Positions 1 to 64,000 of a stretch of DNA of 64,000 bases are shown here, piece by piece; position 1 is the stretch's first letter, and each line of letters opens with the position of its first letter. A program made the translations under genes and the position numbers. The notes under the pieces were generated by a model, which saw only the letters and a list, made by a program, of their open reading frames with translations, did not search any database and had not been told where the DNA came from. Source of the stretch: Watersipora subatra (taxonomy: Eukaryota > Bryozoa > Gymnolaemata > Cheilostomatida > Watersiporidae); assembly GCF_963576615.1 (NCBI RefSeq), contig NC_088711.1, positions 14,679,869 to 14,743,868 on the forward strand. The letters run 5' to 3'.

Positions 1-597
1 AATATAAATGCTGGCTACTTTAAAGTTTCATTTCAGCAATTAGCAATAGATAAAACTTAAACTGAAAATAACATAATCTAATCATGTGACCCATATTTTC
101 CGCCAGATGGCGTGAACAATTTCTGCGGCATTTTTCGACCATCACAGGTGACCAACAGGCTCCTCATGTTTATCAGAAGATGATATGCACCTCCTCGAAC
201 AAAGGTTAGAAATTAAACTGGTTTTTAGGCTAGGTTTTGTGATATCACTGATAAAAGTGACAGCATTACAATGATAATAAATAGACGCGTAAGGACAATA
301 GATACAGTTTTATTGAATGCGTTAAGTTTATTTATTAAACTATTTCGGGGAATGAGGTTGCATGAAAGTGTGAACAGAAGCACATCATGTTCAACTATGT
401 CACACTTGAGCCATTTTAAGAGGGATGCCAATATATAGCCGTTTTCGCGATGGCTGCGATTAACTGTTCGTTTTTGAGCTTTCAAGAGCTTGTAATCACA
501 TTCCCATATATGTTGAACCTACAACACAGCAGAGTAAGACATGGTGAACATTTTGATACCAAATAACTGTAACGTGAATTTTTTTTCAAGTCAACCT
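1..597 (+). mobile_element. TTAA-family inverted-repeat element, copy 1 (left end outside window)
   Basis: This stretch is a diverged copy of the element at 24061-24936, sharing the interior (around 60-240) and the right terminal arm (about 475-597, including the run GAGTAAGACATGGTGAA). The right terminus reads GTCAACCT as in the other copies, but the following TTAA is mutated to TCAA. The left arm lies before position 1. No coding capacity is visible. Confidence 0.7.
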
Positions 598-972
598 TCA
601 ACTTTTTGGTACAATCTGCTTTAACTTTTGACGGTTTAAACATGAAGCAGATCTCAGCAACTGAATTAACTTCATATGTAGATGGCTGAATGTCTCAAGT
701 AGAACGGTTGAAGTGTGCTTGGGTTAGTACAATGCAGGGTTGTGATGCATTAGTGCTCCACCGCTTCATCATTTTGCTCTGCACAGTAATTTTGCTGTTC
801 ATTGCTACTTTCTAATTCCCTGCAGACATTGTTACTGCAAGTTACTGCAACTTCCCTCCTATTGCAAATAGCCCGTTGGGATCTGCTGCGCATTTGCTTC
901 CATGATGATTTGTCACATAACATTTGCTTCCAGTAATTCGTGCATACCAACATTTTTCAAAACTTAAAACTG
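598..972. other. Intergenic, nothing recognised
   Basis: No splice-supported exon or repeat copy was recognised here. Short open frames show no recognisable family. Confidence 0.4.
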
Positions 973-1830
973 TACGAGGTCTGATTTAAAAGTTCCCGGA
1001 ATGGACTTGTATACACTTGCATATTTGCATGATGGAAAAACCCATTGCAGCGTTTGCTGGAAAACACCCCCGGAGTGTTGTCCCAAAATTTCAGGTTGCT
1101 ATGACAACAGTGTATTTGCATTAAGTTTTGTGTAAAATTAGGTAAAACAAGGATATTATGACCTTCGAAATAAAGTTTGATCGTTCCTGAAAGCTTCCTT
1201 AAAATCGTTGCAAGCGTGCATCCTGAGCTCTTTTTGGTCATCATTTAGCAAACGTGGCACAAACTTTGCTGCGACTTGTCTCATGTTTAAATTGTCAGTT
1301 AAAACTTTTTGAACAGTTTCAAAACCAAATCCAGTCTCTCCAGATATCTCTAATGGTTAAACGTCGGTCTGCCATAATTAGTTACCTCACATTGTCGATT
1401 TACGAGCAGGTTCTTGACGACGCTGGTCTGCCAGACCTCGCGCCATCTTCAGTGCTGTCTCTACCTTCACAAAAACGTTTGTACCACTCAAAATTTGTGT
1501 TTTCTTTAGAGCAGCATTTCCAAAAGCAATAGTTAACATTTCAACTGTCTGAGTATTTTTTTTCCCAAATTTCACGCAAAATTTAATTCAAATACGCCGT
1601 TCCGGTTTATTAGACATGACGATAAATTTTTTGAAAGAAGCGATCAATGCACCTAACAGACTTTGACATATCGTCAGCTCATATGAGAATGCTTTGTCAT
1701 AGCAACCTGAAATTTTGTGACAACACTCCAGAGATGTTTCCCAGCAAACGCTGCAGTGGACTGTTCCATCGAGCGAATATGCAAGTGTATACAACTCTAT
1801 TTTGGGAACTTTTGGATCAGACTTTGTAAG
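973..1830 (-). mobile_element. Defective mariner-family element with decayed transposase
   Basis: Two inverted arms of about 140 bp (about 973-1115 and 1690-1830) share motifs such as TTTCAGGTTGCTATGACAA and TATACACTTGCATATT. Between them the minus strand reads as pieces of a Mos1-type mariner transposase N-terminus in several frames: a start near 1620, a helix-turn-helix part containing the family-like KTQILS/EWYKRF and RSGRPASSR regions, then a VPRLLNDDQKE-like piece near 1215-1250. Frames shift and stops intervene, and the catalytic DD(D/E) domain is not visible, so this is a dead internal-deletion derivative. The family call rests on protein similarity that I recognise by eye. Confidence 0.72.
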
Positions 1831-2668
1831 TGTGCTGTAACTGTGTACTAGTAGGAAGTTTATAGTGTGGGTCAACTGACACTGCTGGCTTTTCAAGCAT
1901 CTGTACTACATTGTACAAAACTGTCAGATGCTATGTTTAGCAAGCTCATGACCGTGCACTCTAACTCCCATATAATTTCAGAATAGGTAGTTTGACATTA
2001 TCATCATTTGGATGAAATTAGGGTTTTTGTATTATATTCTCATAAGCTTTATATATTAAAACCGTGATTAATTCTCATTTCAACCATATACTACATACTC
2101 ATTGAGGTATATTTGTTAGCCCACATTCACTCGAGTTGAAGCAGCATTTACCTCTCACAATTGGGGGGTGGTTGCATCAAAGTCAACTCAATGCATGATT
2201 CTGTGATGAGTTTTCGGTGTAATTCCAAGGTTACTTCATCTAGCGCTGCAATGTATTCTAGCAACACTCTCTTTGTATATCCAGCTCTGGATGTAGTGCG
2301 CAAGTGGGTAATACCGCCACTGCACCAATAATGCTTACCGCGCATTTAAAAATGGTTTTACTGCGTGTACAACATATACAACGCAGTAGTCAAAATGTGC
2401 AATGCAGTTGTACTGCATCTTCATGACATGATTACAGTCACACTGCTAATGCAACTACATAGAAATCCAGTCCAAAATTTACTGGAACTGTAGCCTAATG
2501 CATTATGCATGTGGGCATTATTAATGTGTCGTTGTGATTTTGTCGTAATTCTCACAACTCTTGTACAATATGGTAATATATTGTACAAGTATATAAATTA
2601 AGCAAAATGCGTTTTCTTATTATACAAGATTCTATATAGGCCAATAATTTTTTAATAACGTTTTTCAG
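1831..2668. other. Region upstream of CENP-C first coding exon
   Basis: AT-rich sequence with no convincing coding exon. A 5' untranslated exon and promoter of the CENP-C gene may lie here, because the first coding exon begins after a splice acceptor (TTTTTCAG ending at 2668). I cannot pick out the promoter. Confidence 0.35.
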
Positions 2669-2687
2669 CTCTTATGAAATATTGGAG

Positions 2688-2805
2688 ATGGCTTTAAGTA
2701 GAAATGCTGTCGTGTTAGAGAGGATCATCGAAGCGAGCGAAGTTAACAGCATACAGGAGTTGTTCTCAGGGGATAATGTCTTGCTTAAATTCAAAGTTCC
2801 TAAAA
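2688..2805 (+). CDS. CENPC: CENP-C coding exon 1
   Basis: Acceptor TTTTTCAG ends at 2668 and donor AAAA|GTAAGT follows 2805. From the Met at 2688 the frame gives about 39 residues (beginning MALSRNAVV), ending in phase 1. If the exon is translated from its 5' edge it would add six residues and require an upstream coding exon. Confidence 0.6.
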
Positions 2806-5800
2806 GTAAGTCATTTTGAACAAGTTAGATTGTGGTATTAGTTTCTACTTAGCACAATTTGTCTTAAAGATTAGATATATCAATTGCAGCATTCTATGCG
2901 TTTCCGCTTTCTCTAGGCTTCATGGTATGCAAGTAACAGCTAGTAGCTTGTCAATTTGTCTTAAGGTAAAGTTATAGTTCTTTAATGCATAAAGTTCATT
3001 ATAATTCCGAATTTTGTTGGCTTAAAGTTTATTATGAAGTGTGTGAAACTTGAGACATAAAATTTTGTTGAACTTCATTTGGTTGGCTATATGTATTTAC
3101 TACAAGTATGTTTCTTTAGAGAAATGGAAAACTCGCTTTTGTAAAAAGAAGATTGCACAAGAACTGGAGGAAGAACCTTTGCGCACGGGGTTTGTTTTGC
3201 AAGTTCTTATATAGTATAGCAAAGTGGTTGACAGCAGAATTGGCACATTATTCCCTGGGTGGTGAATACCAGTGGTATTTACTGTCTTGGGAAAAAGGTT
3301 TTTAGTATGAAAAACTGGGGACAAAGTATAAATAAATAAATTATATATTAAAAATTTATTGATATTTCGAACAATTTTATAACTTTGTTTCTAGTAATAA
3401 TATGCATGTATTGTAATATATGTAATGTATAATAGATATTCATGGTGAAACATTAACTTTCAAATTCCATGTAAATATTAAAACACGTAACTTCCGAAAT
3501 CGAACTAACTCAGATGAAAAAATAGTGCAATAAAATGATAACTGTAGCCTCGTGTATGGTGATTACACAGATAGTATACCATAGTCTCTCTCACCGTCAT
3601 ATGTCATGGAAGCCGGGAAGTTTTTTGCGCCTGTTTTTCTAATTCTATCTCGCCCTGGATAAATGATATTTCATCTCAGAAATTACGATGGCCTATTGTG
3701 TAAAACATATCAGCATTCCTAACTGATCAAAGACAATTATTACATTGTCTTTGAAATAGCTACCCGTATTGAGCTGAATTTAGCATAGGTATGCTCACTC
3801 ATAAATAAAGTCTCAGCTCAATAGGAACTCACAGACTAAGGTCAATCTATCTAACTTCTTAATCCACTCAGAATATCAATCCAAATTGTGCCCAGACAAG
3901 TATTTTCCAATACAGTAATACTTCAACTTACGAGTGCTCCAACGTACGAGAAACTTAAGATACGAGCCAGCTTTCTAGCAAGTTTTAGCACTAACATACG
4001 AGCCATGTTTGAGATACGAGCACTTGAGTGAGTTGCCAAGTATGCCGGAGGTGTTTTATTAGAACAGCATCACTCTGTATTTTTCAACTGCTCAGGTTAT
4101 ACTGTTGTACCGTGTTTTTTTGTGCACGATTTTCTGTGCAGAATTATGTGAATTAAAAGTACTGTGCGTAGACCGAAAGTTTGCCAGTAAAATGAAAGAT
4201 AATACAAAGAAAAAGCAAATGATAACAGTCGATATTAAACGGAAAAGTATTGAAAAATATGCGAAATGTGTATGCGTGATTCAGATAGCTCGGCAATATG
4301 ACAGAAATACATTCATAATTATCAAACAGAAGGATTATATTCAGGGCATTTAGTTCGCAAAAGGACTAGCCATAATTTCTAAACGGTGCAGCAATCTTCA
4401 CGACCTCTGATGGCATTGGACAAACAATTGGCCGGTGACAGCGTAACTGAAACGATGCAATGTGAAAAGGCCGGCGCTATCTATCCAAACTGTTTAATAG
4501 ACATTCGGACAAGTTGGCTAGTGATCGTGTGTTAACCATTTGTGACGACACCTGTGTTCGTCCTAATCGCAACATGTTGCAAGGGCGACAAAGGCAAACG
4601 TCCTTAGATAGGTTTATCTTAAAACGGCCGGCTAGTCGTGAAAGCGAAAAAAAGGAAAGATTTCTCGCTAACCAGTGAGAAATTTCTAACTATGAACGCC
4701 GAAGAAATTTTAATTACATTTAGTTGAAAATGAAAGTTTGCTTTTAGGTTTGCTTCTAAGTTTGTCTTTTAACACTTTGATAAAATTTAAATTTATCAAA
4801 GTCAACTGTTGTAACGAAGGATAACTTATATCTCCCTCCCTGGCAAATGCGAGTGTTAACTGCTATTGTATGTATTTAATTTTACATTTTAATTAATCAC
4901 ATTTCCTTGCATTATTTTTTATTTGTTGCTTTTTGAAAGCATGTAGTACGTAAGGACAATAGCCAACATGTTCTTTCTGTTACAACATCTTGTTTTGAGT
5001 GTTTTATTTGCCTTTTTTAGAGTATGGAAACCAATCAATATATATTTAATTGTTCTATATATAAATTAATTGTACCAACATGCGAGTAAATTGACATACG
5101 AGCTCAGTCTCGGAACGCATTAAGCTCGTAAGTTGAAGTATGACTGTAATAGCTTATGCCTGGTAGCAATAAACTGTATGCATGAACTAAATCGTTTGAA
5201 ATCATCAAAAATATTTACTCAATTCTCAATATAATTCAAATTTTTTATTTTATTCCACTTATTGCCATTTTTTTCTCGCTTTTTCCCAATTTTTTCTTGC
5301 TTTTTCTCCACTTATGTTTGGATATTCCTGCTGTGCTTGCAAAAAGTATTTTTCCTGTTCAAAATGCCAACCCTGGTTGACAGTCCTTTTTGATGTCTGC
5401 TAATCAAAATATTTACTCAGCCCCATATTAAAGCATTACATTGGTGCTTGCATAACTTGGGAAAGCTGTGTAAAAGTTGCATCTCCCAATGCAGCCTGTC
5501 AAATCCCATCGGTTGTCAATACTTGCAAGGTGAGAATCTTGCAATGAGTGCTAGTAGCATATTACATTTTCAAGTTTAGAAGTCTATAGCCTTGATAGGG
5601 TAGATATTTTTGTGTACATTTACATATATATGACATACAAAGTTTTTTTTTCTCAGGTCCAGGGAGAGTGATGATGAGCATATGACATCTGCGGATTGCA
5701 TTGACAGTTTAGAGTGGAAGACTATTGAGTCATCCTGCACAGACACTCTATTATCCAGTACTAAATATGGAGATCAAGCATTGAGAGACAGAACTAATAA

Positions 5801-8800
5801 CTTTCAAATTTATACACGATTTTCCACACCTATTGCTGATAAGGCTACTGAATCGCATACTCAGCGGGATGGAATTAGAGATGAAAGTCAGGGTGTGGAT
5901 CATTCTGAAAAGACTATGGCAGCTAGCAGCTCACCGCACGCGCAGGCCCTGCAGACAAATTCAGATTCCAATGAGCTATCACATTTGATTCCTCCTACTA
6001 GACAAACTATTTCAGAAAAGCATTGTTCTTTAAGCCAGTTAGATGAATCCTCTTCGATGGTTTCAGGTTTTGTTACAGAAACTGTACGCAACCGTAGCAA
6101 TAACTGTCTGCAGAATGGAAGAGATGATGGCTTTGAAAACAATGGTCTGCCCAATCAATATGCTGTGGGATCGATGAACCCTTCCAAAACCCTTTCTGTT
6201 TCTAGTGATTTCCAGGATTTGTCTAGTGTTAAGAATAACCGAACAACTGACACAAGTGTAAACAGCACATGCATGTCCAAGGGGAATGACAATTCTTTCA
6301 ATGGTCAACATGGAAATCAATTACTGAATGCCACATATACACCTGGTGAAACGCGTGTAGGTCATGCGTACAGAGAAGGAAACCTTAGTCGCAGGTCAGA
6401 CACAATAACGGATATCTCTCACATCACTTCATGTGCTGTGGAAAGTGAAAGTGGAAGTAATTTGTATGCTTCAAAAGATAACCACAAAGATGATTCTCAC
6501 GCTGCCCATGGCAACTTGAAAAATAATCCATACACAGTAGAGGACAATTCCCAGGAAAGCTCACACACAAAGGAAAATACATCCAAAGGCATTTTACATT
6601 CTGCCAGCATTGTTGGCAATGATCATACATATAATAGGGTTTACTCCAGCGATAGTCTGCATGTCGTAGATGCTGATAACGCTCAAGGTGAGATGTACGC
6701 AGGAGAAGACAACCACATGGACAATTTTTATACTACAAAAGAAAACTTAAATGAAGGTACTTACAGGGTCGATGACAATTCCCAGGACAGCTCTCACAGA
6801 AAAGAAAGCGTGTCCAAAGACAGTTTACTTGCAGCAAGGGATGCTGGCAATGGTGATACATTAACAACAGAGGACATTTCCAATAGTAGCTTGCATATGG
6901 CTAATGCTCAAGGTGAGACATACACTGCAAAAATCAAGCACAAAGATGGTTTTCATACCCCGATGGGCAACTTAAAAGAGTCTACATACAGAATAGAGAA
7001 AAATTCACAAGACGGTTCATACATGAATGAAGATATCTCCAAAAGTAGTTCACTTGTTACAAGGGATGTTTGCAGTGATGGTCCATGCAGCAGAGGGTTT
7101 AACTCTAAGGGCAGTTTGCATGTCGTAAACGATAACTCTAGTGATGGGATGTACGCAAGAGAAAACAGCTACAAAGATGGTTCTAACTTGAAAAATGGCA
7201 CATACAGAGTACAAGACGATTTCCAAGACAGTTCGTACACAAATAAAGATACATCAAGAGGTAGTTCCCTTGCAGCAAAAATTATTTACAATGATAGTAC
7301 ATATACAGCAGAGCATAACTCAAGCAGTCCATTGTCCATAGCAGATAATGATAATATCAATCATGAGAGGTACACAGCTGAGGATATGTGTAAAGGAAAA
7401 GCTAGGGCTGCAACGAATGATTCCCTTCAAGTCACTTATGCTCAAAATATGAGAACTAATTTTCTTAACATGTCTTCAGCGACAAACTCTCTCAATCACA
7501 ATTATGCAACAGAAAGCTCTTCTGACAACTCAGATAATCATGTCGGTGAAGACAAACTAGTTGGCACAAGAAAGCGTGTTAAAAGGTTATTCTTTACAAG
7601 TGATGCTAGCTCTGCTTACACAACAAACAGTGATGATGAAGGTAGAGGCAAACATGCGAATTTGAATGGTATTCATAGTGGTGCAGCCCGCAAAGAGGTA
7701 GCAAACAACTCTCAGGTTGACTATCACCCTAACTCAAGTAATTGTAGTGCTGGTAGTGGCTCAGCCATGCGTGAAACCTCTGGACCTTTTTCCAAATTTG
7801 CTGGAGACTCTCCATCTGCAAGATTTACAGGTGCTGACACACTTTTATACACTGAGTTATACATATATATTTAGGGTTTTTCTCATTGTCCTACCATATA
7901 GTTACTTTGCAATGAAACAATTTTTCGTTTGTCGAAGCGGATTTGTCACAAAATAAAGTGGCAATAAGATTAATTACATTGACTTTTGGAATAGTTAGCT
8001 ACGATGAACTGCAAACAGTATCCATGATGAACCGATTGTTAAGTTTTCTTGGTATATTGTTATCAACACCTTTCGTGCATCAGATGAACAGTGCACCCTC
8101 TCTCGTCCATTTTCAGATGATTACGAGAGCGCAAGCAAGGTGTTTGTTACAGAAAAGAGTGTTGTTGAAGAAAAGTCTCAAGTTGAAAAAAACAAATCAG
8201 TTTTGCTTCGTCGGAAATCCGAATTATTAAGGTAGGTGTAGTAGCAGATTTGATTCAGACATAATAGCCATGCTGATAATTGAATAAAACTGGACACACA
8301 GCAAATAGGGCTCCTCTGTGAGCCAGTGGCCAGCTAGCTAGAGATGGTGTCTCATTAAAAACATCCAACAAAAGACAATGGCAATCCACCGTTGAAACCG
8401 TGAAGAATAGTCATAGTTATAGGAAGGGGAGAACCATGATCCTCTACATTTTCACAAGACATGGTAATGAGAGAGAGAAAATTGAATGCCTGATTTGACT
8501 CTATTTTTATCCAAACCGCCCTTATGTTTTTATCATTATCCATTGCATTTATATCCATTATTCCAAGCAAATTCATGCCATGAGAACGAGCTACAATGCT
8601 TGTCTTACTACAAACATGATGGTTGCGACATTGTTAAGGAAGGCGACTAGATTTGCATATGTTAGCTTTGCCTCTACATTGCGTGGTATTGCTTTTGCAT
8701 TTGCCGGTCACCCTCTGGCATATATAAGGCTGTGCTTATGTTCATAAATTTTTCAAAACAAATATTAAATCTGTACCTCAAAAGTTTTTAAGAATGACAC

Positions 8801-11800
8801 TTTTTTCCTTCCACACTAGTTTAGTTGCCTCGTGGATAGCAAGCTGTTTATGTTCAAGTAGGAAAAGAGCTAACGGTAACAGTAATCTAGAACTAGGAAT
8901 CCTTTAGTCGTGAAGGATAGCATCACTTCAGACTTGCCCTATACTAACACACGTTTGAAAATAACTTGTCTGTATCACTTTTATTTTGCTAACTGGACAA
9001 ACATGACTGCGACTGGCTTGGCAACTCTCACAGGTTTAAGAGGACGAAACCGTCATCTAAAAAAAAAACAGGAAAAAGTCATTATTCAGTGTACGATCCA
9101 GATCTTTCATCCCCTAATGCTTCACCAAAGCATTACGCAGAGACAACTCATTCAAACAAAACTCCAAAGCCGTCACGACTGAAGCACGTGGGGCTAAAAG
9201 GAGAAGTCACATACAAAAGCCCGAAAATCTGTGAGTTGATAAACAGTTTGTCATCTGGAAATTTTAGATTTATAAATGCTAACCTAATCAATTTGTTTCA
9301 GGCTATACAGTAGACGCTTCTATAATGTAAATATTCTGTTCCAAGAACGTTTACGGTATCAGGAATCTATGTTATAAGAACAGTAAAATACATGTAAATT
9401 GTCTAATCCGTGCCAAGACTTTTCCAAACTCACCCCTCGGACAGTTCAAGAAGGAAAAACTTTACTCAACTCTTTAAATTTGTGGGCTGTACAGTAACTG
9501 CAGAAATATTGGTTTGCATAAACAACTTTTCTCTTTTTTATGATCAATCTCACTGGTTTTATAGACCATGATTGCGGTAAATTTACAACAAATTAATAGG
9601 GACTGCACATTTTCGACGTTCATTTACAATGATTAGCTTATTTTTTCTGAACAGCAGTTTATGCTGCAAAGTATTACCAATAACAAAAATGTTGTGTCTA
9701 TAATAAGACAAAACAACAAAATCTTTTTACTATATAAAAAGCAGCTCTACCTATTCATCGTCTATCACTAACCAGTGTTCAAGGTTAGGATAAAGATAAT
9801 TTTTTGACGATACTCCAACTCGTGACATTCAGACTGGTAGACCGAGGCTGTAACACCTGAACCAATCGATCGCCTTTGTATATATGAACAGCTGCGCAGC
9901 TATCCTATTCGCCTTTTTGTTGACACATTTAACGATCTACAACGACAAACTAAAATGTCACGAAAACTATATATAACGCTATACAGAAGGCGTCTTTTCT
10001 CTTGCAATTGCGGCAAAATAAGCTAACGATCAAATTGAATTTGAAAACTCGCTCGACTTGACACTTTACATTACAGGGAATTTTTTACATTGTAGGAAAC
10101 AACAGCGTAACAAAAAGTTTTTACGTTATTTGGAATTTACGTTATGAGATGTATACGTTATAGGAAAGCCTACTGTATTGATTTTTTTAGCTCAAGTTCT
10201 CCACAGAAAGTTTTACTTATGTTCTCACTAGATGAATGCCCGGCATTGCACTGGTAATAAAAAATGTTTTTGTATAGATATTTTATTTTTATTCAACATT
10301 TACCATGCTAATTTTTAAACTGAGTTGTTTGTTTATTTTTGTGTGTGCTATTCGTTTAATTACCGTATATCCCAGCACATAAGTCGAGTCTGGACAGCTA
10401 AAGTTTTTTACCAAGCTAAGGGGTTCAGCATATACCCGCATAACTCTGATTGAAAGCAAGTAAAATGACATGCTAACTTAATTTTAACAACTACAATTCG
10501 AATATTTATTAACTCAACTTTATTAATGAAAGTATAACATAACAAGAATGGTTACCACTATAATTAACTCTTTGGCCACCAAATAAATTTTTATGGAAAC
10601 AAATATTCGGTAAACCAATTATTGACATTGATTATTGACATGAAGTTGTCATAATATTTGACCAAATTAACTTAAAACCTTTATTTGAATGCCATGGTGC
10701 TCTATTTTTCAACCCTTTCCTTAAAATGGCGCCTCATTACAGGTGACGTTCAAATAAATGGTGGCATTTTATTTTTCAAACACTTCGTCAAAATGCTGAG
10801 AAGATAAATTTAACCCTTTCACGGGCGAATCAAGTGTCGCTTATATTTTTTACTCTCCTTCGGGCTGTGCCACATTAGCCCTTTTTGAAGCAAGAAATTT
10901 GCTAACTTTTCTCCAACTTGTCATAGACATTGATATAAATATACATAAGGAAGCTGATACATATCTCTATCAGTTGATATATATTTCTTACAGTTAACCT
11001 ACGATGATCTTATAGGCCTAACCTGCGTTGCAATTTGTTAAAGCAGTAAAGTTCTTTATTTCAATTTAAATCTGAAGGCATATTTTCATTCGTTAACTGT
11101 ATTTAATAAGGCTGCACAAAAGCTCATTGCGTTCATCGATATGTTTGCTACAGTTTGCAGCCAAAACTGGTTTTTTAATGTGCAATAGAACAGGAGCACG
11201 AGCGTTCATCCATTGTACGCTGGGTTCAGATTATTGCAATCATGCTGTCAAATAACATGTTATCAATCTGCAATTGTTATAATAATATTAATTTATCAAA
11301 TGCTACGAATACATATTCAAAAACAAGTGACATAAGCTAACCATAATTATAATACATGCAGCAACAAAAATTAACCTTTTTAAACAAATATTAAAATTTT
11401 TAAAACATCATTTGCTCGGCGAGTTGAGTTTTGATTGTTGCTTCTGTTTGGAATCATTTCATGTTCTCCTGAATGTTCAATATCTTCCATAATGTCTTCG
11501 GATCTCAACACATCACCTGCACAGCCGAGCTAGTCGATATTAAAGTGCAAACAGTTTTTTAGCAATTTTTCAACTTTTAACTGATGCCATTTTGAATAGA
11601 AACTTCTACCATAAATAAAGAGAAACCTCGTGTAATCAGTGTAGAAATCTTTTTCCATCATAAATGCGAACACTTTTTCCTACATACCTCGAAATATCAA
11701 GACCGCATTAAAAAGGAACTACTATTAGCCTGATACAGTTACTAATTATCTCTATGGTGTTGCTATCAAAGTTTTTAGCAAAAAGACCGAGAGATTTTGA

Positions 11801-14800
11801 GTTGAAAATCCGACTTCGATACGAACAGAAACAAAAAATGAAGTAATTGTTATTGATGTGATCGAGTCATTATTATTATGGTTTTGTGGACACTTTTTTA
11901 CTGATCACTTGCTATTATGTGAATGTCAAATAGTATCGGTCAAATTGGAGTGGCGAACAAATAGAAGGGCGTTCAAATACAAGTTTTACGGTAAATAGCA
12001 TAATTGTACATCATCTGATACCATAAAAAGGCCACAAATGTGTTGCAAAATCAGTTCGGACACATTTTTGTCCTCTTCACACTATCATGGTGGAAAACAT
12101 CTATCGTAGTTAACTATTTAAGCATGTTCCGAGTCTGACGAGTTATTACTATAGCTTACAGTAGTATTGTTACTGTTAAAAATACATACTCATTTTCACT
12201 ACTGTTATTACCCAATAGATAATCATCAAAAGTTCATTGATCTACAATTTGTGAAACCTATGTAGCTGTAATGCTTCTGATCATCGCGAAAAATAAATAG
12301 CTATAAAAATGTGCTTTTGAAAAGCGAAATGAAGGACAGCGTGAGATGCAAACATGTTTTTAATGACGCAACGCAAGCAGATGATTGTTTCCTTTAAATT
12401 AAGCGAAAACAAGATACGCTAATTATACAATTACTCGCCAATCAGAAACGTTCTGTAGCTCGCAAAAACCGCTTTATTTCCTCAACTTTTTGCACTGATG
12501 GGTACATGTTATGATTTATAGGATCATCTTATATGCGAGTTCCTATAAATCACCTCATTTTAGGACTGTTTTTTTAGGGTCGGCTTATATTCGGGGACAT
12601 GCGAAAAGTTAGTGTTATATGTACACAAATATTTATAGCATTTGGGAAGTCTGGGCGCATATTTTGTCTGTATTTTATCGATATAACTGGACCTATGACA
12701 GACCACCAAACCAACAAACAAACATAGATTTATACATATAGATGCGCTTTAGTCTTGTGTTATTTGCTAATATCACCACTTTGAGTTTCATAAAAAGACT
12801 TGGCTCTTTCTGAAAAGATAAACTGTATTACAAAAAAGTAAAATGGTTTTTAAAGGCAAGGCTGACAAATTAACAATTTTATTGTGTAAATATTGTTGAA
12901 ATTTTCACGCGCTGACTTCCCCATGGTCAGGCATCACGTAGATTTAAGCTTCACAATTGTATCTATTGTTTTGGCATTTATTCTTTTGATACATGCGTAC
13001 ACTCAGTTTACATTGTATGTATATTTGCTAGTAAAACCCAACACTGCTTCTGATGAAGAGCTGAAAGGCTTGCGCAGGAGCAAGCGTACGAGACTGCCTT
13101 GTCTGCGTCACTTCGTTGGAGAAAGGCCAATCTACGAGCGTGACAAGCAAACGGGTCTGTATTCCGGCCTTATATTTTTCATTCAATTTTTACATGCTTT
13201 ATTCTTCACCATTTTCCTTGCCTTTTTTTGTACCCAAATAGTTTCTAGTTTTCATACAGGCTTGGCTACTGTAGTTATGCCAGTTGCTCAACAAATGATA
13301 GCTCGTGAAGTCAATTGCTGTGTTTCCTTCGAATGGCTTCCATGCCTAATCATAGAAACGGTAAAATCTGAACACATTTGACACCATTTCGCTTCGCTAA
13401 GTTTTTGCGCAGGAATTTGCTGTGAGGGTACTATTCCACATTCTAAAAATGCTCACTGCTGATGGATCCAAATCAATAATCTCAGCCAAGCTCTCCCCAG
13501 TAGAGGTGAAAAAGATTTTAGCACACCAATGGTCCTAGACTCTTCCTAGACTTAACTCTTCTAGCCTCTAAAGTAGACCTGTATACTAAGTAGTAAATTC
13601 TGTTGATGTCTTGTAATAAGGCTGGCTCGTTCCGACTTAGTGTAACTAGTTGACTACGCATTAAAGATGTGGTTGCGTCAAATTTGAGTTGATCTTAAAA
13701 GAAAGCATTTTTTTGTCTATCAGTTGATATGTTGTTTGTTGTGTTAGGCGATCTCATTGCCAAGATATTTGAAGATTAAAATCGAAAAAATCTGATCGTG
13801 GTAAAAATGCTCAGGCCAAAAAAATCATGCCCAGACTTGCCAAAAATGATGTCACGCGTGATATATCTGTCAATATATTTCGTATTCACATCGGCTATTT
13901 GCGATAAAAGTCTAGTCCTACGCGGCTCTATTGGCATATATTTTATTTTGTATTTGCTCATGTTGGCTAGAATAAAATTTTAAATCCAGCTACAGATACA
14001 CTATTACCAATGTCTCAAACAAGGAAAATTAAAAACTTGTCATATTAGCTTCTTCTAAATGCTGTGTAAACATCTCAGTACCGACTACCAATTCTACCGG
14101 TGATTTTGTCAAGCAAACTATGTAGAATAAGGTATTGTATCGGCACAGTTCCGTCGCTAGCCACACTAACGATATACAGATGGTTCCCAACCTACGAACG
14201 AGTTACATTCCAAACGATTGTTCGTAAGGTGAATTTGTTCATAAGTTGCTTCAGTGCTATATTTTGTATTATAATTTATGTTTAAGGCCTATATAAGTAT
14301 ATTGAAGGTTTGTATAAGTATGTTTAAGGCTTGTATAAGTAACCTGTATTGGTTTGTACTGAAAAAATAATTTAATAAATTGGAGATAATACTTTGTTGG
14401 ACGCCGGGCCATGACACTGCATTTCTTATTTATTGTATGTCTTGTCCTTTTTATTATATTGTTGTTTTAATCGTTATGCTATCACTTATCATTGTCTTAT
14501 TTTTTGTATATGTTGTCCGTTTATTATATCGTTGTTTCACTCGTTATGCTATTGTTATATCTGATATACCGTCATAACGCTATCGCTTATCGTCACTTAT
14601 ATTGTTGTCATAGCAACGCACTAACGGTCCTACTTATTCACCTTGTTAGCCGGTGTTCTTACCGTTTGCCGTTAGCCGGAACTGTTGATATTATTGTATA
14701 TATAGGAATGCGCTCATTTAGTTGAGCAGAGCAGATAGCCGTACGCTCCTCGGTTAGTGAAATTTCCTTCACTAATTAAAAGCTGAATGAAACTACACAC

Positions 14801-17800
14801 ACACACTCTCTTCTCTTTATTTATTAGTCTAGATCGTGCCAAGTAAAGGCCGGCAAATCCCTTTACAATACGTACAGTAAAAATAATAAAGTTCTTTGCG
14901 CACTGGAGATACGTTCACGCACCTATGCACTGCAACGAACTGGGCAGAGAAATGTGGATGCTGGGTGGTGCTTCTGAGTAGTGTAAAGGTCTGGCCCCGG
15001 TAGCTGAGCCAGCTTTACTTTCAGGCAGGCTTGCCGACTCAATCCGTCGGCGTTCCCGTGTTTGATCCCGGGTCGGTGCTCCAATTGATAGGTGAATTCC
15101 GACAGGATCTCCAACCACCGGGCCACCTGAGCCGACGGTTCCCTTCTTCGGCACAGCCATCTCAAGGAGGCATGGTCCGTTCGGAGTAGGAAGCGCTGCC
15201 CATACAAGTAAGGTCAGAAGTGTTTGACGGCCTTTACCACCGCCAGGAGTTCCTTACGGGTTACACAATAGTTCTGCTCTGCGGGGCTGAGTGTTTTACT
15301 GTAGTAAGCTACTACTGTCTCCCTACCATTCTGGTTCTGAGACAACACTGCCCCCACTCCCACATTGCTGGCGTCGGTATCCAGGATATACTGGCTCTTG
15401 GGGTTGGGATAGCCCAAGACCGGTGCCGTGACCAACCCACGTCGGAGTGCCTCGAACGCCACTTGCTCCTCGTTACCCCACTGCCATGCTTTCCCCTTTC
15501 CTGTCAAAACAGTGAGCGGTTTGGCGGTAGTGGCGTAGTCCTTCAAATACTGCTGATAATACCCAGTGGTTCCCAAAAATGCTTGTAATTCCTTCACATT
15601 TCGTAGGACTCGCCATTCTGCCACTGCCTTGACCTCTGGATCCGTCGATACTCCTTCCGGGCTTACTACATGTCCGAGATATCTCACCTTCTCCTGGAGG
15701 AGCTCACACTTTGAGTGTTTTAGCTTCAGCCTGGCAGTTGCCAGTCTCTGGAAGACTTCCTCCAGGCGAGCCAGGTGAGTCTGGAAGTCGGGGGGCGATG
15801 ACGATAATGTCATCCAGGTAGAGCAAGAGAGTTTTCCAGTGGAGTCCTTGCAGCACCGATTCCATCAATCTCTGAAAAGTGGCGGGGCCGACGTAGCAAG
15901 TACGACGAACAGCAAGCCGACGAACGGCAGTACTTTCTACTTCCATAGTCCACTCCGGGTTGCGAAAGCAGATCTTTCCTGGGCTTCCTGGTCCATTGGC
16001 ACTTGCCAGTACCCGCTGGTCAGGTCTAGCGTGCTAAAAAATCGACTTCCCGCCAGGGCATCCAAGCTCTCGTCGATTCTTGGGATTGGATATGCGTCCT
16101 GTTGTGTGATGGCATTTAGTTGCCGGTAGTCAACGCAGAACAGCCACTCGCCATCCTTTTTTCGAACCATCACCACTGGTGAGCTCCAAGCCCCATTTGC
16201 AGGTTCGATCAGGCCCTTTTCCAACAAGTCGGTCACCTGTCTGTCTGCCTCCGCCTCCTTGAGGGGTCCCAACCTATGGGGAGGTTGTCTAATGGGTCTG
16301 GCTCCTTCTATCAGTGGTATGCTATGCTTCACCAGATCAGTTCGCCCTACATCGCCCTCGTATTTACTGAATACGTTCTGGTATTTAGCCAGCAGGGCGG
16401 CTAATTTCCGTCTTTCCTGGTCGTGGGAGCAACCTCGGACGGCCTGATTGTAGAGCTCAACTAGATGCTAAGGCACTGCTCTCCCGGCTTGTACAGCTGC
16501 ACACCCTACTCCGGCCACCTTGGTGTCGAAGTCTTCTTGTTCCGCCCAGAGCTCGGCGCGCACATCCTCTGCCCTGATGGCGGTGTACAAGCCTATCACT
16601 TGTCCAGCCGCCAGTTCGATGGGGTGGTTGCCCGGGTTCAGGCATTGTACGGCCACATTGCCCTGGTCTCCGGGCTGATTCAGGCTACGCGCCACGGGAA
16701 GGTGCGGGTCGGATCCCTCTATTATGCCTACGTGTACATAATTTCTGGCTGATATTTTTCCCACCACCGTTATCTCAGACAATGGTGGAATGGTGACCTT
16801 CTTCCAGGTGTGTACTTTCGACACCATCAACCTGCCGTATTTATCGGTGCAGGTGAGTTTTCTATCCCCGATGGAGATGACTGGTTGATCGAATTCCATG
16901 TGGCATCAGTGCGAGATCAGAAAGGGCATCCCCAGAATGGCGTCCTCGCTGATTTGACTCACAATGAAAGTCTCCTCAATCGGCACATCGCGGACTCTCT
17001 CGGTTAGTCAGATTAGTCCGTAGAATTGGAGCTTACTTCTGTCCGTCATAAGTCCATACCGGTCATTTTCCTCCAGTTGGGCTTTGATCCTTTCCGGCAT
17101 CCTGTCAAATATCTTAGACAACAGGTTCGTGTTGCAGCCGGTGTCTATGAGAAAGAGCAGGTCCTGTCTTTCCACTTTCCCTGGCAGGAAGTAACTGGAT
17201 TTGTGGGGCTTTTCCAAGACCCCGATCCTTGGTAACTCCCCCATTCCGCAGGCGTCGTTATGCGCCTCTTCAGAATATCTCTTTCGTGGCAGACCCCGAA
17301 GCCTGTCCGGTGGTGGACTCTCTTCGAGCTGGTCCGCCAAGCTTTCCTCGGGAGTAGCTGGCTTTGTGCTCTCCCCGTACCAGCCTGTCGGACCCGACCC
17401 CGGACTCAGGCGTTGGCCTGGGTCTCCACCCCGGAACGGGTCGACTTGGTTCGACTCTCGTCCTTCTTTCAACCCTGATCCTGGGGGGTAGTAGGCTCGA
17501 TTCCAGCCCCCCATTCCTGGATCTGCGATCCCCTGCTCTCTGGAAGTGCTCCACCATGGCTGGTTCCTCTTCCACTCCCGATCCGGAGGGTCTAGATCTC
17601 CTGAGAAGCTCAGCTCCGGATGAGCTGGCTCTCGCTCCCAATCTACCCCATCCAAATCTCTGGGAAGGATCAGCGCCGGCTGGGCCTTCTTCCCCCGACC
17701 TGGGTCGTTCTGATTCCTGGAAGCGTTCGACCGAGGCTAACTTTTCCCTCCTTCCCGATCTGTGCTTAGGTCTCTCGAAAGCTCCAGCTGATGCTGGATC

Positions 17801-20800
17801 GGCTCCCTGTTCCGACCTTCGCGGCCCTGATCTCTTAGAGTAGTTCCTCCCGATCGTACTCTCCTCCCGATCGTACTCTCCTCTAGACTGCCGACATTTC
17901 CCGATGTCGCTTTTCGTTTAGCCCGCCTTTGGATCTGTCGGGTCACCTGTGGGGGCTCCCGATGATCCATCTCTTTATCACCTTCGTCTTCGTCTAGGCC
18001 CTTTAGGCTCTGGTACGGGTTGTATGTGTGAATCCTCCCCACCGGAGGCCTCTGCGTGAGAGCTACCGAGTTTGCGGGATGGAGCCAGCCTTCCGGGTCC
18101 ACCTCCGCCTTCCTTCGGCCTGCCTCTCTCCTCTTTTTGCGATTATTAGTTCTTGGCGCTCTATTGCAACCAGCAGGTTGCCCTACTGCTGCGGGTGGTA
18201 GGCGTTTCCCTGGTTCTGTCCCTGGGTGGCGCGGCTACTGGGTTGGTTCTTGGGGCAGTTCCTCTTCCAGTGACCTGCCTGATCACACTCCCAACACTTC
18301 TTCACTCCTTTTTTCCGGGTCACCTGTCGGGGAAAACTTTGTGGTTGGCCGATTTGTCTTTTCAGATCCGCCATCTCCTTTTTTAGACCTTCCATTGTGG
18401 TCAGGAGTACACCTAGTGGGTCAGGGGCAGTTCGGACAACTACGGCCTGCTCTACATCCGCCTGCTCCTCCATGGCCTGTTCGGACTCCTCTGGCTGAAC
18501 TGCCCTTATCCCGGACCTCATCGGGTGGTTCCGCCGGATGGTCATATCGGGCCGTATCTGTAGGTACTCATTTCCTGCTCTCACGGCGGTCTCCAGGGTG
18601 GGGGTGGGTACTGCCAAAAGGTGTCTTTGTAGATACACGTTACCTAGCGACCCGCAGAATGTGTCCACCGCCATCTCCTCTCTCATGCGATCGGACAACT
18701 CCTCGAACGCAATGCTCGTGAGCCTTTCTATTCGAGTGGCATGCTCGAATAACGTAGTGTGGGGTTCCTTCCTCAGGCCTTGTAGCTCCGATCTCGCTTC
18801 CTTGGGGTCATGCCGAACCTTGCTCGGAGGGTGTTAAACACCGTCTGCAGTGTGTGCCCATGTCCACATTCCTTGGCCTGCTCTTTCAGCCTTCCTCGAA
18901 TGTGTAACAGGGCGGATCTGGCTCTCCAGTCGTTGGCGATAGCCACATCATTGAACTGCCTTATGAAGGCCTCCACATCACCATTCCCATCGTATTCAGG
19001 AGCCTTGAATGTTCCTCGGGGTACCGGTTGTCCCTGATTTTTCTGCACCTCTTGGTTTACAATCCTTCTCTCCAACGCATTCGTCAATCGCTCTACACCC
19101 TCTAGTCCTTCCCTTTGGGGGACTCCCGGTCGTTCCGCGCTGCGAGTGCGTCTTGCCATGATTGTGCCTTGCTAGTTCTCTTTGTGGGTTGATTATATCC
19201 CACTGCTGCCACCAGTGTAAAGGTCTGGCCCCGGTAGCTGAGCCAGCTTTACTTTCCTAACAAGGCGGTCCAGTCTGAACACTGGGCCTTTCCCTCGTCG
19301 GCCTGCCTGACACACCTAGTGGTCTGGTCAGGCCGCAGTTGGTTGCCCTCAGTTCAGGCTCACTTGGAATGCTAACACGGCCTGCTCTCTGAGACCCTAT
19401 CTTGGCTAGTCTAGGTCCCGGCTAGCTTACTGGAGGGCCTGATCTCCAATGCTATCGCATTTCTGATCAGGTCTGGTCGTAACGCAGCCAACCCCTAGCC
19501 TTCCTTAGGTGTTTCCCAAAGCAGTTCGTACTTGAAGCCACATCAGTTCTGGCAGAAGGATCCTTACTAAGCCAACCAGGCAGGCATCAAACGTAGTCAG
19601 TTCGTAAGAATAAATGTAGTCTATTTAATGTATATAAGCACATATGCAACACAGTGTTAACTGCATCGAATTCACAAGAAAAATCCCTCTGAGTTGGCCT
19701 GTGCCTTCTCCTTATATACGGTTTTACTCCGCCCACTTATATAATAATTATGTAACACCAATTGTATCGTGGCAGGCCTGTGAGGCAGGCCTAGATAATA
19801 ATATATAAGAGTATGCTGGCAGGCCTGTGAAGCAAGCCCAAAAACACAGTATTACATAACAGGGTCTGAAGAAGTACACACAAGAGTATTACATAACTAG
19901 ACAAAGGAAGCACACCCAAAGCCACCACAAGGAATATCGTTGTCCAAAGAATACGGCCAGTGTTTGTCCAGTCCTCCACAGTAGTGCCTACGCACAGACC
20001 TGTTCGTATGTACTTTTGTTCGTAACTCAAATGTTCGTAAGTAGGGAACCGTCTGTAGTCTCCCAAAAGCCCCGCCCACATTATGCCCGTCGCCTGACCT
20101 GGGGGTGGGGCTGTATATCATTGCCCACGCCGAAAACTAGTTTCTTACTACCGTAAGTAAAATAAGCAAGCTGCGTCTTTGAAAAGAATATACATAGGGA
20201 TTAGAGTTTTAAGGATGAGAAATCTGCTGCAAACTGGATTTGAACTCACATTCTCCAGTTCTGCGGACATCCATATACCGTATCCAATTCACTACAATAT
20301 TCTGCAAATCATGTTTTGCATTATCTTCAACAATATAATTTTATTATATAATTTTCACAAGCAAAAAGATTTTCATCTCGTCATAAAGCTTTTATTAAAA
20401 ATATCAAGTCATGGCCACTCATATAGTTTTAGCTGATACAATAAGACAAATTCATCTACTACAGCAAACTCAAACAAAACATCATGGTTTATGCAGCACA
20501 CATTCAAGTCTCTGTTTCCCATTTATGGCAGTTTCCACACTGACAAAGCTGCTTCGGCGGGTGGGACCACATAAAAACATCCTTTTTTCAATCAAACAAA
20601 TGCAATAAATATATGTCATTCATAGATATGTCATTCTAACGCTTATCTACTGAAAGCTTTCAAAATTGGGAGTTATATAGATTTCGAGTATAATTTTAAA
20701 AACGAATAAGTGTTTAACAAAGGCATAAGTACGCCAAGCCAACGATTCGAAGCTTTGGTTTTGGAAGTTAAAGATTTGCATTGATCAATCGATTTTCTTC

Positions 20801-23800
20801 ACTTTCTACAAGTGAGAAGGGAACATCTAAAGTCAAATCATAAATCTAATTTTCTAGATAAAACTGTCACAGAAAATTTGAAGCAAATGTAGCTAGGTGA
20901 ACCGATAAATTATAAAACGATGATTAGTGATAGCAAAAAGTTATAATTTTATTAATTAGTACATGTATTAATGAGTACTAAACATATTACCTTTAGTATA
21001 TTCATCAGTCTAAGCCATTGTATTGCTAGATGCCATGGATTAAAAAGAAGCCGTCAAGAACTCACTGCACATACGTATCTCGCATGCGCAGGAAATTACA
21101 TTTTAGCCTCAAATAGGGAAATATGATCTGAATGTAAACTCAACAGTATATCTATAGGAGACTCAAAGTAAAAGATAAATTTATCTCCATTCTCCTATCT
21201 TCCTCCGTAGCACTTTAACCACCTGATGCCCAGAAAACTCGGAGTCACCTTCGCAGTAACTTCACAGCAATTTTTGCAATTCTGTTGTTCGCCAATAAAA
21301 CGAGTCGATCGAGTAATTCATTAAAGTAACGATGTTAATTAATTTAGTAATCATCGATGCCCATGCGACTTAATAATAGAGTAAAATCCCTAAATTTGAG
21401 ATCACAGACAACGCGTTTTACGAGTGATAACATTTATTACGACCTATATAAAAATTTCGTGCTGATGATTGGCTAATGAAGCGACCTTATTTTTATCGCT
21501 CATGGACTCTTTTCAGATGTATCACTAATTACGTCACGAACCAAGCACCTGCTCGAATCTGAGCTTTTTAAAAGATGGCCTCATTCAAACGCATATATCT
21601 CTGGACAGGATTGGTCTACAAAGACAAAAATGACATAAAATTGTAGCTTTCATTGGTCTTAATTTCATTAAATCGACCTTTTTGACGCAACCACATCATT
21701 AATTGAAAAGTGACCATGACACAAAAGCGAATCTACTTTAACAAGTTTTGTTTTGAAGGATACATCTTGGAAAGATCTATAGTGCAAATCGGAATCGTCG
21801 AAACGGTAGGGTGCGAATTCGATGGCAGCGAGTAACTTCAAACCTATTTGAAGCATAAAATCGCAGTGAATATGTACTTGAGCGATTATACATGCAGTTT
21901 CTTGAATTTGATTATGAACTGTTCAGCCTTTCAGTGGCAGTCACTTACACAACCATAAATACACTTTAATTCAAATAATTTTAGCTTTTCTAATTTTATG
22001 ACTATTTTGGTGTAGAGGTAGCCTATGCATTATAATTGTTGCAATGTATGACTATTTATTTGGCGACGCGATCTGTGGACTCACACTTTAATAGCTATGA
22101 CGATTTATGAGAATCCATCACATAAAGTAGTACAAAGTGCCTTCAAAATTTGGAGCTAGCAGTTGTGAAAACATAAAGGCGACAATTTTTTATTATTCAA
22201 AAGCCAAACACGTTAACCCTAGGACTTTTATGTATTCGCCTCATCTAACTTTCGCGTGTTCGCGGAGTCATCCTCTCGCGAAACTAAACTATCATAACGA
22301 ACGAGCGAAAACGCGAAATTAAATGGCTTTGTTCATTGATTGTCCAAGAAACAAATAGCAGCAAGCGATCAAATTGCATCATCGATATCGCCCACACAAT
22401 TCTACCTGCGATTCACAATTACAAACTAGTCCCAAATTGAAAAGTTTTTCCTACCAGTGAACTGGACTTGGGGAATCTAATTATGTTTGTTCCACTGCAT
22501 TTATTTTCACATCACTATATTTTCGCACTCATCAGAGCTGCGAAATTAAGTTGCAGCGAAATTTTACTCTGTATGCTACTCACGAAACTAAATACTAGCA
22601 AAATATAAGTGTCTTAGGGTAATGGACATCTGCAAAAGCATTAAAGCTTCAGATGGATAACACAGGATAAAGATATTCTGTTAGGAGCTGGCTAGTACAT
22701 CTGCACTGGGAATATTAGTCTTGCTAATGGTTCATGGTTTCTCATAACGCTTTCACCTGTGCTGGTTGTATCTTGACTAAGGAAGTTTCTCGTTCAAGGT
22801 CCTTATCAACAATTATTTTGCATTCTTATTAGAAGTGAAAAATTCATTGCTATAGCGCCTTATCAATTTCAACAACTTTTCAAAACAGCAATACTGTGCT
22901 TTTTCTTTGTAAACAGTGAGAGCAATTGGCACTCACATCATCAGTGCCTGCATCGAATCAAAACATTAACTTGTATACCCATTGCAAAGTGGTCTTCACT
23001 CACAGAGGATGAATAACAGTTTGCTAGCTAAATTGTGTGGTTGGCTCAGAACAGTTCTGGCAATTAACAATGGATCCAATTGCCCAGCATGAATAGTGAA
23101 GCGTTCAGTCTGAAATGTCTTGCGTTAACCCCTTGGTCAGTTAAGCTTGTACTATCTTATGTAGCATGGCTATGCAGTACGCTTTGTTAGTCTATCGTTA
23201 CCATGCGTTGTGGTACAAAGCTAAGCAACCAAAGTCGCTGATGCAATAACAATATATAAGCACCGCAGCTCGCTGGTCCATTAATCGCAAGTGTATTTGA
23301 ATATTCTGTACTGTCCGTCATTGATCATTTTCACCTGCTTCATGGTCTGTGCCAAAAGATACACTCTTCAGCAAGCACTCTGTGTAGCTTCGCTCGGGAA
23401 AATCTTTTTTCACAAGCGGAGCTACACAGAGCGAAAAAGGAAACAATACGGCTGATAGATTATAAAAACTAAAAAAGAAAGCTAATTTGTTTGAATCTTT
23501 TTGTGTTTATTTCAGGTGCTTCTATCATAGTTGGTTTAGAGAAAAAGGACCCAGCAGAGGATTCTATTATCACATTTTTCACGTCTAAACTCAATGGTAA
23601 TGTGCACCTAATAATAGCTTGATGACATTTATGCCAATCTATACTATATATGTATATATAAATACACACATGAACGATACATGGATTCTAAAAATTATAT
23701 AGATATTATAATAAAAGTATGTATATATGTATGGTTTTTCACATGGAATTTTACTTGTTCAATCTTACAGTTAAGGGTGCCAAAAGGAGGAAGGCCGGCA

Positions 23801-26800
23801 ACAAAAGAGAGAAAACGAAGAAGAAGCGTCTCTCTTTGCCTGCAAAAATAGACAGTGACGTTTCAATGTCTGATGACGAGATGAGGGTGCGCGATCTCAA
23901 AACAGGCAAGGATGTTGATAGAGGTCAGTTATGCCACATTTCTATTTTCACATTCATTTATTAAAATAACTTTTAAGCCATGTTCAGGTAAAATAATCTG
24001 CTCATACTGTGCTGTTAAATGGCCTTTTTTGTGGAATGACCACATTTCAAGTTATTTTAAAAGTTGACTCGCAACAAAATTCACCTTACAGCTATTTGGT
24101 AGCAAACGATTCACCATGTCTTACTCTGTTGTGTTGTAAGTGCTAAATATGTGGAAATGCGATTACAAGCTCTTAAAAGCTCAAAAACAAAAAGCCGCCG
24201 TAGATTGGAATCTCTTTACTTCGATGACGTAACCACGAAATTTGGTTATCGTCTTGTCACGCATGTTCTCACGTGAATTAAAAGGCCAATGAAAAGTTCA
24301 ATATAAAACTTATCGTAGTACTAGTTTATGACAAACACTTCGGATTTTACCGAAGACCCCGTATCAAATATAGATGCTCGCTACTTTACAGTTTTGTTTC
24401 GGCATTATTCACTCGCCAAGTCGTAATCTGATCATGTGACCCAATACTGCGCAAATAATTTTTGCAGCACTTTTCGATTATCACAGGTGACCAACAGGCT
24501 CGTCATGATTATCAGACAATGATATGTACTCCTTCGAGCTAAGGTTAAAAAGTTTAACGATTTTTTACGGTGAGTTATAAGATATCACTGCTAAAAGTGA
24601 CAGCATTACAATGACGATAAAACAGACGCGTAAGAACAATAGACATAGTTTTATTGAATGCGTGAAGTATATTCATGAAAATATTTAGACTAATAAGGTT
24701 GCAAGAAAGTGTAAACAGAAACCATCTCTCACAACTACATCACATTTGAGCCGTTTTGGAAAGGGAATCCAAACTACGGCGGTCTCGTGTGGCTGCGATT
24801 TTCTGTTCATTTTTTAGCTTTTAAGAGCTTGTAATCACCTTTCCGCATATTTTGCACCTACAACACAACAGAGTAAGACATGGTGAATCTTTTCATATCA
24901 AATAACGGTAATGTGAATTTTGTTGCAAGTCAACCTTTAAGCATAAGTTTTTGTTGCAATTGGTTAAAATTTACATGCATCTTTTGTTTGTACTGTATGT
25001 TGAACACCGTACTTTTCGGACTATTAACCGCACCCTTATATAAGCGCATCTGCTTTATTTTCAAAAATACGATAATAAAACAATACATAGGCCGCACCTT
25101 TGTACAGACCGCAGAACTCGGACGGTGATTTTTAACACGGCAGCAATTTTGCTAGTTAAAACGGAACAGTGCCATTAGACACTGTTTCGTATTAACCGAT
25201 GCCTTTTAACCTAGTCCCTAACGGAACAGTACTGTTAGGCATTGTTTCGCTTTTTCTTTCACCGCTAGAGGCGCACCAACCGGAGATTCTGGTTAATGCG
25301 CCCTAGCGGTGAAAAAAGCCACCACAGAATAGCCGCGCCCTTATATAAGCCGCATGGCTCAAAACACCAGAAAAAAGTGGCGGCTAATAGTCCAAAAAGT
25401 GTGGTATATACAGTACAAACAACTATGGTTTTGTCAGGACATTATCCCATGACCAAACACGCGCGGAGCGAATGTTTGAGTAGTTTTATGATAAATGCAT
25501 GTGCACACAACTCACAAAAATTATTCATCAACAACGTCGCAAACCCTTGTACCGAAATCTCATCAACAAATTTAACCATTTTTTCAGTGGATTCGTTTAA
25601 GTATAATAACGTTACGAAACACATAAAACCTATTTAAATATGTTACCAAGTTTTTGTAAATTGTCGACAATATCTTAAAACTGACCCATCTGATCGGATT
25701 ATACATAAATAGACAGATTAATTTGGCCGAAAATCGTTATTAAACCTTGCCAAGCCTTATTTTTATCAAAATTAAGACCAGCAAACGAAACGCCGAGTGA
25801 CAGAGAATAGAACCATTAAGTCGTGCGCATTTCACGAAAAAATAACGTGCACATTTCACCAGTCTATAGCATTGTCGAATTGCCGAAGGTTTCTGTAATT
25901 AACGTAGAAGAACTGAAATATAATCGTTTCTTTTTTGCCGATTTCAAAATAACTGACATTTTGGACACTTTTGAGTACTTTGGTATTCTAACTGATGTCT
26001 AAAGCAGTGAAAGTAAAGGAAATGACGATGGTATTTTTTTCTAACGATTCTTATGAGACTATTGCAATATTTAATTATAAGTTTAGATGACCATTGAAGT
26101 GTTATAGTCACACTAACAACATCGATGATGGGCAATATGTTACTGTTATTATTTTTTCTAAATAGTTTTATTAAATAGATTTTCTAAAAATCTATATAAA
26201 TATCACAACTTCTTGATATTGGTAGCTATGACGTTTTGAAATGTAAAAAAAATTGTGCATTGGTTTTCTATTATTACTGTATTACTATATTAATAATATT
26301 GGTTATTCTAATAATATCAGTGCATTTTACTTCTAATATTGCATTTCTCCTATTGCAGGGCAGAGATATAAACATATAATCTTTTTCTTTCATTATTGCT
26401 GTTATACATAATAACACCCACACCCATTACATTACAGCTACCAATGCAGTTATCCTATTGCACTGCAGTGCCATTTGACTGCTAATATTGCATTTCTCAA
26501 CCATCAGTATTCTTTCTTTTTTCCAATATCACTTTGGTCGTGGGCTGTTGTATGACAGGGGAATTCTAGTGTATGTATGTCAAATATATACAGTAGAAAC
26601 AACTATGGTTTACTAGAAACAACTAGAAACAACGACATTTAATGATGTATAAAAAGAACTAGTTGAATGCCCTGGAAATAAAGTTTTTGCACCGAAAATT
26701 TATTTAACATATACAGTATTTGCCATTGTCTGACTGAGGGGAGAGAAAATGTAGATGCCATTCCTACTCGAAATAGCACGACACACAACAGTCCATGTGA

Positions 26801-29800
26801 AATGTTTGTAGATTGTAGTCTTTAGTGATTAACTTTAGGGTTTGTTGCATTCAAAATTTGAATGAAAGCCGAACTGGAAGTTGAAGACATGTAAATTGAA
26901 ACTTTTAAAAGGAAAACACTTCTAGTTAGTACTTAGTTATAAAAATTATTTTCAATTAAATTAGGTAAATGTTGAAACTGTACATAAAGAAAAGAGGCAA
27001 AGTCTTGTTCGTGACACACTCAATGATTGAGGCACGCGAGCTGTCCAGAGCTAGGAGTGTTGGGGAAAAAGATTGCATCTCACAGGAATCGAAGCAGCAC
27101 ATTTGTATGCATGGATGCAAAACCAAGCGCTTTGAATGTTAGCAGGACGTTCCGAGTTCAAACCCAGTGTGAAGTGGTTTATTGTTGCTAGAGTTGAATC
27201 ACCATAACTGGACGAACCGACAGACACTCACATCTATATATATTTCTCAAAGTCCGTCTGTTGGAAATCCGGCTATAGCTATTATTAGAACAGCTGAGCT
27301 GGACAACAATACAGACTCAAAGTCATGGCTTACCGTCATTGGAAGCCTAACCTTATTAACTAGCTTAGTGGAGTTTTCCATTGGCAATATGCTACTAGCT
27401 TGAAAGGTACAGTTGTTTGACAAAGTTTTAAAACCTTTACAGTTGTTTTTATTTTTCTCTTAATTTATTTCAACTACACGACACACTTTTCTCATGATAT
27501 ATAGTTTGAAAGTTATAATGGCAAATGTTGTTATATGTTAAATATAAATCAACTTTCTGTCCAAAGACTCTTCTATTACGCGGGCAACGCCGGGTGGCAC
27601 AGCTAGGTTATATATATACTAGTTGTACTACCTGGTGTTGCCCGGGTAATAAAAAAGTCTTTTGACAGAAAATTGATTCGTGTTTAACATATGTAACAAC
27701 ATTTGCCAGACTAACTTTCAAACTACATATCATGGGGAAAGTGTTCCGTGTAGTTGAAATAATTTAGGAAAAATAAAAACAACTGTAAAGGTTTTCAAAC
27801 TTTGTCAAACAACTGTGACTTTCAAACTTCATATCATGAGGAAAATTTTTTGTGCAGGTCAAATAAATTAATGAAAATGAAACAACTATAGGTTTTGATG
27901 TAAATGGGAAATAATTAGCAATAGCTAAATTAAATCTGTTTTACTATGATTACAATAAAAGATGATTCGATAATACAACAATTAATACGAACTGAGAAAA
28001 CAAAATAAAAATCCAGAATATGTTGGATTAATAATAACAATTCTTGCATAGAAGTGTGTGTTTATAAAAACAGGTTACGGTTCCACCAGAAGCTGTTCAT
28101 CAAAACTTTGAATACGACGATACTCGTATTTCTCGATACTGGTACAAATGTAAAAATGGGATATCGTACTGTCTTTGTCTGACCAAATGGGGAGAGAATG
28201 TCGAGGCTCTTCCTACGGAGATACTATAATTGTTCGTGTGAAAAAAATTGGCCTTGACCCCAGATATAGTAATTGAACCTTATGAAAAATATTTCTAAAC
28301 AAGGGCATCGCAATATACGAAATATGATAACGTGTTTGATCAAGATGCCTTATGTAGCTCAGTGGTACAGCGCCTGGATTAAAAACTTGAGGGTGCATTC
28401 GTAGTGAGTTCTAATCCCTCAGAATGCGGAATTTTAAGCTCAAAGATTTTAATAGCTACTTACCCACATACGACCAACTTTGAGAAATATATAAAGTGGA
28501 ACCTCGGTTCTCGAACATAATCCGTTCCAGAAGGTAGTTCGAAAACCGAATTGTTCGAAATCCGAAACAATTTTTCCCATTAGAATAAATATATGTAACT
28601 TTTAATCTGTTCCAAGGCAAAAAAACAACTTTAGTAAAGTATTTTTTTAACATTTTACACCATAAACTGTACAATGTACTGCATACTATAAATAAAAACC
28701 GGTAGATATAGATTGTGTTTGATTTTAATAAAAGGTTTTCTATTTATGATGATGGAAAAAGAGAACAAAAATAAACATTAAAAGCAAAACATTATATGTT
28801 TTGCTCTTAAAACATCAAAAACATTAAAGGTTAAGATACAGTACCAAAAATTGCAGAAATTGATAATGAGACAGGAAAATTTGCAACAGATCAGTTACAT
28901 CAAAAGTCGTAGAAAAAATAAAATATTAACAGCAATGGCATGTTTACTTCACATCCTTAAAGAAGAATCCTCCTCCAAAACAGTTTAGGGTAATTCGACT
29001 GGAGGGGTTATCTCCCTAGCAAATCTCTTCAGTAGAGAAGACGTCGTCCCAGATGGTTCTTCCCTTTTTGTAAAGAATTTATGAAGCGTAAATTGCTTCT
29101 CCATTTGTTAACGAATGTTTCCATGCTGTTTCTGGAGCTGTTCCAATTCCAATGCGCATGCTCCGGTTTGGTCGAGAACGGAATTTATGTTTGAGATCCG
29201 AGACGAACAAATCTCAAAATCTTTGTTCGCAAACTGAGTTGGTCGAGAATAAGTGCTGTACATATTGAAAATTAGTAACAAAATAGTATGATGACCTTAG
29301 TAACTGTAGTTACCTACAGTAACTTCATTAATTTAGTGAATTTATTAATTATGATCTGCATTAAAATGTAACGTTACAATGTCTATGAGTAGTACTACAT
29401 ACTGAAAAAAGTTTTTACCTTCAAGACAACTGTATGAATAACAAAAACTGCACTTCAAATAAGTTTACCTTACTAAACACACTAAGTTTTAGTATGTATT
29501 TTTAACTGTTTTATGAAATTTCAACTTATCATCACTAAAATTGTATCACTCATCAGTTTCTATCTTCGCTTTCACTATAATTTTTAGCGGACCTGTCTGA
29601 AACATTTTTCAACTTAATTCGGCAAAAAACCTGAATGATGCCGTTTTCGCAATGAAGTGAATTTTTGTTAGCGGCTAAGAGAATTTGTCTAACCACTATA
29701 AGTTCTGTATGAAGAGATCGCAACTCCAACTTTGCTTCTGATTTTAAAGGAAAAATGTTACCGTTTTACACACCAGAATTCCTGAACTGAGATAAATCAG

Positions 29801-32800
29801 TCTTCTTGTTTTTTTCAGGCATCGTGAAAACGTTTTCGCAAACAGCATTTCGATGTCTTTGGCATTTTGACGGACGTAATAAGCACACCAGCCCCAAAAT
29901 TTGAACTCGGTTGAAAATTTTGTCGAATTTGTATGGTAAAAAAAGATTTGTTTTGTGAAGTGAAAAAATCATTATGTTCCACTTTGTAAGGTAAAAAATT
30001 GTATATCAGGGCAATTGTATCCTGAGAGTACACTGTACCTAGATTATTGTTTACAAAATGCTAGCGTTTTTTTATAAACCCCTCAACCCCATTTATGCAG
30101 GCGCCGATAATGTATGGCGGATCTAGCGCAAGATCTAACCTTCAATGGTAAACTCCACCCCTGCACTGCCAGAATATTTTACTTTTTCGACATCTACATA
30201 CTTTTTGAAAGAGTGATAAATTATTATCATATTCGAGCAAAAGAGTTGCAAGCGTATGTTGTCCTTCATCTGCCTCTGTAATGATTTAGCTTTGTTAAAT
30301 TGGATAACAGACCAAGTCATTTACCGGTTTTTGCGCATTCGATCTATAGGAGGTATGTAAGGTTTGATCTATAGGAGGTATGTAAGGTTTGATCTATAGG
30401 AGGTATGTAAGGTTTGATCTATAGGAGGTGTGTATGGTTTGATCTATAGGAGGTATGTAAGGTTTGATCTATAGGAGGTATTTAAGGTTTGATCTATAGG
30501 AGGTATGTAAGGTTTGATCTATAGGAGGTGTGTATGGTTTGATCTATAGGAGGTATGTAAGATTTGATCTATAGGAGGTATTTAAGGTTTGATCTATAGG
30601 CGGTATGTAAGGTTTGATCTATAGGAGGTATCTAAGGTTTGATCTACAGGAGGTATGTAAGGTTTGAACACCTGCAATTTATTGGTCATTTGTCCCAAAC
30701 AACAAACTTGCATGATTTGACCCAAAGCCATGTTAAAGTTCCTGCCACTATTTTACCAACTCTGTTTCTAGTGCTCACATCCAGTGTTGACAAAGCTCCC
30801 TTATTCTGTCTGGATGGGACTATAGCAAGCGAAGACGATCCAGTAAAGATATGTAAATTATTGGACGGTAGCAACAGTGGAAATGACAAGACATCATTCG
30901 GCGCCATCACATTGGCCGCATCAGCCGAAAAACCGAGTTCTTTTCTAAGAGGTTATTCTCTGGTATGTTCAGCAATATTCCCCAGCACTCCAATATCTAA
31001 CACCTTACGCACCAGAGTGTGGTAGTTAACTGACATGTTGTAATAGTCATGGCTCCAGCTGATAAGTATTCTTTTCAAGTGCTGGTATCTTATGGGGAAT
31101 AGTATTTATTAATGAGTTTATTTCATTACTATAAAAAGTGTGTAACCTTACTCTATACTTCAACATTTCTATATAATGAAATCATTTTATTAGCATATCC
31201 ATTTACGTAATATTGACCAGAAGTTTTTAAATAAATTGAACTTTCTGAAAATTAGCTAAGTATTTTGTATAATTTTAGACTTTTTACCTGCAAGAAGGCA
31301 TGGTGATACTCTGCATTAATGGAGCATACAAGAAGTTTCTAAAGAGTGGTGGTTGCTTCATTGTTCCTGATGGTAAGTTTATTATTGGAATAAATATATG
31401 AACACTTATAAAGTTTGCTATCCTCATATATCTATACACAGTCGACGCTCCTATAACATATACCTCCTATAACGTAAATTCCAGATAACGTAAATAATTT
31501 ATGTGAAGTTTTTGCTTCCTACTACGTAAAAAATTCCATATAACGTAAAGCCTCAAGTCGGTGCAACTTCTCAAATTCGATTTGAATAACAAGAATCTTG
31601 TAGTTAGCATAAAACGTAATTTTATCTCTTGGCGCACTTAAGAGGGAACACGATATACGTCTCGATTATATATACAAGTACCGTAGCAGTCTGATTCAGC
31701 GACACATGCACAGAGAATGAGTAGCCCCGCTATTCGGAAATACTTGAAGACGATCAATTGATGCAGATGCTAGTGTTGGTCTGAAAGCTATCTTTTATCA
31801 TAACCTTAAACCCTAGAGACAACTAGATGGACGGACAGATGGACACCGCTCTTATTATAGTAAAAAAGTATTTTGTTTGTCTTCATAGCAGGTGTATAAA
31901 ATATTTTTTATTACTTTTCTATTGCAGAATAAACTTTGCTGTCTATCAAAAAAAACTAATCGTTGCAAATTGGAGTCAGAGGCGGGTGCTCTCCTTAACG
32001 CATCTTAAAATTACTGTAATCATGAACCCTAAACCAAACTAGTCTTAAGAAAAACAAGAAAAGTTGTTGATACAAACCAATAATACTATAGTTACTGTAC
32101 ATTCAACAAATCAAAAGGTTGTGTCTGATTTTTTTTAGTAAGGCTAAAGTGTTGAGTATGGATAGATCTTGTAACAGATTAGGCGATTTACATGTAAGTT
32201 ACTGTTCTTATAACGGAAAATTCCAATAACGTAAATGTTCTTGGAACAGACTATTTACGTTGGAGGAGCGTCTACTGTATATATATATAATCTCATATGC
32301 AGTAGCATTCATTTAGTATGACATATTATTCATCGTTTGATGATCGCTTTAGCTGCGCTGAACTTCAAGCAGTAGGTATAAAATCTTCTACAAATTGGTA
32401 TATAAACCAAATTTTATATATGTACATGTATCGACATACATTATTAATCACTAGTTCATTTTGTGAGCCCAAAGTTGTGTGTTGTACAGAGCTATGTAAT
32501 TGAGGGCCCATCATCATGTTTTGTTAAAATTCTAACAATATTGAAATAAGTAAAATTAACAGTCTAGTTGAAAATGTGGTTGTCATGCTACACCTTACCT
32601 TATTGGTTTTAATAACTTGATGTCTTATGCAGTACTTAGCTTGACTCTAACAAAGGATAATAAGAGAAATAAATGGGACATATTTTAATCACACCATCTT
32701 TGTCCTTTTTAATGTTTATTTTGCACTCGCCTGAGCAGTGCAATCAGCTCAGCTATTTGACAGCTGTCGAGTTGCTCGCATACCATGGAAGATGCATACA

Positions 32801-33233
32801 AACTGTTTTGGTTTTTATTAGAAGATAACCAGACATAATTATTATAAAATAATAAGTATTATTCTATGAAATTTATAACTGATAAACCAGTCAAGGTCAA
32901 ATGCCAAATGGTATGTCATTGGCGTAACTGTTTACGAAGGTTACTTAGTTCTAAGATATATTTCCTAGGATTTAGCATGCATTTATTGGGTAACCAGGAG
33001 TCTGATAGTTTTCAAGAGTTATTTATGGAGTAATCTATACATGACATTGATTACGTTGACTAGTAATTTTTACTGTATATAAAATATTTAATGCATGTAA
33101 TAGTAAAGGACTTATTCAGTGCATGACAGCATTTATTTTTGTTGTAGGCAACTCTTATGAGCTGAAGAATGTTGGCAAAGTTCCAGCCAAGCTAGTCTTC
33201 TTCACTCTGAAAGATGATGACTCCCTCACATAA
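2688..33233 (+). CDS. CENPC: Centromere protein C (CENP-C/Mif2 family), 13 coding exons
   Basis: Inner kinetochore scaffold that binds CENP-A nucleosomes and links them to the outer kinetochore. Proposed coding exons: 2688-2805, 3120-3189, 5657-7830, 8084-8231, 9034-9230, 13032-13154, 23516-23596, 23771-23923, 30772-30962, 31279-31372, 33148-33233. An upstream non-coding exon probably joins at 2669, and one or two small exons could be missing. All listed junctions have AG/GT and agree in phase, giving 3435 nt, about 1144 residues (human CENP-C is 943). Domains: a Ser/Asn-rich repetitive middle, residues about 63-790; the CENP-C motif (RRSKRTRLP then GERPIYER), about 917-940; a basic linker; and a cupin fold at the C-terminus, about 1050-1144 (FYLQEGM, FIVPDGNSYELKN, LVFFTLKD). 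Start at 2688 is the first Met after the acceptor but is not certain. The last three exons are duplicated downstream. Confidence 0.85.
3120..3189 (+). CDS. CENPC: CENP-C coding exon 2
   Basis: Acceptor TTTCTTTAG ends at 3119 and donor GG|GTTTGT follows 3189. The 70-nt exon is basic and then acidic (KWKTRFCKKK, ELEEEP). Phases fit both neighbours exactly (1 in, 2 out). The donor is weak, so the boundary is less certain than the others. Confidence 0.55.
3913..5146 (+). mobile_element. Tigger/pogo-like DNA transposon with N-terminal transposase remnant
   Basis: Terminal inverted repeats CAGTAATACTTCAACTTACG (left) and its near-perfect complement ending GACTG (right) are flanked by TA on both sides, the pogo/Tigger target signature. 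At about 4105-4350 the plus strand encodes the pogo/CENP-B-type N-terminal helix-turn-helix (ITVDIKRKSIEKY, IARQYDRN). The DDE catalytic domain is deleted. It sits in the second CENP-C intron. A 3' fragment of the same family occurs at 58562-58949, and a diverged relative at 55271-55967. Confidence 0.85.
5657..7830 (+). CDS. CENPC: CENP-C large exon 3, Ser/Asn-rich internal repeats
   Basis: Acceptor TTTTTCTCAG ends at 5656 and donor ACAG|GTGCTG follows 7830. The 2174-nt exon encodes about 725 residues without an intron. Residues about 345-625 contain roughly four degenerate units of about 95 residues, each with a TYRV/YTVEDNSQ(D/E)SS-like core followed by SKGSL and MYA-EDNHKD-like segments. 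The composition is low in hydrophobics and rich in S, N, D, T, so the region is probably disordered. A basic patch RKRVKRLFFTSD lies near residue 700. This matches the general plan of CENP-C, in which only short motifs and the C-terminal cupin are conserved and the remainder diverges quickly. Confidence 0.8.
8084..8231 (+). CDS. CENPC: CENP-C coding exon 4
   Basis: Acceptor GTGCATCAG ends at 8083 and donor TTAAG|GTAGGT follows 8231. The 148-nt exon enters in phase 1 and leaves in phase 2, matching its neighbours, and encodes a charged stretch (SDDYESASK, VVEEKSQVEK, LRRKSELL). A second in-frame acceptor (CATTTTCAG, exon from 8117) would shorten it by 33 nt, giving an 11-residue alternative. 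Confidence 0.65.
9034..9230 (+). CDS. CENPC: CENP-C coding exon 5, basic
   Basis: Acceptor CTCACAG ends at 9033 and donor AATCT|GTGAGT follows 9230. The 197-nt exon encodes a lysine-rich segment (KRTKPSSKKKTGK) followed by a Ser/Pro/Lys-rich stretch (SRLKHVGLKGEVTYKSPKI). Phases (2 in, 1 out) fit exons 4 and 6. Confidence 0.7.
9307..10175. mobile_element. Tigger-like non-autonomous element (CAGTAGACGC family), copy 1
   Basis: Termini CAGTAGACGCTTCTATAATG and GCCTACTG (inverted) are flanked by TA. The interior shares islands with the copies at 31439-32277 and 37742-38578 (for example the ACGTTATA-rich ends and the AAGGTTAGGATAAAGATAA-like interior, inverted). No transposase is seen. It lies in a CENP-C intron. 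Confidence 0.7.
10176..13031. other. CENP-C intron with degenerate transposon ends
   Basis: No exon was recognised. Two weak inverted-repeat pairs suggest decayed elements: about 10363-10390 (CCGTATATCCCAGCACATAA) with 12590-12615 (GTCGGCTTATATTCGGGGAC inverted), and about 10667-10710 (TTATTTGAATGCC) with about 11940-11993 (GGGCGTTCAAATACAA inverted). At 10232-10262 is a short copy of the GCCCGGCATTGC repeat also found near 27640 and 61695. Confidence 0.35.
13032..13154 (+). CDS. CENPC: CENP-C motif exon
   Basis: Acceptor TTTGCTAG ends at 13031 and donor ACGG|GTCTGT follows 13154. The 123-nt exon encodes a segment containing RRSKRTRLP, then 7 residues, then GERPIYER. This corresponds to the CENP-C signature in vertebrates (basic RRTKRTRLKP followed by an aromatic and GERIDY), the peptide that contacts the CENP-A/H4 tail and the H2A/H2B acidic patch. 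The usual W of the YWRGERI core is replaced: the equivalent position here reads HFVGERPIY. Phase 1 in and 1 out joins to 23516, where G|GT completes a glycine. Confidence 0.85.
14395..14867 (+). mobile_element. Possible solo LTR
   Basis: Begins TGTTGGACGCC and ends CCTTTACA, with a TATATATAGG box near 14696-14705 followed by GAGCAGAGCAG, an arrangement typical of an LTR promoter and R region. A clear target duplication was not found, so this is tentative. Confidence 0.35.
14923..15588 (-). pseudogene. gypsy RNase H domain (broken)
   Basis: The minus strand encodes a Ty3/gypsy RNase H region: a DTDAS metal-binding start near 15385-15400, VAYYSKTLSP and ELLAVV motifs, and after a frame change the TDHASL motif near 15170-15185. 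The tail after ADGLSRQ is not integrase; it translates the 41-bp LTR remnant and flanking DNA. Confidence 0.8.
15589..16447 (-). pseudogene. gypsy reverse transcriptase (broken)
   Basis: Minus-strand frames contain reverse transcriptase blocks: SSPVVMVRKKDG, FCVDYRQLN, STLDLTSGYWQV and, after a frame change near 15940, the active-site YLDD at about 15812-15826. The pieces are in the expected order but in different frames, so the gene is non-functional as read. Confidence 0.85.
17008..17655 (-). pseudogene. gypsy gag-pol spacer and aspartic protease
   Basis: The open minus-strand frame ends in an aspartic protease segment with the LFLIDTGCNTN active-site motif near 17120-17165 (DTG in place of DSG). 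The N-terminal part is Pro/Arg/Gly-rich and has no clear family. Confidence 0.7.
18183..19159 (-). pseudogene. gypsy gag with CCHC zinc knuckle (broken)
   Basis: Two minus-strand frames (18773-19159 and 18183-18698) form a gag. The first starts MARRTRSAERP and contains a capsid-like segment (FIRQFNDVAIANDW); the second ends with a nucleocapsid knuckle CWECDQAGHWKRNC near 18268-18310. They are separated by a frame break near 18700-18770. Confidence 0.75.
19197..19214 (-). other. gypsy primer-binding site
   Basis: On the minus strand the 5' LTR end (ACCTTTACA) is followed after one base by TGGTGGCAGCAGTGGG, the TGG-initiated pattern of a tRNA primer-binding site directly downstream of a 5' LTR. 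Confidence 0.65.
19216..19980 (-). repeat. gypsy 5' LTR
   Basis: Bounded by TGT at the high-coordinate end on the minus strand and ACA at the other, adjoining GTAG. A TATATAAGGAG promoter motif is present on the minus strand near 19710-19720. Its terminal 41 bp are repeated exactly at 14982-15022. The outer boundary is inferred from the TG/CA ends plus the GTAG match. Confidence 0.7.
21703..23515. other. CENP-C intron, nothing else recognised
   Basis: No exon or confident repeat was recognised in this intron segment between element A and the next CENP-C exon. A locally inverted GAGCTACACAGAG/AGTGCTCTGTGTAGCT pair occurs near 23378-23432. Confidence 0.4.
23516..23596 (+). CDS. CENPC: CENP-C coding exon 7
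   Basis: Acceptor TTTATTTCAG ends at 23515 and donor AATG|GTAATG follows 23596. The 81-nt exon (ASIIVGLEKKDPAED, TFFTSKLN) joins the CENP-C motif exon in phase 1, placing it where the segment after the motif is expected. Confidence 0.7.
23771..23923 (+). CDS. CENPC: CENP-C coding exon 8, basic linker
   Basis: Acceptor CTTACAG ends at 23770 and donor AGAG|GTCAGT follows 23923. The 153-nt exon encodes a strongly basic stretch (KGAKRRKAGNKREKTKKKR, a likely nuclear localisation signal) and then an acidic SDVSMSDDEMRVRD segment. Phase 1 in and 1 out. Confidence 0.75.
24061..24936 (+). mobile_element. TTAA-flanked inverted-repeat element B, complete copy
   Basis: About 140-bp terminal arms, beginning AAGTTGACTCGCAACAAAA on the left and ending TTTTGTTGCAAGTCAACCT on the right, are flanked by perfect TTAA at 24057-24060 and 24937-24940. 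No coding capacity. Other copies: 1-597 (partial) and 58951-59081 (right arm only). Confidence 0.82.
25007..25404. mobile_element. MITE with internal hairpin
   Basis: Inverted ends CGTACTTTTCGGACTATTAA and GGCTAATAGTCCAAAAAGTG bracket about 400 bp. A near-perfect stem at about 25252-25318 (TTTCACCGCTAG...CTAGCGGTGAAAA) and paired AACGGAACAGT motifs (25158 and 25219) lie inside. No coding capacity; superfamily not assigned. Confidence 0.65.
25405..27410. other. CENP-C intron sequence
   Basis: No exon recognised. Short diverged repeats around 26260-26520 share a CTAATATTGCATTTCTC core. A tRNA-like B-box (GAGTTCAAACCC) occurs near 27155 without a convincing A-box. Confidence 0.35.
27411..27860. 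repeat. Head-to-head inverted copies of the GCCCGGCGTTGC repeat
   Basis: Arms of about 200 bp meet near 27605-27630: the left arm reads in reverse what the right arm reads forward (TGCCCGGGTAATAAAAAAG, then CTTTTGACAGAAAATTGATT). Single copies of the same repeat occur at 10232 and 61692. This resembles a widespread invertebrate repeat end, but I cannot assign the class. Confidence 0.6.
28345..28430 (+). repeat. tRNA-derived repeat or tRNA pseudogene, copy A
   Basis: Contains a good polymerase III A-box (TAGCTCAGTGGT at 28356) and a B-box-like GAGTTCTAATCCC (28406) at tRNA-like spacing, but no convincing cloverleaf with paired acceptor ends. It is more likely the head of a SINE or a decayed tRNA than a working tRNA gene. 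Confidence 0.55.
28494..29258. mobile_element. Tigger-like element (CAGTGGAACCTCGG family), copy A
   Basis: The left end AAGTGGAACCTCGGTTCTCG (CAGTGG in the duplicate) and the right end GGTCGAGAATAAGTGCTG form imperfect inverted repeats with TA at the right flank. The end sequence is typical of Tigger-like elements. No transposase recognised. Confidence 0.65.
29259..30340. other. CENP-C intron, nothing recognised
   Basis: No exon or element ends recognised. The block is duplicated at 35562-36643. Confidence 0.4.
30341..30666 (+). repeat. 25-bp minisatellite carrying splice-donor motif, copy A
   Basis: About 13 tandem units of GATCTATAGGAGGTATGTAAGGTTT-type sequence, with variants GTGTGTATGG and GTATTTAAGG. 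Each standard unit contains AG|GTATGTAAG, a near-consensus 5' splice site on the coding strand of CENP-C. The array ends 105 bp before the acceptor of exon 30772-30962. Confidence 0.95.
30772..30962 (+). CDS. CENPC: CENP-C exon 9 (start of C-terminal domain), copy A
   Basis: Acceptor GTTTCTAG ends at 30771 and donor CTCTG|GTATGT follows 30962. The 191-nt exon encodes VLTSSVDKAPLFCLDGT through SSFLRGYSL and leads into the cupin strands of the next exon in phase 0. The exon sequence is identical in the duplicate at 37075-37265. Confidence 0.8.
31279..31372 (+). CDS. CENPC: CENP-C exon 10, cupin core, copy A
   Basis: Acceptor ATAATTTTAG ends at 31278 and donor GATG|GTAAGT follows 31372. Encodes TFYLQEGMVILCINGAYKK and ends FIVPDG. 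This aligns with the vertebrate CENP-C cupin strands (VFYVIHGDLLC, FYVPSG). The cupin fold mediates CENP-C dimerisation. Confidence 0.88.
31439..32277. mobile_element. Tigger-like element (CAGTAGACGC family), copy 2
   Basis: Ends CAGTCGACGCTCCTATAACA and GGAGGAGCGTCTACTG (inverted), TA at the right flank. It lies in the last CENP-C intron and is duplicated at 37742-38578. No transposase seen. Confidence 0.75.
33148..33233 (+). CDS. CENPC: CENP-C last exon, cupin end and stop, copy A
   Basis: Acceptor TTGTTGTAG ends at 33147. Encodes (G)NSYELKNVGKVPAKLVFF and ends TLKDDDSLT then TAA. This matches the last cupin strands of CENP-C (GNYYNIKN, LLFTQ). A poly(A) signal AATAAA lies at 33347-33352. 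Confidence 0.88.
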
Positions 33234-34647
33234 TATCAATCGCATGCACTTTAAGAACTTCATGTCATACATTTATTTTCTAATATAATTATTATATTTT
33301 ACATTTGTTTCTATACGTGGCAGGATCAACGAAATACCTCCTCAGAAATAAACTTCATTTTTTGTTTGTTACATATCTTTTTATGTCAATTGAACATGTA
33401 TTAAATAGAAAAATGTACTTACAAATCAGTATTGAAATATAGTTACGTATCAGCAGACATTGTACCTATTTAATTATGTGTGTGGATATTATTGCACTTT
33501 CATTACAACCTATAGAGATAAAGAGCTAACAATACTGCCTTGCGAAGTTTCCAACCATTGTAGAGAAATGAGTTGAGCCTACCATCTAGTCTTGCAATCT
33601 TATTTCATATACAAATATGTACATAAACATGAAGCAAAGCCTTGATCATTCTGCAATGATTGTCATTTCAGAACAAGATCAATCCAATAATCTATCTGTC
33701 CATTGCAATTCTAAAATCTGCTAATGCGATTAGACCAACATCCTGGAAGTGACGTTTTCAGCGGCAACTAGGGAGATATTTTAGCAATAGATACCTAGTT
33801 CACGCCGTATAAGTAAGTACTAGTAAGTTTACATATTAATATACACCTAACTCTGATGTCAAACTAAGAAAAGATACACAAACAAGATGCGCCGACATTG
33901 TCAAGTATAAAAACCACCTTTAAACAAAATCTCGCTGGGCTTTCACTCTCAACTTTCATCCCCAAAGGCTCGACAAAAAAAGCACGTTTTAGGGGTGTTT
34001 TTTGGTGGCCAGACACTAGTGTTTTCATAAAAAAGGTATGTTTTTTTAGCTTGGTGCAGTGAATGGGGGCCAAGCCTGTCTTATTGAGTTCCACACAGTG
34101 GAAAGGGGTATTCATGACCTTGTTTTAAATAGGGTAAATCCCTGTTCTTATTAGGTAGGAGCAGTGATTGAGCCAAAAAGGGAGCAGTTAGTCTGTGGTG
34201 ATAAAGGGCAATTTTTTATTAATGTGTAAGTCAGCGGAAAGGGTGCATTTTATCTCAGACTACCCCTTGAGGATGAAAAGTGAGTGAAACTCCTGGGCAA
34301 AATCTATTTTGGGCAAAGTTGTGTGCGATATTTGTCAATCTCTGATGAAAATCTTGCCAAGGTATTTCTGATTCATAATGTGTATCACCTTGGTACTTAT
34401 CAAAGCAATTCTAGCTGGTACTAACTTTTTAAATCATCCAGTCAGCCAATTTGCCCTTTCTCCATAACAAACAATTGTAGGCACATACCACAGAAACTCT
34501 AATGCAATGGTGAATGGGAATTGTTGATACAGAAGTTAAAACAAAAAAAATTGGCCTTGACCCCAGATATAGTAATTGAACCTTATGAAAAATATTTCTA
34601 AACAAGGGCATCGCAATATACGAAATATGATAACGTGTGTGATCAAG

Positions 34648-34733
34648 ATGCCTTATGTAGCTCAGTGGTACAGCGCCTGGATTAAAAACTTGAGGGTGCA
34701 TTCGTAGTGAGTTCTAATCCCTCAGAATGCGGA
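34648..34733 (+). repeat. tRNA-derived repeat or tRNA pseudogene, copy B
   Basis: Duplicate of 28345-28430 with the same A-box and B-box-like blocks. Confidence 0.55.
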
Positions 34734-34796
34734 ATTTTAAGCTCAAAGATTTTAATAGCTACTTACCCACATACGACCAACTTTGAGAAATATATA

Positions 34797-35561
34797 CAGT
34801 GGAACCTCGGTTCTCGAACATAATCCGTTCCAGAAGGTAGTTCGAAAACCGAATTGTTCGAAATCCGAAACAATTTTTCCCATTAGAATAAATATATGTA
34901 ACTTTTAATCTGTTCCAAGGCAAAAAAACAACTTTAGTAAAGTATTTTTTTAACATTTTACACCATAAACTGTACAATGTACTGCATACTATAAATAAAA
35001 ACCGGTAGATATAGATTGTGTTTGATTTTAATAAAAGGTTTTCTATTTATGATGATGGAAAAAGAGAACAAAAATAAACATTAAAAGCAAAACATTATAT
35101 GTTTTGCTCTTAAAACATCAAAAACATTAAAGGTTAAGATACAGTACCAAAAATTGCAGAAATTGATAATGAGACAGGAAAATTTGCAACAGATCAGTTA
35201 CATCAAAAGTCGTAGAAAAAATAAAGTATTAACAGCAATGGCATGTTTACTTCACATCCTTAAAGAAGAATCCTCCTCCAAAACAGTTTAGGGTAACTCG
35301 ACTGGAGGGGTTATCTCCCTAGCAAATCTCTTCAGTAGAGAAGACGTCGTCCCAGATGGTTCTTCCCTTTTTGTAAAGAATTTATGAAGCGTAAATTGCT
35401 TCTCCATTTGTTAACGAATGTTTCCATGCTGTTTCTGGAGCTGTTCCAATTCCAATGCGCATGCTCCGGTTTGGTCGAGAACGGAATTTATGTTTGAAAT
35501 CCGAGACGAACAAATCTCAAAATCTTTGTTCGCAAACTGAGTTGGTCGAGAATAAGTGCTG
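34797..35561. mobile_element. Tigger-like element (CAGTGGAACCTCGG family), copy B
   Basis: Duplicate of 28494-29258. Here the left end is preserved as TACAGTGGAACCTCGG, supporting the TA/CAG terminus. Confidence 0.7.
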
Positions 35562-36643
35562 TACATATTGAAAATTAGTAACAAAATAGTATGATGACCT
35601 TAGTAACTGTAGTTACCTACAGTAACTTCATTAATTTAGTGAATTTATTAATTATGATCTGCATTAAAATGTAACGTTACAATGTCTATGAGTAGTACTA
35701 CATACTGAAAAAAGTTTTTACCTTCAAGACAACTGTATGAATAACAAAAACTGCACTTCAAATAAGTTTACCTTACTAAACACACAAAGTTTTAGTATGT
35801 ATTTTTAACTGTTTTACGAAATTTCAACTTATCATCACTAAAATTGTATCACTCATCAGTTTCTGTCTTCGCATTCACTATAATTTTTAGTGGACCTGTC
35901 TGAAACATTTTTCAACTTAATTCGGCAAAAAACCTGAATGATGCTGTTTTCGCAATGAAGTGAATTTTTGTTAGCGGCTAAGAGAATTTGTCTAACCACT
36001 ATAAGTTCTGTATGAAGAGATCGCAACTCCAACTTTGCTTCTGATTTTAAAGGAAAAATGTTACCGTTTTACACACCAGAATTCCTGAACTGAGATAAAT
36101 CAGTCATCTTGTTTTTTTCAGGCATCGTGAAAACGTTTTCGCGAACAGCATTTCGATGTCTTTGGCATTTTGACGGACGTAATAAGCACACCAGCCCCAA
36201 AATTTGAACTCGGCTGAAAATTTTGTCGAATTTGTATGGTAAAAAAAGATTTGTTTTGTGAAGTGAAAAAATCATTATGTTCCACTTTGTAAGGTAAAAA
36301 ATTGTATATCAGGGTAATTGTATCCTGAGAGTACACTGTAGCTAGATTATTGTTTACAAAATGCTAGCGTTTTTTTATAAACCCCTCAACCCCATTTATG
36401 CAGGCGCCGATAATGTATGGCGGATCTAGCGCAAGATCTAACCTTCAATGGTAAACTCCACCCCTGCACTGCCAGAATATTTTACTTTTTCGACATCTAC
36501 ATACTTTTTGAAAGAGTGATAAATTATTATCATATTCGAGCAAAAGAGTTGCAAGCGTATGTTGTCCTTCATCTGCCTCTGTAATGATTTAGCTTTGTTA
36601 AATTGGATAACAGACCAAGTCATTTACCGGTTTTTGCGCATTC

Positions 36644-36969
36644 GATCTATAGGAGGTATGTAAGGTTTGATCTATAGGAGGTATGTAAGGTTTGATCTAT
36701 AGGAGGTATGTAAGGTTTGATCTATAGGAGGTGTGTATGGTTTGATCTATAGGAGGTATGTAAGGTTTGATCTATAGGAGGTATTTAAGGTTTGATCTAT
36801 AGGAGGTATGTAAGGATTGATCTATAGGAGGTGTGTATGGTTTGATCTATAGGAGGTATGTAAGGTTTGATCTATAGGAGGTATTTAAGGTTTGATCTAT
36901 AGGAGGTATGTAAGGTTTGATCTATAGGAGGTATCTAAGGTTTGATCTACAGGAGGTATGTAAGGTTTG
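36644..36969 (+). repeat. 25-bp minisatellite carrying splice-donor motif, copy B
   Basis: Same array length and nearly the same unit order as 30341-30666, with a few unit-level substitutions (for example one AAGGATTGATC). Array length has not changed since duplication. Confidence 0.95.
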
Positions 36970-37074
36970 AACACCTGCAATTTATTGGTCATTTGTCCCA
37001 AACAACAAACTTGCATGATTTGACCCAAAGCCATGTTAAAGTTCCTGCCACTATTTTACCAACTCTGTTTCTAG

Positions 37075-38575
37075 TGCTCACATCCAGTGTTGACAAAGCT
37101 CCCTTATTCTGTCTGGATGGGACTATAGCAAGCGAAGACGATCCAGTAAAGATATGTAAATTATTGGACGGTAGCAACAGTGGAAATGACAAGACATCAT
37201 TCGGCGCCATCACATTGGCCGCATCAGCCGAAAAACCGAGTTCTTTTCTAAGAGGTTATTCTCTGGTATGTTCAGCAATATTCCCCAGCACTCCAATATC
37301 TAACACCTTACGCACCAGAGTGTGGTAGTTAACTGACATGTTGTAATAGTCATGGCTCCAGCTGATAAGTATTCTTTTCAAGTGCTGGTATCTTATGGGG
37401 AATAGTATTTATTAATGAGTTTATTTCATTACTATAAAAAGTGTGTAACCTTACTCTATACTTCAACATTTCTATATAATGAAATCATTTTATTAGCATA
37501 TCCATTTACGTAATATTGACCAGAAGTTTTTAAATAAATTGAACTTTCTGAAAATTAGCTAAGTATTTTGTATAATTTTAGACTTTTTACCTGCAAGAAG
37601 GCATGGTGATACTCTGCATTAATGGAGCATACAAGAAGTTTCTAAAGAGTGGTGGTTGCTTCATTGTTCCTGATGGTAAGTTTATTATTGGAATAAATAT
37701 ATGAACACTTATAAAGTTTGCTATCCTCATATATCTATACACAGTCGACGCTCCTATAACATATACCTCCTATAACGTAAATTCCAGATAACGTAAATAA
37801 TTTATGTGAAGTTTTTGCTTCCTACTACGTAAAAAATTCCATATAACGTAAAGCCTCAAGTCGGTGCAACTTCTCAAATTCGATTTGAATAACAAGAATC
37901 TTGTAGTTAGCATAAAACGTAATTTTATCTCTTGGCGCACTAAGAGGGAACATGATCTACGTCTCGATTATATATACAAGTACCGTAGCAGTCTGATTCA
38001 GCGACACATGCACAGAGAATGAGTAGCCCCGCTATTCGGAAATACTTGAAGACGATCAACTGCTGCAGATGTTAGTGTTGGTCTGACAGCTATCTTTTAT
38101 CATAACCTTAAACCCTAGAGACAACTAGATGGACGGACAGATGGACACCGCTCTTATTATAGTGAAAATGTATTTTGTTGTCTTCATGGCTGGTGTATAA
38201 AATATTTTTTATTACTTTTCTATTGCTGGATAAACTTTGCTGTCTATCAAAAAAAACTAATCGTTATAAATAGAAGTCAGAGGCGGGTGCTCTCCTTAAC
38301 GCATCTTAAAATTACTGTAATCATGAACCCTAAACCAAACTAGTCTTAAGAAAAACAAGAAAAGTTGTTGATACAAACCAATAATACTACAGTTACTGTA
38401 CATTCAACAAATCAAAAGGTTGTGTCTGGTTTTTTGTAGTAAGGCTAAAGGGTTGAGTATGGATAGATCTTGTAACAGATTAGGCGATTTACATGTAATT
38501 TACTGTTCTTATAACGGCAAATCCCAATAACGTAAATGTTTTTGGAACAGACTATTTACGTTGGAGGAGCGTCTA

Positions 38576-38612
<37 letters not shown>

Positions 38613-40034
38613 CTCATATGCAGTAGCATTCATTTAGTATGACATATTATTCATCGTTTGATGATCGCTTTAGCTGCGCTGAACTTCAAGCAGTAGGTAT
38701 AAAATCTTCTACAAATTGGTATATAAACCAAATTTTATATATGTACATGTATTGACATACATTATTAATCACTAGTTCATTTTGTGAGCCCAAAGTTGTG
38801 TGTTGTACAGAGCTATGTAATTGAGGGCCCATCATCATGTTTTGTTAAAATTCTAACAATATTGAAATAAGTAAAATTAACAGTCTAGTTGAAAATATGG
38901 TTGTCATGCTACACCTTACCTTATTGGTTTTAATAACTTGATGTCTTATGCAGTGCTTAGCTTGACTCTAACAGAGGATAATAAGAGAAATAGATGGGAC
39001 ATATTTTAATCACACCATCTTTGTCCTTTTTAAAGTTTATTTTGCACTCGCCTGAGCAGTGCAAACAGCTCAGCTATTTGACAGCTGTCGAGTCGCTCGC
39101 ATACCATGGGAGGTGCATACAAACTGTTTTGGTTTTTATTAGAAGATAACCAGACATAATTATTATAAAATAATAAGTATCATTCTATGAAATTTATAAC
39201 TGACAAACCGGTCAAGGTCAAATGCCAAATGGTATGTCATTGGCGTAACTGTTTACGAAGGTTACTGGGCTCTAAAGCCTGGTTTCCATATGACAGCGCA
39301 ATGATCGCGCGCGGCCCAGTGATCGTGCGCAATGCATTTTTTGGGCCGCGAGGCAGTGTTTCCATATCGCGCATAAGCTCCATGCTTGCATTGGACAGGG
39401 TGGATATTTTCCTTACTTTTTCGTAGGAGAGACATATTTCTTCGGAAAAACAGACCTCCGTTGCGAAATTACGCTGTCATATAAAAATCAGGCTTACTCT
39501 TTCGTACGGGAGACCGATTTCTTCGGAACAAAGCCCTTCGCTGGAATTGTGGGATAGGTTGATAAGGTCTAGCGGTGTATTGTGGGATACATAATCGCAC
39601 GCACCCATCGCAAGGATCCATTCTGTTGGATACTTGCGATCAGCGTACGCACGTCGCGCAACCGTGTGTTGACGTTTCCATATCACAACTGGCCTACGCA
39701 CGACGTCGTGCGCCTTGTTGCGCGCCTTGTGCTGTCATATGGAAACCAGGCTTAAGACATATTTCCTAGGATTCAGCATGCATTTATTGGGTAACCAGAA
39801 GTCTGATAGTTGTCAAGAGTTATTTATGGAATAATCTATATATTACATTGATTACAATGACTATTAATTTTTACTGTATATAAAATATTTAATGCATGTA
39901 ATAGTAAAGGACTTATTCAGTGCATGACAGCATTTATTTTTGTTGTAGGCAACTCTTATGAGCTGAAGAATGTTGGCAAAGTTCCAGCCAAGCTAGTCTT
40001 CTTCACTCTGAAAGATGATGACTCCCTCACATAG
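37075..40034 (+). CDS. Duplicated CENP-C terminal exons (second cupin end)
   Basis: Three exons, 37075-37265, 37582-37675 and 39949-40034, repeat the last three CENP-C exons with splice sites intact. I find no difference in the coding bases except that the stop is TAG instead of TAA. A poly(A) signal AATAAA occurs at 40148-40153. There is no second copy of the upstream exons, so this is not an independent gene. It may be an alternative 3' end reached by splicing exon 23771-23923 to 37075 past copy A, or an unused duplicate. Which one is used cannot be told from sequence. Confidence 0.75.
37742..38578. mobile_element. Tigger-like element (CAGTAGACGC family), copy 3
   Basis: Duplicate of 31439-32277 within unit B, followed by an expanded (TA)n run that is short in unit A. 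Confidence 0.75.
39276..39752. mobile_element. PIF/Harbinger-like MITE, unique to unit B
   Basis: Perfect terminal inverted repeats AGCCTGGTTTCCATATGACA (22 bp or more) with TAA duplicated on both sides (39273-39275, 39753-39755). Unit A has the empty site (TTCTAAGAT near 32950). The 3-bp TWA target duplication and the TIR style fit PIF/Harbinger. The element is GC-rich compared with its surroundings and has no coding capacity. Confidence 0.88.
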
Positions 40035-41338
40035 TATCTATCGCATGCACTTTAAGAACTTCATGTCATACATTTATTTTCTAATATAATTATTATATTT
40101 TACATTTGTTTCTATACATGGTAGGATCAACGAAATACCTACTCAGAAATAAACTTCATTTTTCGTTTGTTACTTATCTTTTTATGTCAATTGAACATGT
40201 ATTAAATAGAAAAATGTACTTACAAATCAGTATTGAAATATAATTAGGTATCAGCAGACATTGTACCTATTTATTGTGTGTGTATATTATTGCACTTTCA
40301 TTATAACATATAGAGATGAAGAGCTACCAATACTGCCTTGCGAAGTTTCCAACCATTGTAGAGAAATGAGTTGAGCCTGCCATCTAGTCTTGCAATCTTA
40401 TTTTATTTACAAATATGTACATAAACATGAAGCAAAGCCTTGATCATTCTGCAATGATTGTCATTTCAGAACAAGATCAATCCAATAATCTGTCCATTGC
40501 AATTCTAAAATCTTCTAATGCGATTAGACCAACATCCTGGAAGTTACGTTTTCATTGGCAACTAGGGAGATATTTTAGCAATAGATACCTAGTTCATGCC
40601 GTATAAGTCAGTACTAGTAAGTTTACATTTTAATATACACGTAACTCCGATGTCAAACTAAGAAAAGATACACAAACAAGCTGCGTAGACATTGTCAAGT
40701 ATAAAAACCACCTTTAAACAAAATCTCGCTGGGCTTTCACTCTCAACTTTCATCCCCAAGGCTCAACAGAAAAGCGCGTTTTAGGGGTGTTTTTTGGTGG
40801 CCAGACACTAGTGTTTTCATAAAAAAAGGTATGTTTTTTAGCTTGGTGCAGTGAATGGGGGCCAAACCTGTCTTATTGAGTTCCACACAGTGGAAAGGGG
40901 TATTCATGACCTTGTACTAAGTAGAGTAAATCCCTCTTCTTATTAGGTAGCAGCAGTGATTGAGCCAAAAAGGGAGCAATTAGTCTGTGGTGATAAGGGG
41001 CAATTTTTTATTAATGTGTAAGTCAGCGGAAAGGGTGCATTTTATCTCAGACTACCCCTTGAGGATGAAAAGAGAGTAAAACTCCTGGGCAAAATCTATT
41101 ATGGGCAAAATTGTGTGCGATATTTGTCTAGGGCTGATGAAAATCTTGCTAAGGTATTTCTGATTCATAACGTGTATCACTTTTGTACTTATCAAAGCAA
41201 TTCTAGCTGGTACTAACTTTTTAAATCATCCAGTCAGCCAATTTGCCCTTTCTCCGTAACAAACAATTGTAGGCACATACCACAGAAACTCTTTAATGCA
41301 ATGGTGAATGAGAATTGTTGATACAGAAGTTAAAACAA

Positions 41339-42870
41339 ACTGGCACCAGCTAAATAAGGGTTATAGAACTAGAAAAATAAGCTATATAAGAAAAAAGTGC
41401 CTGCTAGTTAAAAGAAATGCACTGACTAATGTCATATTTACAATTGGTAGAACCATTGAAGAGTTGCGGTATATCAACCAACCAATAAACATGTTTAGCT
41501 TTCATGTGCTAAGCCTAGATAAACTAGATGAGACTTATTATACTGTTTCTCATCTGCATTAGCCAGCATTCTCATCTGCTGTAGCTAGTATTCTCTAACG
41601 TTTTATTAATGTGGAGTTTGGTTGCCAATTCCAACTTTACACAAGATATTGCTAGCATAATTATCAGCACACCAGTTGTATCACTACAACCAATCTTGAC
41701 AGTACATAACTGCCAGACGTAGTTGATTGTGAACACTTTGTTTTCCCTCATGTTCTTTAACATAAAACCAGTTGCATTTATGCAAAGGAAATATAGCTAT
41801 GCAACAAATGCAAAGCTTAATAAGGGTTTTGTGGAGGATCTTCTTGGTCGGCAGGAAGAATCCTTAGAAGCTGCCTTTCAAAGCCAGTTGGGGTTTGGTC
41901 AGTAGGGCATCAAAATTAGACACCACCACACATTCACTCGGCAGCAGAAATTCTATAAATAAAACAATCAGGTAAGCTTAATGAACAAGCCAACATCTAT
42001 TTTCAGAGATACTCAACAGCGATGTACCACTTTACTAGGACCTGATTGACTCAATTCAATATAAAAAAGGACAACGCATGTGTAAAACGGATTATTTGCT
42101 GGGCATGCTGAATTTAAAAACTATGAGAGACCGTGTCAGCGATTATCTACAAAGCTGCTAGTAAAACCATCAATACTAAGCCTTTTGCAAAGCGCCTAGT
42201 TCCGTCAACGGAATGCTGAAAACAACCTTTCTTACTTACACGAACTGACCGAGTGAATTTCGCGGCATCGTAGACTGTGAAAGTGCTCTAAATAATTATC
42301 GTACAATAGCGACATTTTCGGAAGAAATAGTCCTAGTTAATAAAATGTTCACGTTCAGTCGATATGCGACGAGAAGAGCAGGTGCGTTTCTTAGCAACCA
42401 ATAAATCATCCTTGGCTTCTTGGTCGGCACTGAGTTGAATACATTATTCTTCTGGAGTGCCAATAAGATTAACAATATACAGTGTAGCAACTTTTCAGAC
42501 CAAGGTAAGACGTTTACACGCTATTGTTATTAAATTATTTGGTGTTGTTTTTATACTTTAAGTTACTTATGACTAATAATAAACAATTTCTATTCCGATC
42601 TATTACTTACTGCTAAGTACTTTCACTAATTGTCATATTTGAACTGACCAAGCTACATGGCAAAAGAGACACTACGTTTTATATGATATTTTGATTTAGT
42701 TAAACAAAAACAGAATTTAAATGCAGCAATTTAGACTAATGTATATGCTCTAAAACTATAGTAAAACTTGGTATTTTATAAGTTTACATACAATACATTG
42801 TTGTCTGGCTTGTAGTTGCCAAGCTTAAGTGAGCTGGACTCTCAAAGAGTATAGTAAAAATATTTCAACA
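41339..42870. other. Region between CENP-C duplication and SPMIP4
   Basis: Nothing recognised with confidence. The sequence ACTTTTCAGACCAAG|GTAAGAC near 42491-42510 could be the donor of a 5' untranslated exon of the gene starting at 42871. Confidence 0.4.
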
Positions 42871-45800
42871 ATGACCAGTTTATCTCTTACACCAAAAGAT
42901 GGTTTTTTCCGATCATCAGTGCCAGAATGGGGTACTAATCGACAGGTAGAAAAAGTGCCATTATGGAGTGCCAAATCACCTACATGGCATCTGAGGTAAT
43001 CTTGAAAATGCTGTTTACAGCTTTTGTAACAACAGTGTATTTTGAAATACCTTGACTTTATTTGCTTTTTAATAAGAAATACATTGTATGCCGTATTGCA
43101 TCTTTTGACTCAATTGAGTTGAACTAGAACTCAAGCTGAAGTTTCTGGATTTGCTTTTAGCGGAGAGCCAATTAACCAGTACTATGAGTTGACTCAACTG
43201 AAGAAAAGCAATGTGAGGATAAATGATCAGCTGTAAGTTTTTATCATACTTTATAATATTAAATAATAAGTTTTGTCTCTTAAATGCATTGTGACCAGTT
43301 AAATTATTATATGACATAATTACAGTATTACATCAGTTCACATTATCTTTTTGTTTTTGATAAACTAGCAAATATCTATATGTCAACACAAAATGCTAAA
43401 GCACGGTAGTTTATCACCGAGTAGCCATTTTTATGTAAAAAGGTGTTCCAATTTGTTGCAGATTACCAAAGCCACAAGAAAGCACACTCGGGTTAGTATT
43501 ATTACACTTACGTAATCAAGTGACGCTGTATTTTATTGGACCCTCAACAAAATTCAGCTAGATTTTATTTTAAGGATGTGACTGATTGATATTGTAGAGA
43601 TAGAATGATACAAGAGCCTTTTCCATCTGAACATCCTTATGCATCACATGTGCCAAGACTCAAAATGTTTCCTTCTTATTCAAACATGGCGGAAGAGCCA
43701 AAAAGAGGTGTGACCGCATTGGAGAATCAGCCATTGTCATCAGAAACACCTGCTTCAAATTATGACGTCCTTATCAAGTATAAAACCAAAGGTTAGCAGA
43801 ATAAAATTTATTATTATATTTGTAAAAATCTGCTGATTTTGATACAGGCAATCAGGCATAATATTATCAGAAATATAATCATTTTGTGGAAATAATTAGC
43901 AGTCTGTCAATACAAATTGCGTCATACTTGTTTATCACATAGACATCACAAGAAGCATTATTGATTTTAGTTTATTTGTTTAGTGTTCTCCATTTACTGC
44001 CTGAGGCGGTTGAGTTTACAAAAACAATTTGTCTGGTGGCTTCTATTCATAAACTATTCAAAGCCTAACTGTGGCTAGCTTCTTTTATCAATATATTAGG
44101 AGCTGGCGATCGACATGAAGTGCAATCACTTCCACCTGAAAGCTTGAAGCGAGGATTAAGCTGGCATGGGGAGCAAGGCTTTCACCATACTTTTAAGGTT
44201 ATTGTTATATCTGCTTATCATGTTCATTAAAATCAAAAATATTTTATGTTTTAAAATTTATAAAAATTTTAATCTCAAAAACGTTTCCTATTTTTTTGAA
44301 CCTACTGGTTAATGCATTAGTGCAAAAATTATGTTCTTTCATAACAAATGTGGCAATGTTTTATACACCCATGTTTTAAATTCTTTACCTGAAAAAACTT
44401 GCAAAGCGAAATGTCCATCCCAATGCCTAGATGCACGTTGAATATGCTAAATTTATTACAGATCATTTTTTATTTTCTAGTCACCTGGGTTGAAAGGTCA
44501 ATCCTTTTACCCAACTCCGCCTTCACTGGTAACACCAAACCTTCAGAACAGAGAAGGTACTGTGCATGCCATTTCGGACAAGAATGCGAATGCTACGAGA
44601 AACCTGGAGCGGCAGCAGTGGAAGACTACTTATGATCTTAACCATTCGGGTATTGGACCTCGGAACCAATACAAACTAGACAACCTTGAAGACAAAGAAG
44701 TGCATAAGAGCACGTACGGATGGGAAGATGATAATATCGTAAGCACAAAATGCTCAATTTACTTTTGCATCGTAAAACAATAATCTTTCTGTAAAGCTTG
44801 TATATGGTAGCTTGCTAACAAAACATTAATTTTTATGATGTCAGCTTTTGAATGCTCTTGCTGTGATTCTGAATAATATTGATGTGTATTGGCTGTTACA
44901 GTACCCTTGGTTCACAAATACTTATGAGCCAGCCCGCCCTCAGAATGGTAGAATTGCTGACACTCAGAACCCCAACTATGGTGTACCATCATCTCGTGGA
45001 GCCGCTCAGCCTGACACAGGATATATTCGGTAAGCACTGGTTGTCACTTATTGGAAATTTTACATAAATGTGAAAACATGCAATAGGAAGCTAATTTTTC
45101 CTCTAAAATCATTCTGATGATATAAAAATTAGTAATCAGATTCCACTATTGATTAAATGCAGGAATCAAACATACAGCATTTCTGTAAGAGTTATCAGCC
45201 TATTCTTATACCCATAATATGCACGTCTGATGATACTTCAAAGGCAATCTTTTTGAAGTGAAATTCTGTTCGCAAACACTGTGTATTGTATCGCCGGCAA
45301 ATTTAAAATATTATTTTGTCATAAAACTCGGTTCTATTTTAAAGTATGCCATTCTGAGTAAATTTGTAAGAGATCATTGGGCATAATGAACAAGTATTGA
45401 TAACTGCAGCTCGCAAGTTGACATATAGAAAGAATCAGATATAATAAACTTTAGACAGCTTGATTACTTAAAATGTGCCGACAAAACATGTTTTTTAAAC
45501 TTTTATGTTTTTGTGTTTGTTTAAAACGCAACTTTTTGTATCTGTATTTTTGCGAAACGTGCTAATTAAAAAACTTTTGCAAATAAAGATTTTTGCAGCT
45601 AACCTTTTGCAAATTTTTGTATTCGTTCATATTATTCCCCTTTATTAGCAACGTGTGGTAATCAACTAAACCTAAAGGCTCAATTGTAGATACAATTAGG
45701 ATAGAATCAGGCCTGGTTAGGAGACTACAATAAACTGCTTCAACATTATTATGCATGTAAAAGTGTTTTATTTGCATTTGAGCTTTTAACAGGCTTTTAT

Positions 45801-48521
45801 GTAGCTATCGCTATTCCTGAGTTATTAAAGCCAGTTTTGTGTCAAGCCCTCTGAATAAGTGACTCTTACCATTTGATGGCGCAGTTCTGGAAACTTATAT
45901 ATTACAAGTATTTGTAAGAATATAACAGCCGCCACCATGACCATATATTTTTGTCTCTATATATCTTTTTGTCACTATATTTACATATAGTGACAAAAAG
46001 ACAAATTCAGGTAAATTTGGATTAACAACCTTTGGTATAGGCATACATATCGAAAAAGGATTCCCTTTAAAATAATTTAAAAAAGAAATTGTGGTTGATA
46101 AGATCTACAATTAGAGAGCTAGCATTCAGCACTAAATGATCCCAACTAATAGCATTGTTATCTACACAGCTGTTCATAGCTGAGTAGCGGCAAACTCAGG
46201 TTGTCATGCAACAGTTGTTAAGAAATATTTGTTTCAAATATAAAATGCACATGTTGATGTATGACTAATATTTTACATCCTGTTAAAAAAAATCACGTAT
46301 TCCATTTTTTGCAAAAAAGCCAACATCAATCAAAAGAGAAGAGGATTAGTTACTTAACGGAATTTCACTCCCTGTTTATAGAAAAAAATCATACATTCCG
46401 AATTTTGCAGAAAACCAACATTAAACGAAAGAGAAGAGGATCGGTTACTCAATGGAAAAGAGTATGCCAATTTACCTTCTTCTCAAGAGGGTAAAGATGA
46501 ACAGTGGAAGGAGTGGTCAACTATGCATCATCCTGAAGACAGATTTAAAGTATTGATAGAACGACAAATGAGGTACATTGAGCAATCATGCCTTGGCACA
46601 GGAGCTTGCGAACTTGAAGTGTTAATCAGAATGCTATCATTAGTCCTTGCTCATTAATCAGCATCTAATGTATTATTGCTGATAGAAATAAAAAACCTAA
46701 ATTTTATTGTTTTTAAGAGATGCTCCCAATCCGTTGCCAGTCGTGGAACGAGGCACTGATGTCCTACATGAAAGACAGACATCCTACATGGATGTGTTAG
46801 CTGAAGAAGATCATGATAAAAAACAGCAAGCTGAAGCTGACAACCGCTGGAAAAATCTGGAAGCATTGGTAGGCAGGATATGTCAATAATTTGATGCATT
46901 GATATGTAAAACAGCTTATTATTGTAAAAAAATTAAGGCTTCTAACATAAATCTGATTGTTTCGTATGTTAGGAAATGTTATATATCATTGTAATACCAT
47001 GACTATTCCGAGCTAACATATGGTAGAGCAACTTGTAAATTTCAAAAATGCCATAATACATACCTTGATCAAGAAGTAACTGAAAAGAGATGTTGCCGTA
47101 ACAGTTCTTAAGATATCCATCTTCTTTGTTCTATCGGAAAACTGTTTATTTCTAATTAAAATCCAAGAAAATATGTTGAAATGTAAAATAGAATATATAA
47201 TTACATTATAAAAACATATTGTATGACATAATGAAGCTCTTAATACGTATGGGACACTATGCGGGGAGGCTGCACATTTTTGAGTTACAAAGACTAGCAT
47301 GGCTTGAATTTTGCCAACGTTTTTTAGCTTTTTAGATTCGCCTACAAGATGTAAAACATTAATAAATATTCTGTTTAGGGGCCTGGCCATTCACTAAGTG
47401 TGCTGAAACGTAAGGAAGAGATTTGTACACCAGAAGAGAAGGTTGGTGCATTCTATGGCCACGAAGGAAAGTATAATGAAGAACGAGCGGGATTATACCA
47501 AACTAGCTATGATCCAAATAAGTTATCTTTCAAGCTGAACAAGGATCCAACCAAGCTTGGTATTCGCAACAATGTGGATTCTGCAGGAAATGCTATACAG
47601 TATCCAAGTAATCTTAACCTTGAAGCTGATCTGGTACGTTCAGACATCCGGACTGATCCAAGAAGTGTGCCAATGCTCAGTGAGCGACCAGATATATTTG
47701 AAGTATTTGAGCCGTTCCAACGAGACAGGCATGTCAGGGAGCAACAGCTTCAACCTACTTTGGTTGATGCGCGTAGAAGAGTACAAGAAGGAGGAGTTGT
47801 CAACACGGAATCCACTATGGGATCATCATACAACACGAAAAAGTTCCTTCAAGAGAACTCACTGTTGCCTCATGCAAGATCTGAGCCACTCGCATTGATG
47901 TCTAAAGAGAATCAGAACTTAGGAAATGTTCGCATTAATGCTAAAAAGCATGTCAAGTTCAATGAGCAAGTGAGCGTAGGTGAGGGTGCAGGAAACACTC
48001 CTTTACTAGTAACGAAAACTCATATTGAAACTCCAAAGCAGAGGATGGTGCAAGTACCAGTAATGAGGAGAGAGAAAGCAAGTTTGGATCAGCAATCGAT
48101 AGAAAGATCCATGACTCCATTTCGAACCTCTTCGGCAACAAAGCTACCTGGAGGTGAGGATACATTTCAAAGCTTTGATCAGATGAAGCCCGATCTATTT
48201 GCGAGCAAATCGAGTAACCTTGGAATTGGAGCAACTTCCTTTGATCAGTTCAAGTCATCATATATGAAAGACACTGAAAGCAAATTCCAGCTGCCACAGG
48301 ATATGCGATATAGCTGGGAACCAGGATGTGGCGTACCACGACCACAAACATCTCTACTTAAAATACAAAATAGCTTTAGCAAAACAGGAACCTACAATTC
48401 ATTGAGAACCAGCTTTCCAGAAGCCAATCCAAATCTTATAGAGAATGTGACAAAAGGAAGGAAGCACAACTTTGGAGCTCTAAACGCGCAGGTCCTGCGA
48501 GGAGCTCTTATTAATGCCTAA
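42871..48521 (+). CDS. SPMIP4: Sperm/cilia microtubule inner protein 4 (C7orf31 homologue), 10 exons
   Basis: Exons: 42871-42995, 43161-43232, 43462-43491 (30-nt microexon), 43598-43791, 44100-44197, 44481-44738, 44902-45029, 46411-46572, 46718-46868, 47379-48521. All junctions are AG/GT and in phase, giving 2361 nt, 786 residues (the human protein is about 590). Similarity by eye: YYELTQLKKSNV and LPKPQESTLG, EHPYASHVPRLKMFP, NLERQQWKTTYDLNHSGIGP, RPQNGRIAD, and at the C-terminus GVPRPQTSLLKIQNSFSKTG followed by KHNFGALN. In vertebrates this protein lies inside sperm-tail doublet microtubules. It has no catalytic motif; the low-complexity, Pro/Tyr-spaced pattern fits a lumen-lining protein. 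The last exon (382 codons) carries most of the extra length. The start is the first Met, 10 bp after an in-frame stop region. Confidence 0.87.
45967..46003. repeat. Perfect short hairpin in SPMIP4 intron
   Basis: CTTTTTGTCACTATAT and ATATAGTGACAAAAAG are perfect inverted repeats separated by a few bases. It may be the relic of a small inverted-repeat element. Confidence 0.7.
46283..46490 (+). repeat. SPMIP4: Tandem duplication of SPMIP4 exon 8 intron-exon boundary
   Basis: About 105 bp around 46283-46385 repeats 46388-46490 at lower identity: TTTTGCAAAAAAGCCAACAT versus TTTTGCAGAAAACCAACATT, then AAAGAGAAGAGGAT in both. The upstream copy has lost the AG acceptor (GCAA instead of GCAG) and has an in-frame stop, so only the downstream copy can be used. 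Confidence 0.75.
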
Positions 48522-49236
48522 AGGCGGTGTGTATTGACTAGGCACATGCTTAGTATATTATGGATAGGGACACATTTCAAATGTTGATTTTACTAATGGG
48601 TATTTATAGTCTGGCTCCATCATTATTGCACTTGATTTGGCAAACATTTCGAAGGGTCCTGGAATATAATTCTTTAGGCACACATAGATAATGTCACGAT
48701 GCGCTGCAAACAATTTATGTATATATCATAGTAATATTTTTGTCTCTCTGGTTTTGTTTTAGCTTTATATGCAACTGTCATTGCTCAATCTGTCTCGATG
48801 CATAGCTGCTTTATCCCTGATCATTGCTCAAACAAATCTCTAAGTTCTTTGATGTTATAAATATATGAATATATTTATGTAGACAGTTTCCAGTACTAGT
48901 TACATTACATTAAATTTCATGATAAACTATCGACTGTTGACCCTGTCAGAGGTTACTACCAAGCTTATAAAATACAGAAGCAGAAAATATGTATATTTCA
49001 GGCAAATTACCTTATTATCAAGCATAATCGTGATAAATATGTTATTGTAAGATACCCGAGAGAGCTTAAAATATAAAATTCTAAAATCATTCTCAAAATA
49101 TGGCAAGAGATGAATCCAAATGAAGAAACTGTGATCCCAACCGACCAAATGTTATATTGCAAGCGACGCCGCAGCAATAAACTTGGGAGAAAGCTCATCC
49201 GCTCTCGCCTTGATCCATATCAGATATTTCGCTGTA
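48522..49236. other. SPMIP4 3' region
   Basis: Presumed 3' untranslated and intergenic sequence. An AATAAA occurs at 49176-49181 and ATTAAA near 48909. Nothing else recognised. Confidence 0.4.
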
Positions 49237-49675
49237 ACATATCAGTAAACACGACATATCAGTAAACACGACATGTCAGTAAACATGACATGTCAGTAAA
49301 CATGACATATCAGTAAACACGACATATCAATAAACACGACATACCGGCAATCATGACATATCGGTAAACATGACATATCTATAAACACGACATATCAGTA
49401 AACATGACATACCAGTAATCATGACATATCAGTTAACACGACATATCAGTAAACACGACATACCGGCAATCATGACATATCGGTAAACATGACATATCTA
49501 TAAACACGACATATCGGTAAACACGACATATCAGTAAACACGACATATCAGTAAACACGCCATATCAGTAAACACGACATATCAGTAAACACGCCATATC
49601 AGTAAACACGACATATCAGTAAACACGACATAACAGTAAACACGCCATATCAGTGAACATGACATATAGGCAAAC
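49237..49675. repeat. 17-bp minisatellite with 119-bp higher-order period
   Basis: About 26 units of ACGACATATCAGTAAAC. The variant block ATACCGGCAATCATGACATA followed by the CTATAAAC variant recurs at 49341 and 49460, a spacing of 119 bp (7 units), so part of the array grew by block duplication. It lies between the convergent SPMIP4 and zinc-finger genes. Confidence 0.95.
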
Positions 49676-50485
49676 CTGTACACACCATCACCTGAGCTTG
49701 CTAATATTCCAACTTATGACGTAAAATTGGAGCAAATATTTGATTCTATATCCGAACTACCTTTGACATGACATTTAAAAAGTCACTATGCAGAGGAAAG
49801 TAAATACTGGAAAGCTATATAAGCAGTTTGTTCAAACTTTACTGAGTCCATGCTAGAGTAAGTTGTACTTTGTTCATCTGTTTCCGAAATAAAGTATCAG
49901 AAAAAAAACTCTTCACTGATTACTACTTCCATTAATTCAGTTTTTACACGTAATATAGTTTTGTACAAAGTTTAATAAAATAAACTTGTTTTAATGCTAT
50001 GAGTTATTACTTGCAGTAGTTAACCTAGAGTTTAAAATGTGGAATGAATTAAACTAATCAGTGTGTCGCATAGAGATCTTTGCTCAAGCATAGAACGGTT
50101 TGAATATAAAGAAGCTGATCTCGGAATGAATTATCTTCATATATATTAATTCATATGGTCTCAGTTGGGCTGCTTTAAAATAGTGCCGTATCCATTCTAG
50201 AGAAAGGAAATTTGCTCCATTGTGACATTGTTTGTTAATAAGTTGCAAGTTTCTGGTTTGAATAACATTGAAAAGCTAAATATGCCATTCAAAAACTATA
50301 AATGGCAAAAGTACAATGTTAATTAATTAATAATTGAAATGTCTAAAAGGTCATATACCAGTTTGTTTTAACGCTTTTCTGCTGCTATCAAGGATGCTGT
50401 TTCATTCATTGACTATGAAGTAAATTCAAAAGTAAAAGAACATGGAAAAAAATGAATAACATGTATGATACTTTGAAATACTCGT
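49676..50485. other. Intergenic, downstream of zinc-finger gene
   Basis: No exon recognised. Further 3' exons of the minus-strand zinc-finger gene, if any, could lie here or beyond, but I could not identify one. Confidence 0.35.
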
Positions 50486-53400
50486 TCAGGAACCATACCT
50501 TTGATATGGACTGCCTCCATGTTGATTTTCTGATGAACAATAATTGGTACTTTCTCCAACTTCCTCTCGAGAAAATGTTGAGGAGGCGGCGACATTAAAA
50601 TCACTCCTGCTGGCGGCAGCAGCAGGAGTGCTGTTGCCGTCCTTTTTTTCCTCTTCTTCGTCTTCATCATCACTAAATGTAACCATGAACTTCAAGTCTG
50701 GCTTCTTCACGGCACCGTTAGGTCCGGCTCGAATGCTCTCCTCTACCACCCGCTCCAACAAAGACCTGAGGTTGAGTTTAGGTGCGCATTCAGCAGATTC
50801 GTGTTCATCTTCGCTTTTCATGAATATCATCTCTGCTAAATTCAGAGTTTTTCCACCAGCCATCTTCTCACATTCTTTAGCCAACGACTGGCCAAATGTC
50901 TTCTGCGACAGCGGTGAAGCTGTTGAATAACCAGTACTAACGAAACTAGTTGGCGACGAGAGATGATCAGAAGAGCTTGACATAGAGGCACTACGACGCC
51001 GATCAGACGACGAGCTCGGAGAGCTTCCAATTTTCAGAAGCATGCTGTCAGGAACTGATTGCGGAGATCGTTTCCCATTGGTGTTAGATGTTGCCAATCG
51101 TGGGTGACGCTCAGCCATATGGGCTGTGTGGGAGAGCTTGAGCTTGAAAGCCAAACCACAGATGGTGCAAATATGAATATAGAGAAGATCGTGAAGAGGT
51201 AAGTGCTCTTGCAAAGCTACAGGGTCACTAAACAGTCTACTGCAGTGAATACAACAAGGTTGTGACTTGTGCTCAAACACGTGTTGTTCAAAAATAGCTT
51301 TGAGATGCACTTCACACTGATATCCACAATATGAGCAGTGCAACTTCCTGTCACTTGAGTGTGGTAGGACATCGAACCCGCATTGCATGAAGCCTGGAGA
51401 AGTATTTACATTGCACTGGTATTGTTGGGGGTGGGGCAGCACAAGCCCTGTCTGAATGCTTGAACCTCTTGTATGAGATTCTTGAGTACTTTCTACAAGA
51501 ACATAAAATGTGTTCAAACCAAAGAATTATCATCAAATTATGATTATATAAATATTATTGAGTATATATAAATTAAAATATTAATAATAATAATTAACAA
51601 TCATATTTAATTAATAATAATTTCAATATACTAATTAATAATAAATTTACAATATTAGTAAATTATTTATATAAATTATAGTTGCATTTTATCCAGTATA
51701 TTGCAGAGTGAAAACAAAGGTTTACAGCTGCCAATCAGTTAATTATGCTGCTGAAGAGATCCACTACCAATCATGTAATTTTAAGCAGATTCTTAAAAAT
51801 CCAGAATACAAATATGTTTGTAAAGATGATAAACTTGATTGGCGAATTCAACTAAGTAAAGTGGCATATCTTGCTTTTTAAAAAACCATGTCGATACTAT
51901 AGTGAAAGTTGGCAGACTGACAATATAAGATGACGTTTGTAAATAACGTATGAATTTCCCTTTCCGACTTAAATACCAGGCAGCATCTGTCTGGAGCTAG
52001 TTCATGCAAGACACAGCAAATATCGACTGTTTGATTGTGTGTGAGCAATCGCTCGAAGATCGAGTACGTCTGCTTGCTAACTGCCAGCAGAGGTTGTGTG
52101 TGTTTTAAGAGTATTGGTACAACGAACAATAGCTCTGTGATCTTGGCTGAACATGTCTGAGTGTTGCGACAAAGGAACCTCGACGGCTGGAGACGTGACC
52201 AGTTGCAGAAATCAATTTAAGGTGGGCTGTCATTCCTGTCACTACCAGTAGCATTTTTTAAGAATTCAAGTCCACACTGTTGTGTGAAGGTTAGGCGTTC
52301 TAGACCAATAGGCTGTGACTTTATGATTATTGGATACTGAACTAGGATAATTTATACAGTCAAGCCACAAAACTCAATGTTAATTTGTTTTGAGATTTTC
52401 TCCGAATATTAAAATACCAATCACTGAAGCAAATATTGTCAACTGAATACAGTAAAACCTTGAATTTACAAATTTGTCAAATTTGAGCGAGCAATTGTCT
52501 AACCAAGAGGAGTAATTTCCAACGCACGACATCCAAAATTTTTCTAAACATTAATGTTTTGCAACTAAAAGCAAATCAGCTGGTAGAAAGTGGTAATCCA
52601 ACACGTGCAATGAGCTCCACTTTCAGTGTTTTATATAAGCTGCAAAAGCGGAGTGCAAAGACGCCCTATCACGAAGCAATTAGAGAATACTAACCTAGCG
52701 GTTGTAAGTTAAAGTTAGTTACACCAAGAATTAATATCATTCACTGTCTCATCAAACTTGCACATTTATAATGTTTAGGTGGTAAAAATGAGCTGAATTG
52801 ACCAAAATTGTGAATAGAATTGGACACAAGCATTGCAGCAAGATGAGCAGGTAAAGCAATTTCAGCTCAGTTATTAAAACGAGCAAATCAATCCTTTTCT
52901 TCGACACCAATAAAAATATCAACTATTGACCTTGATAACCTTCAAGTGCAAATTACTTAATATCTCGAATAAAAAACATTTAAAAAAGAAGACAAGTTGA
53001 AAGAACATTATTGACATATTAATCACCTCCACAAGGGGCATATTAATCACCTGCACAAGGGGCATATTAATCACCTGCACAAGGAGCATATTAATCACCT
53101 GCACAAGGGGCATATTAATCACCTGCACAAGGGGCATATTAATCACCTGCACAAGGAGCATATTAATCACCTGCACAAGGAGCATATTAATCACCTGCAC
53201 AAGGAGCATATTAATCACCTGCACAAGGAGCATATTAATCACCTGCACAAGGGGCATATTAACCACCTGCACAAGGGGCATATTAATCACCTGCACAAGG
53301 GGCATATTAATCACCTGCACAAGGGGCATATTAATCACCTGCACAAGGAGCATATTAATCACCTGCACAAGGAGCATATTAATCACCTGCACAAGGAGCA

Positions 53401-53702
53401 TATTAATCACCTGCACAAGGAGCATATTAATCACCTGCACAAGGAGCACAGCTAGCTGTCTTAGCAACTGACAAGTCCAGAGGAACTGAAGAGTCGGAAG
53501 GCTTGGCAGGCTTAACACTCAAGTCCAAAGGTTCAGCAGCAACAGCAGGGGCAGCAGCGGCAGCAGGAGGAACAACAGAGAAAGGATGCATCGTAGAGTT
53601 AGGTCGATGGAGAGCCTCCTTGAATGGATCCTCTCTTCCGAATGGAAACGATCTTAACTGCTGCGGCCCTCTTAACCATGAGTGAAAATTGGCTGGGTTC
53701 AT
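50486..53702 (-). CDS. C2H2 zinc-finger protein with PLDLS motifs
   Basis: Two coding exons: 53435-53702 and 50486-51492. Exon 1 follows an acceptor (TTTGTTAG) 5 bp before the ATG at 53702, so a 5' untranslated exon lies upstream. It encodes 89 residues starting MNPANFHSW, with an alanine run and two PLDLSV motifs (PLDLSVKP, PLDLSVAK), the CtBP corepressor-binding type. Its donor TGTGCAG|GTGATT matches in phase 1 to the acceptor TTCTTGTAG at 51493. Exon 2 carries three C2H2 fingers (about residues 142-164, 168-190, 202-225; CSYC, CIHC, CTIC starts), a serine-rich middle (SSSSDRRRS) and an acidic DDEDEEEEKK tract. The frame stops at 50486; alternatively a donor CAAAG|GTATGG after 50499 could lead to more exons. 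Probably a nuclear transcriptional repressor; no orthologue recognised. Confidence 0.75.
51493..53014. other. Zinc-finger gene intron
   Basis: No exon established. An 83-codon open frame on the minus strand (51878-52129) has no recognised family. At 52599-52684 lies one copy of a roughly 85-bp direct repeat (other copy 54407-54492, core GCAATGAGCTCCAC, AGCTGCAAAAGC, GAGTGCAAAGAC). Confidence 0.4.
53015..53447 (-). repeat. 24-bp minisatellite of splice-donor units abutting exon 1
   Basis: About 18 units. On the minus strand (the gene's sense strand) each unit reads TGTGCAGGTGATTAATATGC, followed by a CCCT or TCCT variant, and so carries CAG|GTGATT. The unit at the array's high-coordinate edge is the actual end of coding exon 1 (CAPCAG). 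If a later unit's donor were used, the extra sequence begins GTGATTAA and brings an immediate in-frame stop. Confidence 0.95.
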
Positions 53703-54882
53703 AGTGCCTAACAAATAGATATTGTGGTATTTGATGAGGCACAAGGCCCAGGAACACTAAATATCGGTGTTAAAGTCACTCATAAAAATAATCTCTTATT
53801 TCCTGTTGTCTGGATGTTTAACAACACATTAAAAATATCTAAATATCCATGTCGTACTATCATGCTGGCCTCCGAGAAACAATGTTGAAACCTTGAATAC
53901 AAATTTTGCTACTGATAGAAACTTGAATGTATCTTTTGACAAACCGTGTAAGTTTTTGTGAAATAGCAAGTGGGTGTGACTAAAGAATATCTCTACTTTT
54001 TAGTGTTGGTACATATATAATGCCGGTGTAATTATGGCAACTGAAAACAGGCTATCAAGGGTGTTACTATTATTATAATATTATGTAATTATCTATGATA
54101 ATTTTTCATCACTATATAAAAACACAAAACAGTAGAACAAACAAGTTTTAAATGAATGACATCATATGAATTAATTACATTAATTAAACTGTTAAAAGGT
54201 GAACATATTTTTCGGTGACCCTGAAAAATTAGAATGAGGAATGACTGAAATTGTTGAATCATTTAATGTTACTAAAAATTATTCAAAGGCTGTTGAACAC
54301 TTTGGCATATGAGGATGAGATGGAAATGTGTTTTTGTCGGGGCCTTGATTACCTGACCACTGCACTGTGACCTTGACGCTTCTCGACCATCTTAAGCTGC
54401 TCGTAATCACCCAACATGTGCAATGAGCTCCACCTTCATTGTTATATACAAGCTGCAAAAGCAGAGTGCAAAGACACCCTATCACAAAACAATTTTCAGA
54501 AAGTTCTGCCTATGCAAACCAGTCCTCTACCAAAAATAGCAAGTAAATTGGAAAAACACGGACACATATATACGTAAATTGCCTAGTTTTGTTTAAGAAT
54601 GGAGTAAACGAATATGAAAAATCTGTAATTGATGGAATATTATCCTCTCTCAATCTTACACTTTTTTGCACAATGTCTGGTATTATGTGTTAAACCAATG
54701 TGATGCACTGTTAAAAAGACCTTCATTTGTCTGGGTGGCAAACTGCATTTAATGGACATTAGTATCTAAAGACTACTAGTTAGCCATTTAAGACTGTTAG
54801 TAAGAATGGCCATTTCATGTGATCAATACATAGCACTTTGTCTATATGATACCCTAAACATCTTGATGTTAAATACAGAAAA
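53703..54882. other. Upstream of zinc-finger gene
   Basis: Promoter and first untranslated exon of the zinc-finger gene should lie here but could not be located. It contains the second copy (54407-54492) of the 85-bp direct repeat. Confidence 0.35.
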
Positions 54883-55263
54883 ATGTGCACCAGTATGGCC
54901 ATTAAAGGACAGTTCCCGCAGAAGTTCATTTTAATCACTCGTCGACTTTCGATGACCGTCGAAAGGAACCTTCTACAACAGTCGAAAAGAATTTTCGACA
55001 GTTGTCGAAAGGAAGCTCACAACTTGCGAGTTCTGAGACTTATATATATAGATGAAATGTCTCAAAATACACTGTCCGTGCATGACAAAACCTCAAATGT
55101 TGAATTGCTGAAGGAAACACTACAGCTAATGACCATGAATGTGACTACCAATGACGCATATATTTCCGACACTGAATGCAAACTGAAGGTGACCAAGCAC
55201 AGCTGGCGTAACATCCTGCTATTGAACACTACAAAAATTGCTGCCAAACTCGTGAACACATAA
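54883..55263 (+). CDS. Hypothetical open frame, 126 codons
   Basis: An uninterrupted frame from ATG to TAA ending just before a Tigger-like element. The product is unrecognised, with no transmembrane or signal segment. The stretch 54940-55015 is rich in GTCGAAA/TTTCGAC inverted motifs, which is unusual for coding sequence. No splice sites or codon evidence favour a gene; it may be chance. Confidence 0.2.
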   Translation: MCTSMAIKGQFPQKFILITRRLSMTVERNLLQQSKRIFDSCRKEAHNLRVLRLIYIDEMSQNTLSVHDKTSNVELLKETLQLMTMNVTTNDAYISDTECKLKVTKHSWRNILLLNTTKIAAKLVNT

Positions 55264-55270
55264 TAAAACA

Positions 55271-55967
55271 CAGTCAGACCCCTACATACGAGTGCCCCAA
55301 CATATGAGAAACTCGAGCTACAAGCTGACTTTGGAGCAAATTTTTTCCTTGAGATATGAGTAATCTTTGAGATACGAGCACACGGGCTGGTTTCTCGATG
55401 GCCACTAAATGGCCAAGCATGTGAGAAGTCATTTTCGAAAACAGCATTGCTCAGTCTTTCTTCTATCAGTTTGAAAATTTTTTAAAGGTTGGCTAAAAGC
55501 TACAGTGAACGCGAGGTAAAACATGGCTAAATGAAAACAATTACTTAAAACCAAACGTCAAAATTAAGTAAGTTTTGTGAAATATTAAAACCTCGCTTCA
55601 AGTGTGTATTTAGTAAGCTATATTCATTCAAGTTAAATTAAAAGTTTCTATTACGTATGGTCACAACAGTTAAGTGTACAGAACCACAGCGTCTGTCTCA
55701 AAGGTAAAAACTCCATAAAGTAGTGTACATAGTGATGTTACATTTTATTGCAGACCATAACCACCAATAAGAATAACAACCAAATAAGTATGTTTTTGTT
55801 AACACATGGACTGATTTACAACAATTAAAAACACGTTTTTCCAAGGTAATATCCTGTCTAGGTATTTTTTCATAGTATGCTAACAGATTAATTTGTACTT
55901 AGATATTTTATATAGGAAATAGAGCCTTGAGATGCGAGTAAATTGACATATGCGCTCAGTATGACCG
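55271..55967. mobile_element. Diverged Tigger-like element
   Basis: The left end CAGTCAGACCCCTACATACG, followed by GAGTGCCCCAACATATGAGAA, resembles the element at 3913-5146 (CAGTAATACTTCAACTTACG, GAGTGCTCCAACGTACGAGAA). The right end GAGTAAATTGACATATGCGC and ATGACCGTG also match in degraded form. No open transposase. Confidence 0.7.
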
Positions 55968-57634
55968 TGTTAGGTTGCTTCAATTATCATGGTTGGTTTC
56001 AAAAAATTAAATGTAAAGCTACATGCTGCTAAGGCTTGGTATAATGAATGGGTCAACAACTGCAAAATGCTCATGAATTTTATGTACTTGTTCAAGGTCA
56101 TTTATAAAGGTTAGTAAGTACTGCTATGATTAGAGTTCATATCGAAAGTATTAATATTAATTTTATCAATGATATAGTCAATTGTGAGGGAGTGAATTAG
56201 GGAAACTAAGTCCTAGTATATTAAAGATGTGGTTGCGTCAAAAATGTCGATTTAATGAAATTAAGACCCATAAAAGGCTAAAACATCAGCTACAATTTGG
56301 TGCCATTTTCGTCTTTGTAGACCAACCCTGTCCAGAGATATATGCGTTTGAATAAAGCCCTCTTTTAGAAAGCTCACGTTCCAGCGGGTGCTTCTTTCGT
56401 GACGTCACTAGTGATGCATCTGAAAAGAAACCACGACCGATAAACATAAGGTCGCTTCATTAGCACGAAATTTTTTATATAGGTCGTAATAAATGTTATC
56501 ACTCGTAAAATGCGTTGTCTGTGATCTCAACTTTAGGGATTTTACTCTATTATTAAATCGCATGGACATCGATATTTACTAAATTAATTAACATCGTTAC
56601 TTTGATGATTTACTCGATCGACACGTTTTATTGGCAAACAACATAATTGTAAAAATCGCTGTGAAGTTACTGCGAAGGTGACTCGGAGTTTTCTGGGCAT
56701 CGGGTGGTTAAAGTTCTACGGAGGAAGACCGGAGAATGGAGGTAAATTTATCTTTTACTTTGAGTCTCCTATAGAGTTTCCTGTTGAGTTTACATTCAGA
56801 TTATATTTCCCTGTTTGAGGCTAAAATGTAATTTCCTGCGCATGCGAGATACGTATGTACAGTGAGTTCTTGACGGCTTCTCTTTAATCCATGGCATCTA
56901 GCAATACAATGGCTTAGATTAATGAATATACTAAAGGTAATATTTTAGTACTCATTAATACATGTATTAATTAATAAAATTATAACTTTTTGCTATCACT
57001 AATCATCGTTTTATATATTTTATCGGTTCACCTAGCTGCATTTACTTCAAATTTTCTGTGGCAGTTTTATCTAGTAAATTGGATTTATGATTTGACTTTA
57101 GATGTTCACTTCTCACTTGTAGAAAGTGAAGAAAATCGATTGATCAATGCAAATCTTTAACTTTCAGAACCAAAGCTTCGAATCGTTGGCTTGGCGTACT
57201 TGTGCCTTTGTTAAACATTTATTCGTTTTTAAAATTACACTCGCAATCTATCTAACTCCCAATTTGAAAGCTTTCAGTAGATACGCGTTAGAATGAAATA
57301 TCTATGAATGACATATATTTATTGCATTTGTTTTATTGAAAATAGGATGTTTATGTGGTCCCACCCGCCGAAGCAGCTTTGTCAGTGTGGAAACTGCCAT
57401 AAATGGGAAAGAGAGACTTGAATGTGTGCTGCATAAACCATGATGTTTTGTTTGAGTTTGTTGCAGTAGATGAATTTGTCTTATTGTATCAGCTAAAACC
57501 ATAGATATATATACCTAGATTGGCCAATAATAGCTAGTCCCATTGGTGGCCTTGTCAGACTTAAATGCCATGACGCAACGTCACTGTATTGTACCTTACG
57601 CTTGACTGACCGCAAGATTCATCATTAGTTTACA

Positions 57635-58570
57635 ATGGCTGAAGCTGAGAAGAGTGTGTCAGCTGCTACTAAGGTGAGTTTTTTACTACTTTTAATATCA
57701 AAGATAGGCTTGGAACTCCTAAATATTAGCTGTAAGGCTTTATAGTAAAAACTAGAACAGTTTTCATACCAATAGTGGACATATTTTCCCCATATTTGAC
57801 ACTTTGAAAAAATTATTGAAGACAATCAAATCAGCAGACATCATTGTTTGTCAAGTTACTATCAACTTCAACTTGTTTGATTCATTAACTGATTGACTCT
57901 CTCTTGGAAGGTTTCCTTAACTTTGCCCAAGGAGCTGCTTGTGTAATACTGCTACTTTGTGATGCTTGAGTCATTAATTTGGATACCATCTTGCTATAAA
58001 TCACTAAGTCAGAATGGAATTCATATTCATTGCTATTTTGGCAGCGATCTCACCATTATTCATCAAGCTCACAGACATCTGAGAGGACTAGTAAGAATTG
58101 CTGCGTTGCTTTTGGATGTTCCAATTATCCAAGAAAATGCTCAGAGAAAAGCTTCCACAGGTAGGACAATATAACAAACATTCACCCTGCTAATCGTTGG
58201 GAGAATTCATGAACATACTACATAAGCATGGCTTGGAGCATGGTTATCTTTGGCTATAATCAGGCTTAAAAGTTTCCATTATTGGACAAGGTTAATGCTA
58301 CACTTCTCAAAGGCAAAAAGTCAATAATCCAATGAGCAAAAAACACCACTAATTGTATGTATCTTTTATTACTTGTTAAGTTTTCCTACTGCTGCTGATC
58401 GCAAGGATGCCTGGATTAAAGCAGTGAGACGAGAACAGTGGGCCCCAAGTAAATCTTCTGTACTTTGTTCAGACCACTTCACTAGTGAAAGCTACCAAGT
58501 ATCACCTGGTATTGGGAAAAAAGCTAGATTGAAGGCCAATACCATACCAACATTAGAGTTTGTCTTTTAA
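57635..58570 (+). CDS. THAP-domain protein, truncated P-like transposase
   Basis: Exons 57635-57673, 58075-58160 and 58381-58570 chain in phase (315 nt, 104 residues). The protein starts MAEAEKSVSAATK and contains a complete C2CH THAP zinc finger: C-x4-C in CVAFGCSN, FPTAADRKDAWIKAVRR, then C-x2-H in VLCSDHF, ending near a TIPTLEF variant of the AVPTIF box. This is a site-specific DNA-binding domain, found at the N-terminus of P-element transposases. The frame ends right after the THAP domain because a Tigger fragment joins at 58562 and supplies the final residues and TAA; AATAAA at 58867-58872 also lies in that fragment. Such a product could bind element ends without cutting. Whether it is expressed is unknown. 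The exon 2 acceptor (CTCACAG) is chosen because it is open in phase; an alternative is GTAAG at 58095. Confidence 0.75.
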
Positions 58571-58949
58571 GGCATTGATAAAATTCAAATTTATCAAAGT
58601 CAACTGTTGTAATGAAGGATAACTTATATCTCCCTCTCTGGCAAATGCTAGCGTTAGCTGCTATTGTATGTATTTAATTTTACATTTTAAATAATCACAT
58701 TTCCTTGTATTATTTTTTGATTGTTGCCTTTTGAAAGCATGTGGTAAATTATGACAATAACCAACATCTTCTTTCTGTTACAATATCTTGTTTTGAGTGT
58801 TTTATTTGCATTTTTAGAGTATGGAAACCAAGCAATATACATGTATATTTAATTGTTCGATATATAAATAAATTGCACCAACATGCGAGTATATTAACAT
58901 ACGAGCTCAGTCTCGGAACGCATTAAGCTCGTAAGTTGAAGTATGACTG
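58562..58949 (+). mobile_element. Tigger 3' fragment inside the P-like element
   Basis: Aligns with 4755-5146 of the Tigger-like element, from GTTTGTCTTTTAA to the right terminus GTATGACTG followed by TA. The left part of the Tigger element is absent, so the junction at 58562 is a deletion or recombination point inside the THAP exon. Confidence 0.85.
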
Positions 58950-58950
58950 T

Positions 58951-59081
58951 ATAAGTTTTTAGCTTTTAAGAGCTTGTAATCACCTTCTCATATATTTCAC
59001 ACCTACAACACAACAGAGTAAGACATGGTGAATCTTATGATACCAAATAACTGCAATGTGAATTTTGTTGCAAGTCAACCT
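58951..59081 (+). mobile_element. Right arm of TTAA element B
   Basis: Matches 24820-24936: GCTTTTAAGAGCTTGTAATC through GCAAGTCAACCT, followed by TTAA at 59082-59085. It interrupts the transposase fragment that continues at 59086. Confidence 0.8.
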
Positions 59082-59382
59082 TTAACTTGCTTTTGCATAT
59101 TGTACAAATAACTTGGTATTGTCCTTTCGTGGCTGGCTTCTTAGTGGTGGCAATTAGTGCTAGCCTGGCAAAGTTTTTCATCAATCCAGCACTACTAAGC
59201 AACACTCTTGTCGCTTTCTCGCTGTGGTTGCAAACCTCAATCACCACAGGCGAAGACAAAGTCAAGCCACCCTGATTCTTAACTGTAATTAGGGAATTCG
59301 TTGCTTGGTTTACATCAACGTTGGTAACATCCACGATGCTAGTGATACAATCATTACACTTCAGCTTTGGTGACCTAGCCAG
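59082..59382 (-). pseudogene. C-terminal fragment of P/THAP-type transposase
   Basis: Minus-strand exon after acceptor ATTTTACAG (59383-59391). It contains KCNDCITS, SLITVKNQGGLTLSSPVV and EVCNHSEKATR, resembling the C-terminal region of P-element/THAP9-type transposases (C-x2-C, then KNRGGL-xxPS and a following EI-C segment). It ends where element B's right arm was inserted (ICTICKSK then TTAA). It lies opposite in strand to the THAP exons, so the element has been internally rearranged. Confidence 0.6.
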
Positions 59383-59528
59383 CTGTAAAATAATCATTCT
59401 GTCTCATTTTTGACTTCAGACATACTTGCATACTCATCATATTTAGTCATGTTTAGTTCAGCATATTAGTCTATTTACCTAGCCAAGGTCTGGCTCTTTG
59501 AGTGGGTGGGCTATTTCCCCTCCCCTCT

Positions 59529-59597
59529 CCATTCCCCTTCTCTCTTTTCCCCTTCTAACTTATTCTTTGGAGAAGGGGAAAAGAGAGAATGGGGATA
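59529..59597. repeat. Long perfect-type hairpin
   Basis: CCATTCCCCTTCTCTCTTTT (about 59529) and AAAAGAGAGAATGGGG (about 59579) form an almost perfect stem of about 25 bp with a loop near 59556-59567. It lies in the right part of the P-like element. Confidence 0.8.
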
Positions 59598-60807
59598 AGA
59601 GAGCGTTGCAAATAAAGCCATGATGGCTCATGATTTGTGTGCAACAATTCATAGCTTTTATAGTTTTAATCTATGGTGGTTATCAGATATTATCACAGAA
59701 TTGCTTTAGTTTACTGGATTATGTATACAAGAAGGTTTTTATGTGAAAATAAATGTAATTTTGTAACCTTCTTCCCATTAGATTCATTGTAAACAGCAGT
59801 GCAGTCAAGCGTGAGGTACAATACAGTGACGTTGCGTCGTGCTATTTAGGTCTGACAGGCTTTTTCCCTATTGGCCAATCTAGGTATATATATCTATGGC
59901 TAAAACTATGTGAGTGGCAACGACTTGATATTTTTAATAAAAGCTTTATGCCAAAATGAAAATTTTTTTGCTTGTAAAAATTATGTAATAAAATTATATT
60001 GTTGAAGATAATGCAAAACATGATTTGCAGAATATTGTAGTGAATTGGATACGGTATATGGATGTCCGCAGAACTGGAGAATGTGAGTTCATCCAGTTTG
60101 CAGCAGACTTCTCATCCTTAAAACTCTATCCCTATGCATATTCTTTTCAAAGACGCAGTTTGCTTATTTTACTTACGGTAGTAAGAAACTAGTATTTGGT
60201 GTGGGCAATGATATACAGCCCCGCCCCAAAGATAGGCGACGGACATAATGTGGGCGGGGCTTTTGGGAGGCTGTATATCGTTAGTGTGTTTAGCGGCGGA
60301 ACTGTGCCGATACAAAAACCTTATTCTACATAGTTTGCTTGACAGAATTACCATAGACCGGTAGAATTGGTAGTCGGTACTCAAATGTTTACACAGCATT
60401 TGGAGAAAGTGAGTAAGACAAATTTTCAATCTTCGTTATTTGAAGCTATTGAAACATTCATAATAATGTATCTGTAGCAGGATTAAAAATTTTATTCTAG
60501 CCAACATGAGCAAATACAAAATAAAATATATGCCAATAGAGCCGCGTAGGACTAGACTTTTATCGCAAATAGCTGATGTGAATACGAGACATATTGACAG
60601 ATAAATCACGCGTGACATCAATTTGGGCAAACCTGGGCATGTTTTTTTGGCCTGAGCGTTTTTATGGCGATCAGATTTTTTTGATTTTAATCTTCAAATA
60701 TCTTGGCAATGAGATCGCCTAACACAACAAACAACATATCAACTGATAGAGGAGAAAAAATTCTTTCTTTTAAGATCAACTCAAATTTGACGCAACCACA
60801 TCTTTAC

Positions 60808-61690
60808 CAGGGAGCAGTTCGGCATTTAAATTTGGCACATCTGACTTGAAGTGCATAAAATAAGCAACAGCGAGTGAGGGCTGTTACTACTGTTTGGCAT
60901 CAAATTTTGTGATTATTGTCTGGTTTAATTGCGCATATATTTGATTTTGCAGTTTAATTATGGGGATTGATTATAGTTGCTAAAGAAGCAAGCATACAAA
61001 TAGCACAGCAAACCAAGTTAGCCAGGTTGCAGTAAAAAAGAATCTACTGCAGCAAGTCAATTTTATAAAAGAGTTTTTCATGCATAAACCAGCTGTAACC
61101 TTTTATTGCTTTTCAGTCCGCTACCTTACATTTTGATGTTTTCTTTTGTTACAAGAGCTGTTTATCCAAATCACCCCTACTGTGTGTTAGTTGCTTTGAC
61201 TTTTTAGAGGTTGTTGAATAATTTGCAAATGATCAGGCCGATAAACAACTAATCGAGTAATAATTGATAGTAATACGTAATTGACTTATTAAATCCCTGG
61301 ATACGATTCTTATTCCGAAACATATTTACAACTGTTTCCATACTTTGATGAAAGATTTGCAATTTCATACCTATATCTGCATTGATTTAATGAAGTTTGC
61401 AGTTTACAAGTTTGTTTTATTTATAATTTGATTGGTGTGTATTATTTTTTTAGCTTTCGCTTGAACAATTTGAATGCAGGTATACCTTATAGTCACAAGA
61501 TTCCAGTGATATCTACAAAGCACACCAATTTTACCTGCTCAAGTTACTCAATGTCAAATTTTGTAGTTTCGAAAATAATAAAATCTATTACACACCATTC
61601 TAGCATACCTCGACTGAGCAAAACATACATTAGATAAGTTCACCAGGTCTTTATGTTATGTATGTCTTTATGTATGTCGTTATGTTTGGA
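60808..61690. other. Intergenic, nothing recognised
   Basis: AT-rich sequence without recognised exons or repeat ends. Confidence 0.35.
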
Positions 61691-61930
61691 ACTGGATGAA
61701 TGCCCGGCATTGCCCGGATAATAAAAAATCTTTGCACAGAAAATTTATTTTTATTGAATATGTAGTGTAACAACAGTTACCCATTTTAATTTTCCAACTT
61801 CATATCATGAGAAAAGTGTTTTGTGCAGTTTAAATTAAGAAAAAAAACAGCTGTAAAGGTTTTCAAACGTTGCCAAACAACTGTAACTTTTAAACTTCAT
61901 ACCATGAGGAAATTTACATGAATTTATATT
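61691..61930 (+). repeat. Copy of the GCCCGGCATTGCCCGG repeat
   Basis: The run ATGCCCGGCATTGCCCGG, followed by ATAATAAAAAATCTTTGCAC and TTTCAAACGTTGCCAAAC, is shared with the right arm of the palindromic pair at 27620-27860 and, briefly, with 10232. Confidence 0.65.
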
Positions 61931-62500
61931 TCGCAAGAATTGATAGAAATAACAATGGTTTGAATCGCAACATAGTGCTCTCATCTAGTGCAACATTCAT
62001 CATAATTTGTTTAAGTTCATGGTCTTCGCTCATAACGCTTATTGGTATATACTAAAGTGCAGTCACATGCGCATTCATTAAACTATAAATCTGCCATTGG
62101 CAACTCTATCACACAAATGATGCACATCTTTTGATTAAAAAGGCAACAGAAATAATCTAAATTGCAAGACTAAGCTTTTGACTAAGTGCTTAAAAATAAA
62201 GCGAAACATATCTCACAAATTTTTATTCACAAGCAGTTAAATGCAAACTTTTCCTAATGCCATTCAATGCAGAGGTCGGCGATGTAGTTCATTGTAGTGA
62301 AATGTATTCAATTGAGCTACCACGCCAAAGCTAAACGTTTGCAACAAAAGTGTGTCCATCACTCAGTTATATAAAACTGATGTTATTATAAGTGCAAGTA
62401 CTGATATTACATATTTATATGACTAGCTGACTACTAAAACAAAGTTTGTAAAAACAATAATGAATAATTTCGACATCTGATAAGATTTACATATTAACAT
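61931..62500. other. Intergenic, nothing recognised
   Basis: No recognised exon or element. It borders the 5' truncation point of the LINE fragment. Confidence 0.35.
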
Positions 62501-63142
62501 ATGACATTTAATCCAGAAAAGTGTATCCACATGCAGGTGGGCAGGTCGACACCAGATTTTAAACTTTTTATGAACGGAATTTTTATACCACAGGCGAATG
62601 GTCTGAAATATTTGGGGGTTTTCATACAAAGCGACATCAAGTGGCACGAGCATATTTTAAACATTACTAAGAAAAGTAATAAGGCACTCGGACTTATCCG
62701 ACGCTGCCTTTTTAATGCAAGCATATCAACAAAAATTGTCGCCTATAACACAATTGTTCGACCATTACTCGAATATGCCTGTCAGGTATGGTCACCGCAC
62801 GCAAAAGGCTTAACTGACAAATTAGAAACAATTCAAAGACGGGGGGTTCGATGGATTTTCAGACTCGGGCCTATGGATAGTGTCACAGAGTGCATGCGTG
62901 TAAATAACATCCAAGAACTAAAAGATAGAAGAGAAGATTTGGATTTGAAATTTTTAAAAAGAATTGAGTTTGGTCTATATGAACTAGACCTCAATAACTA
63001 TATCTCTTTTAACCCATCCCACCAAACCCGTCATGGAGTAGTCCACCCACATTTTAGGATAGACCAATATAAGCACTCTTTTTATAATAGAATGGCACCG
63101 AATGTTGTGGGTCAGGGCGTTGATGACTCCCTCAGTTTTTAA
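62501..63142 (+). pseudogene. Non-LTR retrotransposon (LINE) reverse transcriptase C-terminus, 5'-truncated
   Basis: Open frame of 213 codons matching the end of a CR1/jockey-like ORF2: FNPEKCIHMQVG, YLGVFIQSDIKWHEHI, the ALGLIRRCL and RPLLEYACQVWSP thumb-region motifs, then LETIQRRGVRWIF and a MAPNVV end. The YADD active site and the endonuclease are absent, as expected for 5' truncation. The tail after the stop ends in a (TA)n run at about 63249-63264, a common 3' end for such elements. Confidence 0.88.
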
Positions 63143-64000
63143 TGCGATCTTAGTGTTGCAGCAAATTAGGTTTTAGCGTTCTTATCAATCATTTTATCTC
63201 AAATTTTATGTTCATATAATGCCCTCGGGCGTATTGGACAGATTCGAATATATATATATATATACATTACATTTAGTATCACACATCGCGCTGAGTAATT
63301 TTTTGTAGCTACTTAAACACGCTACCGACTGTTGTAATTTGTTCCACACTAAGCTTTCACACGTGCAAGCGTTATGTTACTTATGCCACTATAGTTAAAC
63401 ATTTAGGTTATTTTGTCACAATACGTTAGTGGTGAATTTCTTTGGTAGAATAAGTAATTCGTGGTATGTCCACAATCCATCAATAACATAAACGCTGCCT
63501 ACCGTTGGTTTTAATCATCCGTCTTTACCAAAAATGTTTTCCTAAAGAAAACGAGGCTGGGATCAATAAGTTTTGTCATTTAGAAGGACACTTGTATACG
63601 TTTTTTTACAGCGACCTTGATGCAAGGTAGTCGTTTTGGAAGCGATTAAAAACACGCTCAGTCTCATTTACTGTTTTTAGCTCTTAGCCCTCGAATCTAA
63701 CTTGCTGCTAACTAGCCGTTCTTGTAATAAGATCTGTACGTCAACTAGCGTTTATAGTCGGTAGGACACATGTTTGAAATAGACGTAAATAGTTCGATAA
63801 AACCTTTGGATTGGGCATTACGATTTTTCATGCCGGTATACCAGACAGAATTGATCGCTGATTATGTTTGCTGGTAGCTTTATGGAATTAAACCAGCGCT
63901 GATTATAGTACATACAGCGCTTTACGCTGCTAAGCACTGCCCATTTTTCAAACCGAGTTAGGAACTGCGGGCTAGAAACTCACAAACCGTGATCATTTTT
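63143..64000. other. LINE 3' tail and unannotated flank
   Basis: About 120 bp of LINE 3' untranslated sequence and a (TA)n run (63249-63264), then unrecognised sequence to the window end. Confidence 0.45.

Follow-up and report, generated by a model that had tools for sequence, protein, structure and literature searches.

Background

Tandem duplications that involve CENP-C have precedents in both animals and plants. In Drosophila birchii, Cenp-C1c2 is a young tandem duplication whose copies are 99.7% identical and which is likely polymorphic (PMC12724597, in the part available), and in grasses exons 9-12 of Cenpc show recurrent tandem duplication of exon pairs (Talbert et al., 2004, PMC549713, likewise the part available). 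False exon and gene gains in assemblies form a third point of comparison; the marks of false duplication given in the available part of Ko et al. (2022, PMC9516828) are half depth, gaps, discordant linked reads and one-copy k-mers.

Here we describe a 64,000-base window of the bryozoan Watersipora subatra (NC_088711.1, positions 14,679,869 to 14,743,868; all positions below are those of the window unless a contig is named), in which the three terminal exons of a CENP-C gene, those of the cupin, occur twice in tandem as copies A and B (Table 1). As far as these partly available sources go, the locus resembles D. birchii Cenp-C1c2 in being an apparently young tandem duplication that includes CENP-C, but the fly block holds four genes with CENP-C whole, whereas only the 3′ part of the gene is duplicated in W. 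subatra. It resembles grass Cenpc, as described in that same part, in being a tandem exon duplication inside a CENP-C gene; there, however, the exons are internal, lie outside the conserved C-terminal region and are all kept in one protein, whereas here they are the terminal cupin exons, each copy has its own stop, and the usual exon order cannot read them all. With the false gains described in the consulted portion of Ko et al. (2022, PMC9516828) it shares adjacent copies and allele-like divergence, but it has no assembly gap. The W. subatra locus adds an example to a kind of duplication already known. In the literature on CENP-C duplication, cupin and isoforms, judged mostly from entries, we found no report of a duplicated cupin end, and no paper on bryozoan kinetochores was found by title and the start of the abstract.

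Our preferred reading, to which we give a probability of roughly 0.7, is that this is a real, young tandem segmental duplication in the assembled haplotype, with copy A as the working 3′ end and copy B redundant. The duplication is possibly polymorphic in W. subatra.

Table 1. Positions of the CENP-C exons and of the parts of the duplicated block within the window.
Feature	Position	Strand	Remarks
CENP-C motif-like exon, peptide RRSKRTRLPCLRHFVGERPIYER	13032..13154	+	splice sites, frame; phase 1 at both ends
CENP-C exon upstream of duplication	23516..23596	+	AG/GT sites, phase
Last CENP-C exon before duplication	23771..23923	+	AG/GT sites; phase 1 donor
Unit A of tandem duplication	28241..34543	+	6303 bp; self-comparison
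25-bp minisatellite, unit A	30341..30667	+	13.1 copies; length equal in unit B
Cupin exon A1	30772..30962	+	191 bp
Cupin exon A2	31279..31372	+	94 bp
Cupin exon A3, coding part	33148..33233	+	stop TAA
Poly(A) signal AATAAA, copy A	33347..33352	+	
A/B junction	34543..34550	+	within A-run of 8
Unit B of tandem duplication	34544..41339	+	6796 bp; self-comparison
25-bp minisatellite, unit B	36644..36970	+	13.1 copies
Cupin exon B1	37075..37265	+	identical to A1
Cupin exon B2	37582..37675	+	identical to A2
Insertion, unit B only	39273..39752	+	480 bp, MITE-like, ~29-bp terminal inverted repeats
Cupin exon B3, coding part	39949..40034	+	stop TAG
Poly(A) signal AATAAA, copy B	40148..40153	+	

Identity of the gene

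The first-pass annotation had named the gene CENP-C, and its C-terminal cupin supports that name. The spliced 3′ end reads ...GKDVDR-VLTSSVDKAPLF...GGCFIVPDGNSYELKNVGKVPAKLVFFTLKDDDSLT; joined to the exon before it, this end scores 33.8 bits with Pfam CENP-C_C (PF11699; cut-off 29, E 4.3e-8), and phmmer aligned the cupin end with two solved structures, cnp3 chain 6o2d_A (E 5.8e-8), which we take to be cnp3 of the S. pombe type, and CENP-C chain 7x85_A (E 1.5e-6). Judged by the sequence of its cupin, the gene is CENP-C. The CENP-C_C profile gave no match in the unspliced genome because exons split the domain; of 14 control genomes, four gave a signal, below the cut-off.

Upstream of the cupin, an exon that occurs at one place in the genome encodes a candidate CENP-C motif. 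Its position as a single phase 1-1 exon fits the motif, its alignment with the motif of CENP-C chain 7bxt_K is a weak match (E 0.55), and the peptide has no Pfam match. Where the solved motif has YW, the peptide has HF. The intron that follows (13155-23515) contains minus-strand retroelement pieces at ~14.9-19.2 kb, and a minus-strand open frame within it (15217-15864) matches RT_RNaseH_2 (E 1.6e-31).

Structure of the duplication

Self-BLAST confirmed the tandem duplication of the gene end proposed by the first-pass annotation, with coordinates that were correct to within 1-2 bases. Two direct repeats were recovered, 28241-32945 with 34544-39266 (98.3% identity) and 32952-34545 with 39753-41339 (95.1% identity). 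Chance would not produce a 6.3-kb repeat at 95-98% identity, and the units lie head-to-tail and adjacent with one new junction, that is, as a tandem segmental duplication. Within each lie the 3′ portion of an intron, which carries a 25-bp minisatellite, the three exons, a stop, AATAAA and ~1.2 kb of DNA further downstream. In unit B a TA run is longer than in unit A, and there is an insertion of its own, which belongs to a family with at least 40 other near-full-length copies at 96-98% identity; by eye, a three-base target duplication, TAA, is suggested at 39273-39752.

Runs of A mark the edges of the units, 3 at the right-hand edge of unit B and 7 at the left-hand edge of unit A, against 8 at the junction, leaving a microhomology of ~2 bp of shared A. 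When the 1-kb flanks were compared with the sequence to the left and right of the junction, the best matches were 13-15 bp long with E 0.053 or worse, values that give no support to a repeat at both edges as the cause of the duplication.

No further copy of the cupin end was found. In 783,720,542 bases on 239 contigs, cupin exon 1 occurs at two places only, both in the window, and a search with the 961 bp of 30680-31640 gave 41 matches, of which the two full-length ones are in the window and the others are a dispersed repeat at the query end. As a base rate we used five windows of 40 kb, from 25 drawn by script, a small sample that gives no rate. In three of the five, the direct repeats of at least 1 kb, among the matches listed, belong to short-period arrays. 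Once the two longest arrays had been cut, repeats of at least 500 bp at an offset of at least 1 kb were found in two of the five: one match measured 1330 bp at 93.5% with an offset of 4.2 kb, and the other lay within a 200-bp array.

Several other features were recorded in passing. Both units contain a tRNA-like stretch, tagctcagtggtacagcgcctgga (28345-28425 and 34648-34728), perhaps a SINE; ARAGORN called no tRNAs in the window and an Rfam scan of the window gave no matches. Two minisatellites lie downstream, at 49237-49667 (17-bp unit, 25.4 copies) and 53015-53448 (24-bp unit, 18.1 copies), and between them a minus-strand open frame of 346 aa (50486-51526) has zinc-finger-like cysteine-histidine pairs by eye and no Pfam match at E 0.01. 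Elsewhere in the genome, C5:31642269-31673665 is a ~31 kb satellite with a period near 253 bases.

Coding capacity of the two copies

The first-pass annotation held that three exons with their splice sites, stop and poly(A) signal are intact twice, and that the preceding exon could join either set. Both points hold. The AG/GT splice sites are intact and the same in copies A and B, and each copy has a stop and AATAAA. The introns before exon 1 and after exon 2 are phase 1, so exon 23771-23923 can join copy A or copy B in frame, over 6848 bases to A1 or 13,151 to B1. The only difference between the coding parts of A3 and B3 is A>G at 33233, in the third position of the stop codon.

Its description of two complete cupin ends fits the DNA, but not a protein built in the usual exon order. 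We rejected a double-cupin protein of that order on account of the stop in A3. Because copy A carries this stop as well as a poly(A) signal, A and B exclude each other as 3′ ends, and their residues are identical. As translated in silico, the usual product is single-cupin CENP-C, the same protein from either copy, and the mixed orders A1-A2-B3 and A1-B2-B3 give this protein too. Copy B as an independent small protein was also set aside: by eye, the open frame 36939-37328 has no in-frame ATG before B1.

Divergence between the copies

The copies differ by 131 substitutions over 6292 aligned sites (2.08%). The published k-mer completeness of the W. subatra assembly at k = 31 (primary 69.65, alternate 61.25, combined 98.05; available part of PMC12902671) leaves a shared part of 32.85, from which we derive an allelic divergence of 1.99-2.40% under a simple model that takes no account of indels or missing sequence. 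The two copies thus differ about as two alleles of the animal do.

This divergence is not evenly spread. A change point at 31651 separates a left part with 19 substitutions in 3409 sites (0.56%) from a right part with 112 in 2883 (3.9%), with a gain of 45.7 log units compared with a maximum of 9.4 in 500 permutations. Two identical runs cover the exons: 30602-31650, which contains exons 1 and 2 and has no substitution over 1049 bp (one 1-bp indel at 31638; 27% coding), a mildly unexpected length (P 0.018), and 33064-33232, 169 bp around exon 3, half coding and half intron. Of the claim that the coding bases are identical apart from TAA/TAG amid differing flanks, the identity therefore stands, but the contrast is softer than had been stated, since identical runs extend into introns.

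On our preferred reading, the event duplicated the 3′ portion of one CENP-C intron together with the three exons of the cupin and ~1.2 kb beyond them. It joined two unrelated sites with ~2 bp of A in common, probably through microhomology-type repair or exchange. The 3′ side of the CENP-C gene would thereby have been joined to its own intron, perhaps between homologues, and A and B may be former alleles united by this exchange; such an origin would account both for an allelic divergence at birth and for the mosaic. Former alleles would both have been under selection before the duplication, so coding identity amid differing surroundings is expected of them.

The mosaic is explained equally well by an older duplication, diverged to ~3.9%, in which gene conversion later homogenised the left half. 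The sharp change near 31651, the identical minisatellite lengths and the young-looking 480-bp insertion in B only would all fit conversion, but alleles with a recombinant history would look alike, and we regard this history as doubtful, though worth keeping in mind. Conversion is compatible with a real duplication, as is the use of both copies as alternative ends, so the likelihoods that we attach to the rival explanations overlap and do not sum to one. Given the allele-like divergence and the identical runs past the exons, the divergence neither dates the duplication nor proves that B is used.

Use of the two copies

Under our preferred reading, a real duplication with a redundant copy B, exon 23771-23923 would splice to the near copy A and transcripts would end at the A poly(A) signal. 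Copy A is complete and would be met first by the polymerase, and so would supply the 3′ end, leaving copy B rarely or never used. Copy B would then degenerate, disappear through recombination with A, or be kept as a polymorphism. The first-pass annotation had offered three options (an unused recent duplicate, an alternative 3′ end or an assembly artefact), and on the sequence the first appears to fit best.

One figure speaks against an unused B. If both copies drifted at the local rates, 4.8 coding differences would be expected and none is seen (P 0.008), which may leave room for selection on both. If only B drifted, 2.4 would be expected and P(0) is 0.09, a value that leaves the coding identity compatible with an unused B. 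This identity looks like what two functional alleles would show and is no proof that both copies are in use, and we rejected selection on both as an established cause of it, given that the runs of identity reach into introns.

We think it improbable that both copies serve as alternative 3′ ends, which would give different 3′UTRs on the same protein. Splice sites, stops and AATAAA intact in A and B would suit this use, as would the contrast between unchanged coding bases and a difference of ~3.9% in the DNA surrounding exon 3; but copy A comes first with its own poly(A) signal, and a young unused copy or former alleles would be expected to have the same coding identity.

Assembly artefact or real duplication

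A haplotypic false duplication would mean that the primary assembly places two alleles of a single-copy region one after the other. The copy divergence equals the k-mer-derived allelic divergence, as an artefact would predict, though this agreement is not specific. In the available part of the assembly's description (PMC12902671), 46 haplotypic duplications were removed by hand, so such errors did occur, and its Table 1 implies a mean HiFi read of ~5.8 kb, shorter than yet near the unit length, so that few reads span a whole unit. (For the HiFi yield, the text of that source, in the same part, gives 13.30 Gb as 39-fold, but it is the 30.93 Gb of its Table 1 that fits 39-fold.) Speaking against an artefact, there are 0 N in 84,000 bases around the copies and no gap between them. 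The breakpoints lack shared sequence that an assembler could overlap; with no flank match better than E 0.053 at the junction, no overlap for a false join is seen. A false join would also require a chimeric molecule, and BUSCO duplication is 1.7% (PMC12902671, same part). Taken with these points, we judge an artefact quite improbable.

The weakest alternative, which we regard as very improbable, is a CENP-C isoform made by splicing A2 to B1. Since A1 and A2 make up a phase 1-1 cassette, this splice, which leaves out A3 and the stop it carries, keeps the reading frame. A1-A2-B1-B2-B3 would add 95 residues (336 versus 241 in the part translated), so that a cupin without its final strands would precede a complete one.

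Implications

If the A2-B1 isoform were real, it could alter CENP-C self-association, kinetochore assembly could become sensitive to a polymorphic duplication, and the animal would offer a natural test of CENP-C cupin number. On our preferred reading of a real duplication with copy B redundant, the copies would not give the kinetochore scaffold a second cupin. The locus would then be a clear example of how a 3′-end duplication can look functional, since both copies would have been working alleles, and the junction 34543/34544 is a possible marker for CENP-C 3′-end copy number in wild Watersipora.
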